From assembly GCA_030272155.1 (NCBI GenBank), contig CP126197.1:620001-684000 (forward strand): a DNA stretch of 64,000 nucleotides. Direction: 5' to 3'. The stretch comes from Tetradesmus obliquus (Eukaryota > Chlorophyta > Chlorophyceae > Sphaeropleales > Scenedesmaceae). The notes beneath the pieces were generated by a model. That model saw nothing but the letters and a program-made list of their open reading frames with translations, did not search any database and had not been told where the DNA came from. Position numbers and translations under genes: made by a program. This document shows positions 1 through 64,000 of this stretch, one piece after another (position 1 is the first letter of the stretch; every line of letters starts with the position of its first letter).

Positions 1-528
1 CACCATAGAAGACAGTGTGAATGCTGCAAGGTGTTAAGTTTGTCACTCGCATGTTGAAAGCAGTTGGTGAGGTGGCTGCCATCCTGGCTACGGGCCGTAG
101 CTGCACTCACATGCAGGTTACCACTGGCAACAGCTCTTATCAAGGCACCCTGAGTGAAGGTCCTTGATATGTCTGAGCTTGAAGGTATAAGGTTTTGCAC
201 GTCACAGCTGTTTGCTTTCACCACAAGGCACTTGACTGTCCAGTGATTTCAAACAGAGCCATGCGGTTTAGCAGGTGCCTGTGACAACACACCAGCCCAA
301 AATGAAGCTGCGGTGGCAGGTCTGGCACGCCATCGTAGTCTTTGATTCATCTGTTTCATCTTGGCTCCTCAAACGGGCATTCATAGTCTGCTGCTGCCTT
401 TTTTCTTTTTTTCTTTTTGCGTTACCTGAGCCACTTTCTGTGCATCAAGATGCAGCGCTGATCTAGCGCAACCAAAACGCGTTCATCGTTGGTTTGGGAA
501 AAAGTTCATATTTAGGATTGGGCTTCAG
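1..528. other. 5' flank of the alpha/beta hydrolase gene
   Basis: I see no convincing coding region here. A 63-codon plus-strand frame at 275-466 has no recognisable motif. A pyrimidine run lies near 397-420. The stretch probably holds the promoter and 5' UTR of the hydrolase, whose proposed start is at 529. Confidence 0.4.
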
Positions 529-3262
529 ATGATCACGTCCAGGGTGCTAACGTACCTGGTGGTTGCCGTAGCGGGTTTGGTTGTGCTGCCATGGTGAGTC
601 GATGCTGCAGTGAAGGCGCTGTACGTGCGGTCAGCAGCTGAACGTCTCCTAAGCAGGCGATCGGCTGTCTTTGCTGGTCGATACCTGCATTGCAGGGATA
701 CTGATGTCATCCCAGGGCCTCTGCCAAGGGATACATCTCAGACAGAAGCAGATGCGCCTCAAAACACAGCAACGTATACTCGGGAGGTTATATACTTCCC
801 TTGCTCCGGAGAGAGGTGCCAGGCATGGCTGTACATGCCCAAGCAGGGCCTGGCGCCAGGCAGGAAGCCACCCATTGTCATTGCTGCTCATGGCCTGGGT
901 GGGTGCCGATGCCGCAGCAGCTGCAGCAGCACATGCTATGCTTGACCCTTACAAAGTACGGCTCAATGGCTGATGTCTTATACATCCACAACTGCCTTGA
1001 ATGCATGTGAGTTGTGCATACGGAGCAGAGGCAAGGCATCCCATGCCGCAGCCGTGCTGTGCTGCCACACAGCAGTGCAGCTGCCTGATGTACCCGCATC
1101 ATCGTCTGCACAACACCGCGCCAGACCATATGCAGTGATGTGCAGCAATGCCATGTCAATTGTCACACAACGTGCATAGCTCAATGCGAGGCCCCCTATG
1201 CCCTGCCTCTTCAACACTCCCTGCCATTATGACCGCAGGTGCCCAGAAGGACTTTGGCTTGGCAGCATACGGCGAGCGCTTCGCAGCAGGCGGCCTCGCC
1301 TCACTCATCTTTGACTACCGCACTTTCGGCGGCTCAGATGGCGAGCCGAGGCACTGGGTCAGCCCTAAAAGACATTTGCAGGACTGGCAGAGTGCAGTTG
1401 ACTATGCCGTTTCGCAGCTGGGGGAGCAGGTGGACACCAGTAAAGTGCTGCTGTGGGGTACCAGCTTTGGGGGAGGTCACGCGCTGACCACCGCTGCAGC
1501 GTTGAGGGAGAACATCACAGCAGTGGTGGCGCAGGTGAGCAGCAAGTGCGGCAGATGAGTGAGAGAGTGACAGGGTACGGCTCTGAGCAGTAGCGGAAGC
1601 GGTACTGCGAGAGTCTGACTGCAGTTGTGGCAATGTTCTTGGGGGTAGGGAGCGAGTGGAGTGCAGTGATGTGTCTTAACAATTGCCGGGTGCTGCTGTG
1701 GGGCACCAGCTTTGGGGGCGGCCACGCGCTGACGACTGCTGCAAACTTGAGGGACAACATCACAGCAGTGGTGGCACAGGTGGGCAGCAAGTGCGGCAGA
1801 TGAGTGAGAGAGTGACAGGGTACGGCTGGGAGCAGTAGCGGAAGCGGTACTGCGAGAGTCTGACTGCAGTTGTGGCAATGTTCTTGGGGGTAGAGAGCGA
1901 GTGGACTGCAGTGATATGTTTCAACAATTGCCGGGTGCTGCTGGGGGACCAGCTTTGGGGGAGGCCACGCACTGACGACTGCTGCAGCATTGAGGGAGAA
2001 CATCACAGCAGTGGTGGCACAGGTGGGCAGCAACTGCGGCTGGGAGCAGTTGGCTGGCTGGTTTGGTCAGAGTTCGAGGCAGTTGCTGCAAGCCTTGCGG
2101 TATCAAATGAGCGAAACAGGTGTGTCCGCAACTGCTGCAGCGTTGAGGCAGAACATCACAGCAGTGGTGGCTCAGGTGAGCAGCAAGGCAGGCACATGAG
2201 TCAATGCGTGGCACGGTACGGCAGTGAGCAGTAGCGGAAGCGGTACTGCGGGAGTCTGACTGCAGTTGTGGCAACGTTCTTGGGGGTAGGGAGCGAGTGG
2301 ACTGCAGTGATTCGTCTTAACAAATGCCAGGTGCTGCTTTGGGGCACCAGCTTTGGGGGAGGCCATGCGCTGGCAACCGCTGCAAATTTGAGGGACACAA
2401 CACAACACAACACAACACAACACAACACAACACAACATCACAGTGTGGTGGCGCAGGTGGGCAGCAGCCTGAGAGTAAGAAAGGGAGTCAGTGTTTGACA
2501 GGGTACGGCATTGACCAGTAGCGGAAGTGGCTGCAAGAGTCTGATTGCAGTCGCGGCATCGTTTGTTGGGGACAGGAGCGAGTGGACTGCAGTGATGGAT
2601 GCATCTGCAGTTGCCGGGTGCTGCTGTGGGGGACAAGCTTCGGGGGCGGCCTTGTGCTGACGACTGCTGCAAACTTGAGGGACAACATCACAGCAGTGGT
2701 GGCGCAGGTGAGCAGCAAGGCGGGCAGATGAGTCAGTGAGCAACAGGGTACGGCAGTGAGCAGTAGCGGGAGTGCAACACAAGGAGCGTGGCTGCACTCA
2801 AAGCGCTTGCCTGGGCTAATGGCACTGCCATACGTTGCGCTGCAGATGCCAGCTGCAGATGGCAAGGCCCTCTTTTCACCCAGCTGCCAAGTGCACTCAC
2901 CCCTCGCCTGCACTAACACTACTGTACTTGCTTTCCCATGCATTGACAGGTGCCCTTCACGGACGGCAAGGCGGCGTGTGCCAAGAATGTCAAGGAGCGC
3001 AACTACGCTCGCATCACTCACACCTTCTCACCCCTGCTGACACCGGATTTCTTTCTTGTATGCAGGTGCCTTTCACGGATGGAAACGCGGTGTTTGCCAA
3101 GAATGTCAAAGAGCGCGGCTATGCGCACAGAGCGCGCGCCGTCATCGCCGCGCTGCATGACATGTGTTGCGCTGCAGGTGCCCTTCACAGACGGCCAGGC
3201 CGCCTTCGCCATTCATGTGTAAGATGCTGCTCTGCTTGTTTGCATGTGCTGACAGCGCTGCC

Positions 3263-3297
<35 letters not shown>

Positions 3298-4519
3298 GGG
3301 CTTCAGGTGCCCTTCACGGACGGCAAGGCCGCATTCGCCAAGAACGTGAAAGAGCGTGGCTACGCGCGCATCGCGCGTGCCGTCATCGCCGCGCTGCATG
3401 ACATGCTGCGCAGCGCCATAAACATGCCGGCGGCTTACTACCCGCTGATCGGGGAGCCCGGCATGACCAACTTCATGGGGCTCACGCAGGATGAGCAGGA
3501 GGCATACTACGCAAAGCACCCTGCAAAGAAGCAGGTGGGCGGGGAGTGGTGGCTCCGTGTGTGCTGCGTTGAGTGTGTTATGATTTTAGGTGTGCAGTCA
3601 AAGAGGCAGCAACAGCAACGCCATCGGTCATAGGCAGGCCTGTGGAAAGTGCAGGTACTCATGTAGGTGTTTGTGTACGTTCTTTGCAGGGCTGTAGTGC
3701 TTTTTTGGGGGGCCTGCCTCTGTGGAGCTGCTCAGCAGAGCGAAAACGCCGCTGTACTGTGCTACAACATACCGCTGCTGCTCTGGGCTTTTTTATTGGA
3801 TGCAGGGTGGCTGGCGCAACCTTGGCCGCTGCAGGCTCGTGCTTGAGGCCTCCGCCTACCGCCCCATCACCAAACTGCACCTGCTGAGCAGTGCTGTAAT
3901 GCCGCTGTACTGCTGTTACGCTGGCTGCTGGGCGGCTGGCGCAACCTTGGCCGCTGCAGGCTCGCCCTTGAGGCCTCCGCCTACCGCCCCATCACACTGC
4001 TGCACTGTACCGCTGCACATGTGACGAACATGTTGTACTGTGTTTGTTTTTGGCTGCAGGGCGGCTGGCGCAACTTGGGCGGCTGCAGGCTGGCGCTTGA
4101 GGCCTCAGCCTACCGCCCCATCACACTGCTGCACTGTACCGCTGTGCATACAAAACACGTTGCACTGTGCATATTTCTGGATGCAGGGCGGCTGGCGCAA
4201 CTTGGGCCGCTGCAGGCTGGCGCTTGAGGCATCCGCGTACCGCCCCATCACACTGCTGCCCCAGATCACAGCCCCAGTGCTGTTTGCAGCCGCCACCAAG
4301 GACCAGCTGTGCCCCCTAGATGGTGTGAAGGCAGCTGTGGCAGTTACACCGAATGCACAGCTGGTGACCGTGGACACGAATCACTTCCAGGTGTATAGTG
4401 GGGAGGCACTGGAATACCTGAGCGAGAAGTATGTGGAGTTTTTCAGGCGGGCGGCTGGCCTGCCGGCAGAGGTAGCAGCTAGCAGCAGCGATGAGGAGCA
4501 GCCTCAGGATGTGGAGTGA
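529..4519 (+). CDS. Membrane-anchored or secreted alpha/beta hydrolase (5 exons, 374 residues)
   Basis: Exons read as 529-593, 696-898, 1239-1534, 3307-3534 and 4187-4519; all junctions are GT-AG and in phase. The first exon gives a 22-residue hydrophobic segment (MITSRVLTYLVV...), probably a signal peptide or anchor. The rest is an alpha/beta hydrolase: oxyanion region HGLGG near residue 87, FDYRTFGGSDGEPR at 114-127, nucleophile elbow GTSFGG with Ser165, probable acid Asp303 in TKDQLCP, and probable His330 in TNHF. It resembles the dienelactone hydrolase/X-Pro peptidase-like esterases; substrate unknown. The start was chosen because the only open frame upstream of exon 2 meets a stop at 595-597, whereas splicing 593 to 696 restores a signal-like N-terminus. 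Introns 3 and 4 and the 3' flank are packed with partial copies of the neighbouring exons. A TGTAA at 4750-4754 could serve polyadenylation. Confidence 0.85.
1445..2707 (+). repeat. Tandem copies of the hydrolase exon-3 end (nucleophile-elbow exon), six copies
   Basis: The last 90 bases of exon 3 (1445-1534, reading VLLWGTSFGGGHALTTAA to AVVAQ) recur at 1690-1779, 1935-2022, 2131-2175 (partial), 2331-2456 and 2618-2707. The first three are spaced at exactly 245 bases, so the unit includes intron sequence. Every copy is followed by a GTGAGC or GTGGGC donor. Copies 2, 5 and 6 still spell GTSFGG; copy 3 has lost two bases and its frame; copy 5 is interrupted by a microsatellite; copy 6 has Leu where the first has His. 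They all lie inside the 1535-3306 intron. Confidence 0.92.
2396..2436. repeat. CACAA pentanucleotide microsatellite
   Basis: About eight tandem CACAA units sit inside the fifth copy of the duplicated hydrolase exon end, between the parts reading NLRD and VVAQ. They interrupt the copy, so it is unlikely to be a functional exon. Confidence 0.95.
2950..3405 (+). repeat. Tandem copies of the hydrolase exon-4 start, four copies
   Basis: The acceptor CAG followed by the coding start VPFTDG(K/N/Q)A occurs at 2950, 3066, 3178 and 3307. Only the last copy (3307-3534) continues through the full exon to a GTGGGC donor. The second reads well into VIAALHDM, the first is close to 70 bases, and the third ends at a TAA after about 42 bases. 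A CTG run (about 3265-3296) lies just before the functional acceptor. Here the copies precede the intact exon, the mirror image of the exon-3 array. Confidence 0.92.
3806..4253 (+). repeat. Tandem copies of the hydrolase exon-5 start, four copies
   Basis: The coding start GGWRNLG(R/G)CRL(A/V)LEASAYRPIT occurs at 3806, about 3931, 4060 and 4187, with spacing near 127 bases. Copies 1, 3 and 4 have a TGCAG acceptor directly in front; copy 2 does not. The last one is the start of the full terminal exon. Confidence 0.92.
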
Positions 4520-4944
4520 GGCGCGGGCAGTTGGAAGTATGTTGAGTTTTTCAGGCAGGCGGCTGGCCTGCCGGCACAGGTAGCAGCTAGCAGCAGCGAT
4601 GAGCAGTAGCCACAGCATGCGAAGTGAGGCATGGCCAGCTGGGGTTCAAGGGCAGGCGGCTGGCCTGTTGGCAGCAGTGGCAGAGACGGCGGCCAGCAGC
4701 AGCGATGAGCAGCAGCCACAGGGCGCGGAGTAAAACGGGGCAACCTGGGTGTAATGTAGGTTCTTTGAGCAGGCGGCTGGCGTGCTGGTTTAGGTGACAA
4801 AGGGGGCGGCTGGCAGCAGCTAGGCGTAGCAGCCACAGGATGCAGAAACAACAGTGTTTTTTTTGCGGTCCAGGCAGCTGGCCTGCCGGTAGATATGAGA
4901 GAGGCTGCGGCTGGCAGCAGCGATGAGCAGCACTGCTCTGGCTG
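4427..4944 (+). repeat. Tandem copies of the hydrolase C-terminal coding end and stop region
   Basis: The segment coding KYVEFFRRAAGLPAEVAASSSDE at 4427-4519 is followed by decayed copies starting near 4535, 4651, 4766 and 4872, about 108-116 bases apart. The second still reads KYVEFFRQAAGLPAQVAASSSDEQ and then a stop; later ones keep mainly the AAGL...AASSSDE core. They lie downstream of the real stop, in the 3' UTR or beyond. Confidence 0.85.
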
Positions 4945-6166
4945 AGGGCGCTTTTGTTGGTGGGCATGCCCTCAGTTCAGTGAGTTACTGCCAGTACAGT
5001 AGTTGGCCATCATGGTTCGGGTTGTTGCTCTACGCCCAATCACACATTTGCTCCGAGCCCTGGTATTGGCTCTATAGCATGCATTCCTGTCCCTTGTAAG
5101 AAACACATTTCCTGGTACTGTATACAGACTATTTTCGGGGTCGCCAGCAAACTACTCTCTATGTGGAGCAGCAATGCACCAGAGGCTATTTGGATACAAT
5201 GCATAGGCTTCAGTGCGTAAGAATGACAGACAGAGCTCAGCACAGCCTACTGTACCTGGCAAACAATGATTATGAGTCAAAGGTGACACATGTTTGGCAA
5301 CGATAAATGTAGCTGCATGGCCACAGAAGACGCACTTCACCAACACAGCTGCATGGCCACACAGAACGCACTTCACCAACAAACCTCCAGACTTCCGACA
5401 CCAACACAAAATGAAGGGTGGGCTGCACGACGGCCAGCGGCATCGACGTCCAGAACCAGCGTCCTGCATCCTTGCTGCTGGATCCAGCACTGTGACGTGG
5501 TGCCTACTGCTGTGTCGACTCCAAAGATCAAAGCATCATCCAAAATGGCTGCCTCCCGCAGGCCAACATAAACAAACAGGCACCTTGCAGCCACCGTGGC
5601 TATGTGACACTGCAACGCCCTCAGCTGCTTCCCCAAGCACCGGCGGCCTGTCATGCCTGCAGCATGAGCAACGCGCCCTCCACTTCTGCTGCGAGTGCTG
5701 GATTGCTGCTGCTTGACTCCTCTGCCGCTGCCGCACGGCTCCCCAGCTGCACCAGTGCAGCGCTACTGTCACTCAAACCTGCTTGGGCTGTTGCTGGATG
5801 GCCGCTGTTGCTGCTTTGCTGCTGTCAACTCCTGCTGGGTGCACGGCTCTCGAGCTGCACCAGTGCAGCGCTACTGTCACTCAAACCGGCTTGGGCGTGA
5901 CGTTGCCCTGGTGGGGCGCGAGGGTAGATGCTGTGTGTGTGCAAAGCAGGAACAGCATCAACGGTAGCAGCAGGCATATGGCAGCAGCAGAATTGATGTC
6001 AAAACCAACTTGAAGCTTGAAGCTACCATACACCTCTGCAGGTTGCAGGGTTGCCAAAGGCTGCAGCTGGCTCAGCATATACTATCAATACGAGCTTTTG
6101 CCGTTCTCTTCGATGGTGCATGGCTGCGCAAGGCATATGAATAGCGTGCATAAGCACCAGCCACTA
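4945..6166. other. Region between the hydrolase and the coiled-coil gene
   Basis: No conserved protein is recognisable. It contains the duplicated block at 5720-5897 and, on the minus strand, open stretches (for example 5373-5654) that could be 3' UTR or terminal exons of the coiled-coil gene. A plus-strand pair of near-identical phrases (GCATGGCCACA...CGCACTTCACCAACA) lies at 5316-5380. Confidence 0.4.
5720..5897 (-). repeat. Two-copy duplication downstream of the coiled-coil gene
   Basis: About 50 bases recur at 5736-5793 and 5842-5897. Read on the minus strand both give the frame [15 protein letters not shown], and both contain a GGTGCAG acceptor-like site in phase with the donor at 6215-6220. 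After that site one copy reads LESRAPSRS and stop; the other reads LGSRAAAAEESSSSNPAL... to a stop near 5657. They may be alternative or duplicated terminal exons of the coiled-coil gene; this is inference. Confidence 0.5.
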
Positions 6167-8484
6167 CTAAACACGTCCTGAACCACCTAGCACTGAAGCC
6201 AACCGAACACTCCAGCTCACCTCACTCATCTGCTGCAGGTGCTTGGCGGCTGCAGCCTTGCTGTGCGTTGCTCGAGCAGCACCAGCCTTCTCAGGATGCT
6301 GCTGCTGCTCCTGCTGCTGCGCAGTGCCAGGCTCCTGCTTAACCTTCACTGCGCCGTGCTCAGCGCCAGCAGCAGCAGCAGCAGCAGTGCCCGCTGCGGC
6401 AGGTCCTGCTGCTGCCGCTGCTGCTGCCACACCCACCGCAGCTCCTGCTGCAGCTGCCCTGCGCGCCATGCGCCTTGCAATGGGCGGCGTAGGGGCTACA
6501 GCCCCGGCCGTCTCCGCAGCCTCCTCACTTGCAGCTGATGCCGGCGCCTCTGCTGGTGCTGCTGCTGCCAGCCGCCGCTGCTGCAGCCTGCCAGCTACAC
6601 CCCTGCCCCCTGGCCCTGCTGCTGCAGCAGCTGCTTCAGCAGCACCCCTGCCCCCGCCTGCCCCTCTGCTGTGCCCAGCAGCAGCACCAGTGCCACCCCC
6701 ACTACCATGCCTCGTATGCGGCTCAGCAGCAGCAGCAGCAGCAGCACCCTGCTGCTCACCCAACCCCTCATCATCACTACCTTCACCAGCAGGCTCATCA
6801 CCGCCACCCTCACCCCCACCATCAGTATGCCTGCGCCCAGCTGCCCCCACACGTGCAGCAGCAGCCTCAGCAGCAGCAGCGCGCGCCTCAGCCTGCTGCA
6901 CAGATATGGCAGCCGCCACCACCTGCAGGTCCGCCTGCTGCAGCCGCGCCGTCAGCAGCTCGCAGCGCTGCCGCGCAGCCTCCAGCTGCTGCTGCTGCTG
7001 CGGCGGCGGCGGCGGCGGCGGCGGCTGCCGCAGAGCCTGCACCTCTGCCTGGCTGGCCTGCAGCTGCTGCAGCAGCTGCTGCGCTGCTGCTGCATCCTGC
7101 TGCAGCTGCCCCTCCAGCGCCTCAACCTGCTGCCGCAGCTCCTGCACCTCTTCCTCAGTATCAGCCGCACCCCCTGCACCCCCAGCAGCAGCAGCAGCAC
7201 TTGCCTTTGCTGCCGCTTTCTCTGCCTCCTTCACTCGCCGCAGCAGCTTCACCACCTGCTCTTCTGCTTTAGCTGCCCTGTGCTCCGTATCTTCCAGAGC
7301 CTCTTTCGCCTCTGTGAGCTCCTCCTGCAGCTCCTCAAGCCGCAGCGCAGCAGCAATACTCGCCATATCACCACCCGCTGCTGCTGCTGCTGCTGCTGCA
7401 TCCGCATCCTCGCCAGCTGGTGGCGCTTGTTTGGTGGCTTTCTTGGCTCGCTTGGCTTTGGCTGCAGCGGCCTGCTGCTGCTGCAGCTGCGCCCGCAGCT
7501 GCGCAACCTCCTCCTGCAAGTCAGCCACCTGCTCTTCTTTTGCAAGCCGCTCACGCTGCTGCTGCTGCAGGTCCCCTTGCAGCTCCTTCTTCTGCTGCTG
7601 CAGCTGCCGCACTTGCTTCTGCAGCTGCTTCAGCTGTTGCTGCTGCTGCTGCTGGCTGGGGCCCTGCTCGGGCTCATCCTCCTCTTCTTCCTCACTGCTG
7701 CTCCCATCCTCATCCTCCGACGCATGCTCACCCCGCCGCGCGCGCTTACGCTGCTGCTGCTGCTGCTGCGCAAGCTCCCATTGCTGCTCGCGCGCCTGCA
7801 GCTGCTGCAGCTGCACCTCCTGCTGGTCAAGCTGCTGCCGCTGCTGCGCCAGCTGCAGCCGCGCCTGCCGCAGCCGCTCGCTCAGTCCCGAAATCTCCTC
7901 ATCCCGCTGCTGCAGCTTCTGCTGCTGCTGCTGCAGCTGCTTCTCCAACTTGGCCTCCCGCCCCTCAATCTTCTGCAGCCGCGCATACTGCTGGCTGCTC
8001 TGCTCCCGGTACTGCTGCACTTCCTGCTGCGCAGCGCGAGCAGCGCGCTCCGCGCCGGCTGCCCTGGCGTATGCGGCTGTCAGGCGCTGAGTCAGCATTG
8101 CATTCTCTGCCCGCAGGCTGTCCTGTGCCCGCAGCTGCGCATCCAGCGCTGCATCTGCCTGGCGGCTCTGCAGCACGAGGTCCCTGCTGATGACTGCAGC
8201 CTCAGACAGCCCGGCAGCGCCAGGCAGCAGCAGCGCAGCGCTGCCGCCAGCAGCAGCAGCAGCAGCTCCGTGGTCCACTCGGCTGGGTGGCGCCGGCAGC
8301 GCAAGCAGCTGCTGGGCATTGCTGGGTGCTACTGCAGCAGCTGGCAACGCCGCCCTGCCAGCACGTGCTGGGCTGCCAGCAGCAGCAGCAGCAGCTGCAG
8401 GTGGAGGCCTGCCTGCGCCTGCGGCTGCCCCTTGGCTGAGTGCTGCAGGCGCCTCCTCCTCCTCTGCCTCCTCACTGTCTGCCT

Positions 8485-8515
<31 letters not shown>

Positions 8516-8824
8516 CTGCGGCCCCTTGCCCTTGAGCAGCGCAGACAGGCCGGTCTTGGCCATGCTCTGCAGCTGAGGCCTGCCCAGCTTGGATGGGCTG
8601 GCAGCAGCAGCAGCAGCTGGTGCTGCAGGTGCTGCAGCTTGAGCTGGCTTGCTTGGGGAGGCAGCCACGGCAGCAGCGCTGCTGGTGCCAGCAGCAGTGG
8701 CTGGCTGTGCCGGCTGCTGCTGCTGTCGCTGCCTCTGCTGCTGCTGCTTCACCAAGCCCTGCACCATCTGCCTGCGGATGGCACTGCCGAGCGCAGGTGG
8801 ACGCTTGGCTGCTGGCACTTTCGC

Positions 8825-8858
<34 letters not shown>

Positions 8859-9691
8859 GCTGCCATACTTGGCAAGGCAGTGGCTGGCTGTGCTGGCGGT
8901 GTCCTTGCTCCAGGCTGCAGCTGCCTGGGTGCAGCAGCAGCAGCAAACTGTGGGAGCTGTGCTGGCTGAGGCATGGCGGCAGCAGGCTGCTGCTGCTGCT
9001 GCAGTGCTGGCCGCTGTGTGACAGGCTCAGTGGCTGGGTGGCACCAGCGCACGCCACGCTGCTTTGGCTTGGCAGCAGCAACAGGCTGCATCCTTGCCTG
9101 CGGAACGCCTGGCGCATGCGCCGCTGCTGCTGGCATGTGCATTGCAGCGCCCCTGCCTGCAGCTGCTGCTCCCCTGCCTGCTGCCATTGCTGCCAGTACA
9201 GCTTGCGGCATCACCAGCATGGGCCGTTGCACCAGCACAATTTGGGGCCTGGGGCTGGATGCTGCTCCTGGGGCTGGCTGTGCTGCTGCTGGCAGTGGAG
9301 CAGCTGCTGCTGGTGCTGTTTGTTCAGGCCCAGGCACTGCTGCTGGCACTGCTGCAGCTGCTGCTGGTGCTGCTGCTTCAGATGCCGGTGGTTCAGGCGC
9401 AGCCACATGCGCAGGTGCTGCTGCTGGGACACGCTGCTGTTCCTGCTCCTGTCCCCCGGCAGGAGCCTCTGCTGCAGCAGCTGCTGCTGCTGTAGGAGAC
9501 TGTGCCTCCTGCCTGGGCTTCTTGTGCGATGCATCTGCTGCCTCTGCATCACGTTCGGGGCTGGATGCTGCAACACGTTTGCCCTGGGCAGTCGGAGAGT
9601 GCTCAGCCCCGCTCAACTCCTGCGCCTGTTGCTGCTGCTGTTGTTGCCCAGAGCTGCCTGATGCATTGCCTGGGTGCCAGTCCGGCTCCAT
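6167..9691 (-). CDS. Gln/Ala-rich coiled-coil protein, probably nuclear
   Basis: A single open frame of about 1,170 residues starting at the first ATG (MEPDWHPGNASG). The upstream in-frame codon at 9712 is TTG. Residues 1-60 hold poly-Gln and a basic HKKPRQ patch; about 70-500 are Ala/Pro/Gln-rich low complexity; about 520-1000 form a long Leu/Gln heptad-like coiled coil with an acidic patch (SEDEDGSSSEEEEEDE) and basic KRARR and KRAKKATK clusters; the end is again Ala-rich with KVKQEPG. I know no family with this layout; scaffold-like nuclear or cytoskeletal roles are guesses. At 6215-6220 the frame crosses a GTGAGC donor in phase 0 (MSE before it), so the last 18 codons may be intron and the true C-terminus may lie in the duplicated block near 5.7-5.9 kb. 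The long antisense frames come from the triplet repeats. Confidence 0.65.
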
Positions 9692-9712
9692 GGCGTAGCG
9701 GCAGCGCGTCAA

Positions 9713-11235
9713 TAATGCTTATGTTGTTCTGTTTGTTGTGCGTTCAGCAGGCAATGCGTGCTATGTTGTGCGTTGGTGGACACGGTTGTTTCGTACACAG
9801 GTACTAGGCACGGCAAGTATGTGGAGCAAAAACTTGACAGTATGACATCTTACAAATGCAATCAGTTGGGCTGAATGGTGCGAGACGACGGTGTTCTGCT
9901 CAACGGCTAGCCAGCGTTGCATCAACACAGCAAATCCGTGCACGACTTGAGCTAACTCTTACGTCAAAAAAACTTGTTTGGGTGTTCTCGCGCAGCAGCA
10001 GAAGCCATTCGAGTGCATCGGGCTGGACTCTCAGATGGTCAAATCTGCTGAGCCAAGAACCCCACTGGGCCGAAGGCCTGGTGCTTCAAGACTTCTCAGT
10101 GCTGGCCCTGTCAGATAGTCTGAAGGGTCCCCTTGACCATCGGCAGCCTGCATTGGTGTATCAGCTCACAGCACTAGGAGCAGCATTGCTGTGGCGGGGA
10201 CTGTCAAAATCCGGCGGCGTGGCATGGCATTATGGCACTTGGGGCGTGTAAGCTGGGTGCAGGGATTTGGTACAGGACTCTGTGTAATGATTCAAGCCGC
10301 TGAACTTGTCGTGTGATGCAAGCCATCAACTGCTGGCAGTAAAGGCACTAACACTAACACTGCAGCAGGGCCAACCAATGGTTGGACCTGCTGCAGCAAT
10401 GGTGCCTCACTGCCATGAAACACATGTGACCTGAGCACTGCATTGCACTTGCAAGGCAATGTACTGTATGCACAATGTTCAGGACTGCCACAAGCTGAGG
10501 CACTCCAATGTAACGCGCTGGGAGTGCGACGCACTGCGTCTCCCAGCAAGGTTGAAGTTTTTGAGCAACATGTTTGATTAACTTGTTTTGTTAAGCTGCA
10601 CACAACGCCATTAGCAAACTCTTGCCACCTCCCCAGCACGCAGCACAGCGCTGTGCTGGCTTGGCGCCAAGCGACACTGTTTTGCGCTGCTAGACTGTTT
10701 AATGGTATACAAGCACCGCATACAACCCAACTAGTTGATAAACACGCGTTACTCGCGCTTGGTCTCTCGGGCGAGACCAGCCGGGCCAGCTTGGCTGAGC
10801 TAGCCTCTCGACACTATACTTGTGCTGAGCTGGACGTTTGAGGGATGTATACAGCAACAGGGAATGGTAATGGAAGTATAGAAGCCTACCGAGTTGCTGT
10901 ATGGGCGCCGCACAGGAACAGCAGTAGCCCTGGCGCGCAAGCGCTGCAGCAGCTGTCCCAGCCAGTGCAGCCATTACTCTGCTCACTTGCACAAAGAGCA
11001 GCACAGAGGTGAGCACATCCACATGCACATGGTGCAACAAATCCTATGAACAGACACTATGGCAGCAGCTGCACAGCTGTCTACACCCCAGCCATGGCCA
11101 CGTGTAAGTTGCCCTGCAGGCACAGGCTAGTGTACTAGCTACGTACCTCTGTACACAATGCACAAGTGTGTGATGCAGTTGTTCCTGCTGTTGCGCCCCT
11201 GAAATAACACACCGTCCAACAATACGAGCGCGAGT
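9713..11235. other. Intergenic stretch without a supported gene
   Basis: Several 60-130 codon frames occur on both strands (for example plus 9856-10251), but none shows a motif, domain or convincing splice pattern. It probably contains the promoter of the coiled-coil gene at its left end. Confidence 0.45.
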
Positions 11236-11522
11236 ATGTCACTGCTTCACTCTGCGTGCATGTGCATGCGTTGCAGGCAGTCTCTAGCCAAGCAGATCAG
11301 CAGCAGCAGGACAGTAGAAGATTCGCTATCCTTACTGCGGCAGGACATCAACAGCAGCTACAGCAAACTGTGTGCAGCAAGAGGCATGGCACCTCCAACA
11401 CTGCAGCATGGCAGGCTGCCTGCAGCAGCAGCGGCAGCTGCTGCCTTTGCCCCTGCTGCAGCTTCGTCAGCGGCTTCGGAGCTCAAAGCATTACCATCAG
11501 CAGCATCAGTAGCACCAGACGC

Positions 11523-11562
<40 letters not shown>

Positions 11563-12185
11563 GTTGCAGGCGTGTTGCCCTTGCAGTTGCTAAGTAGATC
11601 CATGTGCAGCAGTAGCGCAGCAGCAACACTGGACAGGTGGCCCTGCTCGACGCTTGCATGCCTGCAGCGCCAGCCACCTGCAAGCCCGTTACTAGCAGTG
11701 CAGCCTTGGTCATGTGGCAGAAGTGCTGCTGCTGGTGCTGCTGGTGCCATAGCGCACTTCAGAAGCCCCGCAGCCCTGCAGCAGCAGTTCCACACAGCTG
11801 TTGCAGATGTGTCTGCACAACAACTTGAAGTTGCTGCCAAGGTGGGCAAGGGAGCCCGCTGATGCCAGGCTGAGGACTGTTTCTGCTGCACAGTCTTTGC
11901 ACGCTATCACATGAACCTTTTGCTTGGTAAACTATTGAGAATTGACTTGCTTTGCATATAAACAGGGTGCTGAAGCGTCTTATTGCAGGCTGCGGCACAC
12001 TGGCTGCAGTTGCCCACGCGAGAGATTTGTGCAGTTGGAGCGTGACGCATAGCACCATCTGCTGCTGCGTGCAGGTGCTCAGCGCAGCAGGGCCCCTTGC
12101 GCTGCATGTGCCACAATACCGACGGCTGCCCAGGCTGCAGGCTGACCCACTAGAGACCCTGGAGCTGGAGGCAGCAGCAGGATGA
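11236..12185 (+). CDS. Hypothetical low-complexity protein, two-exon model
   Basis: Proposed exons are 11236-11841 and 12075-12185 (GTGGGC donor, GTGCAG acceptor, both phase 0), giving 238 residues. The N-terminal part (SLAKQISSSRTVEDSLSLLRQDINSSYSKL) looks like a folded helical segment; the middle is poly-Ala and a 13-Gln run near 11526-11564; the end reads VLSAAGPLALHVPQYRRLPRLQ and ...LEAAAG. I do not recognise the family. The helical N-terminal phrase faintly recalls repeats of algal organellar RNA-binding (OPR/RAP) proteins, but this is too weak to use. The 5' end may be incomplete. Support for the model comes from in-phase splice sites and from decayed copies of the terminal exon downstream. 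Confidence 0.42.
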
Positions 12186-12920
12186 GGGGCGGCAGCAGAT
12201 GTATTGCCGGGGTGGTGCAGCTGGAGCCTTTCACAGCAGCTGCGGCTGCCCAGGCTGCAGGCAGACCCACTGGAGGCTCTGGAACTGGAGGCAGCAGCAG
12301 CGTGAGGGGACCCTGCAGCGTAGGTGTTACACTGGTGTTTTTGTGGTGGTGCAGCTGGAGTCATTTGCAGAAGCTGCGGCTGCCCCACTTGAGGTCCTGC
12401 TGGAGGCAGCAGCAGCGTGAGAGGCTGCCTGCCAGAGCGTGTGGTATGGGTGTGAGGGGCTGCCGCAGTGCAGGACAGACTACCACCACGCTTGCGACAA
12501 GTGATGCAGCTGAGTCGCCTGCAGAATGCGCGGCTACCCAGGCCACCACACTCGTGACAAGTGACAAGTGACGCAGCTCCACACACGCAATGGCAATAGA
12601 CTACCACACTTGCAACAAGTGGTGCAGCTCAGTCACCTGCAGCAGCTGCTGCTAGCCAGGTTGCAGGCTGACCCTGCAGAGGCCCAGCTGTGCACTGCTG
12701 TTGGCTTGAGGCGCTGTCATTCAGTTTGCTGTGTCAGATGGAGTGTGATGGGCTGCTGCAGTGTGTATTGGCCAGGTTTCGCTTTCTGTTTGCCCAATGA
12801 GCGTGTCATTGGCTCCCCAAACTGGCGAGGTTACCCGTGTGTGACGTTGAAGATGTGTGGCTGGGACTGGCGCAGCTGATTTGCCTGCAGCGGCTGCGGC
12901 TGGCCAGGCTGGAGGCTTTG
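12110..12920 (+). repeat. Decayed tandem copies of the terminal exon of the 11.2-12.2 kb gene
   Basis: The phrase coding (L/R)RLPRLQADPLETLELEAAAG and stop at about 12118-12185 recurs with decay at 12238-12305, 12369-12420, about 12520-12560, 12630-12690 and 12878-12925. Typical shared core bases are GCTGC(C/G)CAGGCTGCAGGC and CTGGAGGCAGCAGCAG. The copies get less similar with distance. The pattern matches the 3' duplications in the hydrolase gene. Confidence 0.7.
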
Positions 12921-12925
12921 TACTG

Positions 12926-14200
12926 CAAAGGCTGGTGGCTGGGACTTCCTAGTAGGCATTGCTTGAGCCTGACGGCCTGCAGCTGCCAGCTTTTGTTGCA
13001 GGCAGCGGTTGTTGCTTTTCCCAATTCCCACGTCAGGCCTGTCAGTCTGTTCATGCTTTGTTGATGGTCGGCGATGCAGTGATGCCAGTGGTGAGATGCA
13101 GCTACATGTGGGACGCGTTGACGTTGACATGCTCCACACAGAGCGGATGCTTTGATGAGTCAGGTCAAGGAGGCGTTGCCAGGTGGATACCCATGTAAAC
13201 ACATCGACGTGTTGCTAGATCTCAAGTGATCATAGACGTTCTTCTAATCTTGCTTTGCATCCATACCCAGCAAGTAGGATGCAACAAACGTGTGCAGACA
13301 GTAAAGCAAGCAGCCAGGGTTGGTCTTTTGGCTGTAGCTTGGCTGGACACAAAAGACATTCACGTGCTGATGGCTTCTACAGTACTGTGCTAACAGCACA
13401 CGGCGGTGGTGTGGATGCTGCATGCAGCTCATGAGACCTCTACAGCGGCCAAACACACATAATAAACAAGCATGACAATGTATGCTCATACAATGCTGGC
13501 TCACACACGGCCGAGGATATGCGTGAACGTTGTACGTACAACGTTGTACTGATAACAACAGCATGTCTGCACCAGGCTACCGTTCATGGCAAATGGCAGA
13601 TGATATGCAGCAGTTGCAGGCTTCAACTGCACTAGATGAGTTGGTGCAGCAGCAACACAAGCTCTAAAAGTCTTGAGCACATGCAGCTGACCTGTGCAAA
13701 ACAACCATCTGAAGTTGAACCCCAGCGGAACCCGGAAACAGCCCGAAAGCCAGTCAATGGCTCCGTGCGGGAGGTTTGATGGTGGTGCCACCAACATGAT
13801 CTGCAGCACAACACTACTCCAAACGCTGGCTGCAGCCGCACACAATACAGAAGCACAGGAGCGCACACAAATCACAGATGCGCCGGCTGCGCGGGTGACA
13901 GAGGTGTCCGCGTTCAACAGCAAAAGCATGCCAAGCAACAGATATGGGAACGTTTCGTGCATCCTCTGTGACCAGGAGACAGAGACCTCCAAGGGCTGCA
14001 CGAACAGGGAAACTGAAACGGCTTGCAGCAGCTTTCATCACAAAGAACCACTTGGCAGCACTGCCCATCAGCATGCTGCTAGCAGTTCTGCGGTGACATG
14101 ACCCTGACCCTGACCCTGAAGACTCTTGGTGCACGTCTGGTACTGCAGCACGCCAGGTCAATCATTGCCTGCATCATCAGCCCGTGGGTGCTGCTGCTGC
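12926..14200. other. Intergenic stretch without a supported gene
   Basis: Open frames occur on both strands (minus 13501-14001; plus 13694-14101) with hydrophobic or low-complexity content but no family I recognise. Part of it is likely the 3' flank of the SGNH gene, which is transcribed toward it. Confidence 0.4.
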
Positions 14201-14215
14201 TGCTGCTGCAACCTG

Positions 14216-14700
14216 CTGCTGCCCCTGCAAATGCCGCCTGTGCCGTAAGGGAGGTGCGGTGCCATCGCTGTACTGCTGGTGCACAAACAGGACTGTGTGG
14301 GACTGCCTGACAGGGCAGGTCACTGCTTCCCTGTAGCATGCCTCTGCAGCTGTGGCTAGCTTGCCCCCTGCAGCCGCCGCCTGTGCCACAAGGGAGGTGT
14401 GCTTTAGGGTTCAGGGTTTATGTTTTGTGTTGCCTACATCAGCCTGTGGCTGCTGCTGCAAGCTGCTGCTCCTGCAGCCGCCGCCTGTGCCCCAGCGGAG
14501 GCACTGCGCCGTCGCTGTACTTGAGCCCAGTGGCCCCAGCAGCCGTAGCCTGTGCCCCAGCACAGGCGAAGAACAGCACGCCAGTCCACTTGTTGCCTGT
14601 GTCAGGCCATTGCTGCTGCCGGAAGCTGCTGGCCCTGCAGCCGCCTGTGCCCCAGCGGAGGCACTGCACCGTCGCTGTATTTGAGCCCAATGGCCCCAAC
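14216..14700 (-). repeat. Tandem copies of the SGNH-gene C-terminal coding end
   Basis: On the minus strand the last coding phrase GLKYSDGAVPPLGHRRLQGQQL (about 14629-14692) recurs downstream near 14462-14530 (YSDGAVPPLGHRRRLQEQQL), partially near 14360-14400, and near 14205-14275 (YSDGTAPPLRHRRHLQGQQQ). The copies follow the stop at 14602, so they lie in the 3' UTR or flank, as in the hydrolase gene. Confidence 0.85.
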
Positions 14701-17700
14701 GTCAACGGGGGTGTGCATGATTGCATTCGTGTATGGTACAACGGCCACAGCCTGCACCCGTACCCAATCGTTGTCCTTGATGGTTATGCGCACCGTGCAA
14801 GCTGGGCCGCCCAAAACCTGCACATCACAAGAAGGGACAAGGAAAGCAGATAACATCAAGCTGGGGGTTGTTTAGGCGGTCAATGTGCACAGGAGGTGAC
14901 GTGCAAGGAGCCAACACCGCAGCAATGCACCAGCAATGCATCAATGGTTGTGCCCGCTGCGCGCTCTGCATGCAGCGGCGCTGCATTGCAACCCATGGAT
15001 TGAACAATTCAATTGCGTTATCATGGCGAGTGCAAACATGTGTCCAACAAGCAGTGGCGCAGTTGTCAGTGACAGCCTCATGAGCTCAACCGCACAAAAC
15101 AGTTCACAACCGCAGGCAACCCAGCACTGTGCTCAGAGTCTGATGTATGACCAGCTGCAGCCCACAAAAAACCCAAGTCTATCTATTGTCGTACCTCTGT
15201 GCTGTTGGTTGCCACCGTCGCTTTTGTGTCTCTCCGTGCCCCCTCCAGCAACATCGGCCGGCATGTGCAGCCACTTTCACATGTCAGCTGCGCCTGCCCC
15301 ACAGTGCCCTTCTCTCCGGGCAGGTGAATCACACCACTCATAAAGAACACTGTTATTGCACGCCGGTTCAATGTGCCGCTAGGTGACTTGGCAGCGCTTA
15401 AGTCCAGCTGTAAGTCGAGTGTTGAACCTCTGCCTCGTGCTTGCATGCCAATGCTCTGGCAGTTTGGCAGCTTGCAGCCACGTGTAAAAGTCAACCCCTC
15501 CAAATGCCAGTCAACAACAGCCTGCTGGGTAGCGGTTGCGTTCACACCCATTGTGCCGTTTGTCGGCACAACGGCGCCCGACTGCTCTATGTTATTTCCT
15601 GAAATAACACCTGTATCCGCTGCACCTGATGATCCACTGCTGCTGGCGACCACATAGCTCTGCAGGTCCCTCCCTTCTGCACACCAGCTGTCGCCGTCGA
15701 TTTGAGCAACAAGAGGGCTGACTGGCCTCGGCACAGCTTCGTTGGGGGTGGCTGCTGCACCGCCTGCAGCGAGCGCCTGCAGCTCAAGTGCCAGCGTCTG
15801 CCGCACACCCCAGGCGACCAAGCCACGCCTGCATATGCAGCATTATACACAGATTGTTGGGGGATGAGGACTAACACAATGTATGCTGGGAATATGCCCT
15901 GCGGCTGGCCTGCAGCATTAACATGCATTGCATGCAGCACAGCAGCACAGGCGCCAGCGCTTGCTGTGCAATTGGTGCGGCAGCAGCGCGTGTGTCATCA
16001 CTCATACAGAGCATGTCCCATGATGGTCGCGCGCCGCGTGTTGCTGGTCCATAGCACATGGATGCATCACAGCTGCTGCAACAGCCTGACTGCAATTTTG
16101 CTCCTGCTGCTTGCGCTTCTTACTCATACAGAGCATGGCCCAGTACAGTGGGGTGCCGCGTGTTGCTGGTCTGCAGCATAACAATGCATTACAGACGCTG
16201 CAACATCCAGACTATGGAGGTGCTGCTGCTGCTGCTGCTGCCGCCGCTGCTGCTTCTGCGTCTCACCCATACAGAGCATATCCCAGTATGGTGGGGTGCC
16301 GTGTGTCTCTCAGCAGGTCCTTGCGGGTGGCATTAAGGATGCATAAAAGCTGCTACAATAGTCAAATCCTATGTTGCTGCTGCTGCTGCTGCGTCTCACC
16401 CATACAGAGCATGTCCCAGTATGGTGGGGTGCCGCGTGTCTCTCAGCAGGTCCTTGCGGGTGGCATTAAGGATGCATAAAAGCTGCTACAACAGTCAAAT
16501 CCTATGTTGCTGCTGCTGCTGCTGCGTCTCACCCATACAGAGCATGTCCCAGTATGGTGGGGTGCCGCGTGTCTCTCAGCAGGTCCTTGCGGGTGGCATT
16601 AAGGATGCGCGTGAGGGCCTTGTCACTCCACATGATGTCATACAGGGCATCACGTGCCTGCAGTTTATAGCGGCAGCAACAGCTGTATTGGCAAGGGCAA
16701 GCACAGCAATAAGCAGCCAACCAACGCTTGAGAGCATTGCTGGCACTTGCTTGCGCGTTACGTATGCAGCTGCTGACGCGAGCCGCTGCATTGCGCTGGC
16801 AGCTGCACAGTGCTGGTCACTGGTGTGCTTCAACTCGAGGGTGTAACACTGCTGGCTGTTTCACAACAAATGCTTACTTTTGAATATTGGAGTATATTAT
16901 TACTACGTAGCAAACACACTCACGCTGATCAGGGGCATGTTGTAGCGTGTGGCCAGCATGGAGTGCACCTCCTCGCCTGCAACAGCAGCAGCAGCGGCAG
17001 CAGCAGCAGCAGCATACAGATCATCCAGTGCCAACACAGCCTACTGCTGCCAGTGGTGTAACACGCCATGATGCTCTTCTGCATGCCATTTGACACTTGC
17101 TGGGCTGCGGCAGCATTCAAGGAGGTTCCAATGATCATTATGCTGGAAGGCGGCAGGTGCCATGAAACATCACATTCTTACGAATGACATACGGTTGCAG
17201 CTGCTGCGTACCTGCAGCATCTTCAAGCATGACAGTTGAAACATGACTGCATAGCAAGCCTGCTGCACATACCTGAATTGTAGTATGGTGCAGGTATCTG
17301 GCGGGTGCCGTTGTTGTTGGGTGTGGCTACGTCAAAAGTGTCAAAGCTGAACATGTCAAACGCCAACAGCGCAGCGTTGGGCACCTTGCGGATCAGCCGC
17401 CGTATAAGAGACTCGTACGCAATAATCTGCAACAGCAACAGCAGCAACAGCAGCAGCCGCCGCCGCAGCAGCAGCATATCAGGCTGAGCGCCAACTGTCG
17501 CCCTTTCCGGCAGTGCTGGCTTCGTCTGCACTGAAGGTGCTACAACTGTACTAAAAACACACCATTGTTGCGGGCCGTCACCAAGCATGCGCTGCTACAC
17601 AACTGGCAGCAGTGGTAAGCTGCAGCTAACAGTGTCAGCAACGCCAGGCGTGATCGGTGCAACTGCTGCACTCAAGCTCCACTTGACAGCTAAAGCTCGG

Positions 17701-18683
17701 TCGCTGCAGAAGTCCTGCTGCTGCGCACCTGCGGTGTCACCACTGAGAAGCAGTTGAAGTAGCTGCAGCTGTTGAGGTTGTACTCGATCAGCACAAGATC
17801 TGCCTCTGCAGGAGTCTGGTGGTACCAGCAAGCCTCAGCCATGGGGACGTTGGTGGCGTCACGCGCCAGGTTCACCTGCATGTGCAACAGTGAAAAGCAC
17901 CGTAATGCAATCTACCATGAAACGTATGGCATGATTTGACGTACTGTGGTGCAGAAGGTGGCAGCTCTGTGAATGTGGCATTGTGCATACCGTTGAGCAG
18001 CTGGCGTGACAACTGCCTGCACCACAGCTGCAGCAAAACGCTGCTGCTGCTGCTGCTGCTGCTGCCGCTGCTGCTGCCGCTGCTGCTGCTGCTGCTGTGT
18101 GACATTAGCAGCTGTCCCGCACCTGGATGATGTTTGTGTTGATGAATGCCGACTGCAGCCAGCTACAGAACTGGCTGACCCAGTTGGCACTTCTCACAGG
18201 TAGCCCAAAGCCTGTGCTGGCTGAGCCGCCAAACACAACGACTGTTATGTTAGATCCTGGCGTGGCAAGCTTGGCGGCCAGCCGCCGCCAGTTTCTGCCA
18301 TTGAGCTCGTCTTTCAGACCCTTCCGCAGCAGCCACTCAGGGCCATGAACTGCTGTGGGCATCATTGATTCGTAGCTGCGCTGTGCTGCTGCAGCTAGGG
18401 CCGATGACTGTACGGGCGCCTGGCTTGCTGCGGCCTGCAGGGCATGTGCTGCTGCTGCACCACTTGTCGCTGCTGCTTCTTCTCCAAGTGCAGGGCCTTC
18501 AGGCGCTGCTGGCAGCCGTACTGCATGTTTCAAGCTACTTGAGAATTGTTTGTGGCAGCGCCTTTGGTGTTTGCTGCATTTGTCCGGGCTCTTGGCGGCG
18601 GCAATGTCGCTGCAGTGAGCGCTGAGAAGCAAGACCAGCACCAGAGGCAACACCCTCACTTTGACATGATTCGTCCTGGTCAT
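14602..18683 (-). CDS. Secreted SGNH-hydrolase-like protein (7 exons, 629 residues)
   Basis: Exons, in transcription order: 18683-18123, 17875-17729, 17426-17273, 16976-16924, 16657-16533, 15828-15195, 14817-14602; every junction is GT-AG and keeps phase. Residues 1-29 form a signal peptide or anchor (VLPLVLVLLLSAHC). The SGNH fold is shown by VVVFGGSASTGFG with candidate nucleophile Ser154, a block like that around the family Asn (LVLIEYNLN, 214-222), and DTRHPTILGH with Asp334 and His337 as the usual D-x-x-H. A second Cys-containing domain follows (RDLQSYVV..., TCESGCTC, ACTVRITIKD), a combination I associate with a family expanded in green algae. Likely an esterase or acyl-modifying enzyme of the secretory pathway or cell surface; substrate unknown. 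The intron after exon 5 carries further copies of that exon's end. The neighbour upstream on the same strand is a glycosyltransferase. Confidence 0.88.
15995..16620 (-). repeat. Five tandem copies of the SGNH exon-5 end with its splice donor
   Basis: The 3' part of exon 5 (about 70 bases, coding ILNATRKDLLRDTRHPTILGHALY) plus its donor GTGAGA recurs downstream in the intron. Copies are anchored by the CTCTGTATG(G/A) end at about 16533, 16401, 16267, 16123 and 16002, spaced 121-144 bases. The first three copies are almost identical across the coding part; the last two are decayed and have lost the DTRH region. A CTG/CAG run sits between the units. Confidence 0.92.
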
Positions 18684-19698
18684 GACTGCTCAATTCAGAG
18701 CAGTCGGCACATACAGCTTCAAAGACCTGCAACTGGCATTAAGAGTTTCACAGAGGCCTGTACCAGCATCAACGCAGAGTCCGAGCAGCACAGAAGCAGC
18801 TAGGGACGAGCACAGCACAAGCAATTTGCAGAGCCCATAGCAGCCATAACGAGATAACACAAACAATGAAACAAGCTCATTAGCACCTTACAAATAATTC
18901 CACTTCAACAAGTGAACACATGAACGCATGGGTCATCATCGTCGCCAACTGCGCGGCAGCACTGATGCCCACCTGCACGGCTCCCCCTTTCTCCAAAGCT
19001 CAGTATTGTAAAAAACACTATATTGATGTCGATCGAAGGCTGTGTAACTTGCAACATGCATTGAGGACGTTCCTCGATCGACAGAGTTCGGGTCTTGTGC
19101 TCTATGACTGCGTTTGCAGAGCAGAACCAGCGGCATAAGAAACTGATATCAGAAACATATTGCAGCTATCAAGAGAGTGTACGGTTGTTGCTTTGTGCTG
19201 CAAAGCAGTCCTGCGCTCGGGTTCTCGATTGATTGCAGATCTGAATGATTGCATACGAACTCCTTGACCACTGCTGCTGCGCCGCAGGATTATGGACGTG
19301 CACGGTACGCAATTTTCTCAAAAATCAGTCAATAAATGATGTCATGCTGGCTGATCACTGTCACTACCAAGCAAGGAGGTGCCAACTGTGCAGAAACAGC
19401 TGCTGCACAGTTTGCAATTAATTGCATGCAACTATCAGGCTCTCCTGATCATACCTTATGCCATTTGACGCTGCACCAAAGGCGTTTACGTACTGAAGTA
19501 CAATTTCATTGTTTGCGTATATCAGGGAATTTGAACTCAAGATGCGTATGCTGCAACAGATACCTTGCTGGGGCGGCAGCTTCAGCTGGTGCCGAGTGGA
19601 GGCTCGACATGCAAGGTGCTGAACAGCACCCTTGGTTACAAGCAGCGGCAGATGCACACACGTACACACCAATATGGCGCGAAAGCATATGCTTTCGT
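18684..19698. other. Intergenic region between the SGNH and glycosyltransferase genes
   Basis: I see no supported gene. It should hold the SGNH promoter (right of 18683) and the glycosyltransferase 3' end. Base composition is more AT-rich around 18,830-19,030 and 19,310-19,340 than in the genes. Confidence 0.4.
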
Positions 19699-21388
19699 TC
19701 AGCGCAGGCTGTGCTGCGGCATGGCCTGCTGTTCAGCCCCTAAGCTCATGTCAGCCCTCAACACCAGCGGCTGTGGCCAGCTGCTGCTTTCTTCTGAAAT
19801 GGCTTTTGCAAGCCGCTGCTGCATGATACGCCCAACAGCTGCCTTCACCCGCCAGGCATGTGTTATGTACCTCCCCTGGCAGTTGAATTGGGGAGGTCTG
19901 TTGGCACGCAGGTGGTTGACAACCCGCTTATATGCATTGAATGCAGCTTGAGCTACAGTGTGTGAATCTTCCTGCAGCCAGCCAAATCCGTTGGCCTCAT
20001 CACAAGGGATGGTTGAAACCTCATGGCTTTGCAGCAGGGGCCGCACATAGCCATTGAAGGATGACTGGTCGTAGAAGGGGAAGTGGTGGTACTCTGTGTG
20101 AGCCAGGGCCTCGGACCACCAGCGCGCCAGCACTTGCCGCGACCTGTCAGTGTTGCGCCAGACCATGAAGCCTGAAGCAAGTGCAGCGTAGTGCAGGGCA
20201 CAGTAAATGAGAAGCTGGAATGACAGGTCAACTTTTTGTACCATGCGATGCTGTCAGGCTGCTGCATTATAATATGTGCTGCGCAGCAACTGCCAGGGTG
20301 TACAGCTGTGGCTGAAGCAGGAGCATGCAGGAGCTGTTAGCAATTTAGCTAGTTGCTGCATGTCTTTCCTCACCGTTACTGTGGGCCACGACCTGCTTGC
20401 TGGTGGTACCAAACTTGCAGGAAAGCCCTGCTAGCTGTGCTCACCTGTGTTCCAGTTCAGTACCCTCTGCCCAGTTGCATCTGCCATGTGGTTGTGGTAT
20501 GCATCCGTGTCATTTGCTATCCACAGGCTGGCTGTTGAGTTGTTGGCAGCAGCAGCTGGGGGCACCCCCCAGTGCTCCAGCAAGCACACCAGCTGCTGCT
20601 CTGGGTTGGAGATCATGGCATCCTGATCCTGCAAGCAATGTCCATCACACGCAGCCTTTTGATCAGCACAGCCACCAGCAGATACCCAACCATCTGCAAT
20701 ACATGGCAGTGGGCAGCCGGCTGCTCAGTTGCGTAAGATGAATCGGCAGTGACAGCATGCTGTAATCAGCGTGCTGGCATTAATCACAGCAGCATATGGT
20801 GGCATCAACAATGCTGCAATGACTGACCGACCGAACAGCGCTGCTCCCCAAGGAAGAAGGTTGCACAGTACGGCTGCAGTTGCTGTTGCAGAATCTGCAT
20901 CCAACTGGCCATGTGCCAGACTCCTGCAAGTGCCAATAGCATCTCACCAGCCAAACCACGTAGTCAAACTGCGGGTAGCTGTTGAGCATGTGCTTCAAGA
21001 TGCTGATTTTGTAGAAGTGTGGTGCCATGCCCCGGCCTGGTGCTGCTGCCTCTACAAAGCCCTTCTGTACAACAGTGTAGGTGGTTGATACTTGCTGCTT
21101 GAAGAAGTAGGGCTGGTAAAGCCTTGAGATATGGTACAGGTCGTTTGACTGCCAGGTGTCCTTGGCCTGTTCTTCTGTGTTCAAGGGCGCCAAGTGGTTG
21201 AACTGTACCACCAAGATTTTGGTGTCTGCCCAGCGAGACAGCTTGCAGGGCAGTACTGACTGTGATTGTATGGGTCGGCTTGCAACTGCTGAAGGCAACT
21301 TGTGCAGCAGCAGCAAGCTCAGGATAAGCATGTGAATACGTGAAGATGAGCTACCATGAGGGCTGCTGCTAACTGTGGGTTTTGCCAT
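19699..21388 (-). CDS. GT-A-fold glycosyltransferase, GT34-like (3 exons, 365 residues)
   Basis: Exons are 21388-20948, 20628-20445 and 20171-19699; phases agree and the sites are GT-AG. A hydrophobic segment near residues 20-37 (MLILSLLLLHKLPSAVAS) suggests a type II Golgi membrane protein. The catalytic part reads HFYKISILKHML...DYVVWL, then DQDAMI (Asp148-x-Asp150, the metal/nucleotide-sugar D-x-D), SLWIANDTDAY, and NWNTGFMVWRN, the usual 'N-(A/T)-G-x-x-x-x-R-N' strand of GT34 and related families. The C-terminal part (FYDQSSFNGYV, IPCDEANGFGWL) fits an acceptor region. The donor sugar cannot be told; GT34 enzymes transfer galactose or xylose, and a GT77-type relative is possible. It likely glycosylates wall polymers or glycoproteins. 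Confidence 0.8.
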
Positions 21389-22461
21389 AACGACTGCCTG
21401 TGTGCTACACAGGCCGAGCCCGGTGCACAGCGTAGCAGTTGAAGTCTATCTCCCTTGCTTGTTTCTTTAGCCGAAATCACCTGCGGCAGAGAGGCCTACA
21501 TCAACCTGAAGCTGGGCTGCAACGTCCCGCTGCTCTATGGCAGCAGTGTTGCCCTACTGCAGCATCAGTCTCACAGTGGGCAGAGCAACAGGCGCCACAT
21601 CTTTCTGAATCAGCTCACCAAGTTCAAGAAGGTGCTAAATATCCGTGATGATGTCGCTTTACAAAGTTGAGTGCGCGATACTTCCTGCGACTTCCGAGGT
21701 TTTCGGTTGATGACCGCATTCCTCCCTAACAGACACGAAAAATTGCTTAAAGCTGTCGGATGTACATAGTAATAGCGACAAGAAGCCACTGTCCGTTCCC
21801 AACGTTGCAGAGGTTGTTTGGCAATTTAAATTGTGTTACTTGCGGATGACAACAACCCTATTACAGCGACACTGAGCGTTCAACAAACAGCGATGTCAGA
21901 TGACAGAGCTGTGTTCCGTTTGTATGTGCTTTAAAGTCAGTAGCAGCACGCAATTCGAACGTGAGCAAGCTGTTGCCAGAAATATGGACATGGTTCTGCG
22001 TGTGCCTCTACGCTGGCCAGCACAACAAGCAACTGCAGCCATGTATGCATCTGTCCTGCAACATAGCCACATGCTACGCCATTTCATGACATTGAGCACT
22101 TCGATCATCGCGCATGTTGTCACTCAGTTACACAGAAGCATACATGAGCAGCACATCACCAGCCTCAGAACTCTGGCGAAGTTCACCAGCCTGCAGAGAC
22201 ACCACTGCGCTGCTGATCTATGCTACGGCACTGATTAGCTAGGTAGCACACTCACAAAAACAATAATACCCATATTGATGGCAGAAACAACAGTTCTGTT
22301 GATGCAAACCCATTGCAGGCACCAGGCAATCTGCCTGAGGCAGCCTGGGCAACTCACAAAGACCCGCCGCCAATGATGCAGCTTGATGCAGCAGCTGCTG
22401 AACCAATGATTCCACACCACACCTGACATGGTGCCGAACAAGGACATCCAAAGGCTGGCTA
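21389..22461. other. Intergenic region; dynein 3' UTR at its right end
   Basis: At 21470-21670 the plus strand has an open stretch (CGREAYINLKLGCNVPLLYGSS...) preceded by a TTTCTTTAG acceptor-like site; it has no ATG of its own and I recognise no family. About 22,130-22,461 is probably the dynein 3' UTR; a TGTAA on the minus strand lies at 22126-22130. Nothing else is evident. Confidence 0.4.
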
Positions 22462-25400
22462 TCACACCACATCCAGGAACATGCACACGCCTGCCATCGT
22501 CCACTTGATCCAGCTGTGCCTGCTCTTGAGCTGCGCTGTGAATACCTCCTCCCTGAAGCGCGCCTCCGTGGTGTACACAGGGCACGAGTAGGTGTCCTTG
22601 GTCTCCTTGTCTGCTGTCACCGCACGCACCAGGATGACTGGCATGGGGCAGAACAGCTCCTTGGGCTTGGAGTCCTCCAGCACGCCCGCCTTGTCATCCC
22701 AGCGGGCGCCCTCCAGCGTGAGGCCAGTGATGAACGCACCATCCCTGCAGTAGGCAGCAGCAGCAGCAGCAGCAGCAACAGGACAAGCGTTGAGATGCAG
22801 GCACGTCAGACAGTACTTGGTGAGGAGCGTGGATATACCTACCAGCGATACGTCATTGGCTGGTCAGCATCACCCAGACCTGTGGGCGCAAGCACCCGGG
22901 CACGTTATTACAGCTGCGCGTGGCAAATGCAACGCAGCTAATAAGACCATACGCTGCGCCCCAGCCCCACCTGCTTGGTGCATCGATCTGGTCTGGTGTC
23001 TTCTTGGTGACCTCCGTCAGCACCACCGTCTTGTCCAGTGGCCAGTCATTCCGACGCGCAGTCGTCTGCATCACTGCCGTCAGGAAGGACTGCGGGTTGA
23101 ACAGTCCACTCAGCCACACCACCTTGGGCAAGCCCAGGTCAGCAGTCCACTCAGTGAGCTGCTGGCAGCGCGCAAGCAGGTTCAGCAGCCAGCTGCCAAG
23201 CGGCCGCAGTGAGGGGTATGCCAAGTTGCGCCAGGAGGCTGGCACTGCATCATTGGCTAGGCTGTGCATGAGGCGCTCCATGGGCTCGCTCATGGTGAGG
23301 TCTCCCTTGAGGCCCAGGTCCAGCTCAGCCAGGGAGCGCTTCATCTCCGCAAGGAGCAGGTTCATGCGCTCCGACTCCTGCGCAGGCAGAGGGAAGCACA
23401 CCAGCAGCGTGAGATGCAGGTCTACGCATGCAACATATCACAGGTGAGGAGCCTGGAGCTTGTGCGCTTTCCTGCAAGCGCGGGTTGGCTGCATGCACAT
23501 ACAGTTGCTGTCACATAATCTTAGCGCTGGCAGCAACGGCCTTGCAGGAAGCTTCCGCCCCGCACATGTATCGCCACCATGACATCAAACGCGACCTCAC
23601 CGCACAGCTGCTGTCACAGTTGCCTAATTATGGCAGCCCTTGCAGGACAGGTCAACCCCACGCCCCGCACCTGAATCGCCACCATGACGTAGGGTGTGAC
23701 CTCATCCACGCGTGAGCGGATGTCCTCCATGTCGTACTGCTCCGGCAGCCTATCAGCCAGGTCGTCCAGCACCATCTTGGCCTTCTCCTCCTGGCTCATG
23801 CCGCCCTCGCCTGCAAGCAGTAGCAGCAGCAACACCACAGACCAGCTTGAGCAACATGCACAAGGACCTCGCATACACAAAGGAACAGCTGTGCGCGCGC
23901 CTGCGGCTGGTGAGTGCTCACTAGCTTCTGCTTCAATTGCGCAGCAAGTTGCCTAGGTGACCGTTATGACGAAAGGAAACATGTGGCCTCACCTCCGCTT
24001 TCACGCGGCTGCAGCTGCACCAAGCTGTTGCAGAAGGTCTCGGCCTCGCGCAGCTTGAAGCCGATCTCAGCGTTAGGGTGCAGGCCGAACGCCAGCGGCG
24101 TCTCAGGTGGCATGGCGCCATCAATGTACTCCAGCACCTGTGCAGCCACAGCACACACACAGGATGATTAATTGCTTGGCTTTTTATCACAGCAAGACAG
24201 CGGTCTTGCACAGACAAGATACCTGTGACATTGCCGCACCCATCACATTCCAGCCAGGCGCATACAGACCATCTGCACGTCAGCGTTCTCACACATACCA
24301 ATCCCATCCCGGCCGGCCACTCCCGCCCACCTGCTTGTGGCTGAGGCTGTTGCCTGGTGTCATGAAGCCCGGGAACATCTCCAGGCCCTCCAGCAGGCCC
24401 TCGTTGATGTACTTGAGCAGGTACCCGCCCGCCAGCCGCCGGTCCCAGTCCTCCACGATGTGCCCGCCGTACATGATTTCCCCGAAGATGTAGCGCAGGT
24501 CGTCCCACGGCACCTGGCGGTGGCAGCAGCAGCAGCAGGAAAAGTGTCAGGGTCACCGGCAAGATGGCGTATGCATACAACCAGGCGTCACTTGTAGGAT
24601 GCTGGGTTGGCACCTTCCATGCTGCACTGCCTGATAACACCCCACAAGCAGATATGCGCGCAACTGCAAGCCTGCCGCACCTTCACGTTGTTCTCCAGGT
24701 AATTGACCGCGCACTGCCCGCAGCACAGCAGGTCGCCCGTGTTGAAGGGGTAGTTCATGTTCCAGCCGATGCCGCTGGTGGCGCCTGGCAGGTTGCCCAC
24801 GCCAAACTTCTTGCGCTCCAGCAGCGCGGCGTGGAAGTAGGACAGCGCAAATATGATGGTGCGGAACTCCGCCTGCGCAGCGATAGAGGCAGACCCAGCA
24901 GCAGCAGCAGCACATCAGAAGGAGCAAGTGGGCAACCGGCGAGGCAGCGCACTGACATTGTCAGCTGTGACAAGCAAGTCAAGAGGTCAACAGCTGTGCA
25001 TGGCGGCCGCATTCTGCCCCCACCTGTTTTGCGCAGCTCTCCATAATTTCCTCGTTGAACTGGTTGTATGCGCGGCGCAGGTTTGGCCGCAGCCCCTCAG
25101 GCGGCTCGTTGGTGAGCTTGATGCTGTTCTGCAGCAGGCTGATGGGCAGGCCGCGCTCCAGCGCTGGCGGCGGCTCAGCAGACAGGAACAGCCTGCAGCA
25201 GCAGCCACATGCACGTGTTTGAGTCAGGCGCAGCAATACAGGGTGCCACATGCTGTTCATGGCAGCACGATATGGATCCAAGCATGCAGAAAAAGCCGCA
25301 CAATGGCGTCCTCCATCCGGCCCACATGCCGGGCTCAGTAGCTCTAAAGGCTCACCGGAAGTCTGGGTGTGCTCCCTCCGCGAGCTTGTCCACGCGCTTC

Positions 25401-28400
25401 TCCAGCGGTCCACCCGTCCAGTCAATTGTTAGATGGATGTTCTGCAGCAGCACCCAGCCGCCGTTCTTGTGCGCGTTGGCCAGCGCGTTCATGGCGATGG
25501 GCTCCTGGCCCTGGCCCAAGCTCACGCTGACGTAGCGGCCGGCATCACTGGTGAAGCCCAGCTTGCTGCCCAGCGACTCCACAGAGCCAGCCTGCACGGA
25601 CACCACACATTGCGCACAGCTTGCATTCAGTAGAATGTTGTATGTAACAAACAGCAGCAGGGTACTATGCTGCAAGCCAGAACAGAAAGGGCGGATGACA
25701 AGACAACTGATGCAGCAAGCATCATTGCATGTGCTGCCTGGATCCTGCAGGTCGGCAGGGTACGGAGGAACCTGCAAGGCAATGGACAGCAACTCTACCA
25801 GCAGAACAGCCCAGCTCGACTCACCACATCCACGCCGGGGCTGAGGAACACGAAGATGGGCGTGCCTGGTGCGCTGTCTTGGAAGGAGCGCTCCAGGTCA
25901 TACGGCTGGCTGGTCACATACTTGGAGCCAATCATGTTGGTCACGAACTTCTTCATGGCAGCAGTCAGCCGGTCCGGCCGCAGCGCCCGGAACAGCAGCA
26001 GCCGGTCAAACTCTGGCATGCGCTTCCAGTCGCCAGGCAGCGGCTCGTCCTCTGCACAGATGCACGTTCATGCGCAGGCAATTGCATGAAAAAAAGTGTC
26101 AGCACATGCATGCCTATGCGCTGCATGCGAACAGGGGTGATTGCTGTGCTGGAACATGATGCTGCAACTGCTTACATACCACTCCAGAACGCAAGCAGGC
26201 CTGCTTGTAACGGTCGGGCTGCATCTTGCTGCCATCCATACCCCTTTCAGCCCTGCACAACCCCAACCACCCAGCACAACCCCCACACCCTCACCTGGCC
26301 GCTCCAGCTCCATCCACTCCCTCCAGCGCTTGCTGCTGCCCACCAGGTCATCCGGCAAGCTAGCATAGTCCTCCAGCTCCTTGAGCGCCTGCACGCTGCC
26401 CCACACGCTCTCGCTGACCCAGTCAGTCAGCGGGTTGTCCACACCCATCTCTTTGGGCCCGCACAGCAGGAACTCAAACTTGGAGCGCTGCAGCTCGCCC
26501 TTGGAGCGAAGCACCGCCATGCACAGCTGCGTGGCCACGATCAGCTTGTGGCGCTCAAACAGGCCCTGCACATTGAGCAGCAATGCAGCAATACAGTCAG
26601 ATTCCAGACGCGCATAATACTACATTGTATACAGGCACCGCCTTTCACAGTCGCGCAGCTGCGCTGCATAGCCACACCCCACAGCCCCAAGCACGCACCT
26701 GGGCCACATAGTTGAACAGCACGTAGCACGTCGTCTCCACCAGCAGCTCCACGCGCCGCTCCAGCTCCACCTCCTGGCCCAGCCGCTCAGCTGCCGGCAC
26801 TGCTGCCTCGTCCTTGCCGCCGGGCGTCATGTCCATACCCTTCTTGAGGATGGCCACGTAGTTGGCCATGGAGTAGTGGTACACCCTGCAGGCGGCGATG
26901 TGACATATATGTATGTTAAGAAACAGTGTTTGGTGTCAGTGTCAAACAGCTCGGCAAACAGCAAGGCAACATTTCTCAAGAGGTGCCCCAGGGCAGCAGA
27001 CGTCCCTCTGCGCACACCTGTCCAGCGCATTCAGGTTGTCGATGAGGAAGTAGACCTGGCTGCCGCGCGCAGCCACGGGCCTGTACACCTCGCGCGCCTT
27101 GCTGATGGACACCTCTGTGACCTTGGCCTGCTTGACCTTGTCCTCGATGTCCATGGCGGTGCGCTTGGTCTCCTCCAGGTTCTCAATCAGCTCAATGTCC
27201 TCCAGGATGTCACCCTACGCACAGCCATAGGAATGCATGATGTAAAACCTGGTGAGCTGATGTACAGCAGCAGATGAACTTCAAGCAGGGCAGTAAAGCA
27301 CGCAGCAGCAGTGCTGACTGAGCCTCACCTGCAGATGATCGCATGTGCATATCAAGGCAATCTGGCAATCAATTGCACGCACACCCCCACGCACCTGTGC
27401 ATTCGCCAGGCGGAACAGCAGGCTGTCCTCCAGCTCCTTGAGCGTGACGGTGTACTCCGCCAGCTGCCGCACCAGCGCACCAGCCTGCTCCTGCAGGTCT
27501 GGCCGCTCGTGGTTGACCACAAGGGCCAGCAGCTGGTCCTCCAGGCCCTTCTCTGTCACGCAGAAGTTGACCAGCGTGGTCTGCGCCGCAATCTCGGGCT
27601 TGTAGTGCGGGTTGGACAGCTTGGTCTGCGGCAGCAGGTGGAGCCAAGCACGCGTTAGCAACATCTGTGCAATGTATGAGGTGCATGTAGAAGTAAAAAA
27701 CCGTGACAAACTGCACACATCTCTACCTTACCAAGTCCTGACACCAGAGTAGAAGCTCTGATGCTGTGCACCATGCAAAGCAACAGTGCACACACCACCA
27801 GGTGTAGGTCTATCACACTAGAGTTCTCACCTGGAGGTACAGCCTGAACTTGGGGTCGTACTCCACCTCAGCATCTCCGATCTTCATGATGATGCTGCGG
27901 CCACGCTTCACGGTGCTCTTGCCCAGCACAGGATCCAGCACTGCATCGATCTCGATGGGCAGGTTCTCAAACAGCAGCGGCGTGCCGTTCTCGATGCACT
28001 GCAGCACCTTGTCGATGTACTTGGGCTGGCTCTGCTGCAGGATAACTAGGCCGTTGGCCTCCTCGCGGTTCTTGATCCACTTGATGCCCTGCAGCACGCC
28101 ACAAACAAGGGAGTGAGACGTAAGTGAGAAGAATAGAGACTTCTTGGGGTGACATGTGATTTTGATTGCACTTACAGCCACATCTGATAGAGCAAGCAGA
28201 GCACAACCAGGTGGCAGTGAGCAGGGTTGTGGGTGATTGTTGTACTGCATGGAAAGCTTGCTGCTGTCACTGCCTGTGCCTTAGGTTGACATTTAAGTGC
28301 AGCTGTGCACTGTAGCCAGCGCCGGGCGCCCACCTGCAGCTGTGGGTCGATCATCAGCGGCCAGCGGGACGCATTTGTCATGATTGCGCCATTCTCCACC

Positions 28401-31400
28401 GACAAGGGGTCGATGGGCAGGCCTTCGTTCGCCCATTTGGCGCGCTTGGTGTCATCAGTCAGGAGGTCCAAAGGCTTGATGCCCTCAGACAGGGGGATGT
28501 TGCGCTGGATGAGGTCTGGCCGCCACTTCTCCTCCACCAGCTGGTTGCGCAGAAGCATGTTGAAGGGACCGGCGTACGACACAAAGGCTGATGCAAGCAG
28601 GACGTCACCAATCTGCAGGAAACAAAGCACATTAGCAGAGCAGTCGTAAAGCCGTTGTGGGAACGGCAGATGAATTTACAGTTCAAGTGGACATGAGGAT
28701 TGAAATGGCAAGCTGCAGGGTCATGCTGCACTCTGGCGTACAGCTGCAGATGCAGATTTGCGTATGCTGGCAGGACAGGCATGGTCAGCAAGCACGGCCA
28801 TGTTGACAGGTAGAGCACCCAGAACCTCACCAGCTTGCCACCCGTGATCTCCATCTTCTTGATGGTTTCACTCCAGCGCTTGTTCTCGCCTGACAGGCCG
28901 TTGACCAGCCTATCAGCCAGCTGCGCCTTCCTGCCAGTCTTCTCAGCCTGTCAGCAGCAGCAGCAGCAGCAGCAGCAACAGCAACAGTAGCACCATCACA
29001 TATTTATCAGCTGCATAGCCGAATCAGTGCATTGCACTTGCCCTCCAGCACTTGCACTCCGCACACCTGCCAGGCTAACAGCTCAGCACCTTGGCACAAA
29101 AACCACACCTGTCCGGTCCTATTCACACCAGCAGACAGCCCTCGCACCTGTGCAATGGCAGCGTTCTTGTCCTCGGTGGCCTTCATGAAGGACTCCTCCA
29201 GCGCAGCCACCTTGTCCTGCAGCTCCTTGACCTTGGCTCGGATGCCTGTCAGCTTCTTGTTGGCGGCCTCAAGCTTGCGGTTGGCCTCAGCCAGTGCGGC
29301 GCGCTTGGGCGCAACAACCTACAGCAGCCAGCGGCAGCACCAGGATGACCTTTCTGGCAGCTGCAGCACAACTACATCACTCGCATACATATGCGGTATA
29401 GTCGCTGTAGCTAAGGAGGGCAGGCAAATGCAGAAGCCTGCTGAGCAGCGCCCTCACCTGATAAATCCTGAAGTATTTGCAGATGTTGACCACCCAACCG
29501 CACAGGCCGGCAGCAGCACTGGACTTGCTCCTGATGTAGTCGGCGTTGAAGTTAGGATTTGAGATGTACTCCTTTTCACAAGCATCCACGCAGTTGACAG
29601 GCACATTGTCCTTGTCGAAATTCAACAGGGACTTCAGGAACGCGTCAACGTTGCCCATGTACTTCTTGCCTGCTGGCCAGCTGAGGTCCTTGGGGATTTT
29701 GCCGCCAGCGGCAGTCAGGGTCATACAAGCAGCAACCACCTGGGATAGGGCAGCGCAGCGGCAAGGAAGGGCACCACAGGAGAATACATTAGTGAGTTAG
29801 AGACAGACAGAGCTTGACGGCTGGCATCTGGTGTCAACCACCACATGACCCATGGGTGCACAAGCTGATACAGCATTAAGTGCTAGCTGAAGCTGTAGTC
29901 TGCACCCAACAAGAAAATGTTCTCAGGGTGTGCAGCCCACCTGAACGATTTCGGCGGCTGGAGAACCAAATGACTTGAGCTCTCCAAGGGAGCCCTTATC
30001 AAGAGAGTTCAAGGCGGCTTCAGCTTCGGCAATGATGGGCTCAGCTGCAAGCAAAAGAGAGCAGAGTAGCAGGCATCAGGATGCTGGCACATACGCACAG
30101 ACTGTGCAACCCAGCAGCCACACAAACCAACACAATGGGTTATGCGCAAACATCTCTGGTACAAGCAAGCAAACATATCATGCTGCTACCCTGAGATGCT
30201 GTCTGCATCTGCAACGTCAACGGCAAAGCCAGCAGATTCTTGGAATAACAGCCCTTGCCACACACCTGCAGCCAGATCCTTTGTGCACTCCTCCTGGAAG
30301 GCCTGCACCTCATTCTGCAGCCTGCTGGCTGCCTCCTCGTCCTCCCTGCCTGCCTCAACCGCCTCATCCACGACAGCCTTCTCCTTGCCAATGCTGACAA
30401 TGAGCTCGTCTGTCTGCGCCTTCTTCTCCTCAACAATGATCTGCTCCTCACGCAGTGCGACTTGCAGATCAGCAACCTGCCCGTTGGAGCAGCAGCGGCA
30501 GCAGCAGCAGCAGTACAAGACAGCATCAGCATGTGGCCTTGGCAATGCTCTGCTGCCGAAGCAATGCCTATTTAACAGGTTACATGAATGCTTCCTCCCT
30601 GGCATGCCTTATGCAGGCACTTTGAGGCCACTTTGACTTCAGGCAAAGAAAGGCGCGGACCTGTGCAGATGCTTGCGCGATCTTCTCCACGCCGTTCTGC
30701 AGGCGCTCCTTGGCAGCCTGCAGCTCCGCGCGCTTGCGTGCCAGCAGCAGCTTGTACAGCGCGATGAGCTCCAGGTAGCTCTTGGGCGTGGTGTAGTTGT
30801 AGCGGCGGAAGCTCTGCAGGTACTGCTGGCTGGCCTCGCTCACGTACTGCAGGAACACGCACAGCAGCAACGCGCAAGCTTGTTGGGCGGAATTGCCATG
30901 CAGCTGCCCAAACACAGCATTCATCTAACACCACAGCCCACAGCGCAGGCACAAGCACTGTGAAGCCACATCAGATCACAAACACCAGCGTAGATGCTAG
31001 ATGCCGCATCATACAAAACGTACACTTCTGGCCATCCAGCACTGAAATGCATACCTGGTGTGCCTGCGCCATGTACTGCGCCATGCTGACTCGCAGCTCC
31101 TCATCCACATCCGGCACATCAGCCAGGAAGCGCGTGGCCACGCTCAGCAGCGCCTCTGCAGGCCAGCCGTGGAACCAGTCCAGCTGCGTGCAGTTGACCA
31201 GCGCGGGGAACTGGCGCGCGCGGATGCGGAACTTGTCGCCGACGGGGCTGAAGCACAGCACCACGTGCAGGTAGCGCCGCACCTGCAGGCAAAGGTTACA
31301 CACACACACATACACACACACACAGTTAGCAGGCATGCACAGGTAAGCAAACGTGAGACTGTGCTGGTTAAAAAAGATGAGCACTACAGTGCATGCTACG

Positions 31401-34400
31401 CCTCTAGCACACATGCATGCAGATTGTATGAAGCATGCAAGCAGCGGCAGCAGCGCACGGCAGCCCGCACTCCTTACGCAAAGCAATGCTTCATTGTCCA
31501 TCACCGCTGCAGCCTCAGTGCTGCTGCTTTTGTGTAAGCATACATCAGCTCACCTTGTTGATGAAAAAGTCCCAGCAGTTCTCATTGGTGTCCAACAGCC
31601 CTGTGGCCTTTACTTCGTTGCGCACTGCATTGCAGAAGTTGTCCTTGTCTTCTGGCGTGAACAAGTCTGACACAATGCCCGTGGACAGCAGGTCGTTGAT
31701 GTACACCAGGAACTGCTCCTTCACAATCTGGTTGTCAGTCATGAGGAAGACCACGGGCTGGCCCTTGGCACCGGCCTGCATTTACACCAGCGACAGAAAG
31801 GGCATATATTGTTGTGACAGATTCCAGCAAACAAGAATCACCCGCTTGGCAGTGCACATGCCAAGCTGGCGTGCAGGGCGCATGCAAGGCCAAGCAGGTA
31901 GAAGTAATGCATCAGCAGCAGGCGCCATAACCGTTGTTTGCCCTCATTTTGTTGCACACCCTGCGCACCTTTGTGTACAGTGCCAGCAGTGCCTCCTTGA
32001 AGTCTGCAACACCGTAGGTGCTGCTGACCGCAATCTGGAACACGTCATAGCCGCTGATGTGAGCTGCCAGGCGTGCCAGGGACTGCTTGCCGCTGCCGCC
32101 AACGCCCACCAGCATAGCATTGCCCCTGCAGCAATCCAAAAACATTCCCACATTCAGCAATGCAGTGCTTCTTTGAATGACAAAGCAAAACAAAGTGCAG
32201 CCATATCATGGTGTACTAGGCATAATGTGTTTGAGTAACATGTAGATCACGCATGAGGCAGCCAGAAAGCTGCTAGGACTCATGCACAGACCACACCCCT
32301 CTCCCGCCGTCTGATTACTCACCTTGGCAGGTCGATGATCCTGCTGATGCGCGTGACGTGCTCCATGGCCTGTTGGAACAGCACCAGGTCCATCACAGCA
32401 TTCGTCTCGTTGTACTCTGCTAGCTTGTCCTCAAGGTCCTTCTTCAGGGACTCATACGTAGGCACTGGCGTGTACACCGGGGTATCATCGGCGCTCTGCT
32501 GTGTTTGACAAAGCAGACGGGGAACAGAGCAAACCAGCAGTGGTCAGCAGCTGCGCATGGTGTGCACCGCAGCATGCAGTGCTTAGTTTCAATGCTGAGG
32601 GTTGCCGGTGTCTTGCAATGGCGAGCGGGGCAGAATTGACAACACTGTTGCGCAGGCACCAGCCACTGCAGCCACAGCAGCAGCAGAGCCGCACCTGCAT
32701 GAAGCTGGTGAACAGCAGCGGCCGCTCCTCCACGCTGGCCAGGCCCAGGTCCTCAAAGTACTTCTTGGTCACTGACGCCCTGAACTCGTCAAACTTGGCC
32801 ATGTCCGTGTCGTTGACCATGCGGTCGCGGAACACGCGCTCACACTCGTGCACCCACAGCCGCGCAGCCTGGGAAAGCAGCGGCGGCAGCAGCAGCAGCA
32901 AGTGGCAGTGTAAGGGACAAGTGTTAGGGCATAAAAACAGCAAACACACAAGCATACACGTAAACCACACAAATGGCTGCACCCACACCAGCGCAGGGCT
33001 CAGCAAGCGCACAAAGGCCACAACACGTCCTCGGCTGCTGCAGGGCTGCACTCAAGGTGGCTCACCTGCACCGGCTGCCTGTACACATCCTTGGTCATCC
33101 TGCACATGCCGCCAACAATGTTTGACGTCTCGCGGAGGTTGAACTGGTAGTGGAACTTGACCGCAGACGGCAGGAAGTTGTTCATCACCTGCACACACAA
33201 ACACCACAGGGTTGGAACATGGTGCTTGAAAAGCAGCAAGTGAAACACGTAAGATGCGGCATGCACAATGCGAACAGCCTGGCATGTTTCCATTGCTTTG
33301 TCTATGGTGGCAGCAGCTGCTGCCCACCAGCACTCAGCTGACAAGCCTCAGACCCAGCCAGCATGCAGCATGCATGTTTGCAGCAAGCCCTAGCTGCTCC
33401 AGCACCACCCACCAGGCGGTGCAGCTCAATGGTGGCGTCCACCAGCTTGCCAGACAGCCGCGCCACATCGCTGTCAAAGCCGCCGCTGCTCAGGTGCCCA
33501 TCCATGATGGCAAAGTAGATGCTGCGCACAATCTCCGCGCTGGGCATCTGCACTGCGAACGTCACAAAGTGGCGCTGCATGCGTGGCGTGATGTTGAAGC
33601 TGCCTGCGGTGGGGTTCATGCAGGCCACGTACTGGCAGTTCATGACCTCTTTGAGTAAGATCTTGACCTTGTCGTACCAGCCGCGGTAGTCAACAAGCTG
33701 GCGCGCCAGCTCGATGGCTGACTGCGTGTCGTACTTGTCAACGAACGGCATGTTCATGTCGTCGATGAAGTACACCAGCCTGCAAACAGGATGGAGGCAG
33801 CAGTTGGTACGTGCATGAGCAAGGCCATCCTGCAGCGTCTGCAATCGACAATGATGTTCTTGCTGTGCAATGTGACACCCCACAGGTGACAGCAGGTGTA
33901 AACAAGCAAGTTGTGGCCAGCGACCCAGGCAGCAGTACAAGTGAAGCCTTGACAAGTGTGAATTGATTTACATGGATTTGTAAAAGACTTGACATGAGTA
34001 AAGCTCCACTTTTACTGCTGCCTGTGTTGCTGGCAACAGCATGCTTGTTTACACTTGCCACACATTGCTTCAGCTGTGTACATGTGAGCAAGCTGCCGCA
34101 TGACCTGGCACACGCACCTGCGGGAGCCTGGCGGGCCGTATCTCACGCCGCTCTTCTTCTCCAGCGGCTGCTCCATCAAGACCTGCAGGCTGGGCGCGTC
34201 GCTGAAGGAGTTCATGTTGATGGTGGTGTAGGCCATGGCCTCGGGGTCCATGCTGCGCAGCTTATTCATCATGATGGCGGTCTTGCCGGTGCCGGTGTTG
34301 CCCACAAACATGGCGTAGTGCCTGCAGCAGCAGCAGACACCATAACACACAATTGTCAGCGCGCCGCCCAGCAAGCGCATACAATGCTGCTTCACAGAAA

Positions 34401-37400
34401 ACTCGAATTTGCGGCGCGTAAAAGCTGGCGATGTCTGCCATGAACAGTGGCTCAAAACAACCAACAACTCTCAATAGTCCTGAGCACCCACCTGTTCATG
34501 ACCAGGCTGTCCAGGAAGTACGTGAGCCGCGTCATCTCCACAGTCGGCACAAACAGCGCGCCGCCAGCAGCAGCATCAGCGCTGTAGGTGAACTTGGGCA
34601 CCTTGTCGTCCCAGGGCACCATCAGGCACTGCGCCTCATCCACATAGTAGTCATACACCAGGCCCTTCTCTGGGAAGGACACGTTCTTCCACTCGCTGAC
34701 CCACCACTTGGAGAACTGTGTGCGGTAGTCCGTGACCTACAGATGCACGAGAGACACACAATGATTGAGGCACGCTTAAGTGCTGGTTTGCAGAGTGCCA
34801 AAACCACAGACCCCATCTGCAAAGCTGCACTCTGGAGGCCCATAACCAGCCTGCGCACAAGCAGTCACAGCTGCCACCCCTGCTACACACAGTGCCTCAC
34901 CTTGTCCACCAGCATGCAGCCGCCGAAGGCCCACACGCACGCAAACACAAAATGGTACTCCAGCAGCTTCTTGTCTGGTGGCGGCGCACCGCGCACGCTC
35001 TCTTTGGGCAGGATGCCCTCCAGGATCTTGCAGATGGTCATCACCTGCAGCAGCAGCAGCAGCAGCAGCAGCACATCACTCCTGTATCTCAGCAGCATGT
35101 GGCCACACCAGCAGCCAGCTGCAACACATCGTGTTCCGAACAGCAATGCGGCATGCCTGCAGCATGCCGGTGCCAAGCCAGCCAGTCACTTGATAACCTG
35201 CAGCTGCAGGGGACTCACCTGGTTGACAGCTGGCAGCGGCACCACGGTCTTGAAGTTGCGCCTGCAGTGCTCCAGGCAGGGGTCCACGTAGCGGCTGAAC
35301 AGCGTGGTCAGCAGCGGCCGGTACTCCACAGCCTGCACGGCGCAGCAGCCAGGTTGGCATGCACAGATGGGTTAGCAGCAATGAGACACTCCTGCAAGCT
35401 TGCCAGGCTATCAGCCATGCAAACAGCAGCGTATGCACACGGGTGCCAGGAATGCAGATGTGGGACTGCAAGCACTAGCAGCAAGTAACATGCGGACAAG
35501 CTTTGCTGTGCGCAGCGCGCACCAGCACAGGCTGAGCACCAGCAGCTATAAATCTGCTCAGGATGCCTATGACAAACAATCCTTGCCAAATGCTCACCTC
35601 AAGCTTCTCGATCCAGCTGTCCACCACTGGCTTCCAGCCCACATCATCCACATTCACGAAGATCACACCGCCACGCGAGACCGTGGCAGGACTGCAATGG
35701 TTCATGTGGTTGATCTCCAGCAGCAGCCGCATGCTGGGTGTGAGTGGGATGCGCTCATTGCTGGCCAGTGTGAGCATCTTGTTGTCGTCCATGACTGTGT
35801 TCATGGACTCAATCCACTCTGTGGGGCGTGGCAGGGGCGGAAACAGTTGAGATAGTGGTGTTAGCAGTGCCAGCAGCCACAGCTTGTCAGCAGGCGAGCA
35901 TAGGGCTTCATGTATTGTTAAGGCACAGCAGCACAGCAGCACAGCAGCACAGCAGCACAGCAGCCCTCGCAGCTCAAGAATTTTGACGCATACATGCAGG
36001 TGGAACAGCAGCTTCTCTCTTGATACGCACCTGCATCAATGTCACCGTCCAGCACAATCCACTGGTGCTTGTTGGTGCTGTTGTTGGCCATGTCGCGGAA
36101 GGTGACGCTGACCAGGCCCTCCTTCCACTCGCGGGTGCTGGGGTGCAGGTAGCCGTACAGCTCGTTGCGGGTGACAGCCTTGGGGTTGATGGGCTTGTAC
36201 ACCTGGTTTCAAGACGAACATCAGTTGTGCAGCGGCATTCAAAGACGTGAAATGTGATAGCTTAGCTGCAGCACGCAAACAATCCCTTGTCCTGTGGGTC
36301 CTCTGCAATCCCTGCAGCATCAGCAGCGTTTCCTGCAAGCAGACGCAGCCACGCCTCACCGTCTTCTCCCCTGCGTTGTTCTGTGCCTTCATCAGCGTGC
36401 GCCAGATGGCTGTCTTGCCGCAGCCCGCAGGGCCCAGCAGGAACACGCTCCAGCGCACCACAAACAGCTCACGCAGCTGGCTGATCTTGAGGCAGAAGGT
36501 CTCGTCAGCCTGGTAGCCCAGCTCCATGGCAGCCTCCTTCACCTGCAGCCAAGCCAATGATGTGTGTGAGGAGTGTCGCACATAGCAGTTGCGCTCAACC
36601 TCTCCCCTGATATCAACACATGGTGATGACGGCATATGCACACCGCCGCAGCGCAACACGCAGCCCACGGCGCAAGTGCGAGCTTCATCACATGCAGGTA
36701 TGGCTACGCACCTTGGACTCAAAGTCCTTCTCCACTGCACGCGGCACCAGCTCCAGCGTCTTCGGGAACAGGTCATTCAACAGCCCCACAAAGATGGAGG
36801 TGTCGTCGCTGGTCAGCTTGCCCAGGTTGAAGTCGCGCAGCGCGCGCAGCAGCACCTGCAGGCAACGTCAACAGGAAAGCGCGGCGGCTTAAGGCAATAG
36901 CAGCGCACAGCACGGCATGGACAGAAGCGAGTCGTGATGTGCGAACATATGCTGCACAATAAGGGCTGCTCAGGGCCTACAAAAGCATGTGCATGTAACA
37001 AAGGGTGCTGATGCCTCCAGCCAGCAGCAATCTGTTGGCAACTTTGGCTACACCCTCACCTTGTCCTCTGTCAGCTCTGGTGCGGCGCGCTTCATGCCGC
37101 CCGCCACGTACAGCGTGGTCTTGATCGCGCGCAGCTTCCAGTCGTAGTGCTTGCTCTTGCTGAGCAGGTCCTCGCACAGCTTGTACAGGATCACAAACTT
37201 GCGCGACAGGATCTTGCTCATCTGGAAGCCCTCGGCCATGAGCATGATCTCACAGATGAGGCCCAGGTCGGGCACCACCATCGACACCGGCCGGAACAGC
37301 GCCTTGAGCGACTCCGGCAGCTCTGCAAGCGGACAGAAGGCAGGCACACCAAAGCAATTGTTTGTGTGTGACGATTTCCATCTGTTGCAGTGGCAGCTGC

Positions 37401-40400
37401 TCCTTCTGTCGTACAGAACGGTAACCAGCACATGCTAAACTTATAAGCAAGCATCCCAGCTCATCCACAACGCTCAAAATGCAAGCTGCAAGGGATGATA
37501 TCCATCGCCTACGCGTCGGTTTTCACCTGCGCGGCCAGGGTACCCTGGGTTCATGGTGATGAAGGCCATGACGCTGGGCTTGAGCCCAATCTCCACGTCC
37601 TCAAACATGAAGCGCTCCTTGCGGCCACGCAGCGCGTCCAGCACCGTTTTGTATTGCGTGCTGAGTGGCGCAGGAGGGTGCAGTAGAGTTGCAGGACGTC
37701 AGCAGCAGCATGCACACATCAGCAGCTGCAGTTGCAGTATGTACCAGCATGCTAGGGCTGGAGTCAGGGAGCTGTGCCCTGAAATAGGCATCCCGTGTCC
37801 ATGAAAGTTCGGCGGCAAAATACCGGGCACAACCAACGCAGGCTGCTGCCATGCGCTGCCCACTCACCTGCACACTGACAGCACTGCCACAGGGATGCGG
37901 TTGAACTCGTCGAAGCAGCCCCAGGCGCCTGTCTGTGCCAGGCCCTTGTAGATCTGGCCCATGGCCTTGTAGTCCATCTGGTCGCTGCAGTTGAACACAT
38001 AGCACTGCACACCCACAGCACGCGCCAGGTCCTTGACGGTCTCGGTCTTGCCAGTACCTGCCATGCATCAGTAGAGCATTGAAATGTCAGCAGCTTGATG
38101 TTGCCAGAGCAGTGCAGCAATTGTATGCTGTACACCAACAGATTCAAAACTACGAAATGTGTCTGCTACAGCAGTCTGGCCGCCGAACGTACCTGCTGGC
38201 CCCGCTGGTGCGCCGCCCAGCACCAGGCGCTGCGCCTGTGTGAGTGTGATGTAGCAGCGGTCTGTGAGCGGCGTGATGCATAGGCTGCCGCAGTTGCCGA
38301 TGTACTCGTAGTTGTACGCGATCTCGGCATCGCTCACGTTGACCTGTGCAGCAGGAGGCAACACACAGTGCAAAAAGTAAGTGATGCAGCACTTGAAGCA
38401 GCTGTGCAGGCAGCAAGAGCAACACTGCTTGGCGGCGGCTGCAGCCGACATCTAGAGTTTAACAGCGCCGCAGGCAGCCACCACACAAAACAGCCGTTGA
38501 GTCGAACTCCTAACTTGAGCCATCTCTATCATTGTCCAACAGGCACACTGCTGCTCCAACGTGGCAGTGAAGCTTGCCCCCTTTCTGGCGTGCTGCTCCG
38601 GCACCTCACCACAGGCATCTGCTGCCACTTACGCACCTGGCACAGCTTGGTCTTTTCGCTGACAACGTAGCGCATCTGGCTCTGCCACTGGAAGCATGTG
38701 GCGCTCTCCACGCGCTCATCAATCAGCCGCTGCACTACATCGCGTGCGTGCACATCGATGGTGCACAGCGTGATGAGCTTCTTGCGGTCCAGCTTGCTCA
38801 GGTCTCCATTGATCAGCTCGATGAGGCCCACCAGCTGGTTGACCTGCAGCAGCAACAGGACAGGGGCAGTGGTCATTCACACAGCACAGATCTGCAGGCA
38901 ATATGCGCCCACAGTTCATGCTTGATGGTCCTGCCAAGAGCAAAGAGCGGTTTCGCTTCAGACGTGTAACCCAACGCCAGGACAACACGCAACACAGGCA
39001 GGGGCTCCTCACGACCACAGATGCATGCCAGGAACAAAACAAGGCCACACATGTGCCTGTCAATCAAAGATTGATGTGTGCAATCACCCAGGATCGAACT
39101 GGGGACCTTGTGCGTGTGAGGCACACGTGATAACCAACTACACTATGATTGCTGTTGCCTGATTGAGCTGAGGGACCTGTGATTGCCGCCGCAGGCCTCC
39201 GTCGGCTGCTGCGCCACGCCAACCCACCCCTGTAACAGACCTCTCTCTCACGCCAACTGCTGCTGCCACCGCTCCTTCTCCTGTAACAAGCCTCTCTCCC
39301 GCTCCGCTTTGGAAGGTTGTCTGTCTAGCTGCTCTGAATGCCATGGATGTTGGCAGACGACATGCTAATAAGTTGAGCATCCCGCCGCCCGCCCTGGCCG
39401 TGCAGCAGCCACCGCCGCTGCCGGCGGGCCAGGCGCTTATCACTGATACACTACAACCTGCAGCTCTCACTGCTGCGCAGCAACAGCATAATCAGCTGGT
39501 AGAGCAGCGCCGGCAGCAGCAGCAGCTGCATCAACAACAACAGCGACAACAGCTAGTAGCGCAGGTGTTACAGGAGGCTAAGCAGCAAGCGGTGTTAAGG
39601 TTTTGGGAGTTGCTTGCTGATTTTGTGGCAACAGAGGCAGCGCCCGCTACTTGGCGGGTTGCGGTGCCTGGCAATCACCCGTTTCTGTGCTCTGATCCAG
39701 CGCAGCTGCGCATTGTACTGGCGCCCCGCTCTGGTTGACCTTCCTGCCTCTGCATGTTGTGCTCTCAGCAGTTGTCGATTTTCCAGTTTCTGTCAAGGGC
39801 ATGTTGCATGTGGTGGGTGTCGCAGCGCTGGTTTCTCAGCCCTTTCCTCCGTGCTGCATGTTTCTGTCCTTGTCAGCAGTAAGGATTGCAGAAGCAGCAG
39901 AGCCCTAGTTTGCCTTAGTTTGCCTTAGTTTGCTTTGATTTGCCTGTCAATCGTGCATGCTCCTGCTTGCTGCAGTCTGGTGAGTACAGCAGTGCCTTGA
40001 TGCAATCATGCCAGACATTTATGGTGAGCAGCACCTTTGTGCACCCCGCTTGCTGTTTGGACCATGCTTGTCCTTCCCTGTGCGCTTTGTGCCTAGTGCG
40101 TGGAGCACATGCTGCTTTTCGTGCTGCATTTCGCACTTGCTGCCCTGCATGTACATGTTCGTTTATGGGGAGGTAGGGGCTGCGAGACGCCTCTGGAGTT
40201 TTCTTTGGTGGCGTCTTGTGGCTTGCTATCGAGTTCATACGATATGTGAGCTGAAAGTAGGGCGAGTGACTCACTCTCGGGTGATAGCTTGCCTTCTCCT
40301 GTAACAAGCCTCTCTCTCCCGCTCCTGTAACAAGCCTCTCTCCCGCTCCTGTAACAAGCCTCTCCTCCACCGCTGCCAGAGTACACCAGTGTAACCCCTC

Positions 40401-43400
40401 TCTCTCTCTCTCTCTCTCTTACCGCTGCCAGGGCCTTCTTCTCACTGTGTGTACATGCTTTCTCTGTGAGCTTCTGACACGCCAGAGCTAGCCGTCTTGC
40501 TTTGCAGGAGCTGTGAGTTGCCGTACCGCTGCTGCAAAATGTAGTTGTGCGACCCTTGCAGCAGCTGGCTTGTTCTCTGCTCTCTCTCCCCAGTTTGTCG
40601 CCTCAGGCCACCGCCTGCCAGGCTGTGTTTTTGCTGGTGGGTGTGGTTCTGTGGGTTCAGCCCGCCCGCTGCACTGCATAAAGTGCAGCTTGCTGTCACT
40701 GGCACTGTTTACACTAGTCCTACCTTTGTTTAGCATCGACACTGCGTGTGCTGTGACTGACGGCTTTGCCTGCAAGGCCATATGTCAAGTTACACACACA
40801 GAGACTTTCTGGGGTGAGTCTCCTTGAGTGACAGCCTGTTTTGCTGAGTCATCTGCGACGTTCCAGATTTTCGGGTGTTCGTTGCAACGTAGTTGCCTGT
40901 GCACACCGTGTAACCCCTCTTCTTCTTCACCGCTGCCAGACTTTCTGGGGTGAGTCTCCTTGAGTGACAGCCTGTTTTGCTGAGTCATCTGCGACGTTCC
41001 CCGTTTTCGGGTGTTCGTTGCAACGTCGTTGCCTGTGCACACCGTGTAACCCCTCTTCTTCTTCACCGCTGCCAGACTGTTACCCAGGCTGCCTGGAGCT
41101 CTTACAGAGCCAAGCACAGCCCACTTCGTGTAACCCCTCTATCTCTTACCTCACAGCCCACTGCGCTGCACGGGGTGCTGTTTGCAAAGCATTGGTGTGC
41201 GCACCAACTGCTCACCAATCTGCCTTCTGGTGCGCTAGCACTTGATTGCAGCGCAGCATTCATGCAAAAGAAGCAAGCCACGGAACCGGCCACGTGAACA
41301 CATTTGCCCTCATCAACTGCCTCACTTGAGCTCGTCCTGCTGCAACCTCCACATAACTGACACCCACACTGTCACCGCCCCTCACCTGGCGCTCATACTC
41401 AGTCTTGAGTGCCTCCTCATTGCCCTCCTCCAGCTCGTCAAAGGCCTCGTTCACCTCCTGCGTGAAGAAGGTGCGGCTGACCACCACAGTGTTCTGCGAG
41501 CTGTACTTGAAGATCCAGCTGGTGCGCGGCAGCTCATCGTACATGGGAATGGCCCTGGGTGGTTGAATAACAGATGAAGAAGATCAGCCGCAAGCGGTTG
41601 TCAAGGGCTGTAGTGATGGTTGATGGTGGTGCGCGGCCAAAGCATAGCAACAGTAGCAGCACAGCCTCTCAAGCGTCCTAGCAACTGCACTGCTGATGAC
41701 GATACCACAAACCGGCCAAGAACTGTTCAACACATGCAACCCTGCATGCACAAAAGCACTGGCGCCAAGCAAGCACGCCAGGAACCACAGTGCTGCTACT
41801 CACTTCTTGAACTCCGCCTGTATTGCTGCCTTCATGCTGTCCACCACGCTCTGCAGCCACGTCTCCACAGGGCCCTCGCAGGCGCACTCAGCGGCAAACT
41901 CCACGTACTCGCCCTCACCACTGTACATGCCAGTGGCAGCCTGCGCAACACATCACAGGGATAGCCAAATGCAGTCAGCAGCTGAGGCACTTGTGCTGTG
42001 CTATGTGGAAGTATCAACTGTCGGTCACTAAAACAGCAACCTGTTCACATGATCAGCTGCTGACTAGTTTGTAATGCTGATAAAGACCAGCGCCCTTCCA
42101 TATAGGCAGCTATCAGGCAACTACCAGCGCCCTGTGCTGGAACCACAGCGTGCTTGCTTTGTGCAGCCCACCTTTGTTGGCTCTCCCCTGTCATCCTTCC
42201 TGAAAGACAGGTTGTGCACATTGTCGAAGCACTTGCTGAGATGGCGCAGGATCAGCTGTGGGTTGCTGCCCTTGGAGAGGATGTCCAGCAGGTCAGCTGG
42301 CGCCACAAAGTAGAAGCGCGGGAAAGCGATGCGTTTCGTCTCCAGGTAATCCTGCAGGGCACAGGTGATAGAGCACAAAGGATTAAACACGCCAATCATG
42401 CTCAGCATGTTCAGCAGTTTGCTGCATTGCCACAGGTGAGGCCACCACCATGATGGGTTCACCTTTCCAGATTATGCACTGCCAGCAGAGACATAGGCAA
42501 TAAAGACAGCTGCGCTGACTAAGCTGTGCTGAATTTGCTGCTATATGCATTGAGTGCAATCCCTACCTGCAGCGCCTTCTCGCACTGCTCCAGCTGCGCA
42601 AGCATGTTTTCCAGGCGCTCCTGGCGGCCGTCCATGTTGCAGGCCTCCACCACGTTGGTGACATCACACGCGTTGCGCATGAGGTCCTGCAGCACGCAGC
42701 AGCAGTAGCAGCAGCATGATGCTAAGCACGTCACAGCTTGGTAGAAAATGCTGGAGTACCCTGCACATAGACATAGGCAAAGCTGCATGTGATCAAGGAG
42801 GATAAATTATCAGCCAGAAGGTTTGTGCATGCAGCACCTGGTCCCCACCCCACCTGGTAGTCTGCGTTGATGACATCGAAGCGTTTGCTGTCATCCGGCA
42901 GCTGCACCCTGATGTCTGCGCTGCCCACAAAGATGCTCTCCAGCGCCTGCCACTTCTTCTGCACATCCATCCACGTGGCCAGCACGCTGTCCACTGTGCC
43001 CAGCTTCTTCTGCCAGTTGGCCACTGCATCCAGGAACATGGGGTTGAGCTGCACGTACTTCTGCCCGCTCATGTTCTGCAGCTGTAGGTTGTCGTTCTCC
43101 AGTGCCTCGGTGATGGCATCCTCCACCTGCAGAACGAAACAGCGGGAGGCCATGCGCACCACAGCACAACACTCAGCGGATGCAACAGACAGTACTGTTA
43201 ACCTGCTTACATGATGTGCAGCAAGCTGTGCTGTTGAGCACAACAGGTGCTGCAGCGCAAATACAACAGTGTGGCTGCGCTGCTCACCTGCAGGCACATG
43301 ATGTCACTGTCTGCCAGCGGCGTGAACAGCAGCGCCAGCACAGTCCAGGTGTCCTCAATCTTCTTGATCTGCTTCTCAATGTTGAGCTCCTTCTGGGCGC

Positions 43401-46400
43401 GGTCCACAATCTCACTGCAAATCAGAAGCACCGGTGCACACCAAGCAGGATGAGAGGGCGTATCAATGAAGATGTGGATGTGCAGACGCCGTGCGCTGCA
43501 GCTACACGCCGCCAACAGCAGCATGCGACATACTTCTGTGACTGCAAGGACGCCATCTAAACAGTAATTAGCAAGCAGGTGGTTGTGCTGGCGATGGCAA
43601 CTGCACTGCATGCCAGAGCAGCAGCGCACCTGCACGCATCCACGTAATTGTGCAGCTCCAGTGCCAGCAGGTCTCCCAGGCAGAACTTCTCGTCCATGGT
43701 GAAGTGCTTGCCTGTCGTCTGCATCAGCATCTTCCAGTGGCGGTCGCGCATGGCTGGGTGGTGCAGGTCCTGCAGGGTAGCAAGCAGGCAGGCAGCAGCA
43801 CAAGGTGTTACAAGCTTGCCATGCGCAGCTCGTTCTAAGCACCCCACCTGACAAGAAGCTAAAATGCGTTCATCTTGCCACGTATCAGGGCCAAACACTG
43901 TGTTGACCAGGGGCTTCACCCAGCTGATGCAGGCATGTGCACAATTCAAGATGGCTGACCACAATGCAGAAGGAGCTGATGGCATTAGACCGTTGCTGCA
44001 AACGCACCTGCACCAGCGGCAAGCTGGTCAGCATCGCCTTCAGCGACTCCTCCAGAAGGCGGTACACCTCGTAGTTGCGCACCTGCAGGTATTTGCAAAG
44101 AGTGCAAAGTCACAGCAGTTGCTGTGTCACGCCGTGTGCAGTTACATCGCAGCGCAGGACGTCTGGGCAGCTACTGAGTTTGTGTTGCTGCATTGTCGAC
44201 AGCAAACAAAGCAGTGGTGGCAGAGCATAGCTACGCAATCAAGGCCAGGCCAACAGCCAGCAAAGGCAGCACATGTATTATCGTCATGATGTGTGCAACT
44301 CACAGCCTTGTTGAGCGTTTTGACGTCCTTGGTCAGCTTCTTTGTCTCCTCCACCAGCATATCCACGTCAATCTTGGCCCAGGGCGTCTTGTTCCAGTCA
44401 GCAAACGTGTACATCACAGCGCCAACCTGCAGGGAGGCAGATCCAACAGCGCAAGCGGCAGGCCCAGGCACATCAACGTTATGTGCTGCCTTCAGCAGAA
44501 CTTGTGCAGGTTTGCATTTCTTTCACAGGATCACGAACATTCTGCAAACACACCAGCTGTAGCTATGTCAGTGCACCAGTAGGCCCCACCACAGCAACCA
44601 TGCATTTAACACAACTCCTTGGCGCCTGGTGCACTTCACCAGCAGCGCTGCACTCACCATGTCCCAGAGGCTCTTGAGATACAGCAGCTCCTCACTGCAG
44701 CGCTGCAGCACCAGGTAGTCACTGACGTACAGCTCAAACAGGTCCTGCAGCTCCTGCAGCTGGCGGGACTCCTCAATGATGGCTGTCACGCTTGAGTAAG
44801 CATCCACGCTGCCGTGGTGGAAGGCATCCAGCACTGCGTATGCTGGCCGCACTGCCTCCAGCCGCAGCTCGCCACCTGACGCTGTGAACGGCGCACGCTT
44901 GAGGAAGAACCTGCAAGTGCGATTGGGCGGCATGCAAGAGGTAAGCGTAAAGGAACAATGTGCTCCGGCAGCTGGGGCATTACATGGAGGAGATAGCTGC
45001 GCAGGTACAAGGTACCAGCCAACTGTACACAACCGGTACACAAAACAGCCGACAATGATAACGTCTGCAATTAACAGCAGCAGCAACTCACTTGCGATAG
45101 TCGTCCACGCGCTCTGCAAACGCCTCACTCTTTCGCCGGATTTCAACCGCCTCGGCCTGCTGCAGCGCGGCCAGCTGCTCGCGCCTGTTGAGCATCTTCT
45201 TCTTGAGCCCCTTCCACTTGAACTCTGCATTCTCCAGCTGCTTCAGCACACCATCACCCAGCTGGATGCCCACTGCCTGTAGCAGCATGGCGCTGTCCTT
45301 GAGCGGCTCAAACATGGCATCTGTGCGGTCCGACCGCTTGCGCACATCACGCATGCAGGACAGCATGTCATACAGCGCGCGGCGGTACTCCTCTGCTTGC
45401 TGCGCCTTGTGCTCTGGGTTGGCATCTGCAGGTTGAGAAACAGAGCAGGTGAGAGTCAGCACCAAGGTCAGACCCAGGGAATCAGCCAATTGCTTCATTC
45501 ATGAAAGCAACTGAAGTGTCTGAACCAGGTACACAGCAGTTGTTACCGTGTGACAATTTCCGCGCAAGTCTCCATGCACATGTACAGCGCACAAGCCTGC
45601 CGTGCCTTTCCTCACCTGCCTCGCCCTCCTCCTGGTCATGCTCCGCGCCGCTTGCATCATCCGCCGCCTGCTCGCTGGCGCCCTCGCCCAGCACTTTGCG
45701 CGCCAGCGTGGCGTCAGAGGCATCCATGAAGCTGTACAGCTCACTGATGCTGCTGACCACCTTGTCCTGCAGGCAGAGCAGCAGTCGAACAGCCAATGGT
45801 CAATACGCCAGCACGTCATTGTCCAAAGTCGGCACAACCGCCAGGTGGCCTCTGCAAGTTGATGCGTGCAACTGCAACGAGTGATCATGCACAGACAGTC
45901 ATGTCACGAACCAGGCAGCTGCCAATTATGTGGGCAACCCACCTGCAGGTAGTGCGTGAACAGGTAGGACCACTTGGATGCCCAGGTGGAGAGGCTGTTC
46001 TTGAGGGGCTTGGCGCTGACCTTGATGAACCCAACAACAGCGCTGCCAGGCAGGCTAGCGATCTCCTGCCCGATTGCCCTGCAGGCAGGACATAAGGTGT
46101 TAGCAAAGCATGGTGCAAAAGTCAGTCTGCTACGCAGGGCCACTGCTCTGGAGAGTTCTGGCAACATGTGGCATCTGCAGGTCACCAGCGCAGCATGCCA
46201 GGTTGTATCTGCTTTGGACCTCATTGGTACCCACTTGTACTTCTGGATTTGCTCCTCAAACTTTGCCAGTGGTGGGTCATCCCTGCTGCCATCTGCGTTC
46301 TTGGTGCCCTCGGCCTCCAAGAAGTCCTGATTGCACCAACAGCAGCAGCAGCAGCAGCAGCAGTCGCTTCAGCTCAAATCACGTGCATCATGCGTGTGCG

Positions 46401-49400
46401 TTGCCGTGTTCTGCCATGTGAGTGTATAGTTGCAGCCTTCACGGCGGCAAAGTGAGTAGCATGTCATCTGCTGCACATGCTTCCTGTGCAAAACAACAGC
46501 CACACTGCCAGCCTGTCATCACCTGCAGCGCCTGGTTGAGGTCCTGCTTCCAGAGGTAGTCGTACTTCATGAACTGCCCCTTGAAGTCCTCACAGGTCTG
46601 GATGCTTGACAACGTAATGCTCAGCACCTGGTCCAGCTGCTCTGCCACGTCATAGTCCTCCTCCAGCTCCTTGGCATAGCTGCCCTCGCCAGTATCCAAG
46701 CGCTTGATCAAGCCGCCAACCTGGCAGAGCATGCAGCAAGCAGCGCACAATGCACAAATAAGCACATTGTGCCACCAGCCTCACTACAGTTACTCCAAAG
46801 CCAAGCATTCCTGTCTGGTGCTTTCATGCACTCCAGCCAGCAGAGTTAGACATTACTCGCACCTCCAGGAATGACATCAACCAGCGCTGCACCAGCGCCT
46901 GCAAGCTGCCCTTCTGCGAGCCAGCCAGCTCTGGCTTCCACACCATGTCCGGTGTGAGCAGCTCCAGCTCCACCTCCAGCAGCGGCGCAGCACCACTCCT
47001 GCAGCAATACAGCAGCAGATGCCACCAGCACAGATTGTTCAGAGGAACATGGATCATTGGAGGAAGTAAGTTGCCAGCAGCCTCTATTTGCGCAGTGCAG
47101 TTGGTTCACAAACGTGATGGCTCTGTTCTGCTACAGTGTTTCAAGCTGCTGTGGCTCACCTAGCCAGCGCCTCTGGGTCCAGCTGCTGCAGCAGGTAGTG
47201 AGTGCTGGCAGTAATGGCTGACCCAAAGCCCTCGATGACGATGGCTGACACATAGTCAACGTACACCCTCCAGCACGTAGAAGCCTTGCTGACCTGCAGG
47301 CAGCATCCACTTGATCAAAATTGGATGACACTCTAGTTGATGAAATGGCTGATAGGCATGCCTGCAACAGCTGAGAATCATGCACCTGCTGCTACGTGGC
47401 GGTCCCTGCTTGCATGCTGTTCCAATTGCTGCTAGGCCAAGCAGCCGCGTCGCACCAGATCAGCAGCACAGCCGCACCTTCAGCACCCTATTGCTGCTGG
47501 ACAGCAGCTTGCCAATCTCCTTGCCAGCATCGCGCATCTCTGCATGCCGCTGCGAGATGAGTGCTGCACTGCTGTCTGACAGCTCCTCAAAGGTGTAGAT
47601 CTTGCCCTCCTGCAGCAGTGCAACAGCAAGATCAGGATCAGCGCCCAGCTACATCAGACAGGAGACAAATAGGGCAGCACACAATACCTGACCAGCGCTG
47701 GCATGCTTGACTGACACAATGCCTGAGCATTCACAGGAAGCAACCAGGGGTGGTGCAGCGCACCTTGCGGTCAAACATGAGGTTGCGCTCGAAGCCATGC
47801 AGGATCTCCACCGTCTTGGCGACGTTGTCCTTGATGGTTGCCAGCACACCATCCAGGTCTCGCACCAGCTCCAGTGTGTCCTTGATGTAGGTGTCAATGC
47901 CATCGCTGCGCCAGACAAGCTCCTGCAGGCCCCGCTGCAGCGCTGCCTCTGCAGTATCACAAGTCACAGTAGATGCCAGCCAGAAGCAGGTGTCAGGACC
48001 ACACAGCTGAGCACATCAAGCAAGAAGTCATTCTGCAACATCCGATGACGTAACAATCATGCAGAGAGTATCAATACCAGGCAAAGCAAGCACAGCAGCC
48101 TGGCATAATAGCCGCTGGCATGCCGCTCGCACCTGCAGCATCCAGCTTTGCAGACACCAGCGGCCGCTCTACAGGCAGTGTTGTGCGCTGCAGCTTGTTG
48201 TACAGGCCCACCATCAAGTCCAGGCTGCCAATCTGCTGCCTGAACCTGTCTGCGTGCTGGAAGATAGCAGCTGCGCTAGCTGGCACCTGCAGAATGAGAG
48301 GGCAGCAGCACAGACGGGACTGTCATGCAGGCAATCCCCAGGCATGCAGCACTACCATAATGCACACACAGGTCAAACAGCTCAACACATCAGCATGGTG
48401 TTTTGCACATTCATACTCTGCACCAGCAACATGCGCATGCCTGTCCCCGCATACTGCACTCCAGCAGCTAAGCTCACCTCAATACGCAGCAGCAGGAAGT
48501 AGCGTGTTTCGCGCAGCAGGCGCACAAGTGCTGGGTCAAAGTTGACTGCCAGCAGCGGCATGTCTGCTGTTGACTCCTCGTGGAACTGTAGCAGCGGCTG
48601 GTTGAGCTTCTCGTCACTGGTGGAGGCAACCTGCAGACAGAACCAGCAGCAAGCTTGCATGGTTACAGGAACCAGGAACAGCATCTAGCATGGCTGCAGG
48701 CACATAAGCACAGCACCTATTGCATGCATGCCTGTGCAACGAATTCGATATCAATACCGTGCTCGAGATACCATTGCTCACCTGGCCACACCAGTCCCCC
48801 ACCAGCGCCTGCTCATACTGCTGCATGTCTGCCATGAGGCTCTCATAGCTGTGCTGCGCTGCTTTGAACGATGCTAGCTCCAGCACTGCCTCCATAGACT
48901 GCAGCTTGCCCATGGGCTCCTGCAGGCGCTCCATCAGGCCACGCACCCAAGACACAGCACCTGCACATGCAGACCAGGAGCGTGTACGCATTTAGGTGGC
49001 TGCATGTGAGCCCTACATTGTGAAGGCAGGGTGAAGACGCAGCAGGCTGTTCTAAAGGCCTTACGCTGCGCTTGCTGCCAGTGCTGTACTTGCTGCCAGC
49101 GTGCCACTCAGCCGCACCTGAATGTGGGGGGCTGTTCTTGCTGAGCACAGGGAAGGCCCTGTTAGCCAGGAACAGCTCATGCACCTCCTTCACGTCGCTT
49201 GCAAACGCTGCCACCATGTCCTTGTGCTTCTTGGCAACCTCTGCAGCGATGGCATCACGCTCCAGCAGCCCCTCAAAGCTTTCCAGCAGCTTGAACGTGC
49301 TGCTGAGGGTGGTGCAGTCATCAAACGCCTGTACCATTGCGGCAAACAGCAAAGCAGGCGCAGGCAAGCTTTAGCAGGCAATCAAGGCCGAGGAAAATCT

Positions 49401-52400
49401 TACCTTTACAATTTGCAGGATTTCAGCATGCACGTGAAGCCAACAACTAACAACAGTTGAGTTTAGCCACACTGCAGCCCCAGCAGCACTGCCACACCTG
49501 CATGATGAGCGCCCCCAGCCGCCGCTCCAGCTCCCTGATGACGTCCCTGAACGTTGAGAAGTCCGCCTCAAAGCCAAGCGCGTCAACATCCATGACGTCA
49601 TATGTCACCTGCACGTCAGCAAGACGAGTGTTGAGTGACAGGCAAGCAAATGACATTACCGCCGCTGACAGGTTGCACTGCAGCGTACACCTCGTTGGCT
49701 TGGGTAGCACAGCATCTGCAGCTGCTGTGACAGCTGCTGTAGCATGCCTTGTTTGCTGCTGGTGGTGCATGCACCTTGCTCTGCTGCTTTGCCACTGCTC
49801 GCACCTGCTGGAACTTCTCATGCGCCGCCAGGAAGTCCGTGTGCACCTGCTTGATGGCGCTGGTGAGCGACTTGCCCTTGGTGCCCCCAACCTCCACACG
49901 CTCCAGGCGCCCAAACTGTGCAGGAGCAAGACACGCCATACAGAGCAAGTGGGACAGCAGCACAGACTTGGGGAGCAGAGCTCATGGCTGCTGCATGTCC
50001 AGTTGCTATTTTATAGGTTTATGCTGTCATGCTCGAACGTTCCACTCATCGCCTGCAAACTCTTGCACGAAGCACTGTGCTGCCAGCATCCTCATTGCAG
50101 CGCCATGTTGCAGCTGCTTGCCGTGACCAGCCCTGCATATCACTTCAGCTGCTGCTTTCTCAGTTACACCGGCTCACGTCGCCTGAATTCCCCACCTGCA
50201 GGCATGTGCTTTGCAGCTCCATCATGTCTGCGCAGCGCTCCAGGAATGTGTCCAGCCGCCCAAATACAATGCTGTTCTGGAAGCGCCAGGGGCTGCTGGG
50301 GCACTCGACCGCACTGGTCGCCTTGTAGGCAAAGTAGTGCGACTTGAAGCTGCCCAGCACCTTGAGTGCTGTGCGCAGCTTGTCACATGCCTCATTGGGG
50401 TCCATCTGCAGCAGCTCTGCACCTGGAATGTACTTGCTGGCCTGCAGACAGTATAGCATACACAAGCACGCAAGTGTGTGTCAGTGTGTGCTGCCGCCCG
50501 GTGTCGCTGCTGTAACCAGCCAGATGCGCACCAGCAACCTGCGTTACTCACAGCCGCTCGCCTCCAGCAGCCAAGCTGGCATCCTTGATGCTGCAGTTGG
50601 AAGCCAGCAGCTGCAGGGATGATGGCGCCTATGCTGAGCACTGTTACAGCACCCTCAACAGACCCTCACCTGCATGATGAGGTCATTGCAGACCTCGCGC
50701 AGCAGCGTAGCGAAGCGCGCACTGCTGCTGTAGCTGCTGCTGTGCTTCCAGATCAGCAGCATTACGTGCAGCAGCGGCTTGAACTGATCTGCTAGCGCCA
50801 CAAAGTCATCCATGGTGTTGATCTTCTCCAAGAAGCGCCGCAGTGGCTTCAGGAACCGCACATTCTCGCCAGCTTCCTGCCGCGCTGCCTCAACATCCTG
50901 CAAGGCAAGCAGGCAACATATCAGCACAGCTGTCTGCACAGGCATGGGCGCAGCAGCCGCTCCCCTATGGCACAATCTCCTGCAAATTTGCTGTGCATGG
51001 CAATGGCATCTGCAGTACCTGCAAGCACAGTAATGCCATGCCGTGTAAGCCCAAGCCTCCAGCATCAACTGCGGCAAGCATCAACCTACCTGGAAAAGCC
51101 GCTCAAACGCAGGGTGGTAGGTGCTGTTTGCCAGCTCCAGCACCTTCACCACTTTCTGGATCTTCTCCCCACACAGCTGCTCGTGAATGCAGCTGAGGTT
51201 TCCAGCACGCTCAACCCAGAAGTCCAGCTCTGTCAGCGGCCCAGGGTACACACCAGTGCCCTGCAGAGCAAAACATCATGTGGGTTGGTATTGCTACCCA
51301 GCTGATGCCGTGCAGAGCAGCATGCAGCATGTACACAGGCTGCTGCTGCCGAATCTGCATGTCCCGACACATCCTGCAAGCTTCTGTGAAGCACAGCAGC
51401 CAGAAACTAAATTCCGGACGCAGCTGCTGTCTGCTTGCGCACCTTCAGTGCTGCATCTGGGTCTGCTTTCAGCACGCTCTTGATCTGCTTTGTCCAGGTC
51501 ATGACTGCGCTCTCCAGAATGTGGATCTTCGCCTTGTCTTTTGCTGCCTGGTCTTGCTGCTGCGTGTCTGCTGCCGGCAACGGCAGCAGGGTCTGACCCT
51601 TGAGCTGCCCCAATGTGGCATTCACTGCAAGCACGTGCACAACACAGGTCAGCACATGGCAGCACATGCTATTGCAAAACTGCTCAAAATGCGTGCATGC
51701 ACTGGCGCAAAGCAGGCGCTGGGATACAAACGTGCCGAGCAGCTTGCTTCAGGCGGCTGGAATACCACAATTATGCAGTTGCGGGTGATAGCTGTAAAAC
51801 CTGCATACATCAACTCAAAAACTGCTGGCTGCACATTTGCGATGGCGCACTGCGCACCATTTGCGACAAATCTGTGCAGGTTCTCAGACACCTCCTTTGC
51901 CACCACATCTGGCCAGCCCTCCTGGTTGCTGCTGGTAGTCAGCAGCGGCAGAAACACATGCTGCGCTACTGCTGACAGTGTCTCAAGCGGCGCCTCTGTC
52001 AGCTCTCCATGTGCGACCTGTAACAGCAAAATGTGGGCATGCCTTTCAGCAGTGTGTCTTCTCTCACATCATGCAGGGTTGCACACACAGAGGCACAGCT
52101 GCAGACTTGCAGGAAAAATGTGCAGCTAGGTGCTGCAACTCACCAGCTTCCTGATACTCTCGTTGTCCAGCTTTGCAGGAGCGGTTTTGACAAAGTATAC
52201 TGTCTTTCGCTTGAACTTTGATGGAGGCTTGATTGCCTGCAGGCCAGCAAACACAGTTGGTCACAACATGCCTTGGTTGCCACATGCAGCAAGTTGCCAG
52301 TGTCACGTTACATTGAATACTGTTGCAACACACTGTGACGCACACGGCTGATACGACGCATGCGCAGCTGTGCTCTGCAAGCATGGCAGTCTGCAGCTCC

Positions 52401-52741
52401 TGCAAGGCTGGTACTGCTGCTAGCAGTGTGTTCTCGGGTGAGCATGTGCGCGTACCACTCCCAAGTCCTTGCCATCCAGAAACACCAGCAGCCGCTTGGT
52501 GTCTGCATCCTCCAGGAAGTTGACAACTGATGCCCTGCAGCTCACGAACATGTGGCAGTGAGGCATTGATACGCACACAGACCTACTGTGATGTACAGAG
52601 GCAGTGGTGAACCCACTTGGCCTCGCCCTGCAGCAGCTTCTGAAACTGCTCCTCTCGAACTTTGAGCGAGGAGCAGACCCGCTCCTGAATCCAGTCATAG
52701 CGGATGTCCTTTGCTGCCTGTGCTGCCTGGCCTTCTGCCAT
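22462..52741 (-). CDS. ODA4: Axonemal outer-arm dynein heavy chain, beta class (DNAH9/11/17-like)
   Basis: One gene of about 30 kb with dozens of short exons, start ATG at 52741 ([22 protein letters not shown]), stop at 22462 (MFLDVV). In order: N-terminal tail 52.7-48 kb ([35 protein letters not shown]); linker about 47-41.4 kb; AAA1 with [10 protein letters not shown] split by an intron (38193/38057) and [12 protein letters not shown]2 GPAGCGKT at 36411-36434; AAA3 GNTGTGKT at 34279-34302; AAA4 GVGGSGKQ at 32083-32106; stalk helix CC1 30.9-30.2 kb; microtubule-binding tip 29.74-29.46 kb; CC2 29.3-28.85 kb; AAA5 28.6-27.8 kb; AAA6 and the C-terminal domain to the end. It is the ATP-driven motor of the flagellar outer arm. 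The beta class is inferred from tail and linker phrases (GRTLLPLP-like, [22 protein letters not shown]) and from the absence of the kelch-type N-terminus of the Chlamydomonas alpha chain. The symbol is by analogy. The gene appears intact; one intron (38844-41385) is about ten times the usual size. Confidence 0.96.
35924..35963. repeat. 8-base tandem repeat in a dynein intron
   Basis: Five direct copies of CACAGCAG lie in the intron right of the exon that ends near 35819. A simple slippage product. Confidence 0.93.
39079..39152 (-). tRNA. tRNA-Val (CAC anticodon) inside a dynein intron
   Basis: The 74 bases fold as a complete cloverleaf on the minus strand: acceptor stem GCAATCA/TGATTGC (7 perfect pairs), D arm with AGTTGG, anticodon stem TGTGC/GCACA with loop CTCACAC (anticodon CAC), T arm CCCAG-TTCGATC-CTGGG, discriminator A. 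No intron, CCA not encoded. A- and B-box-like internal promoter sequences are present. It is co-oriented with the dynein gene, within its 2.5 kb intron. The first T run (TTTT) downstream on this strand is near 39037. Confidence 0.95.
39343..39738 (+). CDS. Unknown Gln-rich open frame antisense within the dynein intron
   Basis: 131 codons from an ATG. The first half is Pro- then Gln-rich ([12 protein letters not shown]); the second half is ordinary protein-like sequence ([40 protein letters not shown]). No family recognised. It may be a fragment of a mobile-element or retroposed gene, a small nested gene, or chance. CT-rich TGTAA-containing repeats flank it on both sides. Confidence 0.3.
   Translation: MDVGRRHANKLSIPPPALAVQQPPPLPAGQALITDTLQPAALTAAQQQHNQLVEQRRQQQQLHQQQQRQQLVAQVLQEAKQQAVLRFWELLADFVATEAAPATWRVAVPGNHPFLCSDPAQLRIVLAPRSG
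40299..40440 (+). repeat. Tandem TGTAAC-containing CT-rich repeats
   Basis: Three direct copies of a 25-27 base unit (TGTAACAAGCCTCTCTCCCG plus CTCC) occupy 40299-40366, followed by the related GTGTAACCCCTCT with a long CT run to 40420. TGTAA is the usual polyadenylation signal of chlorophytes, so this is a plus-strand cluster of possible 3' signals inside a minus-strand gene. Confidence 0.8.
40803..41074 (+). repeat. 136-base tandem repeat, two copies
   Basis: Units 40803-40938 and 40939-41074 differ at only a few positions (for example TTCCAGATTTT versus TTCCCCGTTTT, and CGTAGTTG versus CGTCGTTG). Each ends in GTGTAACCCCTCTTCTTCTTC and ACCGCTGCCA. The same first bases (GACT) begin a third, unrelated continuation at 41075. 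Confidence 0.93.
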
Positions 52742-53766
52742 CGCTCAGGCCTCTGCTGTACCAAGGGCGTCAATGATGAGGCATGCCTGGCTGCTCAACC
52801 AAATCAATCAATGCCAGAACAGTGTTTCAACAGAGAACGCCGTGATGACAGAGTGCGAGAGGCTTGTGACCGGAACTTGTAGGGTTGTGCTGATGGAATG
52901 CGATCGCAATCAAATCACCTACGCCTACCAACAAACTAAGCTCATCAAGGCTGATCGATGTGGTTGGCATGTCTCATAGTGCGTGCTCACGTTTGAGTTG
53001 AGTGTTACACCAGGTTTGACCTCAGGTTTGCATGCCGAAGCGCCCTTGCACTTGAAGTGCAGTTGGTGTACACAAATACAAATAAATATTTGTATCAGAT
53101 CACGCTTTCAGAGTCTGCATCCACTGCAGTTGACAAAGAACGGTCATGAGCTAGACTCAGGCCAAAATACACGCGCTGCTCACGATTGAGCTGCTTGAAA
53201 TACAAATAATAACACAGTTGGTTAACTATGTTGATTGCATGAATCCAACCCAGGGGCCTGCTGACAGGCAAGGCTTGCAGATGCAGCAGTGTGCCCTCAC
53301 AAGTGCAGACAGCACTGTGCATGTGCTGCGCAAAAACTTGCCAGTGCTGCAGAACAGCAGCTGGTCAGCTTACGGTACTCGTTGCTGTCACCAACCTCAT
53401 ATGGATTATACATCAGCACCAGCAACATGCCATGGCCTTGATCTTATGCAGCGTCAGAGTTCCATGCCACGTACAACCAGCAGCGGCTGCTGGCAGCACA
53501 TGCAACGCCAGCAGTGCAATTGCAGGGACGGCATGGGTGTCACAGAAAAAAAGGGTTCAACGGCTGCAGCAGTGCGTAACTGCAGCACCACTACAGCGTA
53601 TCAGCCTACAGACAGCAGGCTGCTGCTTGGTCACAACATGCCTTGCCCAGAGGTCAGCTGACCCAGGTCTGCAGGTTGGCGGTCTCGCAAACATGCAGCA
53701 GTTCATGCGCATAGTCACCAGGGCGCCAGTTGCATGCTGTGCCACTCTAAAAACGCAAACCTCGTT
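52742..53766. other. Intergenic region between the dynein 5' end and the BIN4 3' end
   Basis: Both genes are on the minus strand, so this should be the BIN4 3' UTR followed by the dynein promoter and 5' UTR. An AT-rich patch with the palindrome-like AAATACAAATAAATATTTGTAT lies at about 53075-53096. The open frames here (plus 53218-53661, 53291-53770) show no motif. Confidence 0.45.
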
Positions 53767-54942
53767 TTAATCTGAGTTGTCAGAGTCATCCCAGTCATCT
53801 TCTTCATCGCTGTCCTGCTTTTTCTTCTTCTGCGTCTTTGCTGCGGAAGCTGGCTTCGCCTTGGGAGCTGCCTTGGGCTTTGCTGCTGACTTTGGCTTGC
53901 TTGCTGCTTTCTTCGGTGTTGAACGTGCTTTACTGCCGCCAGCCGCCTTGCCGCCACCCTTGCTGGCTGACTTTGGCTTGGCTGGCTTCTTCTTGACACC
54001 AGCTTTTGCTGGTTTCAGCGCTCTGCTGCTAGCTGCTGCTGCTTTGCTGCCGCCTGCCTTGCCAGCCCGTTTTGCAGCTGCCTTCTTTGCTGCTGCCTTG
54101 TCCCCCTCCTTGCCCTCCTCGCCTGTAGAGCACCAGGCAGGCAGGCATAAGTGGGATTGAAGCAAGTGATGCCAGCAGAGCAATAGTGTCCCCGGTGGAG
54201 GTCTACGCCACGCCAACAGCAGGCACCTCTGCCACCTACTTCTGAGACAATATGTATGACACAGCTGCTTGTCTGCCGCCGCCCACCTAGCTGGTACACG
54301 TCCTCGTCATCAGCCATGAGCTCAGCCATGCCGTAGCCTCCCTCCAGCGCAGTGCCGCTGTCGTGGTAGCTGCACTCCTCACGCAGCCGCACAAAGTCGT
54401 TCAGCACAGTCTCCACCTGCAGCACACAACAGGTGCGCACAGGCGAAGGCATGGGTGACATGCGTTGAAGGGCGTTCGGCAGCAACATATGAACTGCTGG
54501 TGCCATGGTGCTAGTGTAGGCACAGCACTCCTCACGCAGCCGCACAGTCGTTGAGCATAGACGCTAGCTGTGCTGCAGATTTGTTGGTTCGCAATTTGGT
54601 TTCAGGCAGCGTGATGGTTTAAATAAGCTGCATGATAGATTAGGTTGAGCAGCAGCTGCGCTGCTGGTGCCTGCTGGATCGTGTGTTGACGCACGCAGCA
54701 CAAGCAGACAAAGGGGCATGCTAGGCATACTGCACGGGTCAGTGCACTAATGAGTTAGCCGCAGATGCATGATACAAAAGTGTGTGTAACATGTGTTGCA
54801 GCTTGCACTCCACCAGCACTTGCCTTTGCTTCTGTGGGCCCCAGGTTCACCACCATGGCTGTGCCAGCAAGCGGCAGCACTGTTGCCTGGTAGATGACGC
54901 CCTTCAGGTCCAGCTTGAACTGGCCGTCCTCGGCTGCTCACC

Positions 54943-54981
<39 letters not shown>

Positions 54982-56374
54982 CCTGGTGTTAGATTTGCAT
55001 ACCCTGCAACTACATTCACACCATCCTAACAAACAGATTGACACCACACTCCAAGCCTGCTGCGACTGAACTGCTGAAAAGGGCCTGCTGACAGATAACT
55101 TATCTGTTCTTGAAGAACGAGCCAGTTTGCTGTAACAAGTACAGTCCACAAGCAACCGTCCAGCAGCCGTCACACTAGGCTACTGCTGCTGCAGATGCGG
55201 ATGCACATGCAGTGCCGCACCTGTGCTGCTGCTGGCCACCAGCCGCCCCACTGCACCAGCATCACCAGACAGCTCAGTGGCCTGGTGGGGAGCTGGTTCC
55301 AGCTCCACCAGCACCTGCATAGCGGAGGTGCAAAGTAAGTGAGATTATGTTACATTTGGGTGAAGTTTGTGACAGAGTAACGATATAGAGCCACGGTGTC
55401 AACATGCGGTGCTGCTGCTGCTGCTGGCAGCAGTGAGTGAGCTGGGTACCAATCGGCAACCATGCAACACAGCATGAACGCTGGCGCACAGCTGGACAGT
55501 CGACCGTGCCCAGCAAGCTGAAACAGTAATCACCTTATGCCGTACAAGCTTCTCTGGTAGTATCAGCTGCAGCTCTGATCGGTCTATAGAAGCTGCCACT
55601 GCAATGCCACCTGCGGCTGCTGCTGCAGCTGCTGCTGCAGAACTGCCTGCCTTGCCAGCAGCCTGGCTGTCGGAAGCTGCTGCTGCAGCAGCTTGTTGAC
55701 TGCTGCTTCCCGGTTTGCTGCTTGCTGCTGCTGCTTTGCTGCTGCCAGCCCCTCCTGTACAATGAAACAGCAGAGCACAGCAACAGCTTAAGCCGTGCTT
55801 GTACCATCCCATGGACAGCAAGTGAACAGACAAGACAAACGTGATTTCTGCTTAGGTGAGTAGACATTTCTTGCGGAGTTACTTGCCAGCTAGCAGTGCA
55901 GGTGTTAATGTCATATGCCTGTGATGTCCGCTCAAACAGCTGACTGTGCTGTATCATGCTGCCAGCCCTGTGCAGGACTCATAGCCAGCGCACCTGCTGC
56001 CGTCCTACTGGGACCATTCTGCATGTCACTGCCTTCATGGTCACTGCTGATGTCGATTGCTGGCTGGGTGGGTGTCTGCTTAAAGATAGCATGAAGGGCA
56101 GCAGGAGTGCTTGTAAGAGCAAGCAGTGCTGCTGGACAATTGTGCGGTTGCTGATGCTTGCAGCAAAGCTCGTAAGGAACTGCGCAGCCAGGCAAAGCCG
56201 GGGCATTGTTTCTGAATATATGTGTGCAGACTACCTTGGGCATGCACTTACATGCGTCTCCATCCAGTCCGGCATTTCACTGTCGTCTGAGTTCTGCGCT
56301 GCTGCAGCTGCTGCTGCTCGTTGGCTGCCATATAGGTGTGCCAGCGTTGGCTCGTCATCCGACGATTCAGACAT
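53767..56374 (-). CDS. BIN4: BIN4/MIDGET homologue, topoisomerase VI-associated DNA-binding protein (7 exons, 371 residues)
   Basis: Exons: 56374-56252, 56075-55994, 55754-55534, 55314-55221, 54933-54824, 54416-54287, 54122-53767; phases all agree. The core matches Arabidopsis BIN4 from memory: LILPEKLVRHKVLVELE, LSGDAGAVGRLVASSSTG, LDLKGVIYQATVLP, VVNLGPTEAK and VETVLNDFVRL. The N-terminus is acidic (MSESSDDEP, DSEMPDWMET). The C-terminal 110 residues are a Lys/Ala/Pro-rich tail like a histone H1 tail, closing with an acidic DSDEEDDWDDSDNSD. In plants BIN4 works in the nucleus with topoisomerase VI (RHL1, SPO11-3/TOP6B) in endoreduplication; the role in an alga is inferred. Intron 5 begins with GC (AAG then GCAAGT), a GC-AG intron. 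Ala-rich exon 3 is an expansion relative to plants. Confidence 0.92.
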
Positions 56375-56865
56375 GTTGTTAAGTTGATTGCCTTGCAAGT
56401 CTGTTTCAGCGAAATCTGCTTGTGGTCAGAGAGAATGCACTGTGTACTACAGTATGGTAGTGATACTGCTGTTGAGGCTGATGCAACGCTTTGAGAAAGG
56501 CAGGTTATGGTGTAATGGCTTTTTTGACAGATCGATGGTGCAAGTGCAATGGAACAGTCGAGCTGCAGTTGAGCATCCACTTCGTGAAGAGCAAGCGCCA
56601 AGCAGCAGTTCAAAACACTGCTGTCATTTGTCACGCTGGCAACCGCCAAGTGTCGTCCCGCGGGCCGCCGAAACTCACACACAAAGAAGTGCCTGGTGAT
56701 CGAATAAGAACGCGCTTGCTGCTTGACATAGCCTGCTGTCGAGGTTGTAGTGCCACCCAACGCACACCGCTTGCTGCTTACACCAGTGTTGATGAGCTGC
56801 AATCACTGCTTGAAAAAGGTTTAGACATTATTCAGTGAATTACACAACACGACGTCGTCCCAGCC
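56375..56865. promoter_or_regulatory. Shared divergent promoter region of BIN4 and TANGO2
   Basis: The two start codons are 491 bases apart and point away from each other, so both promoters must lie here or overlap the genes. A plus-strand frame (56491-56838) ends at a TGA just before the TANGO2 ATG and has no recognisable motif; it could be transcribed as leader. No clear TATA box was identified. Confidence 0.5.
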
Positions 56866-59377
56866 ATGTGCACCTCACTCTTCATCTACGACATCCATCC
56901 TGCGCTGTTGCTGCTGCTCACGTTCAATCGAGACGAGTTTTTCGACAGGCAAGCAAGTCATAGCTGTACTTGGTGTGACCGCAGCTGCAGCAGTGCTCAT
57001 GCAGTGCCTCCTTGCTGTTGCCCACAGGCCTACACAGCCTGCACACTTCTGGCCGGATGAGCCAGTCGTGCTAGCTGGCAGGGACGCCTTACGCAAGGGA
57101 ACATGGTTAGGCCTCACAAAGCACGGCCGCTTCTCTTTGCTGACTAACTACAGAGAGGTAGGCAAGGACAGCACAGCAGCAACAGCCAAGGTTACGCAGG
57201 GGTTACATATAGGTTACGCATTCCAAGGACTGTGTGCAGGAGCTGCACTAAGAACTAGGTGCAGGCAGGCAGCATGTGTAGTCACAGCAGTGACATTCAG
57301 CAGCAGTGCTAGCAGCAGCCACGTCGGGGGTGAATGGAAGGCTGCAGGCTGGCTTGTCCTGCATTGCTCACTTTCCTGCATAAATGCTTGCCTGCCTGCC
57401 TATCTTGCTGTGCCTGTTCCTGCCTTCTGCCTGTTCCTGCTGCACACATGTTCCAGCCCATCAACGCTGCAGATCCTGGCAAGTTTGAGCAGACCACAGC
57501 CGCCCCCAGCAGGGGCGCCCTCACCACAGACTTCCTCACAGGCAGCAGCAGCCCACTGGAATACCTGCAGGTGGGCAGCAGCTGCAGCAGCAGCAGCAGC
57601 AGCAGCACGCACCATGCACAGCAGCACCAGCACCAGCAGTGTTCTGCTACCGTGCGCTGCTAGGAGCGCTGCACACTGTACAGGCAGGCAATGCAAGCAC
57701 CACATGCAGGGCTGGCGTGTATTGATTGGTCACTAGCAGAGCAGCAGCCTTGACAGATGCATGGGTTGCATGCAACATTCAGGCACACAATGCACGTATG
57801 CAGATGCTTCTGCTGCTGCTGCCGCCGTAGCTGCTGTTGTAATCTTTTACTATGACTTTGAAGGCTTGATACCCCACATAATGTTTGTTTGTGATCGCAG
57901 GCGCTGCCGCACCAGGATTATTTTGGCTTCAACCTGCTGGCAGGTGACCTGCAGCAGCAGCAGCTGGCCTACGTCAGCAACAGGGGGCCCTCAGAGCCGC
58001 AGCTGCTGCCGCCCGGCTGCTACGGTGCGTTGTGCAGCTGTTTGTCCGTGCACACAAGTGGCAGACCTGCAGCAGGAGCGGTGTGTTTCTTGCTAGGTGT
58101 CTGCACAGCGCAGCCTGGCAGTAATATGGTGGTATGGCTGGTGTGTGCACAACAGTATGGCAGCACTTGAGTTGCACTTGTCGCTGTAGATGCTAGCATT
58201 GCATGCAGCCCAAGCGTAGCAGCGCTGCCAACAGGCCAAAGTATCACATGTCTCGATGGGTGTGCCCTTTGCGACCCATATTTCTGGCTCGTAGTCGTGT
58301 GTATCCTGATTGATGGTGTGCTGCTACTGCTGCTGCTGCCGCCGCCGCTGCTGCTGCTTTTGGGCTCTGATGTGCTGCCGCAGGAATTAGCAACGGGCTG
58401 CTGCAGCAGTGGCCCAAGGTGCAGAAGGGCCTGGCCACGCTGCTGCAATGCCTGGGGCTACAGCCACAGGGCAATAATGGCAACAACAACAATGGCACAT
58501 CACAGCCAGAATCTGAATTACAGTTGCAGCCGCAATCGGAGTGTGCAGCAGCCTACGGCAATGGCGCCAGCAGCAGCAGCAGCGGAGTGCAGCTAGCAGA
58601 CCCTGGCGCTGAAGATTGCGCTGCCATGGGGTGCGCTGCAGCAGCAGAACCAGACCCTGCTGCCGCAGCTGCTGCTGGTAGCTGCGGCGGCGGCGGCAGC
58701 AGCAGCAGCAGCGGGGAGTTGCCTTGGGATGCGCTGTTTTATCATGTGATGGGTGATACACGGAAAGTTGCTGCTGGTGAGGAGCTGCCGCTGACTGGCG
58801 TAGGGGAGGAGACAGACCGGAAGCTCAGCTCCATCTTTGTGGAGCCCTTTGACATGCAGGTGGGCTGAGACAAACTTGGCGTCTGCGCAGATTGCGCTTA
58901 TACTGTGGACTTTATGGCCCCATACAGCACACAGAATGGGGCCCAGCTGCTCAAGCAGCAAATTCGCACACTCGTCCACCTCATGCATGCGGCTGGCACT
59001 TCAAGCTGCGTGTGATTGACAGCAGCTGCAGCGCAGTCAGCGGCACTGGCTGCGTCCTTGCCAGGCAAACGATGTGTCTTGCATGTGCACGCCACTTACA
59101 ATGCACAACTTGTTGCTGCCTCCGCTGCTGCCGCTGCTGCTGCTGCTGCCGTCTGCTGCAGCCTGGTGTACAGTACGGCACGCGCTCTCAGACAATCATC
59201 GCTGTGTGGCGGGACGGCAGGGTGGAGCAGCGGGAGCGGTACATTGAAAAGGAGGAGGGGCATGGGCAGGGCGGCAAGCACAAGTGGGTGTGGAAGGAGG
59301 CCAAGCACAGCTTCCACATGATGCCAGCCCTCCAGCAGCAGCAGCAGCAGCAGGACGCAGGGCTCTGCACGGCTTGA
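56866..59377 (+). CDS. TANGO2: TANGO2 homologue (NRDE family, 6 exons, about 380 residues)
   Basis: Exons: 56866-56948, 57028-57157, 57457-57570, 57901-58024, 58384-58859, and 59162 (or 59174) to 59377. Family hallmarks: N-terminal MCTSLF with Cys2, the signature [76 protein letters not shown], and C-terminal [16 protein letters not shown]2 proteins are found in the cytosol and mitochondria and have been linked to heme and lipid handling and to Golgi organisation; the biochemical activity is unsettled. Exon 5 carries an Asn/Ser/Gln/Ala insert of about 90 residues ([10 protein letters not shown] to [10 protein letters not shown]), absent from animal members. Intron 1 starts with GC (ACAG then GCAAGC). 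Two in-phase acceptors 12 bases apart precede the last exon, so four residues (PGVQ) may be optional. Confidence 0.93.
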
Positions 59378-60271
59378 GCTTTGTGGCGAGCTGTATATGA
59401 ATTGTGCTACGAAGAAGCAGAGAAGGGCCAGCAGCAATGGGTGTGAACAAAGGCCTAGCTGTGCGCCTGAACTGGCGGCAGCAGGACGCAGGATGTATAC
59501 AAGCGGATGAGGTGCACAGACGAAGTAGCAGGGGCAGGAAGGCGGCTTGGCTGCATGCTTCTAGCTGCGGCTGCAGTGGTGCAGCGGCAGCGGCAGCAGC
59601 AGAATGCAGGGCATTGCTTGATTGGAGGCATTTCAAAAGCACCAGCTGCAGAGCATTGTTAAGCTCTCCCAAAGGCTCTGCGCCCCGCCTTGCGGTACGT
59701 ACATTGTGCATTCTGAGTACATTGCATTTAACGTGCGCAAATTTGCATTTTTCATGCTAGACTGTCCATCTTTACATTGCAAGCTATACAATTGTTTACT
59801 CTCAGTCTGATATGCCGAAGCAGGGTGGTGTGGTTGCCAGTCCTTGCTTTGTTGGCGCAGCTGGTTGAACAGATCATATCCCTTCTGGGGCTCCAGTGAA
59901 ACTTTGCAGAATCACAAGATTGACTGGGGACAGAGGCAGTAGTGAGTTTGGCATGTCAGAGGCCTTAGGTGTCCCCTGTAACAGCATAAATTGTTACCTG
60001 GGAGGCCTTTACCATCTCCGGCCTTACCATCCCATCCCTTACATGTAGTACCTCGATGATGCTGTGCCTGCGCCAGACACAACACCACACTGCAGTAACA
60101 TACTCCTCTAGGCACAATGATTATGCTTTGCGTCCTGATGTCCTGACAGCAACAACAATACTGCAGTAAATTGACTACGATGGGTCCATACATCATGATC
60201 ACCACAGATCAGAAAGAGTCAGCAAGCCTATGAGCCCTGGCAGACGCGTTTCATCCTCGCTTCCCAGCAAT
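59378..60271. other. Convergent 3' flanks of TANGO2 and the peptidase gene
   Basis: No gene is evident; both neighbours end here. A plus-strand frame at 59404-59760 is probably TANGO2 3' UTR. TGTAA occurs on the plus strand at 59977-59981. A partial copy of late TANGO2 wording (CGGCAGCAGGACGCAGG at 59474 versus CAGCAGCAGGACGCAGG at 59343) may be another trace of 3' duplication. Confidence 0.4.
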
Positions 60272-63200
60272 TCAAGCATCGCAGGTAGAAATCGCAATGT
60301 AAGAGTATTGCTCCTCCAGCGGGTATGATATGGCAGAAGGATCTTGACTGGATGGGCTTGCTGAGCGCTGGAAAGTCGTAGCAAAGTCGTACCTCACATA
60401 CACAACTACGCTGGAATCGCCCTGTGCTCGGCCCAACACCGCCAGCGTTGAGCATGTTGAGCTGCAGGCTATGTCATAGACCTGCAGGAACATGTCTGTC
60501 AGCTGCTGCCAAGTCGAGCCTGCATCCGTGCTGACCCACAACATGCCTTTGCGCTGCATGATGCCTGCAGCCACAACGTAGCTGCCGTCACGTGATGCTG
60601 TGATTGAGCCAGACAGTTTGGAGCCCAGGTCACGCCGCACCCAATCAAGGCCTCCATTGCTGCTGGTGTAGATGCTGCCGTTGTTCATACCAGCGCTGCC
60701 ATCAGGCAACCAAATCACCTGGGATCTATACCACACTGCAGCTATGCGGGTGCCATCCGCACTCACTGTCACACCCTTCATATAGCCAGAGCCATCTTCA
60801 CCTCCTGTGCTAGCAGCCGGGGTCCGCTGAGCCCAGTTCTGCCCGCCGTCCTCACTTATGTACAGTACCTTGTTTAAATTCTCGATTTCGGAAGAAAACC
60901 CATCAGCAGCAGCCCATGCAACCACTTTACTGCCGCCGCCATTCATCGCATCATACATGCTTGCAGGTTCATTGCCCCTCGTGATGTCTGCAACTGACAG
61001 CGCCTGCCTCCAAGTGTAGCTCCCATCTCCGCTGCCATCGCCAATAAACACCGCATTGTTGGTGCCAACGGCCACGCGGGTGCCGGCATCATTTGTGGCA
61101 AGTGCCCAAGGTGGTTGTTGTTTCTGGCGAGCTGGGCTCGCTGGATCGTCAACATAGCTCCACGTAACGCCTGCATCCGTGCTGGTGTACAGACCGAATG
61201 GTGCGGCGCCAAAACGCGCACTGCGTATTGCGAGCTGCCTGGTGCCTGAGCATGACATTGCCACAGGGCCCCACCTTCCAGCGGGAGCAGAACCAGGAGC
61301 TCTCCAAAAGTACCCAGCATCTGCAGAAACAGCCAAGTTTGATCCCAGAGCGTTTTTGTTTGTTTGTGAATACCACTGTGGCAGGCCAACCAGCATCCGC
61401 TGTCCAGATGCCAACTCCGCAGAATTAGGCGCGGGGCTTGGGGATGGGCTGGGTTTAGGAGGCACTAACTGGCAGCTGCCGCTGGGTGAGCCCCAAACAC
61501 CATCCAGGCATGTTGCGTTGACTGCACCCACAGCAGCAAAGCCAGCTGCGCAGCCTGCGGCAGTGCAGCTGCTGCCGCTTGATGTGCTAGTGCCACACTT
61601 CCATGCTGCATTTGGCAGCAGTGAGGCCGGTGGATTGTTTCTGCACGCTACAAAAACATGGCAGCAACGAGCGCGGCCATAGGTTGGCGGACGCAACAAG
61701 GAGAGTGAAATGCACTGTGGTGCGTGCCGGTGGCTGAGTGACAGCAAATTAGCTACATATGTATGTACCTGCACAACAGCAGGACATAGCTGTGCATGTT
61801 TGCTGCAGCTACATATCCCCTAGTCAGCATGAAACTGAGGTGTGTGTCATATCTGATTCGCGCCACACACTGGGATGTACAACAACTGCAATGCGCCACA
61901 CACTAAGATGGAACTTAGGAGTGTGTAATATCTCATTCGCGTCAGCCCACCGACCCCATTAATGTTACTCTAAGCGCAGGAGGGTTCGGTGAAGGACAGC
62001 GACTGACATAGGTCAGCAGCCAAGCACCTGTCGCACCGCACACCCTAAAAGGCCCCTTGCTGGCTGCTGATAGCACGGGCATGTATCCAAGGTTTGAGGA
62101 GACAAAGTCAGCCAAAATGTTGGATGCAGCCAAAGCCGTTGCAGGAGGAGAGAGGATCGACAATGTGACTGCGTCACTCAGCAGCTTGATCAGCCGTGAA
62201 TTGACTTGTGTGCTGTACAGAGCGCAGCCAGCTGACGCGGCATCCTTGAACAGACCTTGCTGCAGCCTGGCGACAATTTCAGCTCTGATCGCTGCAGCGC
62301 CAGCACTGCTTGCAGGATTTGGCCCATAGGCAAGTCCAAACGTGTAGCTGGATGGCATGATGGAGGCACTGCCATAAGCCACCCTCACATTGCCATTGAT
62401 GCCCCATGAGGCGCCCCAGCTGCACAGGCAGAACAGCGGCACCGTGACGGACAACTCAAAAAATAATATCATACGACAGTAGTACGTTGACCAGTGCTGC
62501 AATGGTCGAGCATCACCAGTCATACGATGTAAGGCTCGCGTGGTGAGTAGCAGCAACTGACTGAACATAGGGTCAGCTTTTCCGGTGGGTCACTGTACAA
62601 CCTCAGCTGCTTGCCAGCAGCGCACACACTGCTGGCCACCCTCACCTGTTTTTGCACAACCACGAGCCTTCACCTAGCTGGCCAACACTGTCGCTCCATC
62701 TGCACAGCCAACAAGCATGAGAATGTTAGTCAAACAACTGATTGGAGCGACTGCCACAGCCGAGTCTGTTCATACCGTGTGATGTGCACTGGCGTGCAGG
62801 CACCAATCCAGGCCATAAAACCCAACACACGTCATGAAGTGACTGATCAGTCACGCAAGTATGCTACATAACGTTATAGTGGTTAGGCGGGTTACAACAA
62901 TGCGCTAGGTCAGCTGCTCATGTTGCATAGCCGGCAGCGCAAGTTGCCTGCTGGCAAAGCTCACCCGTAGCAGAATAATGCATGCAACTCAGGCTCAGTG
63001 CCATCTGTGATGTCACTGGGGTCATACACAGCCCCAGCTGCTTTTCCATCATAACGCTTGAAGCTGTCCGTTGGGCCAAATGCCTTTGAAGTGAGGACGC
63101 CCCCATTGAGCATGATCTGCTGCTTGACTTTGGCCATGGTGTCCAGGGAGTTTCCATCATAAGCCATACTGAAGTCTTCTTCTGCGGCCAGTGTTTGCAC

Positions 63201-64000
63201 ACGTGTGCAGCATGTGCGGCGGGTGAGACAGGGCATACCCAGTGATCTCCATGCGCAGCAAAGTTCGCAAAATACAATGCTGCACATGACTGGCATTTCA
63301 GCTCATGAGTGGCCATGGCTTCATTGCGCTCAAAGGTGGTACATGCCCGTCCCACGCCGTCATCAGACTGCAAGCATGCAGTCACGAGTTGCCTTGAGCC
63401 GTCAAAGGGCACTTGGTGCAATGTGAGGTTATCCTGAGTACGCAGGTGGGAATGAATGAATGAATGAGCTACGCGTGGTGTGTTAAAACTCGCCACCCGC
63501 GTAAGTTAAGGGAGGGTGTGTGTGTGACGATGAGGATACCCCATGCGCCTTCACACACGCAGGTGGGTGGCATGTCTGCAGGCATACCGGGCGTTGGTGT
63601 CCATTCCCAGTCCATTAAGACCCTCCACTGTGAATTACCTGATTAAGATGCAGCTGCAGCTGCAGCTGCAGCTGCATCTTAATCAGGTCTGCATCTTGAT
63701 CAGGTCGACAACATTTCACAACGGGCATGCTTGAACCTAGCACAGAGTACATATGCATGTTTGTAACCTACGTGCTATGTGCGTTGAGTGCAGTGCTGCA
63801 GCATCATCCCACCTGCAGGCAGCTGCGAAGGGCAGCCACGTGCTCTGAGGCAGTCCAGGGGAGGGCCGGGCCCTGCATTGTATGCATAGCAGCTGCGAGG
63901 TGCGAGCCCACTGATGCGGCCGGAAGCCACCTGCCTGAGAATGCCCTCTAAGTCTGCTCCTGCATCGCAGTTCACCCTCGGCTCCATCCTGTGGTTGCAA
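60272..64000 (-). CDS. Papain-like cysteine peptidase with CCP-like module and Asp-box beta-propeller (5' end outside window)
   Basis: Exons in the window: from beyond 64000 to 63813, 63181-62965, 62699-62646, 62419 to about 61970, and about 61650-60272. The peptidase part reads VKQQIMLNGGVLTS, then ELHALFCYG (catalytic His), then WLCKNSWGASWG (catalytic Asn), typical of C1A peptidases; the Asn lies in a tiny 54-base exon. The active-site Cys must be right of the window. After it comes a Cys-rich CCP-like module (WKCGTSTSSGSSC...CLDGVWGSPSGSC), a Pro/Ser linker (PKPSPSPSPAP) and about 380 residues with four Asp boxes (STDAGVTW, SEDGGQNW, SSNGGLDW, STDAGSTW), hence a sialidase-like or sortilin-like propeller. 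Probably secreted or vacuolar; the propeller may bind glycans. The junction near 61970-61650 is not resolved. Confidence 0.85.
63637..63688. repeat. Perfect 52-base palindrome
   Basis: The arms run 63637-63662 and 63663-63688 with no spacer and no mismatch; the outer parts are ACCTGATTAAGATG and its complement, the centre is alternating CAGCTG. A degenerate relative (CTGCATCTTGATCAGGT) follows at 63689-63705. It lies in an intron of the peptidase gene. Confidence 0.97.

Follow-up and report, generated by a model that had tools for sequence, protein, structure and literature searches.

Local copies of exon ends lie beside their own exons in genes of Tetradesmus obliquus

Results

Exon-end arrays in the 64-kb window

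The window, a 64-kb stretch of Tetradesmus obliquus DNA (C7:620001-684000), contains an alpha/beta hydrolase gene whose joined exons form an open 387-amino-acid reading frame with GT-AG introns and whose product matches the Pfam family Hydrolase_4 (E=7.8e-16). An earlier note on this DNA had placed repeat arrays at exon ends, acceptors and the stop of this gene and in an SGNH gene, and probably in a gene at 11.2 kb, and self-comparison bore out each of these assignments (Table 1). All four hydrolase arrays found by self-BLAST straddle a splice junction or the stop. The exon 3 array has its intact copy at 1445-1534 and the rest 3' of it, inside intron 3, the first further copy, at +245, being a full unit that includes an intron part. 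In the exon 4 array the intact copy begins at 3307 with three decayed copies upstream, and in the exon 5 array the intact copy begins at 4187 with the others at about -380, -255 and -126. The stop array opens with its intact copy (stop codon 4517-4519) and continues with decayed ones in the 3' flank.

Table 1 Genes and exon-end arrays in the window
Feature	Position	Strand	Composition or evidence
Alpha/beta hydrolase gene	529..4519	+	exons 529-593, 657-898, 1239-1534, 3307-3534, 4187-4519 (stop)
Hydrolase exon 3 end and donor array	1445..2772	+	self-BLAST, TRF period 245, unit inspection
Hydrolase acceptor and exon 4 start array	2947..3405	+	self-BLAST
Hydrolase acceptor and exon 5 start array	3757..4259	+	self-BLAST, TRF
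Hydrolase coding end and stop array	4426..4932	+	self-BLAST, TRF
11.2-kb gene, last exon with copied end	12075..12428	+	self-comparison
SGNH gene, coding end and stop with two copies	14198..14698	-	self-comparison
SGNH gene, exon about 16657-16533 with its end and donor copied	15973..16657	-	self-BLAST, TRF

The SGNH gene has copies both of an exon end with its donor and of its coding end with the stop. The stop lies near 14602, with its two extra copies downstream, at lower coordinates; the donor-end copies span 15973-16608, downstream of their exon, with young 133-bp units (98% alike) adjoining the exon and older units farther out. The last exon of the 11.2-kb gene (12075-12185) ends in TGA, and its coding end and stop are repeated downstream to 12428, the stop being in frame. 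For the coiled-coil gene, which the earlier note had also counted as probably affected, self-comparison detected only a two-copy repeat at 5696-5896 and did not confirm an exon-end array. A local copy accompanies five of the 89 well-scored exons in the window: four lie in its first 15 kb and the fifth at 54.3 kb.

The multi-exon genes between 17 and 64 kb are nearly or wholly free of arrays. Other features of the window are a young head-to-tail duplication off any recognized exon (40802-41078; 136 bp, 97%), a perfect 52-bp palindrome at 63637-63688 and an imperfect 168-bp palindrome (76%) at 33892-34058. An Rfam search of the window returned no match, and a tblastn search for relatives among viral contigs found none. 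A nuclear RbcS gene, split over three matches, agrees with a green-algal origin.

Arrays are spread over the genome

We sampled 20 loci of 10 kb at round coordinates fixed before inspection and later added five loci of 6 kb. Genes were modelled with a home-made HMM gene finder, self-trained on the window and the loci, and exons of at least 70 bp with a score of at least 12 were classed as well scored. On the hydrolase gene this model was exact for exon 4 and for where exons 3 and 5 begin; it ran 11 bp beyond the end of exon 3, failed to recover exon 1 and most of exon 2, and predicted several copies to be mini-exons.

The 20 loci contain 67 local direct arrays, in 12 loci (a count that includes some triplet-rich or distant pairs), and of the 159 well-scored exons in 18 of these loci, 49 are partly copied nearby; three of the five extra loci contain a further 13 arrays. 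Several genes had been thought affected, and the arrays prove to be spread over the genome, well beyond two genes. The product of one array-bearing gene, in locus L009, is PCID2-like (best E 8.5e-27, PCID2 chains in the PDB), and solved PCID2 proteins lack any equivalent of the duplicated stretches.

Riddled genes coexist with array-poor multi-exon genes, the latter in the 17-64 kb part of the window and in loci L004-L006, L019, L021, L022 and L028. We rejected chromosome-specific arrays: six sampled loci on C1-C3 and the paralog L024 lack junction arrays, but L029 (C2) has three arrays and L030 (C3) four. Predicted genes themselves form long-period tandem repeats, with periods of about 3.7, 4.3 and 3.7 kb, in L013 (C10:3000001-3010000), L020 (C17:1000001-1010000) and L032 (C17:2220992-2226991), respectively; L013 and L020 were left out of the copy and placement counts, and L032 also from the set of near-identical pairs.

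Relatives of the hydrolase gene lie on C1, C5, C10 and C13. The C1 paralog (L024) has no array, and in the C13 paralog (L025) the counterpart of hydrolase exon 4 carries a fresh 210-bp array at its end, where the window gene has none. Because arrays differ between these paralogs, they arise independently.

Copies lie collinear with their exon and decay outwards

With triplet-rich matches removed, 63 of 264 well-scored exons have sense copies within 2.5 kb, 145 in all, whereas the same 264 exons gave two antisense copies (from one exon) and, against 5 kb taken at random from another locus, one copy. For analysis of layout we kept 133 of 170 copies, after removing 25 that were triplet-rich and 12 from one tandem array in L025. 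The intact exon, which the earlier note had put always at one end of its array, stands there for 112 of the 133 copies and not for the other 21: copies of 5' ends lie upstream and copies of 3' ends downstream in 112 cases (66 donor, 40 acceptor, 5 stop and 1 start), whereas 2,000 random placements averaged 10.4 such cases and never exceeded 22. Full copies of an exon number two among the 133.

Three further proposals, that copies decay outwards, that each brings its own splice site and so builds a ladder, and that introns grow in this way, agree with the data. Among 27 multi-copy arrays, the nearest copy resembles the exon more closely in 22, the farthest does so in three, and two are ties; GT is present in 43 of 53 donor copies and AG in 31 of 33 acceptor copies. 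The median gap between consecutive well-scored exons is 614 bp with copies (n=52) and 229.5 bp without (n=172), a difference that is expected in part because long introns offer more room. The distribution of offsets has one mode at 100-130 bp and another near 250 bp.

Excess at junctions is probably explained by loss and fading

In a placement test with 500 shuffles of 77 arrays, triplet-rich ones removed, 61 touch the edge of a well-scored exon, none is exon-internal only and 16 touch no exon, whereas random placement gave 29.6 at junctions (maximum 44), 10.5 exon-internal and 36.8 elsewhere. The comparison of exon boundaries with interiors that the earlier note had called for thus yields a clear junction excess in the sampled loci.

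This excess does not lend support to a preference of the duplication itself for junctions. Repeats lying wholly in introns fade faster because both of their copies drift. Among 91 junction copies, identity over the 40-bp intron flank is at least 75% in 21 and falls in the 0.65-0.75 band in 31. Scaling the random expectation for other positions accordingly (36.8 x 21/91 = 8.5) and allowing for loss of exon-internal events predicts a junction:other ratio of about 78:22, nearly the 79:21 observed (61:16), so a junction-seeking process is needless and we rejected junction-targeted duplication as the default. A modest junction preference may still exist, as the 78:22 correction is rough and the 16 'other' arrays include some on exons absent from our list.

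Near-identical pairs suggest rewriting of old copies

Within one array, the exon parts of copies are 84% alike, whereas their 27-bp intron flanks are 60% alike (shuffled, 52%), a disparity beyond what plain neutral decay of a tandem duplicate gives. To the 19 pairs with at least 94% identity we applied two exclusions, a higher-order pair from a true tandem array in L025 and a pair in L026 that had looked like a recent copy and is a 28-bp minisatellite (1077-1249, about six units). Of the 17 left, five are head-to-tail or nearly so and 12, from ten arrays, are shorter than 0.65 of their offset. The description of the copies as tandem therefore stands in part: true head-to-tail arrays exist, with units that reach into the intron (hydrolase intron 3, 245 bp; SGNH gene, 133 bp; L025, 210 bp), but 12 of the 17 near-identical pairs are built otherwise. 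In ten of these 12 the similarity stops 2-14 bp beyond a splice site and in one 28 bp beyond it, while the remaining one starts 18 bp inside the exon; ten of the 12 have no flank similarity on either side.

The simplest reading of these pairs is that the living exon rewrites short tracts of old copies whose spacers diverged long ago. Mismatches inside copies, analysed for the patchwork expected of gene conversion, are weakly clustered (10 of 62 alignments at p<0.05; Fisher 0.0009), and because the clustering is weak we infer rather than observe such rewriting. It is possible, if doubtful, that whatever produced or refreshed the near-identical copies halts at exon ends, for example rewriting templated by mRNA or cDNA, or gene conversion over very short tracts.

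A stronger version would have a process that recognizes exon ends copy or renew them throughout, for instance by reverse transcription of spliced or unspliced mRNA and writing of the exon end into the adjoining intron, so that copies would consist of exon end plus splice consensus from birth. The near-identical copies, sharp-ended on both sides and stopping 2-14 bp into the intron in 10 of 12 cases, are what such a process would leave, and splice consensus alone could explain the few intron bases. The collinear layout and the units with 50-150 bp of intron point instead to ordinary local duplication at birth, and weak intron homology persists in many older copies (the 31 of 91 in the intermediate band), which together make exon-end copying as the origin of the arrays unlikely.

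Copies behave like non-coding DNA

L014 and L025 were left out when we counted codon-position differences, gaps, stop-creating changes and amino-acid changes, and when we compared copies with one another. Over 106 copies, differences from the living exon amount to 7.5, 7.0 and 18.0% at codon positions 1, 2 and 3. The gaps comprise 18 that shift the frame and four that keep it, ten changes create a stop where 11.4 were expected, and the amino-acid changes match random ones in how radical they are. Because frameshifts, stops and radical changes come as they do in unselected sequence, the copies behave as non-coding DNA, without sign of coding selection. Protein-coding constraint on the copies is rejected on these three counts, and the third-position excess remains. 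A copy drifting freely beside an exon that drifts only at silent sites would give a ratio of position 3 to positions 1 and 2 of about 1.75. The ratio for differences between master and copy is 2.47 (2.05-2.99; 50 exons), above that value and an anomaly for plain neutral copies.

The same measurements bear on whether selection maintains the copies as functional mini-exons or regulated splice sites, used in alternative or recursive splicing. Most splice dinucleotides are indeed kept, at donors and acceptors alike (43 of 53 and 31 of 33), and the third-position excess recurs between copies (0.120, 0.097, 0.242), yet a divergence of 9% would leave roughly this many splice sites intact, frameshifts, stops and radical changes stand at the levels of non-coding DNA, and the copied stretches of the PCID2-like gene are absent from solved PCID2 proteins. 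We therefore regard function as quite improbable. That unresolved tandem copies or mis-joined reads created the arrays in assembly is barely credible, given that most copies differ from their exon by 5-20%, each in its own way, that the exon-relative layout is beyond what an assembler could know, and that the assembly consists of 17 chromosome-size contigs.

Discussion

Relation to known systems

Whole-exon tandem duplication is a local duplication that carries splice sites with it; in T. obliquus exon ends are copied, and whole exons rarely (2 of 133). Introners resemble the present arrays in adding intron sequence in bulk and differ in being dispersed related elements, whereas each array here is private to its own exon. 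We rejected dispersed intron elements on the single copy that 264 exons gave in another locus, and a genome search with window positions 500-2500 matched only itself, its own array and one paralogous stretch. Nor are the arrays ordinary minisatellites, which are head-to-tail and unrelated to exon ends, as 61 of 77 sit on junctions against 29.6 at random.

Tandem duplication is an established route to new introns (PMC3443670). In AGGT intron gain as described by Rogers, a small internal tandem duplication is likewise tolerated and the extra copy spliced out, but there an exonic AGGT segment yields a new intron one unit long, whereas in T. obliquus existing introns grow, with copies beside their own exon and spacers between them. 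Neither hydrolase intron 3 (1772 bp) nor intron 4 (652 bp) corresponds to a single duplicated exonic unit; both contain several shorter ones as well as spacers.

A precedent is a potato RdRp gene, in which one tandem duplication spans an intron-exon boundary (PMC4974935). There the 3' side of the intron and the 5' start of the exon, with the acceptor, were duplicated downstream of the parental intron, as in our arrays, but in one event in one gene, which gave rise to a new intron and turned part of the copy into exon. In T. obliquus roughly one sampled exon in three is accompanied by copies, be they of donors, acceptors or stops, and these copies appear dead. Joint duplication of an exon end, its splice site and adjoining intron, the potato type, is found in full in hydrolase intron 3, the SGNH gene and L025, and elsewhere in part, in that 21 of 91 copies keep at least 75% identity in the intron flank. 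The pattern, which the earlier note had not recognized as described, thus has a precedent in this one potato gene; in searches of openly licensed PMC papers, none of the titles and starts of abstracts that came up described its genome-wide form. The elementary event is already known, and what is new is its frequency, its polarity and the limitation of similarity to the exon.

A model of random duplication and selective loss

We consider that the arrays are probably the visible remains of frequent, small, random local duplications filtered by selection, some copies having later been rewritten by the living exon. Small local duplications, with offsets mostly of 100-130 or about 250 bp, would strike genes at random. 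Those internal to an exon would break the protein and be lost, while those over a splice site or stop would leave an outer intact copy usable and lengthen the intron or 3' flank. Repeated events beside the intact exon would push older copies outwards, and because of this displacement copies would decay with distance. The exon-derived part would stay recognizable longest because the living exon hardly changes, so that junction arrays would come to dominate the visible set. As a second layer, the living exon would rewrite short stretches of some old copies, confined to the part still alike, namely the exon end and the splice consensus.

Implications

Small exon-end duplications, filtered by selection, are a measurable source of intron growth in which each dead copy can be dated by its own divergence. 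If exon-end renewal is real, dead intronic exon ends undergo concerted evolution with the living exon during turnover of the intervening intron. Because about a third of sampled exons carry such fossils, a single genome could provide thousands of natural tests of how the spliceosome chooses one site among near-identical ones. Gene finders will call many of the copies as exons, as the HMM used here did, and annotations of T. obliquus may therefore hold spurious mini-exons.
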